Origin: Lachnotalea glycerini
Lineage (GTDB): Bacteria; Bacillota; Clostridia; Lachnospirales; Lachnospiraceae
Assembly (NCBI RefSeq): GCF_003201285.1
Contig: NZ_QICS01000021.1
Span: 1 to 45,156 of the forward strand
Reading direction: 5' to 3'
DNA length: 45,156 nt
Shown here: piece by piece, positions 1 through 45,156 of the stretch
Position numbering within the stretch: position 1 is the stretch's first letter
Layout of the letters: every line of letters begins with the position of its first letter
Notes under the pieces: model-generated
What the model saw: the letters and a program-made list of their open reading frames with translations, nothing else
What the model was told of the DNA's origin: nothing
The model's database searches: none
Program-made: the position numbers and the translations under genes

Positions 1-84
1 TGAAGAGTACAAGGTAGATAGGGCAGAGGTGGAAGTGCAGTAATGTATGGAGCTGACTGTTACTAATCGGTCGAGGGCATGACC
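1..84 (+). rRNA. 23S rRNA, 3' end (partial)
   Basis: The first ~84 bases read as the 3' end of bacterial 23S rRNA. The conserved tract GCTGACTGTTACTAATCGGT is followed by CGAGGGCATGACC, the usual last bases. The gene begins outside the window. The exact 3' end is inferred from the family pattern. Downstream genes run in the same direction, so the tRNAs that follow are probably in the same transcript. Confidence 0.9.
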
Positions 85-182
85 CAAAGAGAATAACAAA
101 CGACAAGCGAAGCTTGAAGAGCTAAGAAGCGTCAAATATTTTTCGAGTTCAATGTGCAGTTTTGAAGATACAATTATGATAA
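85..182 (+). other. 23S-tRNA spacer without 5S rRNA
   Basis: About 98 bases between the end of the 23S gene and the first tRNA. I looked for the 5S rRNA pattern (about 117 nt with a closed terminal stem) and it cannot fit here. The spacer includes a GTGCAGTTTTGA-type tract often seen in rrn spacers of this group. Confidence 0.7.
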
Positions 183-256
183 GGCCCGATGGCTCAGTTG
201 GTTAGAGCGCCGCCCTGTCACGGCGGAGGTCGTGGGTTCGAGTCCCATTCGGGTCG
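183..256 (+). tRNA. tRNA-Asp (GTC)
   Basis: A 74-nt cloverleaf. The acceptor arm GGCCCGA pairs with TCGGGTC (one G-U) and the discriminator is G. The anticodon loop CTGTCAC lies in a CCGCC/GGCGG stem, giving anticodon GTC. The T-loop is TTCGAGT. No CCA is encoded after the discriminator. Confidence 0.97.
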
Positions 257-282
257 CTTTTAATTTTATATTGTTTTACCAT

Positions 283-355
283 GGGATCATAGCTCAGCTG
301 GGAGAGCATCTGCCTTACAAGCAGAGGGTCACAGGTTCGAGCCCTGTTGGTCCCA
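283..355 (+). tRNA. tRNA-Val (TAC)
   Basis: A 73-nt cloverleaf with acceptor GGGATCA/TGGTCCC and discriminator A. The anticodon loop CTTACAA lies between TCTGC and GCAGA, giving anticodon TAC. CCA is not encoded. Confidence 0.97.
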
Positions 356-379
356 TTTTCATTTTGTAAATTAGTATTT

Positions 380-452
380 GCCGACGTGGCTCAATTGGCA
401 GAGCAGCTGACTTGTAATCAGCAGGTTATCGGTTCAAGTCCGATCGTCGGCT
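380..452 (+). tRNA. tRNA-Thr (TGT)
   Basis: A 73-nt cloverleaf with acceptor GCCGACG/CGTCGGC and discriminator T. The anticodon loop CTTGTAA lies in a GCTGA/TCAGC stem, giving anticodon TGT. CCA is not encoded. Confidence 0.97.
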
Positions 453-510
453 TGAATTGGGCGCTTAATGACAAATGATTGTTTTTTATGTTAGGTGTTT
501 CATTTTATAT

Positions 511-592
511 GGATGGGTTCCCGAGCGGCCAAAGGGGGCAGACTGTAAATCTGTTGTCTACGACTTCGAAGGTTCGAATCCTTCTCCATCCA
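511..592 (+). tRNA. tRNA-Tyr (GTA)
   Basis: An 82-nt class II tRNA with a long variable arm. The acceptor is GGATGGG paired with TCCATCC and the discriminator is A. The anticodon loop CTGTAAA gives GTA, and the variable arm follows the CTG closing side. CCA is not encoded. Confidence 0.96.
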
Positions 593-690
593 TTTTTTAA
601 GAATAGTTATTTAGTATATAGCTTACATTATCAAATTATTTATAAGTAATGCAAGAGTTCCATAATTACTTTTGAATAAAATATTAATAA

Positions 691-764
<74 letters not shown>

Positions 765-787
765 TTTTAAAACTGTATATTGGACAT

Positions 788-860
<73 letters not shown>

Positions 861-866
861 TTAGAT

Positions 867-939
867 GGGATATTAGCTCAGTTGGTAGAGCACTTGACTT
901 TTAATCAAGTTGTCCGGGGTTCGAATCCCCGATGTCTCA
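867..939 (+). tRNA. tRNA-Lys (TTT)
   Basis: A 73-nt cloverleaf with acceptor GGGATAT/ATGTCTC (two G-U pairs) and discriminator A. The anticodon loop CTTTTAA lies in a CTTGA/TCAAG stem, giving TTT. It is the last tRNA of the cluster. CCA is not encoded. Confidence 0.97.
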
Positions 940-951
940 TTTGTTATTATA

Positions 952-985
952 TAGGAAGTGTTAGTTTATAGCACTTCCTATTTTT
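952..985 (+). terminator. Rho-independent terminator of the rrn-tRNA operon
   Basis: A perfect 9-bp stem TAGGAAGTG/CACTTCCTA (952-960 with 972-980) with an 11-nt loop is followed directly by TTTTT. It ends the rRNA-tRNA transcript before the decarboxylase gene. Confidence 0.88.
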
Positions 986-1037
986 GTATATTCTAATGTT
1001 AATTATAAAATAATCGGAATAAAGGAGGTAATATATA

Positions 1038-2453
1038 TTGCTGTCATTATATGAGTTATTAAAAGAATATGATGAATCTAATTATTATCCATTTCATATG
1101 CCTGGACACAAGAGAAATCTTTTTAATAAGTTTATTAACCCATTTCAAATTGATATAACTGAAATTGACGGCTTTGATAATTTACATCATAGCGACGGCA
1201 TTTTATTGGAAGCACAAAAGAGGGCCGCAAAATTATATCATTCTGAGGAAAGCTATTTTTTAATTAATGGAACTACAGTAGGATTGCTGAGTGCTATTTC
1301 TGCATGTACAACAAAGGGAGGAACAATATTAATTGCAAGAAATTGCCATAAAGCTGTTTATAATGGAATTTTCCTCAATGAATTAAATAGTATTTATAGT
1401 TATCCACAAAATTCGCTTAAATATTGTGTAAATTGTGGATTAAACCCTGAAAATATTAAACAAATGTTAATAAATAACAAAAATATTCAAACAGTTGTAA
1501 TTACATCACCAACCTATGATGGTATTGTGTCTGATATTGAAAGTATAGCAAGGGAAGTACATAAATTCAATATACCGTTAATTGTAGATGAGGCACATGG
1601 AGCACATTTTGGATTTCATCCGTATTTTCCATATAATTCAATAAAAATGGGTGCTGATATCGTAGTTCATAGCGTTCATAAAACTTTACCCTCCTTAACA
1701 CAAACGGCTTTAATTCATGTGAATGGGACTATTGTTGACAGGGAAAAATTAAAAAAATATTTAAACATATATCAGACAAGCAGTCCATCATATTTATTAA
1801 TGGCAAGTATTGATTATTGTATAAATCTTATTGATAACAAAGGGAAAGATTTGTTTAGAGAGTATGTAGATCGGTTAATTTATCTGAGATGCGAATTGTC
1901 TAAATTAAAAAAGATAGAGATAGTTGATGAATCTATAGTTGGACATAATAGCATATTTGGGTTAGACAGGTCAAAATTAATTATATCTGTTAAAAATACC
2001 GATATAACCGGTATGGATTTATATAAAAGACTGTTAAATCAATATCATTTACAGATGGAAATGGCAGCAGGTGACTATGTGTTAGGTATGACATCAATAA
2101 TGGATAGCATGGAAGGGTTTCAAAGATTAATAGATGCGCTAATTGAAATTGATAAAAGTATAAATTATGTTGATAGTAATTATGATTTCAATTCATGCTT
2201 AGAATCTGAGATTTATTATTCAATAGCAGAAGCTCAAAAGCAGGAAGCAGTGAAATGTAATATAGAGTATGCAAAAGGTAGAATTTCTGCGGAGTATTTG
2301 TATTTGTATCCGCCCGGTGTACCTCTTTTGGTTCCAGGAGAAGTAATTAGTGGTAATCTAATTAGAAATGTGAGAGAATATAAAAAGCAAGGACTTAGTA
2401 TAGAAGGTATGTTAGATGAGGAAAATCAGATAATTCAAGTGATTAAGGAATAA
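1038..2453 (+). CDS. Orn/Lys/Arg decarboxylase family PLP enzyme (YaaO/SpeA-like)
   Basis: A 471-aa cytoplasmic PLP-dependent decarboxylase of fold type I (Orn/Lys/Arg decarboxylase family). The family signature HMPGHKR sits near the N-terminus (residues 20-26). The PLP site is visible as VDEAHGAH (the Asp contacts the pyridine N) and as SVHKTLPS, where K215 is the likely Schiff-base lysine. The C-terminal domain carries the typical YPPGVPLLVPGE stretch. The substrate (arginine, lysine or ornithine) cannot be read from motifs. The start is TTG at 1038, chosen because AAAGGAGG lies 9-16 bases upstream and the N-terminus aligns with the family. It sits beside a nucleotide-kinase-like gene as yaaO sits beside tmk in Bacillus subtilis. 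Confidence 0.9.
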   Translation: MLSLYELLKEYDESNYYPFHMPGHKRNLFNKFINPFQIDITEIDGFDNLHHSDGILLEAQKRAAKLYHSEESYFLINGTTVGLLSAISACTTKGGTILIARNCHKAVYNGIFLNELNSIYSYPQNSLKYCVNCGLNPENIKQMLINNKNIQTVVITSPTYDGIVSDIESIAREVHKFNIPLIVDEAHGAHFGFHPYFPYNSIKMGADIVVHSVHKTLPSLTQTALIHVNGTIVDREKLKKYLNIYQTSSPSYLLMASIDYCINLIDNKGKDLFREYVDRLIYLRCELSKLKKIEIVDESIVGHNSIFGLDRSKLIISVKNTDITGMDLYKRLLNQYHLQMEMAAGDYVLGMTSIMDSMEGFQRLIDALIEIDKSINYVDSNYDFNSCLESEIYYSIAEAQKQEAVKCNIEYAKGRISAEYLYLYPPGVPLLVPGEVISGNLIRNVREYKKQGLSIEGMLDEENQIIQVIKE

Positions 2454-2541
2454 ATTTATTTAAATTAGTTGATTTAAGTTTTATAGAAATAAAGAGTTAA
2501 TAAATAATAAAAGGTTGATAAGTGAAGGAATATGTGGATAA

Positions 2542-3132
2542 ATGGGTAAAATATTTTATATTATTGGGAAAAGTTCATCAGGAAAAGATACGATATATAA
2601 AAGAGTTCAAAAAGATGCATCGCTCAATTTAAATAGTATTGTAATGTATACAACAAGACCAATTCGCGATGGAGAAACAAACGGCGTTGAGTATTTTTTT
2701 GTAAACGATGAAGAGCTTGATGCACTGAAAAGGGAAGGAAAAGTTATTGAAGTAAGAGCTTATCAAACTGTTTATGGACTTTGGAGGTATTTTACCGTAG
2801 ATGATAATCAGATTAATATTGAAAATAATAATTATTTAATGATTGGAACGGTAGAATCGTTTATAAAAACAAAAAAATATTATGGAAATGATTTGATTAT
2901 ACCAATTTATATAGAGGTAGACGATGGGATTCGATTAGAGAGAGCACTAAGGCGAGAGCAGTTGCAAAAGTTTCCTAAATATGAAGAGATGTGTAGAAGA
3001 TTTATTGCAGATCAGCAGGATTTTTCAGAAGAAAAGATACTGAAGGCAGGAATAGGAATAAGATTTCAGAACAATAATTTAGAAAATTGTGTCATGGAAG
3101 TTTCTAAATATATAAACAAGGTTGTAAATTAA
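2542..3132 (+). CDS. Guanylate-kinase-like P-loop protein
   Basis: A 196-aa protein of the guanylate kinase fold. After the P-loop come the GMP-binding-type segment YTTRPIRDGETNGVEYFFV and a LID/C-terminal region with arginines (RALRREQ). A true Gmk would convert GMP to GDP with ATP. The P-loop reads GKSSSGKDT rather than the usual GxSGxGK[ST]T, and the segment YQTVYGLWRYFT departs from the common YYGT pattern. This may therefore be a paralogue rather than the essential enzyme. It occupies the slot of tmk in the Bacillus order (after yaaO, before yaaR). No clear ribosome binding site precedes the ATG (only AGTGAAGGAATATG-like sequence), so translation may be modest. Confidence 0.75.
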   Translation: MGKIFYIIGKSSSGKDTIYKRVQKDASLNLNSIVMYTTRPIRDGETNGVEYFFVNDEELDALKREGKVIEVRAYQTVYGLWRYFTVDDNQINIENNNYLMIGTVESFIKTKKYYGNDLIIPIYIEVDDGIRLERALRREQLQKFPKYEEMCRRFIADQQDFSEEKILKAGIGIRFQNNNLENCVMEVSKYINKVVN

Positions 3133-3151
3133 AAATTCTTTATGGTATAAT
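3122..3151 (+). promoter_or_regulatory. Sigma-A promoter for the yaaR-holB operon
   Basis: TTGTAA (3122-3127), an 18-nt spacer and a perfect TATAAT (3146-3151), about 95 bases upstream of the yaaR start. The -35 box overlaps the end of the preceding gene. Confidence 0.6.
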
Positions 3152-3244
3152 ATAAATACATTAGGTAAATAAAGAAATTAAATATTTAGCTGATTGGTAA
3201 AGCAAGGATTTAAAATAGAAATTTAAATTAAAAGAGGTGAAAAT

Positions 3245-3685
3245 GTGAATTTAAAGGTTAATGAAAGTTCATCTGCCGCTGCAATTGATAATACTCAAAA
3301 GCTACAGCAAAAGGATAATAGTTTTAAGTTTACTTTAATTAGCAGCATACAGGAGAAAGATTTACAAGATAAACTAAATGGCTTGATGCAAGAGATTGGA
3401 GAGCAGGGAGACAAGCTTGCCAAGCACATGGATATTCGCGACATGAAGAAATACAGAGGTCTGGTTAAGGAATTTATGAATGAAGTAGTTACCCGTTCAC
3501 ATGAATTCTCCAGAGAAAACTTTCTAGATAGAAGAGGTCGTCATAGAGTATATGGTATTGTGAGACTGGTGGATGAAAATCTGGATGAACTTGCCAAGGA
3601 ATTAATGAGTGATGAGAAAGATCATCTTAATATTTTAAGTAAGATAGATGAAATAAAAGGATTATTATTGGATATAGCCACATAA
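3245..3685 (+). CDS. yaaR: YaaR family protein (DUF327)
   Basis: A 146-aa helical protein of the YaaR/DUF327 family, whose biochemical role is not established. Residues ~30-146 carry the family pattern: an amphipathic helix with [20 protein letters not shown], then [41 protein letters not shown]. There is no signal peptide or membrane segment. The start is GTG at 3245 with AAAAGAGGTG just upstream. The ATG at 3243 is out of frame. The gene lies directly upstream of holB, as in Bacillus subtilis, which supports the assignment. Confidence 0.88.
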
Positions 3686-3706
3686 TAATAGATTGGAGTA
3701 CCAAAA

Positions 3707-4696
3707 ATGTCTGGATTTAAGAATATAATAGGTCATAAACAGGTTATTGAACATCTAAGGAGTGCAATTAAGCTTGATAAGGTATCTCATGCCTATATAT
3801 TAAATGGGGAAGAGGGATCAGGTAAGAAAATGTTAGCCTCGGCTTTTGCAATGACGCTTCAATGTGAAACTGGAAATGATGAGCCATGTGGAAAGTGTAA
3901 GTCATGTATACAGGCAATGAATAATAATCATCCAGATATTATATGGGTAACCCATGAAAAGCCAGGTAGCATTGGTGTGGATGATATAAGGGTACAATTA
4001 AATAATGATATTGGAATTAAACCGTATAGCAGTAATTATAAGATATATATTATAAATGAAGCAGATAAATTGACTTTACAAGCTCAGAACGCATTATTAA
4101 AGACTCTGGAGGAACCTCCAGCCTATGCAGTTATTGTTTTACTGACAGTGAATCACGAAGCATTGCTTCAAACTATATTGTCAAGATGTATTACACTTAA
4201 CTTAAGGTTTGTAGAAGATGATTTAATTAAGAGATATTTGATGGAAGTAAAACAGGTTCCGGATTATAAAGCGAATATAAGTGTAGCATTTGCACAGGGT
4301 AATGTTGGAAAGGCTATAAATCTGGCATCAACAGAAGATTTTGATCAGCTTAAAGATGATACATTTTCGATGCTTAGAAATATGAATGATATGGAGATGT
4401 ATGAGGTAATAGAATATATTAAAAAAATAGCGGAAAATAAATTAAACATTGAAGATTATTTAGATTTAATTACAATGTGGTTTCGGGATGTTTTATTATT
4501 TAAAGCTACGAATGATGTAAATAGTTTAGTGTTTAAAGATAGTATATCAGATATTAAAAAGCAAGCAAATGAAAGATCATACAATGGAATAGAGAATATC
4601 ATAGATGCGATTGATAAAGCAAAGGTGCGTTTAAAAGCAAATGTAAATTTTGAGTTGGTAATGGAGCTTTTATTGCTTACAATGAAAGAAAATTAA
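3707..4696 (+). CDS. holB: DNA polymerase III subunit delta'
   Basis: A 329-aa clamp-loader subunit that, with delta and tau/gamma, loads the beta clamp on DNA. The AAA+ features are visible: a Walker A-like loop GEEGSGKK (34-41), a zinc module of four cysteines (C53, C61, C64, C67), a NEADKLT segment in the Walker B position (no classical DExx box), and LLKTLEEPP with a sensor-type SRC motif (LSRCITL). Length and order match the family. It is 21 bases after yaaR and upstream of ricT in one operon. Confidence 0.92.
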   Translation: MSGFKNIIGHKQVIEHLRSAIKLDKVSHAYILNGEEGSGKKMLASAFAMTLQCETGNDEPCGKCKSCIQAMNNNHPDIIWVTHEKPGSIGVDDIRVQLNNDIGIKPYSSNYKIYIINEADKLTLQAQNALLKTLEEPPAYAVIVLLTVNHEALLQTILSRCITLNLRFVEDDLIKRYLMEVKQVPDYKANISVAFAQGNVGKAINLASTEDFDQLKDDTFSMLRNMNDMEMYEVIEYIKKIAENKLNIEDYLDLITMWFRDVLLFKATNDVNSLVFKDSISDIKKQANERSYNGIENIIDAIDKAKVRLKANVNFELVMELLLLTMKEN

Positions 4697-4744
4697 TGAT
4701 TTAATATAGAAAGACATGATGAAAGAGACGCGAAAGGAGCAAGG

Positions 4745-5653
4745 ATGATAAAAATTATTGGTGTTAGATTCAGGGCTGCGGGCAAAATTTATTTTTTTGA
4801 CCCAAAGGATTTTGACATAAATGTGGGAGATCATGTTATTGTGGAAACTGCGAGAGGAATAGAGTATGGTGCAGTTGTAATAGGTCCCAGAGAGGTTGAA
4901 GATTCAAAGGTTGTACAGCCATTAAAGGATGTTATCAGAGTTGCAACCTGTGATGATGATGAAATTGAAGCAAATAATAAAGCAAAAGAAAAAGATGCTT
5001 TTAAGATTTGCTTAGAGAAAATAAACAAGCATGGATTGGAAATGAAGTTAATCGATGCCGAATATACATTTGATAATAATAAGGTATTGTTTTATTTTAC
5101 AGCTGACGGAAGAATAGATTTTAGAGAATTGGTTAAGGATTTAGCTGCTGTTTTTAAAACCAGAATAGAGCTTCGTCAAATTGGAGTAAGAGATGAAACA
5201 AAAATATTAGGTGGAATTGGAATTTGTGGAAGAAGTCTTTGCTGCAATACCCACTTATCTGAATTTGCACCTGTGTCAATTAAAATGGCAAAAGAACAGA
5301 ATCTATCTTTAAATCCAACTAAAATATCAGGAGTTTGTGGCAGATTAATGTGCTGTCTTAAAAATGAGGAAGAAACTTATGAGGAATTAAACGGTCGATT
5401 ACCTAATGTAGGAGATTTTGTAACAACTGATGATAACTTAAAGGGTGAAGTTCAAAGTGTTAATGTACTAAGGCAATTGGTAAAAGTAATTGTTACACTT
5501 AATGATGAGAAAGAAATCAGAGAGTATAAGCTAAACCAATTAAGGTTTAAACCAAAGAGAAAGAAAGAAAAAATTGATTTGTCTGATGCCCAGTTAAGAG
5601 AATTAGAATATTTAGAAAAAAGTGAAGGGAAATCTAAGCTAGATGACAATTAA
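4745..5653 (+). CDS. ricT: RicT/YaaT PSP1-domain protein
   Basis: A 302-aa protein of the PSP1 C-terminal domain family. In Bacillus subtilis RicT (YaaT) works with RicA and RicF in a complex that carries [4Fe-4S] clusters and affects mRNA processing by RNase Y, sporulation and competence. Six cysteines that can hold clusters are visible in two CGRxxCC motifs (C161, C166, C167 and C198, C203, C204). The C-terminus is a basic, charged tail. An AAAGGAGCAAGG ribosome site precedes the ATG. It is translationally overlapped by trmN6: the next start lies inside its last four codons. Confidence 0.92.
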   Translation: MIKIIGVRFRAAGKIYFFDPKDFDINVGDHVIVETARGIEYGAVVIGPREVEDSKVVQPLKDVIRVATCDDDEIEANNKAKEKDAFKICLEKINKHGLEMKLIDAEYTFDNNKVLFYFTADGRIDFRELVKDLAAVFKTRIELRQIGVRDETKILGGIGICGRSLCCNTHLSEFAPVSIKMAKEQNLSLNPTKISGVCGRLMCCLKNEEETYEELNGRLPNVGDFVTTDDNLKGEVQSVNVLRQLVKVIVTLNDEKEIREYKLNQLRFKPKRKKEKIDLSDAQLRELEYLEKSEGKSKLDDN

Positions 5654-6380
5654 GCTTAATCAGAATGAGAGACTGGATGAACTGCACAGAAACGGTTATT
5701 ACATTATACAAAATCCTGGAAAATTTTGCTTTGGCATGGATGCTGTACTATTATCAGGATATACCAAGGTAAAGCAAGGGGAAAAAGCATTGGATTTGGG
5801 TACCGGTACCGGTATTATTCCTATTCTTTTAGAAGCAAAAACGCAGGGGAAACATTTTACTGGTCTTGAAATTCAAGAGGAAAGTGCAGATATGGCACGC
5901 AGAAGTGTATCTTATAATCATTTAGAAGATAAAATTAATATTGTAACAGGTGATATTAAGGGGGCCTCAGAATTATTTGGGGCTGCCTCTTTTGATGTTA
6001 TAACAACAAACCCTCCATATATGACGAATAGCCATGGACTTATTAATCCAGAACAGCCAAAAGCAATCGCGAGGCATGAGATATTTTGCAGCTTGGAGGA
6101 TATAATTAGAGAAAGTGCCAGAATTTTAAAAGTAAACGGTAGATTTTATATGGTGCATCGTCCATTCCGTTTAGCTGAAATTATGACAACTCTGGTTCAG
6201 TATAAATTGGAACCCAAAAGAATGAAGCTGGTATATCCGTTTATTGATAAAGAGCCAAATATGGTATTAATTGAAGCATTAAAGGGAGGAAAATCAAGAA
6301 TAACGGTTGAGAAACCTTTGATTGTATATAAAGAGCAGGGAAAATATACAGATGAAATCTATGATATTTATGGTTATTAG
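5643..6380 (+). CDS. trmN6: tRNA1(Val) (adenine37-N6)-methyltransferase family protein
   Basis: A 245-aa SAM-dependent methyltransferase (TrmN6/YabB family). The N-terminal family signature ERLDEL...IIQNPGKFCFGMDAVLL is followed by the SAM loop DLGTGTG (51-57) and the N6-adenine catalytic motif NPPY (123-126). The family methylates A37 of tRNA(Val); the precise substrate here is inferred. The start overlaps the end of ricT by 11 bases, which argues for coupled translation, and the N-terminus fits the family at this start. Confidence 0.88.
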   Translation: MTIKLNQNERLDELHRNGYYIIQNPGKFCFGMDAVLLSGYTKVKQGEKALDLGTGTGIIPILLEAKTQGKHFTGLEIQEESADMARRSVSYNHLEDKINIVTGDIKGASELFGAASFDVITTNPPYMTNSHGLINPEQPKAIARHEIFCSLEDIIRESARILKVNGRFYMVHRPFRLAEIMTTLVQYKLEPKRMKLVYPFIDKEPNMVLIEALKGGKSRITVEKPLIVYKEQGKYTDEIYDIYGY

Positions 6381-6448
6381 TAGATGGCAATGCGAAGAGG
6401 CAAATTATTTACAAATGTGTGAATAGGAAAGCTTAAAGAGAGGAAAAC

Positions 6449-7294
6449 ATGTCAGGAAAATTATATTTATGTGCAACACCAATTGGAAATTTGGAAGATA
6501 TTACTTTTAGAGTAATAAGAATTTTAAAAGAAGTTGATTTAATTGCAGCGGAGGATACCAGAAACAGCATTAAGCTATTAAACCACTTTGAAATAAAAAC
6601 GCCAATGACCAGCTATCATGAATTCAATAAGTATGATAAGGCAAAGCAATTAGTTGATAAAATGCTTAACGGTAAGAATATTGCTCTCATTACAGATGCA
6701 GGAACACCAGGAATATCGGACCCTGGAGAAGAGTTGGTTAAACAGTGTTATGAAAATGGTATTGAAGTAACGTCTTTGCCCGGAGCAGTTGCATGTATTA
6801 CTGCATTGACTCTTTCCGGCTTATCGACTAGAAGATTTTGTTTTGAAGCGTTTTTACCGGCTGATAAAAAGGAAAAAGCACTTATTTTGGAAAGTCTTAA
6901 AAATGAAACCAGAACAATAATTTGTTACGAAGCACCGCATCGGTTGCTTAAGACCTTAGAGGAGCTGTATCTTAATCTGGGAGATAGAAAAATTACGATT
7001 TGCAGAGAGTTAACTAAAAAGCATGAGACTGTATTTTTATCAACCTTTACTCAAGCGTTGGATTATTATAAAGAAAATGAGCCAAAGGGAGAATGCGTGA
7101 TTGTAATAGAAGGAAAAAGCTTTCAGGAGCTGACTAATGAGAGTAGGCAAAAGTGGTGCGAGTTGTCCTTAAAAGAGCATATGGAGCATTATGAAGAACA
7201 AGGGATAGAGCATAAGGAGGCTATGAAATCAGTAGCAAAGGACAGGGGTATTTCGAAAAGAGAGGTATACAGTGCACTTCTAAACGGGAGGTGA
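6449..7294 (+). CDS. rsmI: 16S rRNA (cytidine1402-2'-O)-methyltransferase
   Basis: A 281-aa tetrapyrrole-methylase-fold enzyme that 2'-O-methylates C1402 of 16S rRNA with SAM. It starts with the family signature LYLCATPIGNLEDIT. AAEDTRNS (33-40) and the SAM loop DAGTPGISDPGE (83-94) follow, then the CYEAPHRLLKTL segment. The C-terminal extension ends in a basic helix (ISKREVYSALL). It completes the yaaR-to-rsmI housekeeping run. The following response-regulator gene starts 7 bases downstream with its ribosome site inside the rsmI stop region. Confidence 0.94.
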   Translation: MSGKLYLCATPIGNLEDITFRVIRILKEVDLIAAEDTRNSIKLLNHFEIKTPMTSYHEFNKYDKAKQLVDKMLNGKNIALITDAGTPGISDPGEELVKQCYENGIEVTSLPGAVACITALTLSGLSTRRFCFEAFLPADKKEKALILESLKNETRTIICYEAPHRLLKTLEELYLNLGDRKITICRELTKKHETVFLSTFTQALDYYKENEPKGECVIVIEGKSFQELTNESRQKWCELSLKEHMEHYEEQGIEHKEAMKSVAKDRGISKREVYSALLNGR

Positions 7295-7300
7295 TATTTT

Positions 7301-8008
7301 ATGGCAGAGGTACTTATCGTTGATGATGAACAAGAAATTGTAGAGCTTTTGACAATTTATCTTAAAAATAGCGGATTTCAGTCTTATGGTGTATACGATG
7401 GTCTATCCGCCCTAAAAATTTTAAAGGAAAGAAAAATTGATGTCATATTGTTGGATGTTATGCTGCCTGACACAGATGGATTTTCATTAATCAGAGAAAT
7501 TCAGAAGACTTATGATGTACCTATTATGTTTTTATCTGCCAAAGGAGAAGATGCAGATAAAATATTGGGTCTGGGTCTGGGAGCAGATGATTATGTGGTT
7601 AAGCCTTTTAATCCACTTGAGGTTGTTGCAAGAATTCAGGTTTTATTAAGAAGATATAGAAAAATAAAACAGGGGGAAGAAAATTTAATTCATGAGGAAA
7701 CGAACCTTAAAGTAGATGAACTTTGTATCAATAGGGCTAGATGTGAAGTGTTTAAAGGAGCTAAAAGACTTGTCTTAACCTCCATGGAATATAAATTACT
7801 GTTATTTCTTGCCTTAAATCCTAATCGTGTTTTTACAAAAAGACAATTATATGAAAATGTCTGGGAGGAGGAATATGAGGGAGATGAGAATATTATTATG
7901 GTTTATATTTGTAAACTAAGAGACAAGATAGAGGAAGATTCACAAAAACCTAAGTATATTAAGACAATAAGAGGCCTTGGTTATCGCTTTGAAGGGAAAT
8001 TATTATGA
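7301..8008 (+). CDS. OmpR-family response regulator
   Basis: A 235-aa two-component response regulator. The receiver domain (1-~118) has the acidic pair D8/D9, the phospho-acceptor D52 (ILLDVMLPD), a conserved Ser/Thr region (MFLSAKG) and K in VVKPFNP. A winged-helix DNA-binding domain (~135-233) ends in YIKTIRGLGYRFEG. The ribosome site GGGAGGTGA lies 7-15 bases before the ATG. It overlaps the histidine kinase gene by ATGA. Overall it resembles the VanR/PhoP-type class. Its stimulus is unknown. The tight link to rsmI means it may be partly read from the housekeeping promoter. Confidence 0.93.
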   Translation: MAEVLIVDDEQEIVELLTIYLKNSGFQSYGVYDGLSALKILKERKIDVILLDVMLPDTDGFSLIREIQKTYDVPIMFLSAKGEDADKILGLGLGADDYVVKPFNPLEVVARIQVLLRRYRKIKQGEENLIHEETNLKVDELCINRARCEVFKGAKRLVLTSMEYKLLLFLALNPNRVFTKRQLYENVWEEEYEGDENIIMVYICKLRDKIEEDSQKPKYIKTIRGLGYRFEGKLL

Positions 8009-9444
8009 AGCGTAAGAGAACAATTGGACAATTTCTTGTAGGTAATTCTATCACGGCAATTGTCTTGACTGTAATTATTTATATAATTACTATTTTGGTT
8101 GGCAATTGGATTTTTGAAAATTTGCTTGTTGTGAATTTGGATTGGAAAGGAATGGAAGCAGAAGACACCTATACCTATCCCTTTGAAAACATTAATTCAA
8201 AAAGTATTGAGGCCTTGGGTGGATGGATAGAAATTGCGGATGAAGCCGGTAAAGTGATTTTTGTCAAAGGAAGTAAGCAGGATGATACCTATGATTATGA
8301 TGTCTATCAGTTGCTTGATTATTCTGTGACGCTTCATAAGGATTCCAAACAGTATCCTTATATCTATAATGTTTATCCGGTGGAAGGACCGGAAAAGGAA
8401 CAATATCTTTATATTGTTAAGTTTCCAAAAGAGTTGTATCATGTTTCAATTATAGCCAATTTAGCATCTTTGATGAAGCATCCAAATAGTATGCAGCTAA
8501 TTATTTTAATTTCACTAATGGGGATTTTTTTATTGCTTTTTTTAACGATAATGTATTTTTATCATAGATTTCGTGTCAGGCATATAAATAAACCACTAAA
8601 GCTAATGCTGTGTGGAATACAAGAAATGGAAGCACAAAATTATAAGTATAGATTGGATTTTAATGCAGAAAAAGAGTTTGCCTGTATACGAGACAGCTTC
8701 AATGAGCTTGCGAAAAGACTGGAAGAGAGTGAGGAGGATAAAAGGAGGATTGAAAAAAGCAAAATGCGTATGCTGACCGAAATCTCTCATGATTTAAAGA
8801 CACCCATAACTTCAATTTATGGTTTTTCTAAATTGCTTTATGAGTCAAAATTGTTAAGCAGTGAAGAAAGGATGCGCTATATCGGTTATATTTATAAAAA
8901 AACGGATTACATTGCACAGTTGATTGATGAACTGTTTGAAATTGCTAAGTTAGATGACAAGGGCTTTGAATTTTCCTATAACAAAGTAGATATGGCAGAA
9001 TGGTTAAGACAGCTCGTAAGTGAATTTTATCCGGAGTTTGAAAATAAAGATATGAATCCTGACATTGTAATTGATGAGGAGTCAGTTTTTATTGAGATAG
9101 ATGAAAAGCAAATGAAGAGGGCTGTATGTAATTTGTTAAATAATGCAGTGATCTATAATCCGAATGGGGTAAGCGTGCAGATTTTGTTTAAGCGGGAAAG
9201 AAATAAGATTGTCCTTCAAATCGCAGATAATGGAATTGGAATATCAAATGCAATGAAAAGCAGGATATTTGAACCTTTTACGCGTGTAAATGAAAATAAA
9301 GCGGGTCAGGGAACCGGACTTGGTCTTGCAATTACTAAAAAAATAATTGAGAGACACAGGGGACGTATTATATTAACATCAAATCAAGAATACAAAACTA
9401 TATTTAACATACAATTACCAGTATACGATGAGAAGAATATTTAA
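8005..9444 (+). CDS. Membrane sensor histidine kinase
   Basis: A 479-aa sensor kinase. TM1 spans about residues 8-34. An extracellular loop of about 120 residues, rich in Tyr and Asp, follows. TM2 (about 160-182) leads to a HAMP linker, then HisKA with the H-box SHDLKTP (H262). The ATPase domain has an N-box (NLLNNAVIYNP), G1 (DNGIGIS), F-box (FEPFTRV) and G2 (GQGTGLGL). Autophosphorylation on H262 and transfer to D52 of the partner regulator is the expected reaction. The overlap with the regulator gene is ATGA. The ligand of the extracellular domain is not recognisable. Confidence 0.92.
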   Translation: MKRKRTIGQFLVGNSITAIVLTVIIYIITILVGNWIFENLLVVNLDWKGMEAEDTYTYPFENINSKSIEALGGWIEIADEAGKVIFVKGSKQDDTYDYDVYQLLDYSVTLHKDSKQYPYIYNVYPVEGPEKEQYLYIVKFPKELYHVSIIANLASLMKHPNSMQLIILISLMGIFLLLFLTIMYFYHRFRVRHINKPLKLMLCGIQEMEAQNYKYRLDFNAEKEFACIRDSFNELAKRLEESEEDKRRIEKSKMRMLTEISHDLKTPITSIYGFSKLLYESKLLSSEERMRYIGYIYKKTDYIAQLIDELFEIAKLDDKGFEFSYNKVDMAEWLRQLVSEFYPEFENKDMNPDIVIDEESVFIEIDEKQMKRAVCNLLNNAVIYNPNGVSVQILFKRERNKIVLQIADNGIGISNAMKSRIFEPFTRVNENKAGQGTGLGLAITKKIIERHRGRIILTSNQEYKTIFNIQLPVYDEKNI

Positions 9445-9464
9445 GATATCTAGATTCAAATTTA

Positions 9465-9515
9465 AGGCTGCATTAAGATTCCATTAATGGGATAGTAATG
9501 CAGCTTGTTTAATAT
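9465..9515 (+). terminator. Probable terminator after the two-component operon
   Basis: The outer stem GCTGCATTA/TAATGCAGC (9467-9475 with 9496-9504) extends by A-T and G-U pairs, with a second small palindrome inside the loop. Only a short, interrupted T-rich stretch (TTGTTTAAT) follows, so read-through into the hydrolase gene is possible. Confidence 0.55.
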
Positions 9516-9552
9516 GATATAAGAATCTGTTTATAATACAAGGAGTGGTACA

Positions 9553-10989
9553 ATGAAAGTATTAGAGATGTTTATTCTTATTATTATGGTTGCTTTAGCC
9601 ATAAATATTACATTTGTAAAAAGAGAAAAGGTAAGCTTAGTGCTGGCAGCAGGATTTGTTGTGACTAGTATTATTAATTTAATTGTTAATGGTTATCGTT
9701 TGCAGATGCTTTTGGCATTTATAATAGGCTTGGTGCTTATATCACTGGAACTTTTAGTAATGATAACAGGATTTCGAATTGAAAAAAGAGCAATAAGAAT
9801 TTTTGTAATATTTTTATTTTCCATATTTATTAGTCTTGCAATCGTATTTCCAATTGTATTTCCGATTGTTACGCTTTCAAATCCTTCAGGAGATTATCAG
9901 GTAGGAACGATGGTAATGTCTTTTACTGATGAGTCAAGAACAGGGATTTTTACGCAGGAGAATGAAAGCAGAGAAATTGCGGTACAAATATGGTATCCTT
10001 CAACTGTTGAATCAAATCAAAATCCTGTCAATTATTTTTCTGATGGGGTTATAAGTACTTATATGGCAAAACGTCTTGGTTTACCTAATTTATTTAATTA
10101 TTTTACAATGATAAAAACGCACAGCTATTTAAATGCTAATTTATCAGATGAAGAAAAAACGTATCCGGTTGTTTTGTTCTCTAGTGGGTATGGTAGCTTT
10201 GTCGGTCAGAATACACTTCAGATGGAAGAGCTTGCAAGTAATGGATATATTGTTTTTAGTATATCTCATCCTTATGAGGATTTTGCCAGCATCTATCCAG
10301 ACGGGAAAATTTTATCGTTTAATACAGACCAGCTAAATCGGTTTCAAAATGAGTTAACAATCGTAAGCAAGGGATATTCAGGTGATAAAACAAGCAGTGA
10401 CTTTGAACGATATGCGATCGCTAATTGTAGTATTGCTTATGAAAGTGTACAGATTTGGAGTGATGACACAATTTTTGTAGCAGATCAGATTGAAAAATTA
10501 AATAATGGAGAAATTAAAAGTATCTTTGAAAATAAGATAGATGTTACGAATATGGGAGTTTTTGGACATTCTTTCGGAGGTGCGACAGCAGGGCAAACTT
10601 GTCTGAAAGACAGCAGATTTAAAGCGTTTATTAATATGGATGGCACTGCCTTTGGAGATAGTATGAATCAGATAATTGAACAGCCGTTTATGGTTATGAA
10701 TGGGAATGAGGATAAGGAATTAATTCAGGCAGGCTACGCCGAAGAACAGACAAATTACATAGTTGTTACAATCAATGGGGCAAAACATGCAGATTTTATG
10801 GATTTTACTGTATTGCTTCCTTCCTTTCGCTATATTGGTATGTTGGGTGAAATTGAGGGCAGCAGGCAGGAGGAAATTATGAATGACTATGTACTTTCTT
10901 TTTTTAACAAATATTTAAAAGGTACCTCAGAGTCACTTTTAACCGAAGGAACATCGAAATACGAAGAGGTGGAAGTAAAATATAAATAG
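9553..10989 (+). CDS. Membrane-anchored alpha/beta hydrolase (PAF-acetylhydrolase-like)
   Basis: A 478-aa protein with two parts. Residues ~1-105 form about four hydrophobic membrane segments. Residues ~115-465 are an alpha/beta hydrolase resembling platelet-activating-factor acetylhydrolase/dienelactone-hydrolase types. The nucleophile elbow GHSFGG places S340. D387 (NGNEDKE) and H412 (AKHADF) are the likely other triad members. REIAVQIWYPS is typical at the start of the catalytic domain. The enzyme is probably a membrane-tethered esterase or lipase of unknown substrate; which side of the membrane it faces is not certain. The ribosome site is AAGGAGTGG. It lies just after the two-component genes and may be a target of that system. 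Confidence 0.82.
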   Translation: MKVLEMFILIIMVALAINITFVKREKVSLVLAAGFVVTSIINLIVNGYRLQMLLAFIIGLVLISLELLVMITGFRIEKRAIRIFVIFLFSIFISLAIVFPIVFPIVTLSNPSGDYQVGTMVMSFTDESRTGIFTQENESREIAVQIWYPSTVESNQNPVNYFSDGVISTYMAKRLGLPNLFNYFTMIKTHSYLNANLSDEEKTYPVVLFSSGYGSFVGQNTLQMEELASNGYIVFSISHPYEDFASIYPDGKILSFNTDQLNRFQNELTIVSKGYSGDKTSSDFERYAIANCSIAYESVQIWSDDTIFVADQIEKLNNGEIKSIFENKIDVTNMGVFGHSFGGATAGQTCLKDSRFKAFINMDGTAFGDSMNQIIEQPFMVMNGNEDKELIQAGYAEEQTNYIVVTINGAKHADFMDFTVLLPSFRYIGMLGEIEGSRQEEIMNDYVLSFFNKYLKGTSESLLTEGTSKYEEVEVKYK

Positions 10990-11080
10990 AACTTTGATAG
11001 CATAAAGGTCATTGAAAAGGGAAGGATATTTTTGAAAAATAAGTTTTATAAGCCGTATAATAATAAAAATTATGTAGAGT

Positions 11081-11602
11081 TTATAAACGATAAACGAACT
11101 CAAAGATATAATCTTTCATATTAAGCAGAGCCTCTTTTTCTATACTCGATGGATAACACATAAGACAAAGAGGAACACTTTTCGTGTTTTTTTGAAGAAT
11201 AGGCTGTAAATATTTAATATCGCTTAGTTTAAAATCAAGCCGTTCATAAAAAGAAATTCTACGTTTCGATTCCTTAGTAGCGAAAGCCTCCACTTCAATT
11301 ATGACAGGACAATTTAGCTGCTTTTGATATTCTCGCATTATCTTTGATCCAAGGCCATTTCCTCTTGTTTTTGGATGCACAGCAAAATGCTCTATATAAT
11401 GGAATTTTTCAAAGCACCATTCAGCAATAAAAGCTTCAATTATTTTATTTTTTTCTGCTATTAATATGCGGTAGCTTGGATTACTAAACAAAGTAATTGC
11501 ATCTTGAAAGGATCGTAATTCAGCAGGCGGAAAAGATGCTTGCATTAATTTATAAACAGAAGAAAATTCCTCCTTTTTTAATAATCGATAAGTGATACTC
11601 AT
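11081..11602 (-). CDS. GNAT family N-acetyltransferase
   Basis: A 173-aa acetyl-CoA-dependent N-acetyltransferase. The acetyl-CoA loop is visible as HPKTRGNGLGSKIM, preceded by the IEHFAVHP beta strand. The end of the fold carries the SKRRISFYERLDFKL segment. The substrate is unknown. I take the start at 11602 because an AGGAGGT site lies immediately upstream; a longer in-frame reading to 11647 would place that site inside the gene. It follows the MATE gene on the same strand with a 56-base gap. Confidence 0.87.
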   Translation of the reverse strand: MSITYRLLKKEEFSSVYKLMQASFPPAELRSFQDAITLFSNPSYRILIAEKNKIIEAFIAEWCFEKFHYIEHFAVHPKTRGNGLGSKIMREYQKQLNCPVIIEVEAFATKESKRRISFYERLDFKLSDIKYLQPILQKNTKSVPLCLMCYPSSIEKEALLNMKDYIFEFVYRL

Positions 11603-11658
11603 GATATAACCTCCTGAAATATTATGAAATAGCTGAATGTGATTCATTCATAAAACAT

Positions 11659-13014
11659 TTAGCTATTTAGAATATTTGTTTTACATTCATTTTTAGCTGC
11701 CAGTGAGAGTCTTTTTAACAGAAAAAAGGCGATTAATAAAGTAATAACTTCAGTTAATGGCATGGTAAGCCATATTCCATTTACGTGAAATACAAGCGGA
11801 AGCAGGTATAAAAAAGTTAAGTTTAAAATGAATCCGCGCAAAAAGCTGATTAGGAGTGCCAGCTTAGGACGTAGCACTGATTGAAAATAAGTATTTAAAA
11901 AAATGTTTCCTGCCATTGTAAAAAAGGCAAAGGAATAAAAACGAATTGCCAGCATTGCCATCTCATAAATTTCTTTTGTAGGATTTAAAAATGCATGGAT
12001 GACCAGATTAGGAAATAAAAAACAGGTTATTGTTAATATTGCACCTGCTGTAAAAGCAGAGAATAATCCATATTTCATAGTTGTCTGAACTCTGCTTTTT
12101 CTACCAGCGCCAAAATTTCTAGAAATAATAGGCTGTGCTGCTTGTGCAATTCCATTGTTTAGAGAGGAGACTACAGCAGCAGTATTGGAGAGAATACTGT
12201 AAACAGTAATACCTGCAACGCCGGTATAGATAAGTAACTGGCGATTAAAGGCAAAAATTACAATACCTGCAGAAATTTCTACAAAAAATGCTGATAAACC
12301 ATTAACAATTATAGCGTTCACTCTTTTTATGGATACAGAGGAAAAGCGAAAGTGTAAGGTATTGTTTTTTGTAAATAAATGTGTGCATAAAATCAAAAAA
12401 GTAGTAAAAGTACCAATTACAGTTGCGAGTGAAGCTCCTGCCATATCCCAGTCAAAATTAAAAATAAAGATATAATCCAGTATTATATTTAAAATACCGC
12501 CGGTCACGACCGCTGACATAGCCTTCTTGGCTGCTCCATCATTTCTGATAAATATTTGTAAAAAAGGAGAAAATATAAAAAAGGGGATACCATATAATAA
12601 AAATTTACCATATATACTCACATATTCGTATGTAGTATCTGTGACACCCAAAAGGCGGATGAGAGGTTCGAAGCTGATTGCAAATAGTAATGTGAATAAT
12701 ACAGAAAATAAAAAAGCTAAAAGCAGCGCTGTTGAATAATATTGTTGAGCTCTTTTATAATCTTTCATGCCAAGAGAAACGGACATAAGGATTGCACCTC
12801 CGTTGCCCAAAAGATAGCCCAAACCAAAAAATAAGGAAAACATGGGAAGTATAATATTAAGACCAGCTACTGCATTGTCTCCAACTCCTTTTCCAATCAT
12901 AATGGTATCTGCCAGTATATAAATAGATGTAACCATCGTTGCGCTAATGGATGGAAATAAGTATTTAAAAAACAAAGTTTTTATATTGTCATTTAGTAAA
13001 TCTAAAGTTTTCAT
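11659..13014 (-). CDS. MATE family multidrug/Na+ antiporter-like exporter
   Basis: A 451-aa polytopic membrane protein with about 12 hydrophobic segments in two similar halves, as in the MATE (MatE) family. Typical stretches are ADTIMIG near the N-terminus and GNGGAILMSVSLG in the first half, and NNGIAQAAQPIISRNFGAG at the start of the second. Such proteins export cationic compounds using Na+ or H+ gradients. It is transcribed away from a MerR-type gene. Its promoter has the 19-bp spacing typical of MerR activation, so drug-induced expression is likely. Confidence 0.9.
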   Translation of the reverse strand: MKTLDLLNDNIKTLFFKYLFPSISATMVTSIYILADTIMIGKGVGDNAVAGLNIILPMFSLFFGLGYLLGNGGAILMSVSLGMKDYKRAQQYYSTALLLAFLFSVLFTLLFAISFEPLIRLLGVTDTTYEYVSIYGKFLLYGIPFFIFSPFLQIFIRNDGAAKKAMSAVVTGGILNIILDYIFIFNFDWDMAGASLATVIGTFTTFLILCTHLFTKNNTLHFRFSSVSIKRVNAIIVNGLSAFFVEISAGIVIFAFNRQLLIYTGVAGITVYSILSNTAAVVSSLNNGIAQAAQPIISRNFGAGRKSRVQTTMKYGLFSAFTAGAILTITCFLFPNLVIHAFLNPTKEIYEMAMLAIRFYSFAFFTMAGNIFLNTYFQSVLRPKLALLISFLRGFILNLTFLYLLPLVFHVNGIWLTMPLTEVITLLIAFFLLKRLSLAAKNECKTNILNS

Positions 13015-13067
13015 AATAAAGTCTTCTTTCTATTAAATGATGATGCTGTTTAAGAAGCACAAATGTT

Positions 13068-13098
13068 ATTATAAACCTTAAAGCAACTTGAATGTCAA
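13068..13098 (-). promoter_or_regulatory. MerR-type promoter (19-bp spacer) of the MATE gene with operator dyad
   Basis: Read on the minus strand there is a perfect TTGACA (13098-13093), a 19-nt spacer and a perfect TATAAT (13073-13068). The spacer carries an imperfect dyad: on the plus strand ACCTTAAAG (13075-13083), CAA, then CTTGAATGT (13087-13095), 7 of 9 positions symmetric. An over-long 19-20 bp spacer with the dyad between the boxes is the hallmark of MerR-family activated promoters. Confidence 0.85.
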
Positions 13099-13147
13099 TA
13101 GAAAGTGTAGTAAGCTATGTAAAAAAATACTTTTTAAGGAGAAATAT

Positions 13148-13906
13148 ATGAAACAACCGTTATCGATTGGAGAAATATCACAGCTTTTAAATGTTCCTAA
13201 ATCGACTCTTAGATATTGGGACAGTGAAAACTTAATTGATTTAACCAGAAATGATGTGAATAATTATAGAGAATATTCGAGACATACATTGATTGCTCTG
13301 TCCGATATGGTTTATTACCGATCGCTTAATATGCCATTAAAGGAAATGAAGCGTCTAAAGGCTGTAACACCAAAAGATTTAAAAGACAGTCTGATTGCAT
13401 TGGATAAAAATCTTGAGAATGAAATAGACAGACTGCTTAAATCGAAAGCGGAACTTAAGAAAAGAATGATCAATATTAATACCTATATGGAAATTGTAAA
13501 CAGACCGTACCAGCAGGAGGCTATTGATTTTAAAGTGCTTTATTCCTTTGATTATCAAAATCCTGAGGCTTGGTCTGAATGCATAAGTGACCAATATGAG
13601 AACCTAATTTACTATGATAACGACACCTCATGTCCCCAAATTGGTATGACAAAAGCGTTTTCAACAAAAAGCAGATTGTTATGGAAAGAAAAGGATAAAA
13701 ATCAAAGCTATATTACTTTTCCTCTTGCAGTGGGATATGGAAATCCAACAAGAGAAGATTTTTTACCTCATATTGATATATTAAAAAGCATGGGATATGA
13801 GACAGGAAAAATATTTGGAAGATATCTTTTTTCTGCTTTTGATAAAAAACACTGTGATTTTTATAAAGGATTTGTAGAGATTATAGATAAAAATAATGGA
13901 ATTTAA
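13148..13906 (+). CDS. MerR-family transcriptional regulator
   Basis: A 252-aa regulator. The N-terminal winged helix-turn-helix reads SIGEISQLLNVPKSTLRYWDSENLI. A long dimerisation helix (~75-125, rich in Lys/Glu/Leu) follows, then a C-terminal ligand domain (~130-252) resembling effector-binding/GyrI-like sensors of the BltR/BmrR type. The start at 13148 is preferred because AAGGAG lies 6 bases upstream. The longer frame from 13088 would begin inside the MATE promoter and operator. It most likely bends the 19-bp-spacer promoter of the divergent MATE gene when a toxic compound is bound. Confidence 0.88.
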   Translation: MKQPLSIGEISQLLNVPKSTLRYWDSENLIDLTRNDVNNYREYSRHTLIALSDMVYYRSLNMPLKEMKRLKAVTPKDLKDSLIALDKNLENEIDRLLKSKAELKKRMININTYMEIVNRPYQQEAIDFKVLYSFDYQNPEAWSECISDQYENLIYYDNDTSCPQIGMTKAFSTKSRLLWKEKDKNQSYITFPLAVGYGNPTREDFLPHIDILKSMGYETGKIFGRYLFSAFDKKHCDFYKGFVEIIDKNNGI

Positions 13907-13922
13907 AGGCTTAGAAATATTC

Positions 13923-13974
13923 TTTGATAATCATATCTATAAGGTGCCAGCACTATGTAGATATGATTATCAAA
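13923..13974. repeat. Perfect 17-bp inverted repeat between convergent genes
   Basis: TTTGATAATCATATCTA (13923-13939) is followed, after an 18-base loop, by its exact reverse complement (13958-13974). It sits between the ends of the MerR gene and the FtsH-type gene, which converge. It could terminate transcription in either direction, although no clean T-run follows on the plus strand. Confidence 0.85.
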
Positions 13975-14074
13975 TGAATAAATAATTTTTATAAGACTCT
14001 ATTTATACTATAATATTTATTAATAAGACAAGTGGAGTCGTGTAATATAAGAAATTTCCTGCTATAGCAAGAGG

Positions 14075-15793
14075 CTACGCACAAATACGGTCAATATCAT
14101 TACCGCTTAAGGATTCTTTATCGAGTAATTCGGCTGTTATTTTTTCCAGTAAATGAAGATTAACCTGTAATAGTTGTTTGGTTTCCTCATACAAGGAATT
14201 CATCATGCTTCTGCACTTTTCAATCAGATGACTGTCAGAGTCGTATTCAAGGCAGGATAAGCTAAACAATCCAAGCTCTGCATCCATACCTAATTTGTTA
14301 ATGTAATTAAGTACAAGAGAGGAGGCCTTTTGAATATCATTACTGGCACCGGTCGTCACTTCCTCTGCACCAAAAATTAGTTCCTCTGCAATTCTACCAC
14401 CCAAAAGAGTTTGTATGGTAGATTTGATTTGTCTTTGATTCTGATATAGTGTATCCTTTGGAATAGTCAGGTTAAAGCCGCCTGCACCATTAACGCTTGG
14501 AATAATGGTTACTTTTGAAATATAATTTTCAGGAAGTAACAATTTGGTTATTAGGGCGTGTCCAGCCTCGTGGTAAGCAGTAATTTTCTTATCGCGTTCG
14601 GTGATATAGGAGCGATCAATTTTGGGAGAGCCTGCCAAAACTGTATAAAAGGCTTTTTCAATATTTTCGTTTGTTATAATTTGTTGATTGTCATTGGCGG
14701 CATAGATGGCAGCTTCATTAAGTAGGTTTTCAAGCATAGCACCGCTAAAATATACCGTCGATTTGGACAGTGCATCCAAATCAATGTCAGAAGCAAGTGG
14801 TTTGGTATTTGCGTGAAGTGACAATATTTTCTTTCTGGAGTTGATATCGGGTAAACCAATTTCAATCTGTCGGTCAAATCGACCTGGACGTAGAAGTGCC
14901 TCGTCCAATGTATCTAATCGGTTTGTAGCTCCAATTACAATAATTCCAGAATTTTCATGAAAGCCCGACATTTCAGTCAACAATGCGTTTAAAGTCTGAT
15001 CACGCTCATCATTACTGCTTGAGTTGCCTCGTGCTCGTTTTTTACCAATAGCATCAATTTCATCAATAAAAATAACAGCTTTCTCGCTTTTTTTGGCTTT
15101 CTGAAAAAGACTTCGTATACGGCTTGCACCTACTCCAACATACATTTGAACAAAATCAGAACCGCTCATTGCATAAAATGGAACATTAGCTTCACCTGCA
15201 ACTGCTTTTGCCATAAGGGTTTTACCGGTACCGGGAGGGCCATATAAGAGTACGCCCTTTGGCATTCTGGCTCCAACGGATGCATATTTATCTGGTTCTT
15301 TAATAAAGCTTATTACATCTTCAAGCATATTTTTGGCTTCGGCATTTCCAGCCACATGATTAAGTGTAATCAGTGAATTTTTTTCTTTTGTCTTATTGAC
15401 ATTTTTTATTAAAGATTTATTTTTGCGGTTACGAACATACCAGATTCCCCCGCTTCCCAATACAAGAAAAATAAGTATCATTAAGTTCATAGGAACTAAG
15501 CCGCTTTTGCCATAGTTCACAGTAATATTTTGCAATAATAACGATTCTGTAAAATTTTCTGTTTTTGGATTGGGTACGCTATAAACAGTATCGTTGTCAT
15601 TTACAAGCTTTGTTTGAAATGTATTTGTGTTATTTGTAAAAGTTACTTCTTTCACCTGCTGTTCTTCCACTGCTTTTAAAAATTCTGGGTAAGACATTTT
15701 AATTATAGTATTATTCTGATCATATATACCAAATAGAATGAAACAGGTTATCAGAAGCAATGAAACCAAAGCGACGATATATTTTTTAGGCAT
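14075..15793 (-). CDS. FtsH-family AAA+ zinc metalloprotease (short form)
   Basis: A 572-aa membrane-bound ATP-dependent protease. TM1 is at ~5-22, an extracytoplasmic domain lies at ~30-98, and TM2 is at ~101-120. The AAA+ module has Walker A GPPGTGKT (185-192), Walker B IFIDEID and an arginine-finger region RPGRFDRQ. The protease domain has HEAGH (408-412) and the third Zn ligand D486 (GASNDI). Every catalytic residue looks intact. It is shorter than the usual 600-650 aa FtsH, with a brief C-terminal tail, and the pore loop reads FVQM where FVEM is common. It stands alone, not beside tilS/hpt, so it may be a second, specialised copy. AGGAGGTATTGT precedes the ATG. Confidence 0.92.
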
Positions 15794-16047
15794 ACAATAC
15801 CTCCTGCTGTATCGTAAATCATTGTTTTATTGTTAAATGAAAAGTATTTTAATATTACTATTAAGTTTACATTTTAATTGTAACGTTTTTTATACATATA
15901 TTCTATCGATAATTATTGGTAAGTCAGATAAAAATTTACTATTTGTGTAATGTGAAGGTTTGGTGAAGCTTATTGTAATAAATTTTTGATTATGATAATC
16001 TAAAATTTGTAAAAAAAAACTCACAATAAAGGCTGTTAGGTATAGGT
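15794..16047. other. Divergent intergenic region (FtsH-type gene / glycosyltransferase)
   Basis: 254 AT-rich bases separate the divergent starts. The minus strand holds the AGGAGGT site of the protease gene. On the plus strand a weak promoter candidate is TTGTAA (15973-15978), 17 nt, TAATCT (15996-16001). No strong repeat or operator is seen. Confidence 0.4.
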
Positions 16048-17364
16048 ATGAAGTCAATTGGAATTGTAATTTGTAATTATAATAAAAAGGATTATGTGCT
16101 TGCTTGTATACAGGCTGTTTTAGAATCTTCAATTAAAGATTATGATATTTATGTTGTGGATAATGCTTCTACAGATGGTTCAGCAGATGCAATACATAAG
16201 CAATATGGAAACACGGTAACGGTAATCAAAAACAAAATGAATTTAGGAGGATCAGGGGGCTTTAATACCGGCATTCGCATAGTGGTAGAACTTGGTTATA
16301 CTTATGTATGCTGTTTAGATAATGATGCAATGATTGATGAAAAAGCATTGGAATCAATGAAATGCTTTCTTAATATGAATAAAGACGTTGGTATGGTTGG
16401 AGCAAAAATATATTTTTCAAAAAATACGAATATAATCCAACAATTTGGTCTTAGAATAGATTTTAAAAAGTTTCAGGCAGAAACGCTGTATAACGAGGTA
16501 GAGGATAGTGAAAAAGTGCCTGAAATAGTATATTGTGACACCGTTGCTGCATGTGTTGTTATGGTTCCGACATCGGTAATTAAAATAGTAGGGGGAATGC
16601 CAGATGATAATTTCATTTACTGGGATGATATGGAATGGGGATATTGTATTAAACAGGCAGGATATAAGGTCGCAGCGATAGGAAAAGCCAAAGCAATCCA
16701 TGAGATGGGCGCTCATATCAGAAAAGATAATACATTTATTCAGTATTATATGTGGCGAAATCGTTTTCATTTTTTTATGAAGCATACAAAGGAGAAAGAT
16801 TTAGATAAAATGAGTGTTAAAATGCTTCAAAATTTATTTGAAAGTGTTTTTGAAGCTATGTATAAAGGTGAATATAATGTAAGTCAAACTTTACTTATTG
16901 CATATAAGGATGCTCTGGATGGAATACGAGGACAAGCGATGGAAGGAAGAATTTTAAAAAATGATGGAAACATTAAGGATTTTATCCAGATTTTTCAAAA
17001 ACTTACAAAGATTAGAGTGGAAAGTGATGTAAGCTGGTTGCAAGCCATTCTAAAAATTTTGTCTTTACCGGTAACAATAGCAGAAGGGTCTGATACATCG
17101 GCAGTACCAGTTAAGATTTGTAGTTCTGTGTTAAGAATAAAAGAATATCAAGAGGGTAATGTATATATTGATTATGATTTAAATGTTTTAAATAATAAGC
17201 AAGATGCAGAATTAATCAAAGGTTTTGATATGGCGCAAGGGCTTTTTCTGTATATGAACCAGTATTTGTTTTTGCAATCAACTAAAAGAATAAGGAGCAA
17301 ATACAGGAAGCCTATTGCAAATAATGTATTGCAAGGAGATGAATTATTGTGTCAAGATGATTAA
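16048..17364 (+). CDS. Family 2 glycosyltransferase
   Basis: A 438-aa GT-A fold glycosyltransferase. The N-terminal catalytic domain (1-~260) begins IGIVICNYNKKDYV, has VVDNASTDGSAD for nucleotide binding, NLGGSGGFNTG typical of rhamnosyl/galactofuranosyl-type GT2 enzymes, and the metal-binding LDNDA (DND 91-93). WDDMEWGYCIKQAGYKV is the catalytic-base region. Residues ~260-438 form an alpha-helical tail of unknown role. There is no signal peptide, so it acts on the cytoplasmic face of the membrane, probably in surface polysaccharide or wall glycan synthesis. It is a single gene with no other polysaccharide genes nearby. The ribosome site is weak (TTAGGTATAGGT). Confidence 0.85.
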   Translation: MKSIGIVICNYNKKDYVLACIQAVLESSIKDYDIYVVDNASTDGSADAIHKQYGNTVTVIKNKMNLGGSGGFNTGIRIVVELGYTYVCCLDNDAMIDEKALESMKCFLNMNKDVGMVGAKIYFSKNTNIIQQFGLRIDFKKFQAETLYNEVEDSEKVPEIVYCDTVAACVVMVPTSVIKIVGGMPDDNFIYWDDMEWGYCIKQAGYKVAAIGKAKAIHEMGAHIRKDNTFIQYYMWRNRFHFFMKHTKEKDLDKMSVKMLQNLFESVFEAMYKGEYNVSQTLLIAYKDALDGIRGQAMEGRILKNDGNIKDFIQIFQKLTKIRVESDVSWLQAILKILSLPVTIAEGSDTSAVPVKICSSVLRIKEYQEGNVYIDYDLNVLNNKQDAELIKGFDMAQGLFLYMNQYLFLQSTKRIRSKYRKPIANNVLQGDELLCQDD

Positions 17365-17397
17365 CTTAAAATAGTGTAATGATTAGAATTAAAATGG

Positions 17398-17404
17398 CAT
17401 AATA
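17398..17404 (+). promoter_or_regulatory. Possible forespore/mother-cell sigma -10 element upstream of spmA
   Basis: CATAATA fits the -10 pattern used by sporulation sigma factors (sigma-G CATnnTA, partly sigma-E), 28 bases before the spmA start. No convincing -35 is seen and a TATACT sigma-A box overlaps it, so this is tentative. Confidence 0.3.
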
Positions 17405-17431
17405 TACTAAAAAGAATGTTATGGAGTTTAC

Positions 17432-18010
17432 ATGCTTAATTATTTATGGGGTGCCATGATTATTATTGGGATTGTATATGGAGCTTTTAATGGTACAATG
17501 ACGGATATAACGGCAGCAGCTCTGGATTCTGCAAAAGAAGCTGTGGAACTTTGTATAACTATGGTTGGCATCATGGGGGTATGGGTAGGCTTGATGCAAA
17601 TTGCTCAAGTGTCAGGTATTATAACGTCAGCTACCAATAAGATAAAACCATTTGTAGACTTTATGTTTCCTAATATTCCAAAAGGGCATAAGGCAAGAGA
17701 ATACATAACAACGAATATAATTGCCAATATTTTAGGACTTGGGTGGGCCGCGACGCCTGCGGGATTGATGGCGATGGAACATCTTAGTGAATTAAACCAT
17801 AATAAAGATACTGCCAGTATTGAAATGTGTACTTTTTTAATTATTAATATGTCCTCCTTGCAGCTTATTCCAATCAATGTTATTGCATACCGAAGTCAGT
17901 ACGGATCTGTAAATCCTGCAATTATAACAGCTCCTGCTATAGTAGCAACTTTGATATCAACGATTTTCGGCATTATTTTTGCAAAGATAATGGCGGTGAA
18001 GCATAGATGA
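17432..18010 (+). CDS. spmA: Spore maturation protein A
   Basis: A 192-aa membrane protein of the SpmA/nucleoside-recognition (Gate) family, with about 4-5 hydrophobic segments. The family stretch GLMQIAQVSGIIT is followed by AREYITTNIIANILGLGWAATPAGLMAME. In Bacillus and Clostridium species SpmA and SpmB are needed for full core dehydration of the spore and heat resistance. GGAG precedes the ATG. The stop overlaps the spmB start by ATGA. Its presence marks the host as a spore former. Confidence 0.93.
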   Translation: MLNYLWGAMIIIGIVYGAFNGTMTDITAAALDSAKEAVELCITMVGIMGVWVGLMQIAQVSGIITSATNKIKPFVDFMFPNIPKGHKAREYITTNIIANILGLGWAATPAGLMAMEHLSELNHNKDTASIEMCTFLIINMSSLQLIPINVIAYRSQYGSVNPAIITAPAIVATLISTIFGIIFAKIMAVKHR

Positions 18011-18531
18011 GCATCTTAATCTTTTTATCAAATTTCATTATGCCACTTATGATATTTTATATTGTAGGTTTTGGATTGTTGATGAAGAAAAATATTTATG
18101 ATGAGTTTATTAAAGGTGCGGCCGATGGTTTTAAAACAGTAATTAGTATTATGCCTACTCTCATTGGATTAATGATGGGAGTTGGTATTTTAAGAGCTTC
18201 CGGCTTTTTAGATTTTATCTCAAAGATGATAGGAAGAGTTACAAATTTAATTCACTTTCCTTCAGCACTTGTTCCGCTTTCCATAGTGAGATTATTTTCC
18301 TCCTCAGCGGCTACCGGACTTGCACTTGACTTGTATAAAGAATACGGAACGGATTCACATATTGGATTAACGGCCTCTATTATGATGGGCTGTACGGAAA
18401 CTGTATTCTACACAATGAGTATCTATTTTATGGCGGCTAAGGTTACGAAAACCAGATGGACACTTGCCGGGGCTTTATTGTCAAATATAGCAGGTATTGT
18501 GGCATCCGTTATTTTAGCAGGTATGATGTAG
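18007..18531 (+). CDS. spmB: Spore maturation protein B
   Basis: A 174-aa membrane partner of SpmA with the same Gate-type fold. Segments such as GAADGFKTVISIMPTLIGLMMGVGILRASG and the RLFSSSAATGLALDLYKEYG region are typical of the family, and MMGCTETVFYTMSIYF is the conserved C-terminal motif. It is translationally coupled to spmA. In Bacillus subtilis the pair lies behind dacB; no D,D-carboxypeptidase gene is present here. Confidence 0.93.
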   Translation: MSILIFLSNFIMPLMIFYIVGFGLLMKKNIYDEFIKGAADGFKTVISIMPTLIGLMMGVGILRASGFLDFISKMIGRVTNLIHFPSALVPLSIVRLFSSSAATGLALDLYKEYGTDSHIGLTASIMMGCTETVFYTMSIYFMAAKVTKTRWTLAGALLSNIAGIVASVILAGMM

Positions 18532-18563
18532 GGATAAGTCACTAGGCAAAAGACTTATCCCTA
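18529..18563. terminator. Hairpin between spmB and the AraC-GH39 gene
   Basis: A perfect 12-bp stem TAGGGATAAGTC/GACTTATCCCTA (18529-18540 with 18552-18563) with an 11-base loop. It includes the spmB stop codon in its left arm. No T-run follows on the plus strand, so termination efficiency is uncertain. The remaining bases up to 18646 show nothing else. Confidence 0.7.
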
Positions 18564-18646
18564 TAGCACATTAAAATTTCTTTAATAAGATAGTGCAGAT
18601 GACATTTATTTTACTAATCTGAACCGTTAATAAGAATAAGATGCTG

Positions 18647-21163
18647 TCATTCGATAATTTCAATTTCTAACATTCTCACCTCCAATGGCTCTAAAACAGA
18701 AGTAATGGTTAAGTGACCTCCAAGAATTTCCTCGTTATGAATGTATAAGCCTTCAGAGGAGGTTGCTTTTAACAACGCTAAATCTTCTTCATTTAAGGAT
18801 TCGGCTCCCATACGAACCCAATTATCGAATGAAGAACCATAATTACGGTTTACAAAAAATTCTTTGATGGTGCATCGACGTCCCGGCAGGTTTGAAAGAG
18901 TAATTTTGGCAATTGCATCCTGCTCATTTGAGAAAGGAATGTAGCGTTCACTGTTCGTCATATCGAATAACTTTCCAGAAGCAAAGAGCTTTGAATAATG
19001 CTCATAGTTATAATAAACAATAATAATTCGGTTATCTTCCTTAGTAACAAACCAGCCATCACCTCTGCCTAGAAATCGGCTTCCGAGACGCTTCATCAGT
19101 CTTAGTACGTTATAGGAGGCTTTGGGAACGCCATTCATGGTCAATAAGCCAAATCCACCGTGATAAAGTGAGCTTGGTATTTGCATTTCCTCGTGTCGGT
19201 CCGTAATACTCCAATAGCCAAAGGATTGAAGGCGGTCGTAGTTTTCTAATAGATTTTTTGTCAAATAGCAGGATTTAAAACAGGTATCGTTAATTCGATT
19301 ACGGCAGGATAAGGTAAGATTCCACTCGGAAAGATAGTGAGGTAGTTTTCCATATCCCAGCTCTTTCATATTATTTTTAAATTTATTTAAATAGAAAAAA
19401 AAGGCATTAGGGTCTGTATTTAAATTATTTAATATATCATATTGACTCAAATTACTAAAAAACAAAGATTTGTCAAAGCTTTCTTCAAGTTGAATGTTTG
19501 TTGCTGCCGCATCATCGTAGTAATGCAAGTCAATGTAATCAGGTGTGCAGTTCTTAGACTTGATATAATCATTAAATCTTTGAAACCATTCAAAGTTTAA
19601 AAAAGTCATTGGAGGTGTGCCGATTTTAACAGTAGGCAGCATTTGTTTAATGATACAGAATGTTTCGGTATAGAAGAAAAAGAAATCTTCTTCATCATCA
19701 AAGGAAAAGATGCTGGCCGCAGGTTCATTCCAAATATTGACAGGCCATGAGGAAACTTCTTTTAATCCATAACGCTGTATGAAATTCAAAAACAGCTTTT
19801 CAACCAGCAGAATCCATTTATTCATATCCTTTGGTTTACTTATGAAGTCTTTTTTAAAATACACCGTTTTAGAAGTATTGTTAGCTAAGTCTCTGGGAAT
19901 ATAATTAAGACGGATAAAAGGTTTTAATTTTTGTCCGATTATAAAATCCAGAATTTCATTGACATAAGTAAAGCTTAATATGGAGTCTCCATAAGCATTT
20001 TCATGATAAATCATCATATCATCAGAAAGAAGAGAATTGAAGCTAATATACTGAAAACCAATTTCACTTTGAGCTTTTCGTATCATATCCCGAACGGATT
20101 CATATAACAAGAGTTTTGCAGAATTGACGGTCAGCATACTGCGGTAATAGTGATGAAGTATACTAAGAGGAGCATTAAAATCAACTGAGCCGCAGTCTAT
20201 GGTTTTTATCTGGTAGTCAGATTCCGGTATTTCATGGTCAAACAGCTTCAAATACTTACCGAGTTTTTCCAGTTTAGCTGTATCATTTAGGTTGATGTAA
20301 GTCCATTTTGCAGAGGATAGAATCGGCTTTGTAATGCTACAATTGTTTTTAACATAGTTTTTACGATATTCACTTGGGCGGATACCATAATTTTTCTTAA
20401 AGGCACTGACAAAGGAACGTGAATCAGAAAAACCATTATTAACAGCAATGTTTTCGATGGTAGCATCACTTGATAACAATTCATTTACAGCATGCTCTAA
20501 CTTGATGCTATTATAGTAATGAATAAAATTGGTGTGCATGTGTTTTTCAAAAAATTTCGAAAGATAGGATACCGAAAGATTCTGATTTTGGGCTAAATCA
20601 GAAAGTGTTACATTTTCTCTGAAATGGTGCTTAATATATTTTGTAATCATACGAATCCGTTCATTATGCTTGTCCGAATGGGAGGAAAAAGAATGAATTT
20701 CACAAAAGGAGGTATTTAATTCGTTTAAAAGAGTATAAATAATAGCCATTGTTTTGTGATTGTTTTTAATATCAGAATTAGTCTGAATGATTCTTGCAAG
20801 CAAGTAACGAATATAGTTGTAATCTGCATAAGAGCTTTTTTTATTAGTAGAACAACATACAAAATAGTTCTCTAACTTTGCATTATTGTAATAGATGCGT
20901 TCTAAATCCATGTGTAATAGTATTATCTCGCAGGCCTCTGATTTTAAATCATGGATTGCATCACCGTTAATAACGATTAAATCGTCTTCATTTAAGGTAT
21001 ATACTAAATCATCTACGTTAACAACAAGCTGACCGCTTAAAACAAGTATGATTTCGCAGCTTGAATGCCAGTGCCTTGTTTCATATCCGCTTAGCTTGCT
21101 AATAAAAAAGCGAATTGGTATATCAGCGTCATAATGTATCAGCTCATGACTGTCATTTTCCAT
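18647..21163 (-). CDS. AraC-type regulator fused to a GH39 (beta-xylosidase-like) domain
   Basis: An 838-aa protein in three parts. Residues ~10-90 are a cupin-like sugar-sensing fold (HWHSSCEIILVLSGQ). Residues ~172-270 are an AraC double helix-turn-helix (LSDLAQNQNLSVSYLSKFF ... IAVNNGFSDSRSFVSAFKKNYG). Residues ~290-830 are a glycoside hydrolase family 39 TIM barrel plus beta domain. Both GH39 catalytic glutamates appear present: acid/base E480 in IWNEPA and nucleophile E613 in LSEWN. There is no signal peptide, so any hydrolysis is cytoplasmic. The fused domain may instead sense xylo-oligosaccharides or similar ligands. It is divergent from the ROK-kinase gene and is the likely activator of this sugar locus. 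Confidence 0.9.
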   Translation of the reverse strand: MENDSHELIHYDADIPIRFFISKLSGYETRHWHSSCEIILVLSGQLVVNVDDLVYTLNEDDLIVINGDAIHDLKSEACEIILLHMDLERIYYNNAKLENYFVCCSTNKKSSYADYNYIRYLLARIIQTNSDIKNNHKTMAIIYTLLNELNTSFCEIHSFSSHSDKHNERIRMITKYIKHHFRENVTLSDLAQNQNLSVSYLSKFFEKHMHTNFIHYYNSIKLEHAVNELLSSDATIENIAVNNGFSDSRSFVSAFKKNYGIRPSEYRKNYVKNNCSITKPILSSAKWTYINLNDTAKLEKLGKYLKLFDHEIPESDYQIKTIDCGSVDFNAPLSILHHYYRSMLTVNSAKLLLYESVRDMIRKAQSEIGFQYISFNSLLSDDMMIYHENAYGDSILSFTYVNEILDFIIGQKLKPFIRLNYIPRDLANNTSKTVYFKKDFISKPKDMNKWILLVEKLFLNFIQRYGLKEVSSWPVNIWNEPAASIFSFDDEEDFFFFYTETFCIIKQMLPTVKIGTPPMTFLNFEWFQRFNDYIKSKNCTPDYIDLHYYDDAAATNIQLEESFDKSLFFSNLSQYDILNNLNTDPNAFFFYLNKFKNNMKELGYGKLPHYLSEWNLTLSCRNRINDTCFKSCYLTKNLLENYDRLQSFGYWSITDRHEEMQIPSSLYHGGFGLLTMNGVPKASYNVLRLMKRLGSRFLGRGDGWFVTKEDNRIIIVYYNYEHYSKLFASGKLFDMTNSERYIPFSNEQDAIAKITLSNLPGRRCTIKEFFVNRNYGSSFDNWVRMGAESLNEEDLALLKATSSEGLYIHNEEILGGHLTITSVLEPLEVRMLEIEIIE

Positions 21164-21198
21164 CTTTGTACAACCCTTTCTTCATCATTATAAAAATA

Positions 21199-21227
21199 AA
21201 TCTATCATAATTAAGACAAGTTGTCAA
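21199..21227 (-). promoter_or_regulatory. Promoter of the AraC-GH39 gene with overlapping palindrome
   Basis: On the minus strand, TTGACA (21227-21222), 17 nt, TAGATT (21204-21199), about 35 bases before the start codon. A short perfect palindrome GACAAGTTGTC (21215-21225) overlaps the -35 box and could be an operator. Confidence 0.65.
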
Positions 21228-21424
21228 AAATATGAGTTTTATATTAGCTTTTAAAAGCATAGTTACAATGTAAAGTTTATATTTGAAAGAAATAGAATAA
21301 AAAAATGAATAAAAAAAGACAAATATTTGAATAAATTTAATTTAATAAAAGCAATAATTGTTATAGTAAATTAAAATTAGCCCAAATGGACATTTTTTTG
21401 TAAAATATTAAATACTTTGTGATG

Positions 21425-21452
21425 TTGGAATTAAAAAATATTCTAATATAAT
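21425..21452 (+). promoter_or_regulatory. Promoter for the ROK kinase gene
   Basis: TTGGAA (21425-21430), a 16-nt spacer and a perfect TATAAT (21447-21452). This gives a 5' leader of about 125 bases before the ROK start. Confidence 0.6.
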
Positions 21453-21585
21453 AGTTTTAAATGAAAGAGCAAGAGTGGAATGAGGGAAATTAGTTTTAAC
21501 ATCTAATTGACAAAAGCAGCCGTGAAATTGGCGGTCTGATTAGAGAAAAATAGATATAAAAGTAAAGAAAGAAGAGGAAAATACA

Positions 21586-22509
21586 ATGGATAAATATTTT
21601 GTTATTGATGTTGGTGGAACAGATACGAAATACGGAGTTTTGAATCAGGATGCAGATATTTTAGAAAAGGGTGTGACAAAGACAAGAAGTGACCAAGGCT
21701 TAGATGGTTTTCTTGAATTTATCAAGGAACTTTATGAAGAGCATGGGGCAGACACGAAAGGTATTGCGATAAGTATGCCTGGTGTGATTGACGAAGAAAA
21801 TGGTTTTTGTCATACAGGAGGCTATTTAACATTTAACCAGAATCAACCATTTGCCAGCCTATTATCAAAGAAATGTAATACAAAAGTTCATATCAATAAT
21901 GATGGTAAGTGTGTTGCACTTGCAGAATATTGGAAAGGTGCCTTAAAGGGATGTAGGAATGGTTTGGTAATGGTACTTGGCAGCGGAATAGGCGGTGGTA
22001 TTATAATAGATGGAAAAGTTCTTAGAGGGCAGCATTTCTTTGCAGGAGAATTAAGCTATTTATGTACAAATATAAAAGACTACAAAAATCACCAAAGTAT
22101 GTTTGGCGTGGGATGTTCTTCTGTTTCAATGATAAATAAAATAAAGGCTGCAAAAAACATAGAAGATGAAAACTTTGATGGATATCAGGCATTTGAATTA
22201 ATACACGAGGGTGATGAGCAGGCGGTAGCGGTGTTTGAGGAGGTTACAAAAAGTTTAGCACTTGAGTTATATAATCTTCAGGTATTGCTTGATATGGAGG
22301 TAGTTGCAATCGGAGGTGGAATAAGCAGACAGCCGATATTAATAGAAACGATCAAGAAGAATTGGGATCATATTTTAGAAGAATTGCCTTATCATAAATA
22401 TTCTAGCTATATGCCTCAGGCAGAAGTAAAAGCATGTGAATTTACAAGCGATGCTAATCTGGTGGGTGCATTATATAGCTATTTAAATCAATATAAACAG
22501 ATGAAATAA
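21586..22509 (+). CDS. ROK family sugar kinase
   Basis: A 307-aa protein of the ROK fold. The ATP phosphate-binding motif is DVGGTDTKYGVL. INNDGKCVALAE holds the catalytic Asp, GSGIGGGIIIDGKVLRG follows, and the second ATP-binding part is AIGGGIS. The usual ROK zinc motif CxCGxxGCxE is absent; the same region reads HQSMFGVGCSSVSM, as in ROK kinases acting on glycosides such as BglK. There is no DNA-binding domain, so it is a kinase and not a repressor. It probably phosphorylates an incoming sugar or glycoside. It is followed by its own terminator, so it is a separate transcription unit from the genes behind it. Confidence 0.87.
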   Translation: MDKYFVIDVGGTDTKYGVLNQDADILEKGVTKTRSDQGLDGFLEFIKELYEEHGADTKGIAISMPGVIDEENGFCHTGGYLTFNQNQPFASLLSKKCNTKVHINNDGKCVALAEYWKGALKGCRNGLVMVLGSGIGGGIIIDGKVLRGQHFFAGELSYLCTNIKDYKNHQSMFGVGCSSVSMINKIKAAKNIEDENFDGYQAFELIHEGDEQAVAVFEEVTKSLALELYNLQVLLDMEVVAIGGGISRQPILIETIKKNWDHILEELPYHKYSSYMPQAEVKACEFTSDANLVGALYSYLNQYKQMK

Positions 22510-22539
22510 GAAAGATTAGCAATTTCATATTCGACTACT

Positions 22540-22566
22540 GGGGCAAGAAAAACTTGCTCCTTTTTT
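22540..22566 (+). terminator. Rho-independent terminator after the ROK gene
   Basis: An 8-bp stem GGGGCAAG/CTTGCTCC (22540-22547 with 22553-22560, one G-U), an AAAAA loop and six T residues. Confidence 0.92.
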
Positions 22567-22570
22567 GTGC

Positions 22571-22599
22571 TTGACATCTAGTAAAACTCGTATTAATAT
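22571..22599 (+). promoter_or_regulatory. Strong promoter of the epimerase-ABC transporter operon
   Basis: A perfect TTGACA (22571-22576), 17 nt and TAATAT (22594-22599). It starts only five bases after the T-run of the preceding terminator. Confidence 0.8.
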
Positions 22600-22603
22600 T
22601 GGT

Positions 22604-22612
22604 GTTGTATAC
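22604..22612 (+). promoter_or_regulatory. Possible operator GTTGTATAC (copy 1)
   Basis: GTTGTATAC lies just downstream of the -10 of the epimerase promoter, at the expected start of transcription. The same 9-mer occurs in front of the binding-protein gene (24685-24693). It could be a site for the GntR-family regulator at the end of the locus. The inner TGTATACA is palindromic in this copy. Confidence 0.35.
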
Positions 22613-22673
22613 ATGATATAAACATAAACAATACATAAAAAATACGTTCTATTCGAAGTGCGAAAGGAGTTTT

Positions 22674-24595
<1,922 letters not shown>

Positions 24596-24652
24596 TTCAT
24601 AAAAACCAAAAATATATGTGCATAATTAACAAAAAAATAGCATCATAAATAG

Positions 24653-24694
24653 TTGAATTGTCGATTGCATTATCTAATAAGTCTGTTGTATACT
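24653..24694 (+). promoter_or_regulatory. Candidate promoter(s) and GTTGTATAC site before the binding-protein gene
   Basis: Two overlapping options are seen: TTGAAT (24653-24658), 16 nt, TAATAA (24675-24680); or TTGCAT (24665-24670), 18 nt, TATACT (24689-24694). The second -10 overlaps GTTGTATAC (24685-24693), also found at the upstream promoter. The 162-base gap before the gene supports a separate start. Confidence 0.5.
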
Positions 24695-24757
24695 AGACGT
24701 ACAGAAGATGCACATAAGAACTATAGAGCAGGTTCTAAAGAAAAGGAGAGAAGGATT

Positions 24758-25822
24758 ATGAAGAAAAAACTATTGGCAATGGGTCTTATTTTAGCTATGA
24801 CATTTTCAATGGTAGCGTGTTCAAGCGCCAAGGAAGTAAACCGTGATGCAGAAGAAACAAAAACGGAAACAACAACGGAAACAACAACCACAGAAACTAA
24901 TGGGGCAACTGCAAGTACTAAAGAAGTAAAAAATCCATATGTAGATGACATCAAGATAGCATATGTGGCACATGATATCAGCACACCGGTAAATCAAGCA
25001 TGGTTAGAAGGAATTCAAAGAGAATGTGAGTACTATCCAAACATTACAATTCAATCTTTCAATGGTGACAGTTCTGCTGAGAATCAAGTAAAGATTATGT
25101 CAGAAGTAATTAATCAAGATTATGATGCAATCATTATCCAATGCAGTGATGGAGCAGCTTTAGCAGATAGTGTTGCACAAGCAGAATCAGCTGGTATTCC
25201 GGTCATTACTTTAAACTTAGATGCAGACACAACTCACTCTGCACTTGTACAGATGGTGGATTATGATGCAGGTCGTTTGATTGCAGACAAAATTGCAGAA
25301 GAAATTGGACAAGAAGGCAATATTGTAGTAATTCAAGGTATTGCAGGGGTATCCAGAACAGATAATTTGGAGCAGGGCTTTAGAGATACCATGGAGAAGA
25401 GTTATCCTAATATAAAAATAGTTGCAAGTCAGGCGGCTGATTTTGAAAAAGAAAAAGCAACTACAGTAATGACAAGTTTCTTATCACAATTTAGTGATAT
25501 CAAAGCAGTTTTTGCAATAAATGATGCTATGGCAGAGGGTGCATCCCTAGCAGTTCAAAATGCAGGCAGACTAAATGACATGGTTATATGGGGAGCTGAT
25601 GGCGAGAAAGATGCATTGGCAATGATTGAGGAAGGTACACTGACTGGTACTATTTATACAAATTGCTGGGATCAGGGTTCTACAGCAGCTAAGATTGCAT
25701 TACTAATGATTGGTTCTGAATATGATTCCAGTGTTTTGTCTAAAACACCACAGGTAATCATGGAACCTGTGATTGCCACTAAAGACACCGTAGGAGAAAT
25801 TGCTGCAGAAGACCGTTGGTAA
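24758..25822 (+). CDS. Sugar ABC transporter substrate-binding lipoprotein
   Basis: A 354-aa periplasmic-binding-protein-type receptor (type 1 fold, RbsB/CUT2 group). The lipoprotein signal MKKKLLAMGLILAMTFSMVAC puts the lipidated Cys at residue 21. A Glu/Thr-rich flexible linker (about 25-50) tethers the domain. The mature fold has IKIAYVAHDISTPVNQAWLEG, the hinge segment VIIIQCSDGAALADSV, IPVITLNLDAD, and WGADGEKDALAMIEEGTLTGT. The start at 24758 follows AAAAGGAGAG and gives a proper signal peptide; the in-frame extension to 24653 lies in the promoter region. It captures the sugar outside the membrane and delivers it to the two permeases. Confidence 0.93.
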   Translation: MKKKLLAMGLILAMTFSMVACSSAKEVNRDAEETKTETTTETTTTETNGATASTKEVKNPYVDDIKIAYVAHDISTPVNQAWLEGIQRECEYYPNITIQSFNGDSSAENQVKIMSEVINQDYDAIIIQCSDGAALADSVAQAESAGIPVITLNLDADTTHSALVQMVDYDAGRLIADKIAEEIGQEGNIVVIQGIAGVSRTDNLEQGFRDTMEKSYPNIKIVASQAADFEKEKATTVMTSFLSQFSDIKAVFAINDAMAEGASLAVQNAGRLNDMVIWGADGEKDALAMIEEGTLTGTIYTNCWDQGSTAAKIALLMIGSEYDSSVLSKTPQVIMEPVIATKDTVGEIAAEDRW

Positions 25823-25867
25823 TCTGAGGCATGAAAAAGTTATATCTGGTATTTAGTTAGTTAAGCT

Positions 25868-25888
25868 GACGGGGGCATAGCCCCTGTC
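25868..25888 (+). repeat. GC-rich intercistronic stem-loop
   Basis: GACGGGGGC pairs with GCCCCTGTC (9 bp, one G-U) around an ATA loop. No T-run follows. The place, between a binding-protein gene and its permease gene, suggests mRNA stabilisation of the upstream message and lower permease expression rather than full termination. Confidence 0.75.
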
Positions 25889-25907
25889 ATGCTAATGAGG
25901 TGAAAGT

Positions 25908-25973
25908 ATGAAAATTTTTTTCACGACGACCAGAAAGTGCATGCAAAAATCGCACGAATGGAGGAAAATATGA
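25908..25973 (+). CDS. Putative 21-aa leader ORF coupled to the permease gene
   Basis: ATG at 25908 is preceded by GAGGTG (25897-25902) at ideal spacing and opens a frame of 21 codons (MKIFFTTTRKCMQKSHEWRK, then I). Its TGA (25971-25973) overlaps the permease ATG at 25970 as ATGA, the same coupling used through the rest of the operon. The peptide is basic, begins with hydrophobic residues and carries a TTT run. No function is known. It may set permease translation or may be a tiny protein. It could also be chance. Confidence 0.4.
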   Translation: MKIFFTTTRKCMQKSHEWRKI

Positions 25974-26959
25974 AGCAGAGTAATATTAGAAGATTGATTT
26001 CACTTGGATTATTGCTTGTATTAATGATCGCTTTTTCGATATCAAGCACTTACTTTTTGACAGCGGCTAATTTGTTAGAAATCTTTCGTGATGCTTCCGT
26101 GGTTGGAATTATTGGAATTGGTGTAACTATGGTTATTATTACGGGAGGAATCGATTTATCTACAGGTTCTATTATGGCACTTGTTGGAATGACAATTGCA
26201 AATGTATATCGATATACCTTATTACCAATATGGATTATGATACTTATCGGAATTCTGGTAGGTGTTTTGGCTGGTTTATTTAATGGGTTTATTATTACCC
26301 GCCTCCATCTTCCTGAATTTATTGCAACCCTATCAACAATGAGTATTTACAGAGCGATAACATATTTAATTTCGATTAAAGAAAATGGAGTTATTAAAAG
26401 TCAGGCTTTAAAATCTTATTCTTACATTATATTAGGAAAATCAGTTGGAAATATTTATTATGTTATTTTAGCGTTTATTATTTTAGCAGTAATTGGTCAA
26501 ATAATTTTGAAATATACAAGATATGGAACGACTCTGTATGCTGTAGGATCTAATATGAAAGCTGCCCAGCTTTCAAAAATCAATACGGAACGTACAAGAA
26601 CAATTGCTTATGTAATAACGGGTGCATGTGCTGCTGTTGGAGCTGTTTTTACAACAGCAAGAATGCAGTCTACAACAGCGCTTCTTGGTCAGGGAATGGA
26701 ATTTGAAGTAATTGCAGCAGTAGTTGTGGGAGGTTGTTCATTGGCAGGCGGACGAGGAGATATTATTGGAACCTTTATCGGAGCACTTTTTATGGCAACA
26801 CTTGACAATGGTATTTACAAATTTCAAATAAATACAGCATATCAGTTAATTATAAAAGGCATTATTATCATATGTATTGTAGTTTTTGATTCCTGGTATA
26901 ACAAATATATGGATGCTACTTCCAGGAATAAAAAAGTAAAGGAGGAGGCATCTGTATGA
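25970..26959 (+). CDS. Sugar ABC transporter permease (RbsC/CUT2 family)
   Basis: A 329-aa polytopic inner-membrane protein with about 9-10 hydrophobic segments. The family signatures GGIDLSTGSIMAL (N-terminal third) and AVGSNMKAAQLSKINTERTRTIAYVITG (cytoplasmic loop contacting the ATPase) are present, as is VVGGCSLAGGRGD near the end. I choose ATG 25970 because TGGAGGA lies 5 bases upstream. The earlier in-frame GTG at 25937 lacks a site. It overlaps the ATPase gene by ATGA. It forms the transmembrane channel with the second permease. Confidence 0.93.
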   Translation: MKQSNIRRLISLGLLLVLMIAFSISSTYFLTAANLLEIFRDASVVGIIGIGVTMVIITGGIDLSTGSIMALVGMTIANVYRYTLLPIWIMILIGILVGVLAGLFNGFIITRLHLPEFIATLSTMSIYRAITYLISIKENGVIKSQALKSYSYIILGKSVGNIYYVILAFIILAVIGQIILKYTRYGTTLYAVGSNMKAAQLSKINTERTRTIAYVITGACAAVGAVFTTARMQSTTALLGQGMEFEVIAAVVVGGCSLAGGRGDIIGTFIGALFMATLDNGIYKFQINTAYQLIIKGIIIICIVVFDSWYNKYMDATSRNKKVKEEASV

Positions 26960-28485
26960 GTCAGGAATATATTTTAGAGGCAAAAATGATTAATAAAAGT
27001 TTTTCCGGTGTACAGGTGTTAAAGAATGTCAATCTTGGAATAAAAAAAGGTGAGGTTCATGCTTTAATGGGTGAAAATGGAGCAGGTAAATCTACACTGA
27101 TTAAAATTATTACAGGAGTTTATACAAAGGACAGTGGCAAAATACTTTGGAAAGGCAAGGAAGTAGATATTAATAACAGCAAAGACTTGCAAAGTCTTGG
27201 AATTGCATGTGTGTATCAGGAGCTTTCAGTGATACCCGTATTAACGGTAGCCCAAAATATCTATCTTGGAAAAGAGCCTAAAATTAAAAATACCGGTTTG
27301 ATTGATTATAAAAAAATGAACCAAATGGCACAAAGCTTAATTGATCAATATGAATTTCCGTTAAAATCAACGGATATTGTGGACACATTAGGAATTGGTT
27401 TAAGGCAGTTGGTAGAAATTTTGAAGGGACTAGCAATTGATTCGGAGCTGTTGATTATGGATGAACCTACCGCTTCCTTAAGTGGAAGAGAATCTGCCAT
27501 TTTATTTAAAATTATTGATTCCTTAAGAAAAAAAGGAGTCAGTATTATTTATATTTCACACCGATTGGAAGAGGTTTATATGCTGTCAGACCGCCTTACC
27601 ATATTAAGAGATGGAATGAATGCAGCTATATTGGAGAAAGAGGAAATAAAGCCTGTAGCGGTAATTCAAACCATGATTGGAAAAGTAGTAGATGAGTCAG
27701 CTGGTTCCGTAAAAACTTTAACTAAAAATAAAAATGAAATTACGCTGAAAGTAGATAATCTTACAAGAAAAGGTGTGTTTGAAGACATTAGCTTTGAAGT
27801 ACATCGTGGAGAAATTGTAGGCTTTGGAGGTTTAATCGGTGCCGGAAGAACGGAGGTTATGCGTTGCCTGTTTGGTGTAGATAAATATAATAATGGAAAA
27901 ATATATTTAGAGGGCAAAGAATTTGTTCCAACTTCGACAAGAAAAAGTATTAAAAGCGGTTTTGGTTTTATTCCGGAGGATAGACGTGGTCAGGGATTTA
28001 TCCCACTTACTTCCATCAATAAAAATATAGCACTAACGAATTATGACATTATTAAAAAAATAGGACTTGCAGTATCATCTAAGGATGAATTAGAGATGTG
28101 CCTAAAAGCAATTAAAAAAATTGATATAAGGCCAAATAATCCAGATAAGTCGGTAGGTTTATTATCAGGAGGTAATCAGCAAAAGGTCGTTATCGGAAAA
28201 TGGCTAATGAGGGATTTAAAGGTTTTAATGGTTGACGAACCGACCGCAGGCATTGACGTCGGTGCCAAAAATGAAATTTACAATATTCTTTCTGAGCTTG
28301 CAGATAAGGGTGTTGTAATATTATTGGTTTCTTCTGATTTGCAAGAATTATTACGTGTTTCACATCGAATTGTAATTATGAGAAAGGGTCATATTATAAA
28401 AGAATTTTCGGAGGGAACTGTTACGCAGGCGGACATTTTACAGGCAGCTTCTGGAATAGAATCAGATGAGGAGGTAGCATTATGA
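26956..28485 (+). CDS. Sugar ABC transporter ATP-binding protein (RbsA/CUT2 type)
   Basis: A 509-aa double ATPase. The N-terminal half has Walker A GENGAGKST and Walker B LLIMDEPTASLS. The C-terminal half has the usual degenerate Walker A (GLIGAGRTE) but an intact signature LSGGNQQKVVIGKWL and Walker B VLMVDEPTAGID. This tandem, half-degenerate layout is that of RbsA, MglA and XylG. It energises uptake through the two flanking permease gene products. Both ends of the gene overlap its neighbours by ATGA. Confidence 0.95.
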   Translation: MSQEYILEAKMINKSFSGVQVLKNVNLGIKKGEVHALMGENGAGKSTLIKIITGVYTKDSGKILWKGKEVDINNSKDLQSLGIACVYQELSVIPVLTVAQNIYLGKEPKIKNTGLIDYKKMNQMAQSLIDQYEFPLKSTDIVDTLGIGLRQLVEILKGLAIDSELLIMDEPTASLSGRESAILFKIIDSLRKKGVSIIYISHRLEEVYMLSDRLTILRDGMNAAILEKEEIKPVAVIQTMIGKVVDESAGSVKTLTKNKNEITLKVDNLTRKGVFEDISFEVHRGEIVGFGGLIGAGRTEVMRCLFGVDKYNNGKIYLEGKEFVPTSTRKSIKSGFGFIPEDRRGQGFIPLTSINKNIALTNYDIIKKIGLAVSSKDELEMCLKAIKKIDIRPNNPDKSVGLLSGGNQQKVVIGKWLMRDLKVLMVDEPTAGIDVGAKNEIYNILSELADKGVVILLVSSDLQELLRVSHRIVIMRKGHIIKEFSEGTVTQADILQAASGIESDEEVAL

Positions 28486-29477
28486 TAAAGAAAATACGCT
28501 GGGAGAAATACAGCAGACTGTTTATTCTTTTATTGTTTCTAGTAGTGCTTACCATTATCAGACCGAACAGCTTTCCAACCGTAAATAATATTTCTAACGT
28601 ATTATGGTCAATTTCTGTTGTAGGTATTTTAACCTCGGGTTCTATTTTTGTAATGCTGCTTGGGGGAATTGATTTATCGGTAGGTTCATTAATGGGATTA
28701 TCTGCCGTAGTAACGGTACTTACCATACGTCATTTTAATTATTCTAATCAAAGCGTCTTGCTTGGAATAGGATTAGCGCTTTTGGTGGGTGCTGCAGCAG
28801 GTATTTTGCATGGACTTATCGTTATTAAGTTTCAGGTTCCTGCATTTTTGGTTACTTTTGCAACACAAAGCATCTTTTTGGGAATTTCAATGGTATTGAC
28901 TAATAATAAAATACTAAGCTGTTTAGAACCTAAGCTGTTTACAGATATTGGTTTGGGAAAAATAGGTATGTTTACTTTTCCTATTTACTTCATGATTATT
29001 ATTGCACTAATCAGTTATTTTGTATTAAACAAAACAGTTCTTGGACGCTATATTTACGCAGTTGGAGGTAATCCACAAGCAGCAACGATATCAGGCATTT
29101 CAAATGTAAAAATCACCATGATTTCTTATATTGTATCAGGTTTAACGGCAGCAATCGGAGGCGTAGTGTTAGCATCTATGACGCAGCAGGGTATGGCAAG
29201 CACTGGCTCAGGCTACGAAACAGAGGTTATTACAGCAGCCGTAATCGGTGGTGTCAGCTTGGTAGGAGGAGCCGGTACGATACAAGGTGCTATTGTAGGA
29301 GCTGTATTGGTGGGATTATTGAATAATGGTATGAATCTTATGAATGTGCCTTCAACGCAGCAGGGATTGATTAAAGGAATGGTTATAATAGTTGCAGTGG
29401 CAATTGATGTAATGCAAAAATATGAAAGAAAATTTAGCATAAAAAATTTATTAAAGAAAAAAGGTGAAGCAGTATGA
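28482..29477 (+). CDS. Sugar ABC transporter permease (second, RbsC/CUT2 family)
   Basis: A 331-aa polytopic permease related to, but clearly different from, the first one. It shows LLGGIDLSVGSLMGLSA, VPAFLVTFATQSIFLGIS, AVGGNPQAATISGISNVKITMISYIVSGLTAA and VIGGVSLVGGAGTI. Two distinct permease genes suggest a heterodimeric channel. ATPase-permease order and ATGA overlaps on both sides indicate one translated unit. Confidence 0.94.
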   Translation: MIKKIRWEKYSRLFILLLFLVVLTIIRPNSFPTVNNISNVLWSISVVGILTSGSIFVMLLGGIDLSVGSLMGLSAVVTVLTIRHFNYSNQSVLLGIGLALLVGAAAGILHGLIVIKFQVPAFLVTFATQSIFLGISMVLTNNKILSCLEPKLFTDIGLGKIGMFTFPIYFMIIIALISYFVLNKTVLGRYIYAVGGNPQAATISGISNVKITMISYIVSGLTAAIGGVVLASMTQQGMASTGSGYETEVITAAVIGGVSLVGGAGTIQGAIVGAVLVGLLNNGMNLMNVPSTQQGLIKGMVIIVAVAIDVMQKYERKFSIKNLLKKKGEAV

Positions 29478-30385
29478 AAAAAATAGATGCGCATCTGCAT
29501 GTAGCAGATATAATAGCTGGCTATTGCAGACGAGGAGAGCTTCGTGCGATAGGTAATGGTAAGGCAATGTGGGGAAACTCAGAAGTATTTGATTTGCTTC
29601 CAAAAGGCTATGGGGACAAAAACTTTACAGTAGAATCGGCTCTCCAGATTATGGACCGTAACGAAGTAGAGAAAGCAGTATTAATGCAGGGAAGCATGTA
29701 TGGTTTTCAGAATCAGTATCATATTGATATTATGAATCGTTATCCAGAGCGCTTCTGTCCATCCTGTACAGTTGATCCGTTTATGACAAACCACTTTGAT
29801 ACCTTATCATCTTACTTAAAAGACAAAAAATTTCATTTGGTTAAATTTGAGATTAGTTCAGGAGGTGGGTTAATGGGGTGCCATGATCCATTTCCACTAG
29901 TCACAGACAGAATGATGAAAATATATGATTTAATTGAGAAAAACGAAGGTGTCTTAGCAATGGATGTAGGTGATGTTTTTATGCCAAGTCATCAACCGGG
30001 AAACCTTGCAAAAATAGCAGATACTTTTCCAGGTCTTAAGCTTGTAGTTTGTCATCTTCTCGCACCAAATCGTGACAGAGAAAATGAACTGTGGGAAAGC
30101 CTTACATTACTTAAAAAAGAAAATGTTTGGTTCGATCTTGCCGCTTTACCAAAGATTATGGCTCCCGATGTATATCCATATCCGGATGTGAAAAGAGTTA
30201 TAAAAAGGGCAAAAGATATTGTGGGTGTGAAAAGGCTTTTATGGGGAACGGATGCACCATTTGCGGCAACGCAGGATACTTATGAACACTTGGCTGATTA
30301 TCTGGAACAATCAGACATGTTTAGCACACAAGAGCTAGAGGATATTTATTACAATAATGCAGAATATGTATATTTTACTAAATAA
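29474..30385 (+). CDS. Amidohydrolase family 2 TIM-barrel enzyme
   Basis: A 303-aa amidohydrolase-2-like metalloenzyme. The N-terminal metal motif DAHLH (H7, H9), a His after a later strand (VVCHLLAPN) and the final Asp in LLWGTDAPFAATQD are seen. Members act as lactonases, decarboxylases or hydratases on sugar acids and aromatic acids. Given the sugar locus, a sugar-lactonase or a decarboxylase is plausible, but substrate is not decidable from motifs. The insert GRRGEL...MWGNSEVFDLLPKGYG is characteristic of this subgroup. Translationally coupled to the permease gene. Confidence 0.8.
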   Translation: MKKIDAHLHVADIIAGYCRRGELRAIGNGKAMWGNSEVFDLLPKGYGDKNFTVESALQIMDRNEVEKAVLMQGSMYGFQNQYHIDIMNRYPERFCPSCTVDPFMTNHFDTLSSYLKDKKFHLVKFEISSGGGLMGCHDPFPLVTDRMMKIYDLIEKNEGVLAMDVGDVFMPSHQPGNLAKIADTFPGLKLVVCHLLAPNRDRENELWESLTLLKKENVWFDLAALPKIMAPDVYPYPDVKRVIKRAKDIVGVKRLLWGTDAPFAATQDTYEHLADYLEQSDMFSTQELEDIYYNNAEYVYFTK

Positions 30386-30430
30386 TTTGGGGAAGTAAAA
30401 TTTTTAACAGGTAAAGGAATGGTGGCAACA

Positions 30431-31429
30431 ATGAAAAGAATTGTATCTTTTTTCGGTGATGATTCAGATATTTTTCAAGAATTAAATAAAAAGGCGGATG
30501 CATATGCAGCATCACTTGATATGGAATATGAATGGATTCCACAGCTTCCTTTTTCAAAGGATAGTGTGATTCAAGAGCTAAAAAAATCAGATGCAGGAAT
30601 CATTGATATCGAGCCTTATGATGAAGATATCTTTAGTAAGATAGAAGACCGTGCTAAGATTTTAGTACGCTTTGGTGTAGGCTTTGATAAGGTTGATTTA
30701 GAAACTGCAAGTAAACATGGTATTGCAATTGCAAGGACTACAGGAGCGAATACAACCGCAGTGGCAGAAATGGCATTAACACTTATGCTCGCCTGCAAGC
30801 GACTGATTATTAAGGGTCAAAAGTGTGTTATGACCGGCAATTGGGTAAAAGATGTAGGACATGAAATCATCAATGGAACAGTTGGAATTATTGGCTTTGG
30901 TGTGATAGGGAGAAGACTGGCAAAGCTATTAAGCGGCTTTGATTGCAGAATCGTTGTATATGACCCTTATCCAAATTTGAATCTGATTCAGGAACTGGGG
31001 GTTGAACTTTTGCCCTTAGACGAGCTTTTGCAGATATCTGATGCAATTAGCATTCATGTACCATTGCTAAAGGAAACAACAAATATGATTGGCAGAAATG
31101 AATTGAAATTAATGAAAGAAAGTGCAGTTCTGGTCAATACCTCAAGAGGAGGAATTGTTGATGAAAATGCTCTTTATGAGGCTTTATCAAATGGTGTGAT
31201 TGCAGGAGCAGGTTTTGATGTATTTGCAATTGAACCATTGCCACTGGATTCCCCATTATTAAAATTAGAGAATGTAATTTTAACACCACATGTATCAAGT
31301 CAGACGGTAGAATCCTTATGGAACATATATAAAATGGCAATTGACATTGTATATGACTTCTACCATAAAAAGGATTTCTCCAATATTTTAAATCCAGATT
31401 ACATAAATGCAGATAAATACAACGTTTAG
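30431..31429 (+). CDS. D-isomer-specific 2-hydroxyacid dehydrogenase
   Basis: A 332-aa NAD(P)-dependent oxidoreductase of the SerA/2-ketoacid-reductase family. The Rossmann motif is GIIGFGVIGRRLA. Catalytic residues fit the family: Arg in VNTSRGGIVDE, Glu in FAIEPLP and His in TPHVSSQT. Likely role: interconversion of a 2-keto sugar acid and its 2-hydroxy form. The start is uncertain: ATG 30419 (MVATMKR...) has AAAGGA immediately adjacent, whereas ATG 30431 has GGTGG at better spacing. Lies 45 bases after the amidohydrolase gene. Confidence 0.85.
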   Translation: MKRIVSFFGDDSDIFQELNKKADAYAASLDMEYEWIPQLPFSKDSVIQELKKSDAGIIDIEPYDEDIFSKIEDRAKILVRFGVGFDKVDLETASKHGIAIARTTGANTTAVAEMALTLMLACKRLIIKGQKCVMTGNWVKDVGHEIINGTVGIIGFGVIGRRLAKLLSGFDCRIVVYDPYPNLNLIQELGVELLPLDELLQISDAISIHVPLLKETTNMIGRNELKLMKESAVLVNTSRGGIVDENALYEALSNGVIAGAGFDVFAIEPLPLDSPLLKLENVILTPHVSSQTVESLWNIYKMAIDIVYDFYHKKDFSNILNPDYINADKYNV

Positions 31430-31472
31430 CAGGTTTTTAGTTTTTAGGTATTGATATGGGAGGTGATTTGTT

Positions 31473-33002
31473 GTGAAATATTTTTTGGGACTAGATAATG
31501 GTGGGACAGCAACAAAAGCGGCTTTATTTGATGAAACAGGAAAAGAAATTAGTAGTGCTTCAATGGATACTGCAATGATTGTTCCAAAGCCTGGATTTAC
31601 AGAACGTGACATGAATGAAATGTGGGAGGCAAATTGCAGTGTCATAAAAAAGGCAATTGAAAGGTCAAAAGTAAACAAGGAAGATATTTTATGCGTTACA
31701 GTATGTGGACATGGAAAGGGTCTTTATCTTTGGGGAAAGGATGAAAAACCAGTTCGAAATGGGATCATATCTACTGACAATAGAGCGTGGGACTATCCGG
31801 TTCGATGGGAGAAAGAGGGGATAGTAGAGAAAGCATTTAAACTCTCTTGCCAGCATGTATTAAGCAGTCAGCCTGTATCTTTGCTTGCATGGCTTAAGGA
31901 TCATGAGCCTGAGAGCATCAAAAGGACGAAATGGATTTTTTCCTGTAAGGATTATGTCCGCTTTATGCTGACAGGGAAAGCGTTTGGAGAAAGAACAGAT
32001 TATTCGGGTGCTAACTTTATGAATTTACATACCGGTGAGTACGACGAAAATCTGCTTGCATTATTTGGAATTAAGGAATGCAAGAATATGCTTCCTCCTT
32101 TATGCAATGCAACCGATATTTGTGGTTATGTAACGAAAGAAGCGTCGATAAGCTGTGGACTGTACGAAGGAACACCTGTTGCAGGCGGAGCTTTTGATAT
32201 TGATGCCTGTGCTATTGGTGTTAATGTAGTTGACGAAAATCATATTTGCATGATTGCGGGGACTTGGAGTATTAATGAATACATCAGCAGGCAGCCGATA
32301 GAGGATGGTTCTGTTATGATGAATTCTTATTTTTGCCTCCCTGATTATTACTTAATTGAAGAATGCAGTCCAACCTCTGCAGGGAATAATGAATGGTTTA
32401 TGAAAAACCTTCTTCCAGAATTAAGAGAGGAATGTAGGAAAAGAAAAACAAATATTTATGAAATAATGAATGAATGGGTAGAAAGTATTCCAGCTAAAGA
32501 GATTTGTCCGATTTATCTCCCCTTTTTGATGGCCAGTAATGTTCATCCGAATGCACTTGGCAGCTTTGTTGGAATCAGCAATTATCATACCAGAAAACAT
32601 TTACTTAGAAGTGTATATGAGGGAGTTACTTTTTCTCATCGCTATCATTTGGAAAAACTAATGCGTACGAATCGAAATCAGGTAGAGTCTATTCGCCTTG
32701 CCGGAGGTGCAGCAAGATCACGGATGTGGACACAAATGTTTGCAGATATAATGAATCTTCCGGTAGAGAGTGTATCTGTCAATGAGACGGGAGCATTAGG
32801 GTGTGCCATTATAGGAGCAGTTGCAACAGGGCTTTATAAAAATTTAAAGGAAGCGGCCGACAAAATGTCTTTGGTAGGAGAACTTATCAAGCCCGATCCC
32901 CAAAATGTATTAATTTATAACAAAAAGTATCAATTGTATAAGAAGACGATAGATGCTTTGGATGCGGTATGGGATGATTTTCAAATTATAAAAGAAGTGT
33001 AA
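31473..33002 (+). CDS. FGGY family carbohydrate kinase (L-xylulose-kinase-like)
   Basis: A 509-aa FGGY kinase. The N-terminal phosphate-binding motif is LGLDNGGTATKAALFD. A catalytic Asp lies in GGAFDIDACAIG and the ATP-side signature is RLAGGAARSRMWTQMFADIMNLPVE with GALGCAIIGAVATG. It resembles LyxK/L-xylulokinase and related kinases of ketopentoses and polyols. Together with the 3-epimerase it could make L-xylulose 5-phosphate. GTG start at 31473, with GGGAGGTG 8-15 bases upstream. Final gene of the operon before the convergent GntR gene. Confidence 0.9.
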   Translation: MKYFLGLDNGGTATKAALFDETGKEISSASMDTAMIVPKPGFTERDMNEMWEANCSVIKKAIERSKVNKEDILCVTVCGHGKGLYLWGKDEKPVRNGIISTDNRAWDYPVRWEKEGIVEKAFKLSCQHVLSSQPVSLLAWLKDHEPESIKRTKWIFSCKDYVRFMLTGKAFGERTDYSGANFMNLHTGEYDENLLALFGIKECKNMLPPLCNATDICGYVTKEASISCGLYEGTPVAGGAFDIDACAIGVNVVDENHICMIAGTWSINEYISRQPIEDGSVMMNSYFCLPDYYLIEECSPTSAGNNEWFMKNLLPELREECRKRKTNIYEIMNEWVESIPAKEICPIYLPFLMASNVHPNALGSFVGISNYHTRKHLLRSVYEGVTFSHRYHLEKLMRTNRNQVESIRLAGGAARSRMWTQMFADIMNLPVESVSVNETGALGCAIIGAVATGLYKNLKEAADKMSLVGELIKPDPQNVLIYNKKYQLYKKTIDALDAVWDDFQIIKEV

Positions 33003-33007
33003 AATAA

Positions 33008-33050
33008 AGCTATGGATTTCTTCTACATTTTGTAAAAGAAATCCATAGCT
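33008..33050. terminator. Bidirectional terminator hairpin between the kinase and GntR genes
   Basis: A perfect 15-bp stem AGCTATGGATTTCTT/AAGAAATCCATAGCT (33008-33022 with 33036-33050) with a 13-base loop. On the minus strand it is followed by a T-rich stretch (TTTATTTTA), so it ends the GntR transcript. Its right arm and loop lie inside the GntR coding end. Confidence 0.85.
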
Positions 33051-33661
33051 GCTTTACGGCAATTTGCAATATGGGAACGCATCTGGGATGCGGCCTGTTC
33101 ATAATTTTGTTCAATTAAAGAATCTAAAATCTCAATATGCTCTTGACGTGCGTCATGTATATGTGAGCTGTTTTGTTTGCTGTAAACAATGATTCTGGTA
33201 TTTTTCTCGAAGACTTTCTTCATCATATCAATGATATAAAAATTACCGCAATTTTCTATAATAAATAAATGCATCGCAGTATCCATTTTATGATCTGTAA
33301 CAGAACCAACAGGCTGGTTCTCAAACTGCTTTTTCCACGCAATAAGCTCTTCAGTTGGTAAATTATAGCTTGCAAGCCGTAAAGTAAGAGGCTCAATTTC
33401 CATACGTGCTTGAAAAATCTGAAAAACATCACTTAGTAAAATGTCTGTAACTAAAATCCCCTTTTTGGGAAGTACTTTTACCAGATTTTCAACTTCAAGT
33501 ATACTGATGGCTTCTCTGATGGGAGTACGGCTAAAGTTTAATTCTTTCGATAGATTAGCCTCTGTTAGTATACTTCCGGGTGGATATTCACAATTTATTA
33601 GCTTGCTTTTTATAATTGAATAAACTTGGTTTTTTAAATTTGTATTTAAAGTTGAGTTCAT
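33023..33661 (-). CDS. GntR-family (FadR/FCD subfamily) transcriptional regulator
   Basis: A 212-aa regulator. The N-terminal winged helix (LTEANLSKELNFSRTPIREAISILEVENLVKVLPKKGILVTD) is followed by an all-helical FCD effector domain (~75-205). FCD metal/ligand histidines are plausible in DHKMDTAMHLFI, HIEILDSLI and MRSHIANC. Such repressors respond to sugar acids or other organic acids. Its convergent place behind the sugar operon makes that operon the likely target. The stop codon and last codons lie inside a terminator hairpin. Confidence 0.9.
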   Translation of the reverse strand: MNSTLNTNLKNQVYSIIKSKLINCEYPPGSILTEANLSKELNFSRTPIREAISILEVENLVKVLPKKGILVTDILLSDVFQIFQARMEIEPLTLRLASYNLPTEELIAWKKQFENQPVGSVTDHKMDTAMHLFIIENCGNFYIIDMMKKVFEKNTRIIVYSKQNSSHIHDARQEHIEILDSLIEQNYEQAASQMRSHIANCRKAAMDFFYKM

Positions 33662-33704
33662 TATTTATACCCTATCTAATTTTTGATTGGCAGTTACTAG
33701 TTTC

Positions 33705-33733
33705 ATTATATAATTTTTTGTAAAAAACAGCAA
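33705..33733 (-). promoter_or_regulatory. Promoter of the GntR gene
   Basis: On the minus strand, TTGCTG (33733-33728), 17 nt and TATAAT (33710-33705), 44 bases before the start codon. Confidence 0.55.
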
Positions 33734-33795
33734 GTCTTTTTGCATTATGACAGGAATAACAATCTTTTGACAGAATACAAAAACCTTATAATGTA

Positions 33796-33837
33796 TTGTG
33801 AAAAGAGCATAAATATTGTATAATGTGGATAATACAA
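33796..33837 (+). promoter_or_regulatory. Promoter of the MarR gene with overlapping inverted repeat
   Basis: TTGTGA (33796-33801), 17 nt, TATAAT (33819-33824). An inverted repeat TTGTATAAT-GTGG-ATAATACAA (33816-33837, 8 of 9 pairs) covers the -10 and start point. This is the place expected for an autoregulatory MarR operator. Confidence 0.65.
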
Positions 33838-33855
33838 GGGAAAGTCGGTGGCGTC

Positions 33856-34293
33856 GTGGATATCTACAATAGTTTTAACGAAATGTTAGTAAAACTTTTT
33901 AACGATATTATGGATATTGAACAAAAAGCCCTAATTACGGAAGAGTTTAAGGACATAACAAGCAATGATATGCATATTATTGATGCAATAGGAATTGGCA
34001 ATCCAAGGAATATGTCCTCGGTTGCCAAAAGTATGTCAGTCACAGTAGGAACGTTAACTATTGCGATTAATAGTCTTGTGAAAAAAAACTATGTAGATAG
34101 AGTCAGAAGTGAAGAGGACAGGCGTGTTGTATTGTTGTCTTTATCGGATAAGGGTAGATTAGCATATTATCATCATAAGAAATTCCATGACGACATGATA
34201 AAAGCCACTGTAAAAGGTTTTAATAAAGAAGAAAAAGTTATTTTGGAAAAGGCGATTACAAATCTCATTGATTTTTTTAAAACTTATAATTAA
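33856..34293 (+). CDS. MarR-family regulator resembling FabT
   Basis: A 145-aa winged-helix regulator. The core FKDITSNDMHIIDAIG ... NMSSVAKSMSVTVGTLTIAINSLVKKNYVDRVRSEEDRRVVLLSLSDKGRLAYYHHKKFHDDM closely follows the FabT-type pattern, whose members repress fatty-acid-synthesis genes in many Firmicutes. No fab genes are in this window. I prefer GTG 33856 (GGTGG upstream) because the longer frame from 33823 would start inside the -10 box. Its last four bases overlap the end of the convergent DUF885 gene, leaving no terminator between them. Confidence 0.83.
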   Translation: MDIYNSFNEMLVKLFNDIMDIEQKALITEEFKDITSNDMHIIDAIGIGNPRNMSSVAKSMSVTVGTLTIAINSLVKKNYVDRVRSEEDRRVVLLSLSDKGRLAYYHHKKFHDDMIKATVKGFNKEEKVILEKAITNLIDFFKTYN

Positions 34294-36071
34294 GATTTGG
34301 CAAGTTCTTTCATCCATGTATTCATATATTTATCTATAATATAAAATGGAGCAGGACCGGTATCAAGTATAAATTCATGAAAATCTTTTAACTGAAAGTT
34401 ACTACCAAGCTCTTTCTCGGCAGTCTTTTTTAATTCCATAAATTCCAGATAGCCAATGCAGTATTTTAAATAGTTAGTCGGTTCTGATATTATTGCGCAA
34501 TAGACCTTAGAGACTGCATTTTCATCACTAATCCCATAATTTGACAGGTAATCACTGGTGTCTTTAAGCGACCACCCATTATAGTTTATACCAATATCCA
34601 TATTAGCATAAAGATATAATGTTATGGCATTATTTAGTTGGAGAAACTTTGATAAATTAGAGTCAATGTTTGTCAACTGATAGGAGTACATTTCGACATA
34701 GGTAGCCCATCCCTCTGTATAGCCTCCATAGTTTAAAAGCTTACGTATTAAATCACTGTTATTTGCATTAAAATAAATATTTTGATACAGGTGACCAGGG
34801 TAGCCTTCATGCGCAAGCGTTGTATAAAGATCAATTTTTGAGTAATTACTGTCAGGATTAATATAGATGGAGTTATTGGTAATATTATCAATTGGCGGTG
34901 TTAGATAAAATGCCGGGCTAAGGTGTTTTGACAACGATGAATCAATATATTTAACTGTGTAATCAGCATTTGGTGGTTCAGGAAAATCAGTTGTTATTTT
35001 TGATTTCAAATCCTCCAGTATTGTATTAGGGTCAGATAAATCAAAGCTGTAAGTATCAGAGGTTGCTAATATGGAAGGATTATCAGTTGCAATTTGTGCC
35101 AATTGCTTTAAATCATTTTTCATATAGGTATTGAGTAACTTTTTTAACTCAAATATACTTTTGGACGAGCCAGTATTATTTTTTACAAGATACTCATAGT
35201 ACTTTTGACCGTTTTCAAAATAGCATAAGCCTTGCTCGTTGGTGCAGCTATCTTCTAGAGATGATAGTCCTTTAATCAATATTTTATAGGCTGGAATTAC
35301 ATGACTGTATAAGATGGATTTATTTTGCAGCTTATAATTATTTTTTATCGTGTCACTGATACCATCAAGGCTGTCAACACGAGTATTAAAGGTAGAAATA
35401 AGAAAGTTATTTTCCGGGTCATTAATGAAGTCACTACACTGAGAAATTACTTCATGGGCTGCATCACTAGCCATAAAAAGTCCTTGCTTGGATTTTTCCT
35501 TTTCAAAATTAATAATAGAGGTATAATAGTCATCCATCTGTGCAAGAAGTGTTAAATAATTAAGAATATCCTGCTCATTGTTGAAGGTATATTCTGCCAT
35601 AAGAATTGGGAGCTGTGCCTGTGTTCCAGTAGTTGGGCTTAATGCTTCGCTGTAGTAGATTAAATCAGATTGCTCAAGTGAGTGTTGATAGTAATCGTGT
35701 AAAATATCATAGGTAAGCTGCTGTCCGCTGCTCAGCATTTCATAATCAAAGGTTTCAAGTGCCTTAAGATTTTCCTTTATTTTCAAATCTGCTTCATGAA
35801 ATGAATCTTCGGAAATGTTTCCAAATGTAATAGGATAATTATCGATATTATACTTTTCAGGATTTTCTAAAGTATAGTGTAGTATAAGGGTATTGGAGGT
35901 TACTTCGCTTTTAAAAAGCTCATCAGTAAATAACTGAAAAGAAGCTTGAGAGGATTCTATATTAGAGGTTTGATATAGAACGCTTTTAATAGAAGTAAAG
36001 TAGAATACAGTTGCGATTGCAAATAATAGGCAGCATATAATCCCAAGATGCTTTTTGATTTTATAAAACAT
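34290..36071 (-). CDS. DUF885 family zinc-peptidase-like membrane/secreted protein
   Basis: A 593-aa protein with an N-terminal hydrophobic anchor (~8-30) and a large extracytoplasmic domain. The DUF885 zinc motif HExxPGH is seen as HEGYPGH (H421, E422, H427), with the downstream GGYTEGWATYVE providing the likely third ligand. The family looks like M3/M32-type helical metallopeptidases, but few substrates are known. Start 36071 is chosen because GGAG lies five bases upstream; the longer frame to 36107 has no such site. The anchor lacks a lipobox Cys in a clear position, although CC occurs within it. Confidence 0.85.
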   Translation of the reverse strand: MFYKIKKHLGIICCLLFAIATVFYFTSIKSVLYQTSNIESSQASFQLFTDELFKSEVTSNTLILHYTLENPEKYNIDNYPITFGNISEDSFHEADLKIKENLKALETFDYEMLSSGQQLTYDILHDYYQHSLEQSDLIYYSEALSPTTGTQAQLPILMAEYTFNNEQDILNYLTLLAQMDDYYTSIINFEKEKSKQGLFMASDAAHEVISQCSDFINDPENNFLISTFNTRVDSLDGISDTIKNNYKLQNKSILYSHVIPAYKILIKGLSSLEDSCTNEQGLCYFENGQKYYEYLVKNNTGSSKSIFELKKLLNTYMKNDLKQLAQIATDNPSILATSDTYSFDLSDPNTILEDLKSKITTDFPEPPNADYTVKYIDSSLSKHLSPAFYLTPPIDNITNNSIYINPDSNYSKIDLYTTLAHEGYPGHLYQNIYFNANNSDLIRKLLNYGGYTEGWATYVEMYSYQLTNIDSNLSKFLQLNNAITLYLYANMDIGINYNGWSLKDTSDYLSNYGISDENAVSKVYCAIISEPTNYLKYCIGYLEFMELKKTAEKELGSNFQLKDFHEFILDTGPAPFYIIDKYMNTWMKELAKS

Positions 36072-36263
36072 GATAGCTCCAGTCTGGATTGTTACTATAA
36101 TATACAAATAATATAGAATAATTATGTCTGTAAGCTGTAAAATGGGTGCAAATTTTTGAAAGGAAGGAAAACAATATTATCAAGGAAACCTTTATGTTCT
36201 GGATTATTTTAAGCTTTTAATGAAAACGAGTAAATAATTAACGTAATATTTACAAGCGTAGGC
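36072..36263. other. Intergenic region upstream of the metG leader
   Basis: About 190 AT-rich bases between the divergent DUF885 gene and the metG promoter. I see no repeat, RNA motif or ORF with a ribosome site here. Confidence 0.5.
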
Positions 36264-36292
36264 TTGACATCTGATTTTTACTGTGATAACCT
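36264..36292 (+). promoter_or_regulatory. Promoter of the T-box-metG unit
   Basis: A perfect TTGACA (36264-36269), 17 nt and TAACCT (36287-36292), just before the start of the T-box leader. Confidence 0.75.
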
Positions 36293-36298
36293 AAAAAC

Positions 36299-36602
36299 TA
36301 TATTGAAAACACTTTGACGAAGAGAGTAAACTTGTAATTCATTTTACAGAGAAATCCCATGATATCAATCAGGCTGAGAGGGATAAGTGAAAACATTTTG
36401 AAGATGGCTTCTGAGTGGCGCTCCGACCAGCATTGCTGTTAGATTGCGACAGGTATTCGCCTGTTATAGCGAGAAAGTATAAAGGAAAGTGTAATACTGA
36501 CTATAGTACTTTGTGAGTTCTGTTTCGTGAGAAATGGAAAAAGAGAAGTGGTAACGCGATTTATGTCGTCTTCTATGTGTTTGCATAGAAGGCGGCTTTT
36601 TT
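36299..36602 (+). promoter_or_regulatory. T-box riboswitch (methionine), with terminator
   Basis: A leader RNA of about 300 nt that senses uncharged tRNA. Stem I contains the AG-bulge tract GACGAAGAGAGTAA. The likely specifier codon is ATG (36404-36406) in GAAGATGGCTTCTGAGT, matching methionine. The T-box core AGTGGTAACGCG (36547-36558) offers TGGT to the tRNA ACCA end. A 13-bp terminator stem GTCGTCTTCTATG/CATAGAAGGCGGC (36565-36577 with 36584-36596) ends in TTTTTT. Uncharged tRNA(Met) would stabilise the antiterminator and switch on metG. Confidence 0.92.
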
Positions 36603-36662
36603 ATTTCACAGGAAAGACCTTTTTGTGGTAACGTATAAAAGTATTGATTCCTATGAAATAAA
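36600..36662 (+). repeat. Second long hairpin with a T-box-like core in its loop
   Basis: TTTATTTCACAGGAA (36600-36614) pairs with TTCCTATGAAATAAA (36648-36662), 14 of 15 positions, directly after the T-box terminator. Its 33-base loop contains GTGGTAACG (36625-36633), an exact copy of nine bases of the T-box core at 36548-36556. Confidence 0.7.
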
Positions 36663-36757
36663 AACACAATGCGCACGAATGCAAGTGGAAAATGTCACTG
36701 CGTGACTGCATTGGGCATGCAAAGTACATTTTTATGATAATGAAAGAGAGGATAATT

Positions 36758-38707
36758 ATGGAAAACAAAAAGTATTATATGACAACAGCAATAGCCTATA
36801 CTTCCGGAAAACCACATATTGGGAACACCTATGAAATAGTTTTGGCAGACAGTATTGCAAGATTTAAAAGATTTGAAGGTTATGAGGTATTCTTTCAGAC
36901 TGGAACAGACGAACATGGACAAAAAATTGAGCTAAAGGCACAAGACGCAGGCATTACACCAAAGGAATTTGTTGACGATGTAGCTTCACAGATTAAGAAT
37001 ATTTGGGATTTAATGAATACTTCTTATGATAAGTTCGTTCGTACAACGGACACATATCATGAAAAACAAGTACAAAAGATGTTTAAGAAATTATATGAAC
37101 AGGGTGATATTTATAAGGGAACCTACGAAGGAATGTATTGTACACCTTGCGAAGCCTTTTTCACAGCCTCTCAGCTTGTCGATGGAAAATGTCCTGACTG
37201 TGGTGCAGAATGTAAACCGGCTAAAGAAGAAGCTTATTTTCTTAAATTAAGTAATTATACGGACAAATTGATTGAGCATATTAATACTCATCCTGAGTTT
37301 ATACAGCCTGAATCCAGAAAAAATGAAATGATGAACAACTTCTTATTACCGGGACTTCAGGATTTGTGTGTTTCAAGAACTTCTTTCAAATGGGGTATTC
37401 CGGTAGATTTTGATGAAAAGCATGTTGTATATGTATGGTTGGATGCATTAAGTAACTATATCACAGGAATTGGTTATGATGTAGATGGTAACCATGATGA
37501 GAAATTTAATAAAAACTGGCCTGCCGATTTACATTTAATAGGCAAGGATATTTTAAGGTTCCATACCATTTATTGGCCAATTATGCTAATGGCGCTAGAC
37601 CTACCTCTTCCAAAGCAGATTTTCGGTCATCCTTGGCTGTTGCAGGGAGAAGGAAAAATGAGCAAGTCAAAGGGAAATGTTATTTATGCAGATAATTTGG
37701 TTAAAATATTTGGTGTAGATGCAGTTCGATATTTTGTATTACATGAAATGCCTTTTGATAACGATGGTATTATGTCATGGGAATTGTTAGTAGAAAGAAT
37801 TAATTCCGATTTGGCCAATACTCTTGGCAATCTAGTAAACAGAACCGTATCCATGTCAAATAAATACTTTAATGGAATTGTAAATAATTCTAATGTTACA
37901 GAAGCAGTAGACGAAGAGCTAAAAGCCATTGCACTGGAAACAACAAAAAAGGTATCTGCGAAAATGGAAAAATTAAGAGTTGCAGATGCGATTACAGAAA
38001 TATTTACGCTATTTAAAAGATGCAATAAATATATTGATGAAACAATGCCTTGGGTACTTGCAAAGGAAGAAAAAGATAAGCCTCGCTTAGATACGGTTTT
38101 ATACAATCTGATAGAAAGCATTACAATCGGAGCATCCTTACTGTCCTCATTTATGCCTGAAACAGCAAAAAAGATTTTGACACAGTTAAATACAAAGCAA
38201 AGAACACTTGAGCAATTAAAAGAATATGGTTTGTATCCATCAGGAAATCAGGTGGTTCAAAAGCCGGAAATTTTATTTGCCCGTCTGGACTTAGAAGAGG
38301 TATTAGCTAAGGCAGAAGAGCAAAAAGCAGAAAACGACCATCCAAAAATCGATGAAAATGTAATTGATATAGAAGCAAAGCCAGAGATTACCTATGACGA
38401 TTTTGACAAGCTACAGTTTCAGGTGGGAGAAATTATTGCCTGTGAAGAAGTGAAAAAGTCAAAGAAGCTGTTATGTTCACAGGTTAAGGTTGGAGGCCAA
38501 GTAAGACAAATCGTATCCGGAATAAAGGCACATTATACTCCTGAGCAAATGGTGGGCAAGAAAGTCATGGTGGTAACTAACCTAAAACCGGCTAAGTTAG
38601 CAGGAATTTTGTCAGAAGGAATGCTATTATGTGCAGAGGATGCAGAAGGAAATCTAGGACTTATGATACCGGAAAAGGATATGCCAGCAGGTGCAGAAAT
38701 CTGTTAA
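36758..38707 (+). CDS. metG: Methionine-tRNA ligase
   Basis: A 649-aa class I aminoacyl-tRNA synthetase that charges tRNA(Met). HIGN (20-23) and KMSKS (300-304) are the ATP signatures. A four-Cys zinc knuckle (CTPC...CPDCGAEC) lies in the connective domain. The C-terminal ~110 residues (from FDKLQFQVGEIIACEEV) form an EMAP/Trbp111 tRNA-binding domain. The start at 36758 is preferred over 36692 because GAGAGG precedes it and the N-terminus MENKKYYMTTAIAYTSGKPH matches the family. Controlled by the T-box leader upstream; tatD follows 18 bases later. Confidence 0.96.
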   Translation: MENKKYYMTTAIAYTSGKPHIGNTYEIVLADSIARFKRFEGYEVFFQTGTDEHGQKIELKAQDAGITPKEFVDDVASQIKNIWDLMNTSYDKFVRTTDTYHEKQVQKMFKKLYEQGDIYKGTYEGMYCTPCEAFFTASQLVDGKCPDCGAECKPAKEEAYFLKLSNYTDKLIEHINTHPEFIQPESRKNEMMNNFLLPGLQDLCVSRTSFKWGIPVDFDEKHVVYVWLDALSNYITGIGYDVDGNHDEKFNKNWPADLHLIGKDILRFHTIYWPIMLMALDLPLPKQIFGHPWLLQGEGKMSKSKGNVIYADNLVKIFGVDAVRYFVLHEMPFDNDGIMSWELLVERINSDLANTLGNLVNRTVSMSNKYFNGIVNNSNVTEAVDEELKAIALETTKKVSAKMEKLRVADAITEIFTLFKRCNKYIDETMPWVLAKEEKDKPRLDTVLYNLIESITIGASLLSSFMPETAKKILTQLNTKQRTLEQLKEYGLYPSGNQVVQKPEILFARLDLEEVLAKAEEQKAENDHPKIDENVIDIEAKPEITYDDFDKLQFQVGEIIACEEVKKSKKLLCSQVKVGGQVRQIVSGIKAHYTPEQMVGKKVMVVTNLKPAKLAGILSEGMLLCAEDAEGNLGLMIPEKDMPAGAEIC

Positions 38708-38725
38708 TGAGGATGGTGTAAAGTG

Positions 38726-39493
38726 ATGATATTTGAAAGTCATGCTCATTACGATGATGAGGCATTTAATGATGACAGAGATGAATTATTAAATTCCATG
38801 ACAGAACATGGTATAGAATATGTTGTGAATGTGGGAGCAAGCCTCGCTTCCACAGCCACAACGGTTCAGTTGGTTAAAAAATATTCTTTTATGTATGGTG
38901 CTATAGGCGTTCATCCAAATGAAACGAAAGAGCTGAATGAGAACAATTATGAGTGGTTAAAGCAACAGTGTAAACAGGATAAAATTGTTGCGATAGGTGA
39001 AATAGGATTGGATTATTATTGGGATGAGCCTGATAAGGAGATTCAGATAAAATGGTTTAAAAGACAACTTGAATTAGCTAAAGAGGCAAGGTTACCCATT
39101 ATTATTCACAGCCGAGATGCGGCAAAAGATACTCTGTCTATTATGAAAGAGGAAAAGGCACAGGAATTAAACGGAGTAATTCACTGTTTTTCTTATTCAA
39201 AGGATATGGCAAGAGAATATTTGAATATGGGATATTACTTAGGAATAGGCGGAGTTGTAACCTTTTCAAATGCTAAAAAGTTAAAAGAAGTAGTGGAATA
39301 TGTTCCGGTTGAAAATATGCTTTTAGAAACAGATTCACCTTATCTTTCACCGGTGCCTAACAGAGGAAAACGAAATTCATCCTTAAATATTCCATATATT
39401 GCAAAAGCGATTGCAGCAATTAAGAATATAGATTATGATGAAATCATTAATATAACAAATAATAACGCACGAAAGTTATTCAATATAAGATAA
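38726..39493 (+). CDS. tatD: TatD family metal-dependent hydrolase / DNase
   Basis: A 255-aa TIM-barrel metallo-hydrolase (YabD/TatD). The metal motif HxH appears as ESHAHYDD (H6, H8), GEIGLDYYWD supplies the bridging Glu, HSRDA and HCFSYS further histidines, and LLETDSPYLSP the final Asp. Members act as 3'-5' exo- or endodeoxyribonucleases. The start is ATG 38726 or, one codon earlier, GTG 38723; GGTG spacing favours ATG. Lies right behind metG, as yabD follows metS in Bacillus. Confidence 0.93.
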   Translation: MIFESHAHYDDEAFNDDRDELLNSMTEHGIEYVVNVGASLASTATTVQLVKKYSFMYGAIGVHPNETKELNENNYEWLKQQCKQDKIVAIGEIGLDYYWDEPDKEIQIKWFKRQLELAKEARLPIIIHSRDAAKDTLSIMKEEKAQELNGVIHCFSYSKDMAREYLNMGYYLGIGGVVTFSNAKKLKEVVEYVPVENMLLETDSPYLSPVPNRGKRNSSLNIPYIAKAIAAIKNIDYDEIINITNNNARKLFNIR

Positions 39494-39506
39494 GCGGGTC
39501 TTATGA

Positions 39507-39560
39507 TGCCGGTTCATGTTGGACTATATTAAAATAGGCGCATGCCGGCAAATTGTTTTT
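39507..39560 (+). terminator. Possible terminator between tatD and rsmA
   Basis: TGCCGG (39507-39512) pairs with CCGGCA (39545-39550), extended inward by CATG/CATG with a two-base bulge, and a T-rich tail (AATTGTTTTT) follows. The loop is long (22-23 nt), so strength is uncertain. Confidence 0.5.
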
Positions 39561-39592
39561 CGTGTGATTGATGAAAATGAAAGCAGGTAAGA

Positions 39593-40456
39593 ATGGCTAC
39601 ACTAGGTAATCCTAAAAACACAATCGAAATATTAAATAAATACAAATTTGTTTTTCAAAAAAAATTTGGGCAGAATTTTTTAATTGATACACATGTACTC
39701 GATAAAATTATCAATTCATCTCACATTACAAAGGAAGACTTTGTATTAGAAATCGGACCTGGAATTGGTACTATGACACAATACCTTGCAGAGGCAGCAA
39801 GAAAGGTAATTGCAGTAGAAATAGACAAAATGTTGATTCCAATTCTTCAAGATACATTAAGCCCCTATGATAATATATCAATCATAAATAATGACATATT
39901 GGCACTTAATATAAATGAGCTGGTTGAAAAAGAAAATGCAGGAAAACCGATTAAGGTAGTAGCAAATCTTCCATATTATATAACTACGCCGATTATTATG
40001 GGACTATTTGAAAGCCATGTTCCAATAGACAGTATCACAATAATGGTTCAAAAAGAAGTTGCAGATCGTATGCAAGCAGGTCCTGGCAGCAAAAATTACG
40101 GAGCACTTTCTTTGGCTGTTCAATATTACGCAGAACCCTATATTGTTGCCAATGTACCTCCAAATTGCTTTATGCCAAGACCTAATGTTGGTTCAGCAGT
40201 CATTCGGCTCAGCAGATATCAGTATCCACCCGTTCAGGTGGAAAATGAAAAGCTGATGTTTCAACTTATTAGAGCTTCATTCAATCAAAGAAGAAAAACT
40301 TTAATAAATGCAATAAATAACGACCCCAATATTCCTTATAGTAAAGAAATATTATCCAGTACTCTTGAAATGATGAACTTGTCGGTTAATATAAGAGGCG
40401 AGGCGCTTTTATTGTCACAATTTGCTGAATTATCTAATAGATTATCACAACTATAA
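39593..40456 (+). CDS. rsmA: 16S rRNA (adenine1518/1519-N6)-dimethyltransferase (KsgA)
   Basis: A 287-aa SAM-dependent dimethyltransferase that modifies A1518 and A1519 of 16S rRNA. KKFGQNFLID (24-33) opens the SAM site, EIGPGIGTMTQYLA is motif I, VEIDK follows, and NLPYYITTPII is the catalytic motif IV. FNQRRKTLINAI lies in the C-terminal helical domain. Loss of the family gives kasugamycin resistance in other bacteria. It keeps the metS-yabD-ksgA order of Bacillus, without rnmV between. Confidence 0.95.
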   Translation: MATLGNPKNTIEILNKYKFVFQKKFGQNFLIDTHVLDKIINSSHITKEDFVLEIGPGIGTMTQYLAEAARKVIAVEIDKMLIPILQDTLSPYDNISIINNDILALNINELVEKENAGKPIKVVANLPYYITTPIIMGLFESHVPIDSITIMVQKEVADRMQAGPGSKNYGALSLAVQYYAEPYIVANVPPNCFMPRPNVGSAVIRLSRYQYPPVQVENEKLMFQLIRASFNQRRKTLINAINNDPNIPYSKEILSSTLEMMNLSVNIRGEALLLSQFAELSNRLSQL

Positions 40457-40476
40457 GGTCTATATTTATAGAAAAG

Positions 40477-40505
40477 TTGAAAAAAATACCAATATATTAT
40501 ATAAT
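40477..40505 (+). promoter_or_regulatory. Promoter of the HD-GYP gene
   Basis: TTGAAA (40477-40482), 17 nt and a perfect TATAAT (40500-40505), followed by a GGGGTGTGG ribosome site before the ATG. Confidence 0.75.
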
Positions 40506-40570
40506 TATACTAAATTCAACTCTTACAAAAGCGAAAACAATAACTTATGTTAAAACATGGGGTGTGGTAA

Positions 40571-41653
40571 ATGATTAATATAAAAAAAATAAAAGCCTTA
40601 AAGCCTGGAATGGTAGTTGCTAAGGATATCTATACACCTTCTGATGAACTTATTGTAGCAAATAATACAGTGCTTACAGCAAGAGGTATCAAAAGATTAG
40701 AATCTTATAATCTAAAAGAAATTCCTATAATAATTATTGAAGCTTCAGCTAAAAACAATGAACCAATAAAGACAAATTATACTGCATCCGAGAAAATGAA
40801 ACAGTCAGTAAGCTTTAAGAAATTTTATAAGGCTTTTGATGAATCGGTTAAAGTATCAGAAAAAGTAATAAATGAGATTGCACTTCGCGGTGGTGAAATT
40901 AATGAAAAGCTAATCAACACGATGGTGGATAGAGTTGTAGATGTTAGCAATAATGGGATTTTTATATTTGACATGCTTCACTGTATGAGAGAGTTAGACG
41001 ATTTAACATATGCCCATTCCATGAGCGTAGCACTTATATGCAAAGTATTTGGAGAATGGCTTCGGATGCCGAAAGAAGAAGTAAACTCTCTTAAGGTAGC
41101 AGGTTTTTGTCATGACATAGGTAAAGTGAAAGTGCCCAAAGAAATTATTTGTAAAAAGGGTAAACTGACTCAGGTAGAATACGAAATTGTAAAAAAACAT
41201 ACAGAGTTTGGTTATGATATTTTAAGAAACAAAAAGGTAGAGGACAGAGTAATTATGACAGCTTTGATGCATCATGAAAGATGCGATGGTTCGGGCTATC
41301 CAAACAAGTTAAAGAGCAATCATATTGATGAGTTTGCTAAAATAGTAGCGATAGCTGATTCGTATGAAGCTATGACAGCAACTCGTTGTTACAGAGAGGC
41401 GATTTGTCCGTTTACAGTGATTGAAGAATTTGAAGCTAATGCATTAAATCATTATGAACCGAAATACATTCTGCCACTGATGGAAATGATTGTGCAGTCC
41501 TATATAGGAAATAACGTAGAATTAAATAATGGGGTTGTGGGTGAAGTTATAATGATTAATCGACATAACTTATCCAGACCAGTTATTAAAACTGAAACAG
41601 AATATATTGATTTATCAAAGACAAAAAAATTAAAAATTAAATCCGTCCTATAA
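40571..41653 (+). CDS. HD-GYP domain cyclic-di-GMP phosphodiesterase-like protein
   Basis: A 360-aa cytoplasmic protein. Residues ~1-65 form a small N-terminal domain (KIKALKPGMVVAKDIYTPSDELIVANNTVLT) common before HD-GYP modules. The HD-GYP domain (~130-310) has FCHDIGK (H181, D182), a later HHERCDGSGYP (H234, H235, GYP 242-244) and ADSYEAMTATRCYREA. All metal-site residues look present, so hydrolysis of c-di-GMP is likely. No receiver or sensor domain is attached. It sits alone between rsmA and a DUF6128-like gene. Confidence 0.92.
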   Translation: MINIKKIKALKPGMVVAKDIYTPSDELIVANNTVLTARGIKRLESYNLKEIPIIIIEASAKNNEPIKTNYTASEKMKQSVSFKKFYKAFDESVKVSEKVINEIALRGGEINEKLINTMVDRVVDVSNNGIFIFDMLHCMRELDDLTYAHSMSVALICKVFGEWLRMPKEEVNSLKVAGFCHDIGKVKVPKEIICKKGKLTQVEYEIVKKHTEFGYDILRNKKVEDRVIMTALMHHERCDGSGYPNKLKSNHIDEFAKIVAIADSYEAMTATRCYREAICPFTVIEEFEANALNHYEPKYILPLMEMIVQSYIGNNVELNNGVVGEVIMINRHNLSRPVIKTETEYIDLSKTKKLKIKSVL

Positions 41654-41654
41654 T

Positions 41655-41699
41655 AAGCTAAGTTATTGCCAACCTATGACAATAGCTTAGCTTGTTTTC
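41655..41699 (+). terminator. Rho-independent terminator after the HD-GYP gene
   Basis: The 14-bp stem AAGCTAAGTTATTG/CAATAGCTTAGCTT (41655-41668 with 41680-41693, one G-U) is followed by GTTTTCTT. Confidence 0.85.
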
Positions 41700-41783
41700 T
41701 TACTTAATAAAAATGACTTTGTTCTTTTTGTGAAAAATAAGGAATATAATGCCTATATAATGATTAATTAGGAGGCCAAGTCC

Positions 41784-42725
41784 GTGTCTGAGTATCAAAG
41801 ACTTGTATCTTACATATATTTATATGATAAAGGAATCAAAGTAAAAAACTCAGGATTTGCAAAAATAGAATGCAAGGATAATACGCTTCGGATAAAGATG
41901 AATTTGAAAGGAATATTCAATAACTATTATGATAATTGGAAAGTTTATTTGCTCATAGAAAGAAACAAAGAATTGCTTGGAATCTATATAGGTGATGTGA
42001 AAGGAAAAGGATCTAACGCCGAGTTTCAAACGAGCTGCCAACAGGATAATATTGGTAATACATCTCAATCTTTTGAAGATATAATAGGGTTGGCGGTCAT
42101 TTCGTCTGGTAATAAAAAGTATGCAACTTTTTGGAAAGATACAAATATTACGGTAGACAATTTTAAAGAATATGAAGAAAAAACAATAGCAGAAAAAATT
42201 AACACCGGGTTGGAAAAAATATTCAATATCAATCATACAAAAGAAACCAAAGAAGAATTGGTAACAGCAATGGCAGTAGAAACTGAGGAAGAAAACAAAA
42301 TAGAACAAACAGTGAATACAGAGAAGGAAGAACTTGTTGAATGTGAAAAGGAAAACCTTAGAAAGAATGAAACAGAAGAAATAAATCTGAATGAAAACTG
42401 GGATAAATTAATTTCACAGTTTAAGATCATAAATTCGTTTTCTGATAAAGAAGTTGAATGTATACGGATTGAATTAAAGGATTTAAAAATTCTTCCTAAA
42501 TCGCAGTGGATATTAAGCAATAATAGCTTTGTTCTTCATGGTTACTATAATTATAAATATTTGATATTAGGTAAAATTAATAATAGATTTATAATAGGGG
42601 TTCCGGGGGTATTTTGCAATAAAGAAAAGCTTGTAGCTGGAATTTTTGGCTTCAACGATTTTAAGCCGGCACAGGTATCTGAGTACAAGACAGGACGATT
42701 TGGATATTGGTATAAATATTTGTGA
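41784..42725 (+). CDS. DUF6128-like protein of unknown function
   Basis: A 313-aa cytoplasmic protein I associate, from memory of the family, with Lachnospiraceae DUF6128-type proteins. Residues 1-~130 are a beta-rich domain (RLVSYIYLYDKGIKVKNSGFAKIE). Residues ~140-200 form a very acidic, Glu-rich low-complexity linker. Residues ~205-313 are the conserved part, with WILSNNSFVLHGYYNYKYLILG, GVPGVFCNKEKLVAGIFGFNDF and a terminal FGYWYKYL. No catalytic motif is recognised. GTG start with AGGAGGCC about 8 bases upstream. A perfect TATAAT (41745-41750) may be its -10, though the -35 is poor. Confidence 0.7.
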   Translation: MSEYQRLVSYIYLYDKGIKVKNSGFAKIECKDNTLRIKMNLKGIFNNYYDNWKVYLLIERNKELLGIYIGDVKGKGSNAEFQTSCQQDNIGNTSQSFEDIIGLAVISSGNKKYATFWKDTNITVDNFKEYEEKTIAEKINTGLEKIFNINHTKETKEELVTAMAVETEEENKIEQTVNTEKEELVECEKENLRKNETEEINLNENWDKLISQFKIINSFSDKEVECIRIELKDLKILPKSQWILSNNSFVLHGYYNYKYLILGKINNRFIIGVPGVFCNKEKLVAGIFGFNDFKPAQVSEYKTGRFGYWYKYL

Positions 42726-42741
42726 TAACGTTGCAATTGCT

Positions 42742-43290
42742 TCAACAATCATGTATCAGAGAGTATTGTTCGTGATCCTCCCAATTATCTTGGATAATTA
42801 TACATTTTCTTGCGATTCCCTCCAAAGTAAAGCCGATGCGTTCAATAAGCCTTTTGGAAGATGTGTTATTTGGCATAATATATGCATTAATCCTGTGGAG
42901 ATGACACTCGTTAAAGATGATATCTATTAATTGATTAAGAGCCTCAAATGCATAACCTTGGTGGTGATAATATTTATCGAATTTATAACCGATATTGCAA
43001 CTGGAATAGATGTAAGGCTGTATATTAGAAAAAGATACGGTTCCGATAATTTTATCGGGATCCTCTTTTTTAAATACCCAAAATCTTACATTCTGCATTT
43101 TTGTAATGGAATTATATTCATATCCTAACAGCGCTTTTTGATATTCTTCGGTATAAAAATTTTCTGGTCTTGATGGCTCATATGTTTCAAAAATATCTTT
43201 GTTAGTTACATAAAAATCAAGTACCTTTTTAGCATAGTTTGGAGTTATAATCTGTAAAATAAGTCTGTTTGTTTCATAATAAGTTAACAT
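42742..43290 (-). CDS. GNAT family acetyltransferase (RimJ/RimL-like)
   Basis: A 182-aa N-acetyltransferase. It opens with the typical ETNRLILQIITPNYA, and the acetyl-CoA side is IGYKFDKYYHHQGYAFEALNQLI (here QGYA replaces the usual GxGxxG/A). ASN-type positions follow as NAYIMPNNTSSKRLIERIGFTLEG. RimJ/RimL relatives acetylate ribosomal-protein N-termini, but many act on other substrates. It shares a strand with nrdG and lies 12 bases behind it, so both may be one operon. Converges on the DUF6128-like gene. Confidence 0.87.
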   Translation of the reverse strand: MLTYYETNRLILQIITPNYAKKVLDFYVTNKDIFETYEPSRPENFYTEEYQKALLGYEYNSITKMQNVRFWVFKKEDPDKIIGTVSFSNIQPYIYSSCNIGYKFDKYYHHQGYAFEALNQLIDIIFNECHLHRINAYIMPNNTSSKRLIERIGFTLEGIARKCIIIQDNWEDHEQYSLIHDC

Positions 43291-43302
43291 AAATTTCTCC
43301 CC

Positions 43303-43998
43303 CTAATCAATGCCTCTTATTTGTACATGTTTCATATATTTGGATAAGTGTTGTTGAAAAACAAGTAATTCATCCTTACTAAAGCTGGTAAAAATAGGAT
43401 TAATCACATTTTCATTCTCCCTGTAGGCTTGTAAAAAATAAGATTTGCATCCTTTTATCCATTCTCCGATTTGGTTTATATCATCCATGCTATGAAGCTC
43501 CTTTATGAGCGTTGTTCTAAATTCATAATCGATTCCAGATTCCATAATCATATGAATAGAATTATCTATCTTATTCATATCCAGCCGATCTAATCCTGCT
43601 ACTTTGTAATAATTTTCATAGGAGGACTTAATATCCATAGCTATATAGTCCAACATATGATCTTTCATAAGTGCACTCAACATTTCAGGCCGATAACCGT
43701 TCGTATCAAGTTTAACTAAAAGTCCCACTCTTTTAATTTGAGAAATGAATTCATACAAATCAGATGATAAAGTAGGCTCACCACCTGTAATACAAATTCC
43801 CTCCAATATATTTTTGCGTTTGTTTATGTGTTCAAGAACTAACTCAGTTGGTATGACAGGCTCTTTTTCCGGACATAGAACCAATCCCCTATTATGGCAA
43901 AAAGGACATCTGAAATTACAATTTCCTAAAAAAACAGTGCTTGCCAAATGCCCTGGATAATCAAGTAACGTAGTTTTGTTAAAACCATGTATTTGCAC
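43303..43998 (-). CDS. nrdG: Anaerobic ribonucleotide reductase-activating protein (radical SAM)
   Basis: A 231-aa radical-SAM activase. The cluster motif CxxxCxxC is CNFRCPFC (C27, C31, C34), the SAM motif is GICITGGEPTL, and the start GFNKTTLLDYPGHLASTVFLGNC is typical of this NrdG-like class. It would install the glycyl radical on NrdD. No nrdD is in the window, so it may serve a distant nrdD or another glycyl-radical enzyme. GTG start at 43998, with AAGGTGAT upstream. Its presence implies an anaerobic life style. Confidence 0.88.
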   Translation of the reverse strand: MQIHGFNKTTLLDYPGHLASTVFLGNCNFRCPFCHNRGLVLCPEKEPVIPTELVLEHINKRKNILEGICITGGEPTLSSDLYEFISQIKRVGLLVKLDTNGYRPEMLSALMKDHMLDYIAMDIKSSYENYYKVAGLDRLDMNKIDNSIHMIMESGIDYEFRTTLIKELHSMDDINQIGEWIKGCKSYFLQAYRENENVINPIFTSFSKDELLVFQQHLSKYMKHVQIRGID

Positions 43999-44121
43999 AC
44001 TATCACCTTCATATGTTAAAATTATAGTAAATATTCAATACTTTATTATTACAAAGTATATTTATTATAACGCATATCAAGTAAGAAAAAAATAGAAAAC
44101 GGTTCGATTTCGGAGGAAAAA

Positions 44122-44595
44122 ATGACAAACAGTGAAAAATTTATGAAAGAAGCGCTTAATCAGGCTAATAAGGCTTATCAAATTAAAGAGGTACCCATTG
44201 GATGTGTTATCACTTATCAGAATAAAATTATAGCCAGGGGATACAATAGAAGAAACACAGATAAAAATACACTTGCGCATGCCGAAATTACAGCTATTAA
44301 TAAAGCCAGTAAAAAGATTGGAGACTGGCGTCTAGAGGGATGTACACTTTATGTAACCTTAGAACCATGTCAGATGTGTGCAGGAGCTATTGTTCAATCA
44401 AGGATTGATAAAGTAGTAATTGGAAGTATGAACTCAAAAGCAGGGTGTGCAGGTTCAATTCTTAATTTATTGCAAATGAAAGAATTTAATCACCAGGTGG
44501 AAACAGAGTATGGAATTTTGGAAGAGGAATGCAGCACAATACTGAAAGAATTTTTTAAAGAATTACGTGAAAGAAATAAAAGTGAAAAAATTTAA
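44122..44595 (+). CDS. tadA: tRNA-specific adenosine deaminase
   Basis: A 157-aa zinc deaminase that converts A34 to inosine in tRNA(Arg). Zinc and catalytic residues are in AHAEI (H53, E55) and EPCQMC (C83, C86). ALNQANKAYQIKEVPIGCVI and the C-terminal helix KEFFKELRERNK fit the family. CGGAGG lies upstream of the ATG. It precedes the SRP RNA gene, as yaaJ precedes scr in Bacillus subtilis, where dnaX follows. Confidence 0.95.
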   Translation: MTNSEKFMKEALNQANKAYQIKEVPIGCVITYQNKIIARGYNRRNTDKNTLAHAEITAINKASKKIGDWRLEGCTLYVTLEPCQMCAGAIVQSRIDKVVIGSMNSKAGCAGSILNLLQMKEFNHQVETEYGILEEECSTILKEFFKELRERNKSEKI

Positions 44596-44617
44596 ATTAT
44601 TAGGTAGATGCATATTA

Positions 44618-44646
44618 TTGACAAATTATAAAAAACACGATATACT
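44618..44646 (+). promoter_or_regulatory. Consensus promoter of the SRP RNA gene
   Basis: A perfect TTGACA (44618-44623), 17 nt and TATACT (44641-44646). Predicted start near 44653, about 35 bases before the mature RNA, so the 5' end is probably processed. Confidence 0.88.
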
Positions 44647-44687
44647 TAACATTCTAAAGTAAGTCTATATTACTATGTCATAAGATT

Positions 44688-44952
44688 TCCACGCAGCTGG
44701 GGAGTTAGCGGTGCCCTGTACCTGCAATCCGCTACAGCAGGAGTGATGCTTTGCCTAGGGTATTCTATTGTAGAGCAGCCCTATATAAGTGATGTTGACG
44801 CTTGGGTCTTACGCAACAAAAATCTATGAACCGTGTCAGGTCAGGAATGAAGCAGCACTAAGTAGAACCTTTTGTGTGCCGTAAGGCTGCCTGAGCCGAG
44901 TTAACTGTATAGGTAACGTCTATGGTAGATATTCAAAGTGAGGCGCGTGGAT
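44688..44952 (+). ncRNA. ffs: Signal recognition particle RNA, large bacterial type
   Basis: An RNA of about 265 nt with the long Bacillus-type SRP form including an Alu domain. The closing stem TCCACGC/GCGTGGA pairs the ends (44688-44694 with 44945-44951). The 5' part holds GCGGTGCCCTGTACCTGCAA, typical of the Alu half. The helix 8 region GTCAGGTCAGGAATGAAGCA carries the GGAA tetraloop (44844-44847) that binds Ffh. Here the loop is closed by A-U (44843/44848) where C-G is usual. Functions with Ffh in membrane targeting. Confidence 0.93.
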
Positions 44953-44981
44953 TAAAATAAATTAAAAATATAAGTAAAGAG

Positions 44982-45011
44982 GTCGTTGCGAAGCAACGGC
45001 TTTATTATTTT
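44982..45011 (+). terminator. Terminator of the SRP RNA gene
   Basis: An 8-bp stem GTCGTTGC/GCAACGGC (44982-44989 with 44993-45000, one U-G) with a GAA loop, followed by TTTATTATTTT. Confidence 0.88.
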
Positions 45012-45019
45012 ATAGGAGC

Positions 45020-45156
45020 GTGTCCAGCGAAGCTGGACCACACCAGTCGGTGCAAGTCCGATTATGGTAATCGCCAGTGAGCCATATAGTCAAACTCGGT
45101 GCGTTGTAGTAATGCAGGGTGCTAAGCGAGTGGGTAATGTAACTTCGAAAGAGGTG
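45020..45156 (+). mobile_element. Probable 5' end of a group II intron (partial)
   Basis: After the SRP terminator the sequence becomes GC-richer and RNA-like. A 7-bp hairpin GTCCAGC-GAA-GCTGGAC comes first. The tract CCAGTCGGTGCAAGTCCGA follows (45043-45061), a pattern I know from domain I of bacterial group II introns. The remaining bases (GGTAATCGCCAGTGAGCC, GGGTGCTAAGCG) fit the same kind of structured RNA. The exact 5' splice site is unsure (GTGTCC at 45020 is one option) and the intron-encoded protein would lie beyond the window. Confidence 0.5.

What the first reader, a model, noticed from the sequence alone, without database searches (positions are those of the whole stretch)
18647..33661. 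Sugar locus with L-pentulose-phosphate chemistry but an incomplete known pathway
A UlaE-type 3-epimerase and an L-xylulokinase-like FGGY kinase point to L-xylulose 5-phosphate, as in L-lyxose, L-xylulose or ascorbate breakdown. But the known routes need a 3-keto-L-gulonate-6-P decarboxylase and/or an L-ribulose-5-P 4-epimerase, and both are missing. In their place are an amidohydrolase, a 2-hydroxyacid dehydrogenase, a beta-propeller protein and a second (ROK) kinase. This combination could be an undescribed route for a sugar acid, lactone or glycoside.
Basis: partly seen in the sequence, partly recalled or inferred. Interest (0 to 1): 0.72.

Follow-up and report, generated by a model that had tools for sequence, protein, structure and literature searches.

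The report
Vitamin-C-type sugar acid route, new decarboxylase
This bacterium carries an operon that looks like a rebuilt version of E. coli's pathway for breaking down oxidised vitamin C, in which an unannotated beta-propeller protein appears to have taken the place of the missing decarboxylase; gene patterns across genomes support this, but no enzyme has been tested.

Summary
The genes are as described, and no 3-keto-L-gulonate-6-P decarboxylase (UlaD/SgbH) or 4-epimerase lies in the locus. The pathway is probably not incomplete. (1) A 64%-identical UlaF lies elsewhere in the genome. (2) The FGGY kinase groups with E. coli LyxK, the kinase of the yiaK-S (2,3-diketo-L-gulonate) operon (37% identity, 100/100 support). 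(3) The beta-propeller (PROP) is the likely decarboxylase. Among 299 family genomes all 28 with a strong UlaG also have PROP, and only one has a UlaD match above 35% identity, outside its ula operon. In a phylum sample, the six genomes with UlaG over cut-off split into four with PROP only and two with UlaD only. PROP usually sits beside UlaE or UlaG. In one genome it completes a yia-like gene run (YiaL, LyxK-like kinase, UlaF, UlaE, PROP). Proposed route: ABC import, amidohydrolase lactonase, reduction of the 2-keto group by the 2-hydroxyacid dehydrogenase, LyxK-like kinase, PROP, UlaE, remote UlaF. The decarboxylase inference is strong; the substrate (dehydroascorbate/2,3-diketo-L-gulonate) is moderate; no step has been assayed. 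The ROK kinase and AraC-GH39 regulator are probably a separate unit. Novelty: new variant of a known kind, with a candidate new decarboxylase family.

The parts
22540..22560 (+). terminator-like hairpin with T tail, between ROK and the epimerase
   Evidence: consensus match only, total number of such matches within chance
22571..22599 (+). promoter-like site (TTGACA-17-TAATAT) before the epimerase
   Evidence: consensus match only, 77 found against 66.1 +/- 8.7 in shuffles
22674..23552 (+). UlaE/SgbU-type L-xylulose-5-P 3-epimerase
   Evidence: NF009689 367 bits, cut-off 200; 43% to E. coli UlaE and 45% to SgbU
23549..24595 (+). PROP: FG-GAP-type beta-propeller, candidate 3-keto-L-gulonate-6-P decarboxylase replacing UlaD/SgbH
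   Evidence: overlaps the epimerase gene by 4 nt; phyletic and positional replacement of UlaD; invariant His/Arg/Asp/Glu; weak FG-GAP and aldos-2-ulose dehydratase propeller Pfam matches in relatives, none in the window member
24758..25822 (+). lipoprotein-type sugar-binding protein of a CUT2 ABC transporter (ATG at 24758)
   Evidence: Peripla_BP_4; start read from sequence
25970..26959 (+). ABC permease A (likely ATG at 25970; one search lists an upstream GTG at 25937)
26956..28485 (+). ABC ATPase, CUT2 type
28482..29477 (+). ABC permease B
   Evidence: conserved order in relatives
29474..30385 (+). AHY: amidohydrolase-superfamily enzyme, proposed sugar-acid lactonase
   Evidence: Amidohydro_2 93 bits; model (pLDDT 79.6) with best PDB matches to 2-pyrone-4,6-dicarboxylate hydrolases (lactonases), decarboxylases of the superfamily close behind
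30419..31429 (+). HDH: D-2-hydroxyacid dehydrogenase family, proposed reductase of the 2-keto group of 2,3-diketo-L-gulonate
   Evidence: 2-Hacid_dh_C 198 bits; R243, E272 and H291 present at the places recalled as the family's catalytic triad
31473..33002 (+). FGGY kinase of the LyxK clade, proposed 3-keto-L-gulonate kinase
   Evidence: 37% to LyxK, clade with LyxK 100/100
33008..33050 (.). 20-pair hairpin between the convergent kinase and GntR genes, terminator-like (reported on the - strand)
   Evidence: consensus match only
33023..33661 (-). GntR-FCD regulator, likely regulator of the operon
   Evidence: a 56-63% match in 6 of 28 related loci (L034, L036, L037, L042, L052, L061)
21586..22509 (+). 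ROK kinase, probably a separate unit
18647..21163 (-). AraC regulator fused to a GH39 domain, divergent from ROK, probably not part of the operon
   Evidence: NEP (479) and SEWN (612) motifs present

Best explanation
The operon 22674-33002 is a functional equivalent of E. coli's yiaK-S (2,3-diketo-L-gulonate) operon, rebuilt from largely unrelated parts. The ABC transporter imports an oxidised ascorbate-type compound. AHY opens its lactone (dehydroascorbate to 2,3-diketo-L-gulonate). HDH reduces the 2-keto group to give a 3-keto-hexonate (3-keto-L-gulonate or its C2 epimer). The LyxK-like FGGY kinase phosphorylates it at C6. The beta-propeller PROP decarboxylates the 3-keto acid phosphate to L-xylulose 5-P, in place of UlaD/SgbH. 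UlaE makes L-ribulose 5-P, and UlaF on another contig makes D-xylulose 5-P. Shown here by sequence: the gene families, LyxK kinship, UlaE, UlaF elsewhere, no detectable UlaD, and the tie of PROP to UlaG/UlaE with near-exclusion of UlaD. Inferred: PROP's reaction (strongly), HDH and AHY reactions (moderately), the imported compound (weakly to moderately).
For: PROP in 35 of 299 family genomes. Strong UlaG (E below 1e-100) in 28 of 299, all 28 with PROP (hypergeometric 4e-33). UlaD query over the same genomes: among the 28, one 47% match (G065), in another operon; 6 with only 26-35% matches; 21 with none. Phylum sample of 254 (G000 shared): UlaG over cut-off in 6; 4 have PROP and no UlaD over cut-off, 2 have UlaD over cut-off and no PROP. 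In 31 of the 38 PROP places, read with flanks, UlaG is present in 23, UlaE in 19 (18 within 300 nt of PROP), UlaF in 14, UlaD/SgbH in 0. In 16 of the 28 UlaG+PROP genomes the OMP-decarboxylase family gives one match over cut-off each, presumably PyrF. L221 (G369): YiaL 52%, LyxK-like kinase, UlaF, UlaE and PROP in one co-directional run, with no UlaG match in that genome. LyxK clade 100/100. HDH-type AHY genomes have PROP in 7 of 9 (6 of 8, plus G251), against 0 of 6 tested non-HDH genomes (Fisher 0.007). HDH or HDH-like genes also lie near PROP in L119, L120 and L227.
Against: No biochemical data. 7 of 35 PROP genomes in the family sample lack a strong UlaG (one of them, G067, is a partial match; G152 has a 36% UlaG-like gene), so PROP may act on more than one substrate. 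Divergent PROP relatives (25-35%) may differ in function. 7 of the 28 UlaG+PROP genomes do have some UlaD-related match (26-47%), which could be a decarboxylase there. The close AHY family also occurs without HDH or FGGY, in several loci beside uronate genes, so its substrate may not be an ascorbate derivative. HDH belongs to a D-2-hydroxyacid family and gives no BLAST match to YiaK, so the C2 stereochemistry may differ from E. coli. Two HDH-type genomes (L036, L057) had no PROP. L036 and L061 show no FGGY beside HDH. PROP in the HDH-type genomes is mostly in their ula operons, so that co-occurrence may only mean that both belong to ascorbate users. The phylum exclusion alone rests on 6 genomes (Fisher 0.067). 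The kinase tree tool warned of long branches near the LyxK group. The beta-propeller fold rests on a poor single-sequence model (pLDDT 45) plus weak Pfam matches.
Confidence: 0.55

Rival explanations
1. A plain pentose route: the FGGY kinase phosphorylates L-xylulose (or a product of L-lyxose), UlaE epimerises, UlaF elsewhere finishes; AHY, HDH and PROP act on something unrelated.
For: LyxK is annotated L-xylulose kinase in E. coli; UlaE and a remote UlaF suffice.
Against: None of the locus proteins scanned belongs to a known L-lyxose or L-rhamnose isomerase family. AHY is conserved with the transporter, and HDH with the kinase, in relatives; HDH or HDH-like genes recur near PROP (L119, L120, L227). 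PROP is tied to UlaG genomes.
Confidence: 0.12
2. AHY is the decarboxylase (as ACMSD or dihydroxybenzoate decarboxylases of its superfamily), and PROP does another step such as an isomerisation.
For: AHY's model matches decarboxylases almost as well as lactonases.
Against: 21 of the 28 UlaG+PROP genomes have no AHY match at E<=0.001, so AHY cannot be the general UlaD substitute. AHY has no LyxK-type kinase beside it in 21 of 28 related loci, many of them short contigs.
Confidence: 0.12
3. AHY and the ABC transporter serve an aldonolactone or uronate derivative such as L-galactono-lactone, and HDH-FGGY-UlaE-PROP is a second outlet for it.
For: Relatives of ABC+AHY sit with UxaB, UxaA, UxaC, KDG kinase and KDPG aldolase (L039, L054) or with a Zn-alcohol dehydrogenase of the PRK10083 kind plus UxaB, with UxaA too in L129 and L132 (L132; same cluster in L126 and L129).
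Against: None of the 9 HDH-type loci holds the uronate set; 8 hold none of UxaA/B/C, and L059 has one 35% UxaA-like match. The LyxK-like kinase and UlaE imply an L-xylulose-5-P outlet.
Confidence: 0.2
4. PROP is not catalytic for decarboxylation; 3-keto-L-gulonate 6-P decarboxylates spontaneously or by an unlinked unknown enzyme, and PROP is a helper such as a mutarotase or a sensor.
For: Many propellers are non-catalytic; beta-keto acids can decarboxylate slowly on their own (general knowledge). 7 of 28 UlaG+PROP genomes have some UlaD-related match.
Against: Complementary distribution with UlaD; invariant His/Arg/Asp/Glu/Asn in 31 aligned sequences; no other OMP-decarboxylase-family candidate over cut-off in 16 genomes tested.
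Confidence: 0.2

Closest known systems
E. coli yiaK-LMNO-lyxK-sgbHUE (2,3-diketo-L-gulonate) operon
   Same: A LyxK-clade kinase, a SgbU/UlaE epimerase and a transporter plus a proposed 2-ketoacid reductase; same proposed intermediates
   Different: CUT2 ABC transporter instead of the TRAP transporter; HDH instead of YiaK (no BLAST match); PROP instead of SgbH; an added amidohydrolase; SgbE-type epimerase elsewhere
ula operon (ulaG, ulaABCDEF) for L-ascorbate
   Same: UlaE; PROP is the frequent neighbour of UlaE and UlaG in Lachnospiraceae ula operons, including one in this genome (L093)
   Different: No PTS and no UlaG in the window locus; UlaD absent and PROP present
UlaD/SgbH 3-keto-L-gulonate-6-P decarboxylase (OMP decarboxylase suprafamily)
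   Same: Predicted reaction and place in the pathway
   Different: No sequence similarity found; probable beta-propeller instead of TIM barrel
Aldos-2-ulose dehydratase beta-propeller domain (PF22301)
   Same: Very weak profile match in 2 of 31 PROP sequences (best E 0.013)
   Different: Not significant; PROP is a lone propeller without the other domains recalled for AUDH

Membership tests
yiaK-S type 2,3-diketo-L-gulonate operon | LyxK-type FGGY kinase | tested here: met
   37% identity, clade with LyxK 100/100
yiaK-S type 2,3-diketo-L-gulonate operon | SgbU/UlaE 3-epimerase | tested here: met
   45% to SgbU, 43% to UlaE; NF009689 over cut-off
yiaK-S type 2,3-diketo-L-gulonate operon | SgbH (KGPDC) decarboxylase | tested here: not met
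   no match among the 12 window proteins; none in the genome at E<=0.001
yiaK-S type 2,3-diketo-L-gulonate operon | YiaK-type reductase and TRAP transporter YiaMNO | tested here: not met
   no BLAST match of the window proteins to YiaK or YiaMNO; a 2-Hacid_dh enzyme and a CUT2 ABC transporter are present instead
yiaK-S type 2,3-diketo-L-gulonate operon | SgbE/UlaF/AraD 4-epimerase | tested here: met
   elsewhere in the genome, 64% to UlaF, not in the operon
yiaK-S type 2,3-diketo-L-gulonate operon | imports and degrades 2,3-diketo-L-gulonate | not testable with these tools
   needs binding and enzyme assays
ula (ascorbate PTS) operon | UlaG lactonase and UlaABC PTS | tested here: not met
   no match among the 12 window proteins; present on contig C5 of the same genome with the second PROP (L093)
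UlaD/SgbH decarboxylase family (for PROP) | sequence membership in the OMP decarboxylase suprafamily | tested here: not met
   no BLAST match of PROP to UlaD or SgbH; no Pfam match to PF00215
UlaD/SgbH decarboxylase family (for PROP) | decarboxylates 3-keto-L-gulonate 6-P | not testable with these tools
   inferred from complementary occurrence and position
FG-GAP/VCBS beta-propellers (for PROP) | FG-GAP-type propeller fold | tested here: inconclusive
   22 of 31 members match FG-GAP_3 (best E 1.3e-4) and 14 match FG-GAP (best E 3.5e-5), window member none; low-confidence all-beta model, listed top PDB matches mostly propellers
Amidohydrolase family 2 (for AHY) | Amidohydro_2 domain with HxH and later metal-ligand residues | tested here: met
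   93 bits, cut-off 26.4; DAHLH, CHLL and WGTDAPF motifs, their reading as metal ligands recalled

The most novel reading that the evidence does not exclude
PROP founds a new family of 3-keto-sugar-acid-phosphate decarboxylases with a beta-propeller fold. It replaces UlaD across ascorbate users of the Lachnospiraceae and some other families of the phylum, and serves at least three upstream routes: PTS plus UlaG; an MFS transporter, YiaL and ketopantoate-reductase-like route (L221); and the ABC plus amidohydrolase plus 2-hydroxyacid dehydrogenase route of this window.
Probability: 0.65. Interest if true: 0.8.

Novelty: new variant of a known kind. Interest (0 to 1): 0.66.

Why it matters
Ascorbate breakdown by Lachnospiraceae would be misread as incomplete wherever UlaD is used as the marker: in this sample only one of 28 UlaG-bearing family genomes has a UlaD match above 35% identity. 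If PROP is the decarboxylase, an orphan protein family gets a function, a propeller is shown doing beta-keto acid decarboxylation, and the genomic basis of vitamin C use by a major family of gut and rumen bacteria becomes readable. The window adds a candidate route for oxidised vitamin C built from non-homologous enzymes.

Tried and rejected
Considered and set aside: (a) UlaD hidden elsewhere in the genome: UlaD protein and NF009832 searches found none in G000 (the NF009832 control rang over cut-off in 1 of 14 named genomes), and PF00215 gave a single match over cut-off in each of 16 genomes, presumably PyrF. (b) ROK kinase and AraC-GH39 as pathway parts: a hairpin separates them and ROK is absent from the gene maps and only weakly matched (26%, L107) in the loci listed. 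(c) D-apiose or tetritol routes, suggested by recalled ligands of distant binding-protein relatives: no transketolase or RuBisCO-like protein among the locus proteins scanned. (d) A reliable PROP structure: single-sequence model only, pLDDT 45, because loci from the genome search are not on the list of inputs for that tool; its listed PDB matches are mostly generic propellers. (e) Viral contigs for PROP: no relative. (f) PDB by sequence for PROP: nothing credible. (g) Papers: eight searches ran; several listings were cut (20 of 49, 15 of 525 and 12 of 30 papers). None of the listed titles or abstract starts reported ascorbate genes with a propeller in place of UlaD. I read passages of PMC3219644 and PMC6958661 and one full section of PMC3219644 (section 9), not the whole texts.

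Counts and dropped rows: L062 (a short Planctomycetota match) was left out of the module counts. Some locus gene maps come from a simple ORF picker that mis-assigned strands in GC-rich MAG contigs, so the later counts use tblastn. One filler stretch (L230:7000-7100) was not a gene. One sequence of the 32 listed (L113, truncated) was left out of alignment A1, and 22 of the 27 references listed there went into alignment A2. L061's AHY, broken in the assembly, is not in the AHY tree. In one search the genomes of only 6 of the 19 non-HDH loci were tested for PROP. In one search 16 of the 28 UlaG genomes were tested. One search's 31 loci are 31 of the 38 PROP places; of the other seven, one is the window, four (G038, G085, G152, G256) were also read and show no UlaD, and two (G067 and the second place in G253) were not read.


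Full report
WHAT IS THERE. The window lies in a 4.86 Mb genome of 48 contigs, held as G000. It is probably a Lachnospiraceae genome, judged from the many Lachnospiraceae titles among the named relatives. The stated genes are present at the stated places and their families are confirmed by Pfam and NCBIfam. Gene spacing and a hairpin scan suggest an operon from the epimerase to the FGGY kinase, 22674-33002. A terminator-like hairpin with a T tail at 22540-22560 and a promoter-like site at 22571-22599 lie before the epimerase. A 20-pair hairpin lies between the convergent kinase and GntR genes. These are consensus matches; the region as a whole has no more of them than shuffles give (terminator-like 10 against 7.6 +/- 3.1, promoter-like 77 against 66.1 +/- 8.7). 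Four of the eight junctions overlap by 4 nt, including epimerase/propeller. No terminator-like site was found between the propeller and the binding protein, but there is a 162-nt gap. The ROK kinase and the divergent AraC-GH39 gene therefore probably form another unit.

TWO MODULES. The transporter, amidohydrolase (AHY), 2-hydroxyacid dehydrogenase (HDH) and FGGY kinase form module A. A scan of genome contigs with AHY gave 29 loci. Leaving out one short Planctomycetota match (L062), 28 remain, many on short contigs. By tblastn HDH is present in 9 of 28, a ketopantoate-reductase-like gene (ApbA) in 9 of 28, and never both. A kinase like the window's is present in 7 of the 9 HDH loci and in none of the other 19 (L039 has a 24% match, which groups with GlpK in the tree). 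UlaE is present in 2 of 28 (L056, L057) and PROP in none. Several loci without HDH carry hexuronate genes such as UxaB, UxaA, UxaC, KDG kinase and KDPG aldolase. AHY and its transporter can thus serve more than one downstream route. In the AHY tree (L061 not included) the HDH-type rows fall in two groups: one of 5 rows with the window (98/97), which also holds the cupin-type row L052, and one of 5 rows (L056-L060, 100/100).

Module B is UlaE plus the propeller (PROP). PROP occurs in 35 of 299 genomes sampled from the family, at 38 places. Thirty-one of these places were read with up to 10 kb on each side where the contig allowed. They hold UlaG in 23, UlaE in 19 (18 within 300 nt of PROP), UlaF in 14, UlaA in 10 and UlaC in 9; UlaD or SgbH in none. 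A second PROP of this genome, 58% identical, sits in such a ula operon on contig C5 with UlaG 61%, UlaABC and UlaE. Pfam calls representatives of the neighbours PTS EIIC-GAT, PTS IIB, PTS IIA, metallo-beta-lactamase, DeoR and Aldolase_II, and NCBIfam calls one of these lactonases (L115) L-ascorbate-6-phosphate lactonase, 617 bits against a cut-off of 306.

PROP REPLACES ULAD. In the same 299 family genomes strong UlaG matches (E below 1e-100) occur in 28, and all 28 are in the PROP list (hypergeometric probability 4e-33). One further genome, G152, has a 36% UlaG-like match and also has PROP. From the coordinates, 25 of 30 such UlaG places lie within 10 kb of PROP; of the other five, three are on different contigs, one lies 11 kb away and one 34 kb away. 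The E. coli UlaD query finds a 47% match in one UlaG genome (G065; 247.7 bits against a cut-off of 250), on a short contig with an aldo-keto reductase, a UlaE-like gene and a phosphotriesterase-like gene and no UlaG. Six other UlaG genomes have only 26-35% matches, and 21 of 28 have none at E<=0.001. In 16 of the 28 genomes tested, the OMP decarboxylase family gives exactly one match over cut-off, presumably PyrF; one genome has a second, marginal match. In a separate phylum sample of 254 genomes (G000 is in both) UlaG is over cut-off in 6. Four of these have PROP and no UlaD over cut-off (one, G327, has a 24-bit match); two have UlaD over cut-off and no PROP. The exclusion is perfect but the sample small (Fisher 0.067). 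In the two UlaD genomes UlaD directly precedes UlaE (L222, L223), and in 18 of the 31 PROP loci PROP lies within 300 nt of UlaE, before or after it. UlaG, UlaABC, UlaE and UlaF have clear homologues in these operons, so the missing reaction and the unassigned frequent gene coincide. Among the clusters found in ten or more loci, the others are UlaG, DeoR, UlaF, the PTS IIC part and two ABC permease families (the permeases by their place beside binding proteins only).

PROP IS LIKELY AN ENZYME. In 31 aligned sequences E33, H111, R112, D138, N175, H176, D227, H243, H270, R288, N319, N335, R336 and E337 are invariant. Pfam finds weak FG-GAP_3 matches in 22 of 31 members (best E 1.3e-4), FG-GAP in 14 (best E 3.5e-5), and the aldos-2-ulose dehydratase propeller in 2 (best E 0.013); the window member itself matches nothing at E<=1. 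The AlphaFold model from the single sequence is poor (pLDDT 45); its listed top PDB matches are mostly propellers but of no specific family. The fold is therefore probable, not shown.

WHY THE WINDOW LOOKS LIKE A YIA-TYPE ROUTE. Among seven E. coli FGGY kinases the window kinase is closest to LyxK (37%, 343 bits; next LsrK 24%, 163 bits) and groups with LyxK at 100/100; the tree tool warned of long branches meeting at the base of that group. LyxK is part of yiaK-sgbE, annotated in the K-12 record as 2,3-diketo-L-gulonate reductase, 2,3-diketo-L-gulonate symporter, LyxK, SgbH, SgbU and SgbE. A genome of another family, G369, has one co-directional run of an ApbA-type reductase, a YiaL homologue (52% over 122 residues), an MFS transporter, an AP_endonuc_2 protein, a LyxK-clade kinase (47% to the window's), a weak GntR match, UlaF, UlaE and PROP (L221), and no UlaG match in the genome. 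This is close to the yia set with PROP in the place of SgbH. In the window HDH would take the role of YiaK: both would reduce the 2-keto group of 2,3-diketo-L-gulonate. YiaK itself gives no BLAST match to any window protein. From recalled family knowledge HDH should give the D configuration at C2, whereas YiaK-type enzymes give L; since C2 loses its carboxylate in the next step, both epimers would lead to L-xylulose 5-P (inference). AHY's model (pLDDT 79.6) has its best PDB match with a probable 2-pyrone-4,6-dicarboxylate hydrolase, with Atu3138 (recalled as a galactarolactone isomerase) and decarboxylases of the same superfamily also matched, so a lactonase acting on dehydroascorbate is plausible but not unique. 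UlaF is on contig C20 (64%).

CO-OCCURRENCE OF THE MODULES. PROP was sought in the genomes behind 14 named AHY loci. It is in 6 of 8 HDH-type genomes and 0 of 6 tested genomes without HDH. A ninth HDH-type locus, L035, lies on a contig of the same length as G251:C39 with an identical kinase, and G251 has PROP, giving 7 of 9 (Fisher 0.007 against 0 of 6; 1.6e-5 against the family rate). In 4 of the 6 genomes PROP sits beside ula PTS genes and UlaG (L231-L233, L235); L234 is cut by the contig end and L236 shows UlaE, PROP and UlaF. Module A thus occurs where the lower ascorbate pathway exists, which fits a shared lower route but could also only mean that both belong to ascorbate users. HDH or HDH-like genes also lie close to PROP in L120 (AHY 24%, HDH 62%, PROP 46%, adjacent), L119 and L227. 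PROP of the window and of L221 falls in one clade with most ula-operon PROPs (100/99, 39 rows, poorly resolved inside).

WHAT SPEAKS AGAINST. No assay exists. Seven of 35 PROP genomes lack a strong UlaG, and 7 of 28 UlaG+PROP genomes have some UlaD-related match. AHY relatives sit with uronate or Zn-alcohol-dehydrogenase/UxaB genes, so the transported compound could be an aldonolactone or uronate derivative. Two HDH-type genomes lack PROP; both are assemblies of uncultured bacteria by their titles. A direct pentose route would not explain AHY, HDH or PROP.

LITERATURE. [quoted passage not shown] the word 'propeller' does not occur in its main text. That statement does not hold for the Lachnospiraceae sampled here as far as ulaD is concerned. 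PMC6958661 (passages seen) links the yia operon to ascorbate and galacturonate. In the listings of the eight paper searches, some of them cut, I saw no report of the propeller; most subscription papers, and the two looked up by id, are not held, so prior description cannot be ruled out.

VERDICT. The locus is best explained as a non-homologous rebuild of the yia-type route, with a candidate new decarboxylase family as its most interesting part.

Noticed in passing
L096, L107 and L117 (PROP loci of G148, G104, G250): UlaG and PROP sit with a binding protein and two permeases of another ABC transporter type and an FGGY kinase outside the LyxK clade, suggesting ascorbate uptake without PTS followed by a kinase.
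   Followed up: partly
L219 (G065:C12): A UlaD homologue (46-47%) sits with an aldo-keto reductase, a UlaE-like gene and a phosphotriesterase-like gene on a short contig, apart from UlaG; possibly another lactone route.
   Followed up: partly
L039, L054 and similar loci: The same ABC transporter and amidohydrolase type with a small cupin-like protein, a ketopantoate-reductase-like gene, in most a YhcH protein, in some a putative cyclase, and hexuronate genes; substrate unknown.
   Followed up: partly
L132 (G000:C16): A second amidohydrolase (42-43%) with its own CUT2-like transporter next to UxaB, UxaA and a Zn-alcohol dehydrogenase of the PRK10083 kind: a candidate L-galactonate or lactone locus in the same genome.
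   Followed up: no
window 18647-21163: AraC regulator fused to a GH39 domain with NEP (479) and SEWN (612) motifs; best NCBIfam match AryK, below cut-off; divergent from the ROK gene; may sense a glycoside.
   Followed up: no
window 183-940: Cluster of seven tRNA genes (Asp, Val, Thr, Tyr, Met, Phe, Lys) at the window start.
   Followed up: no
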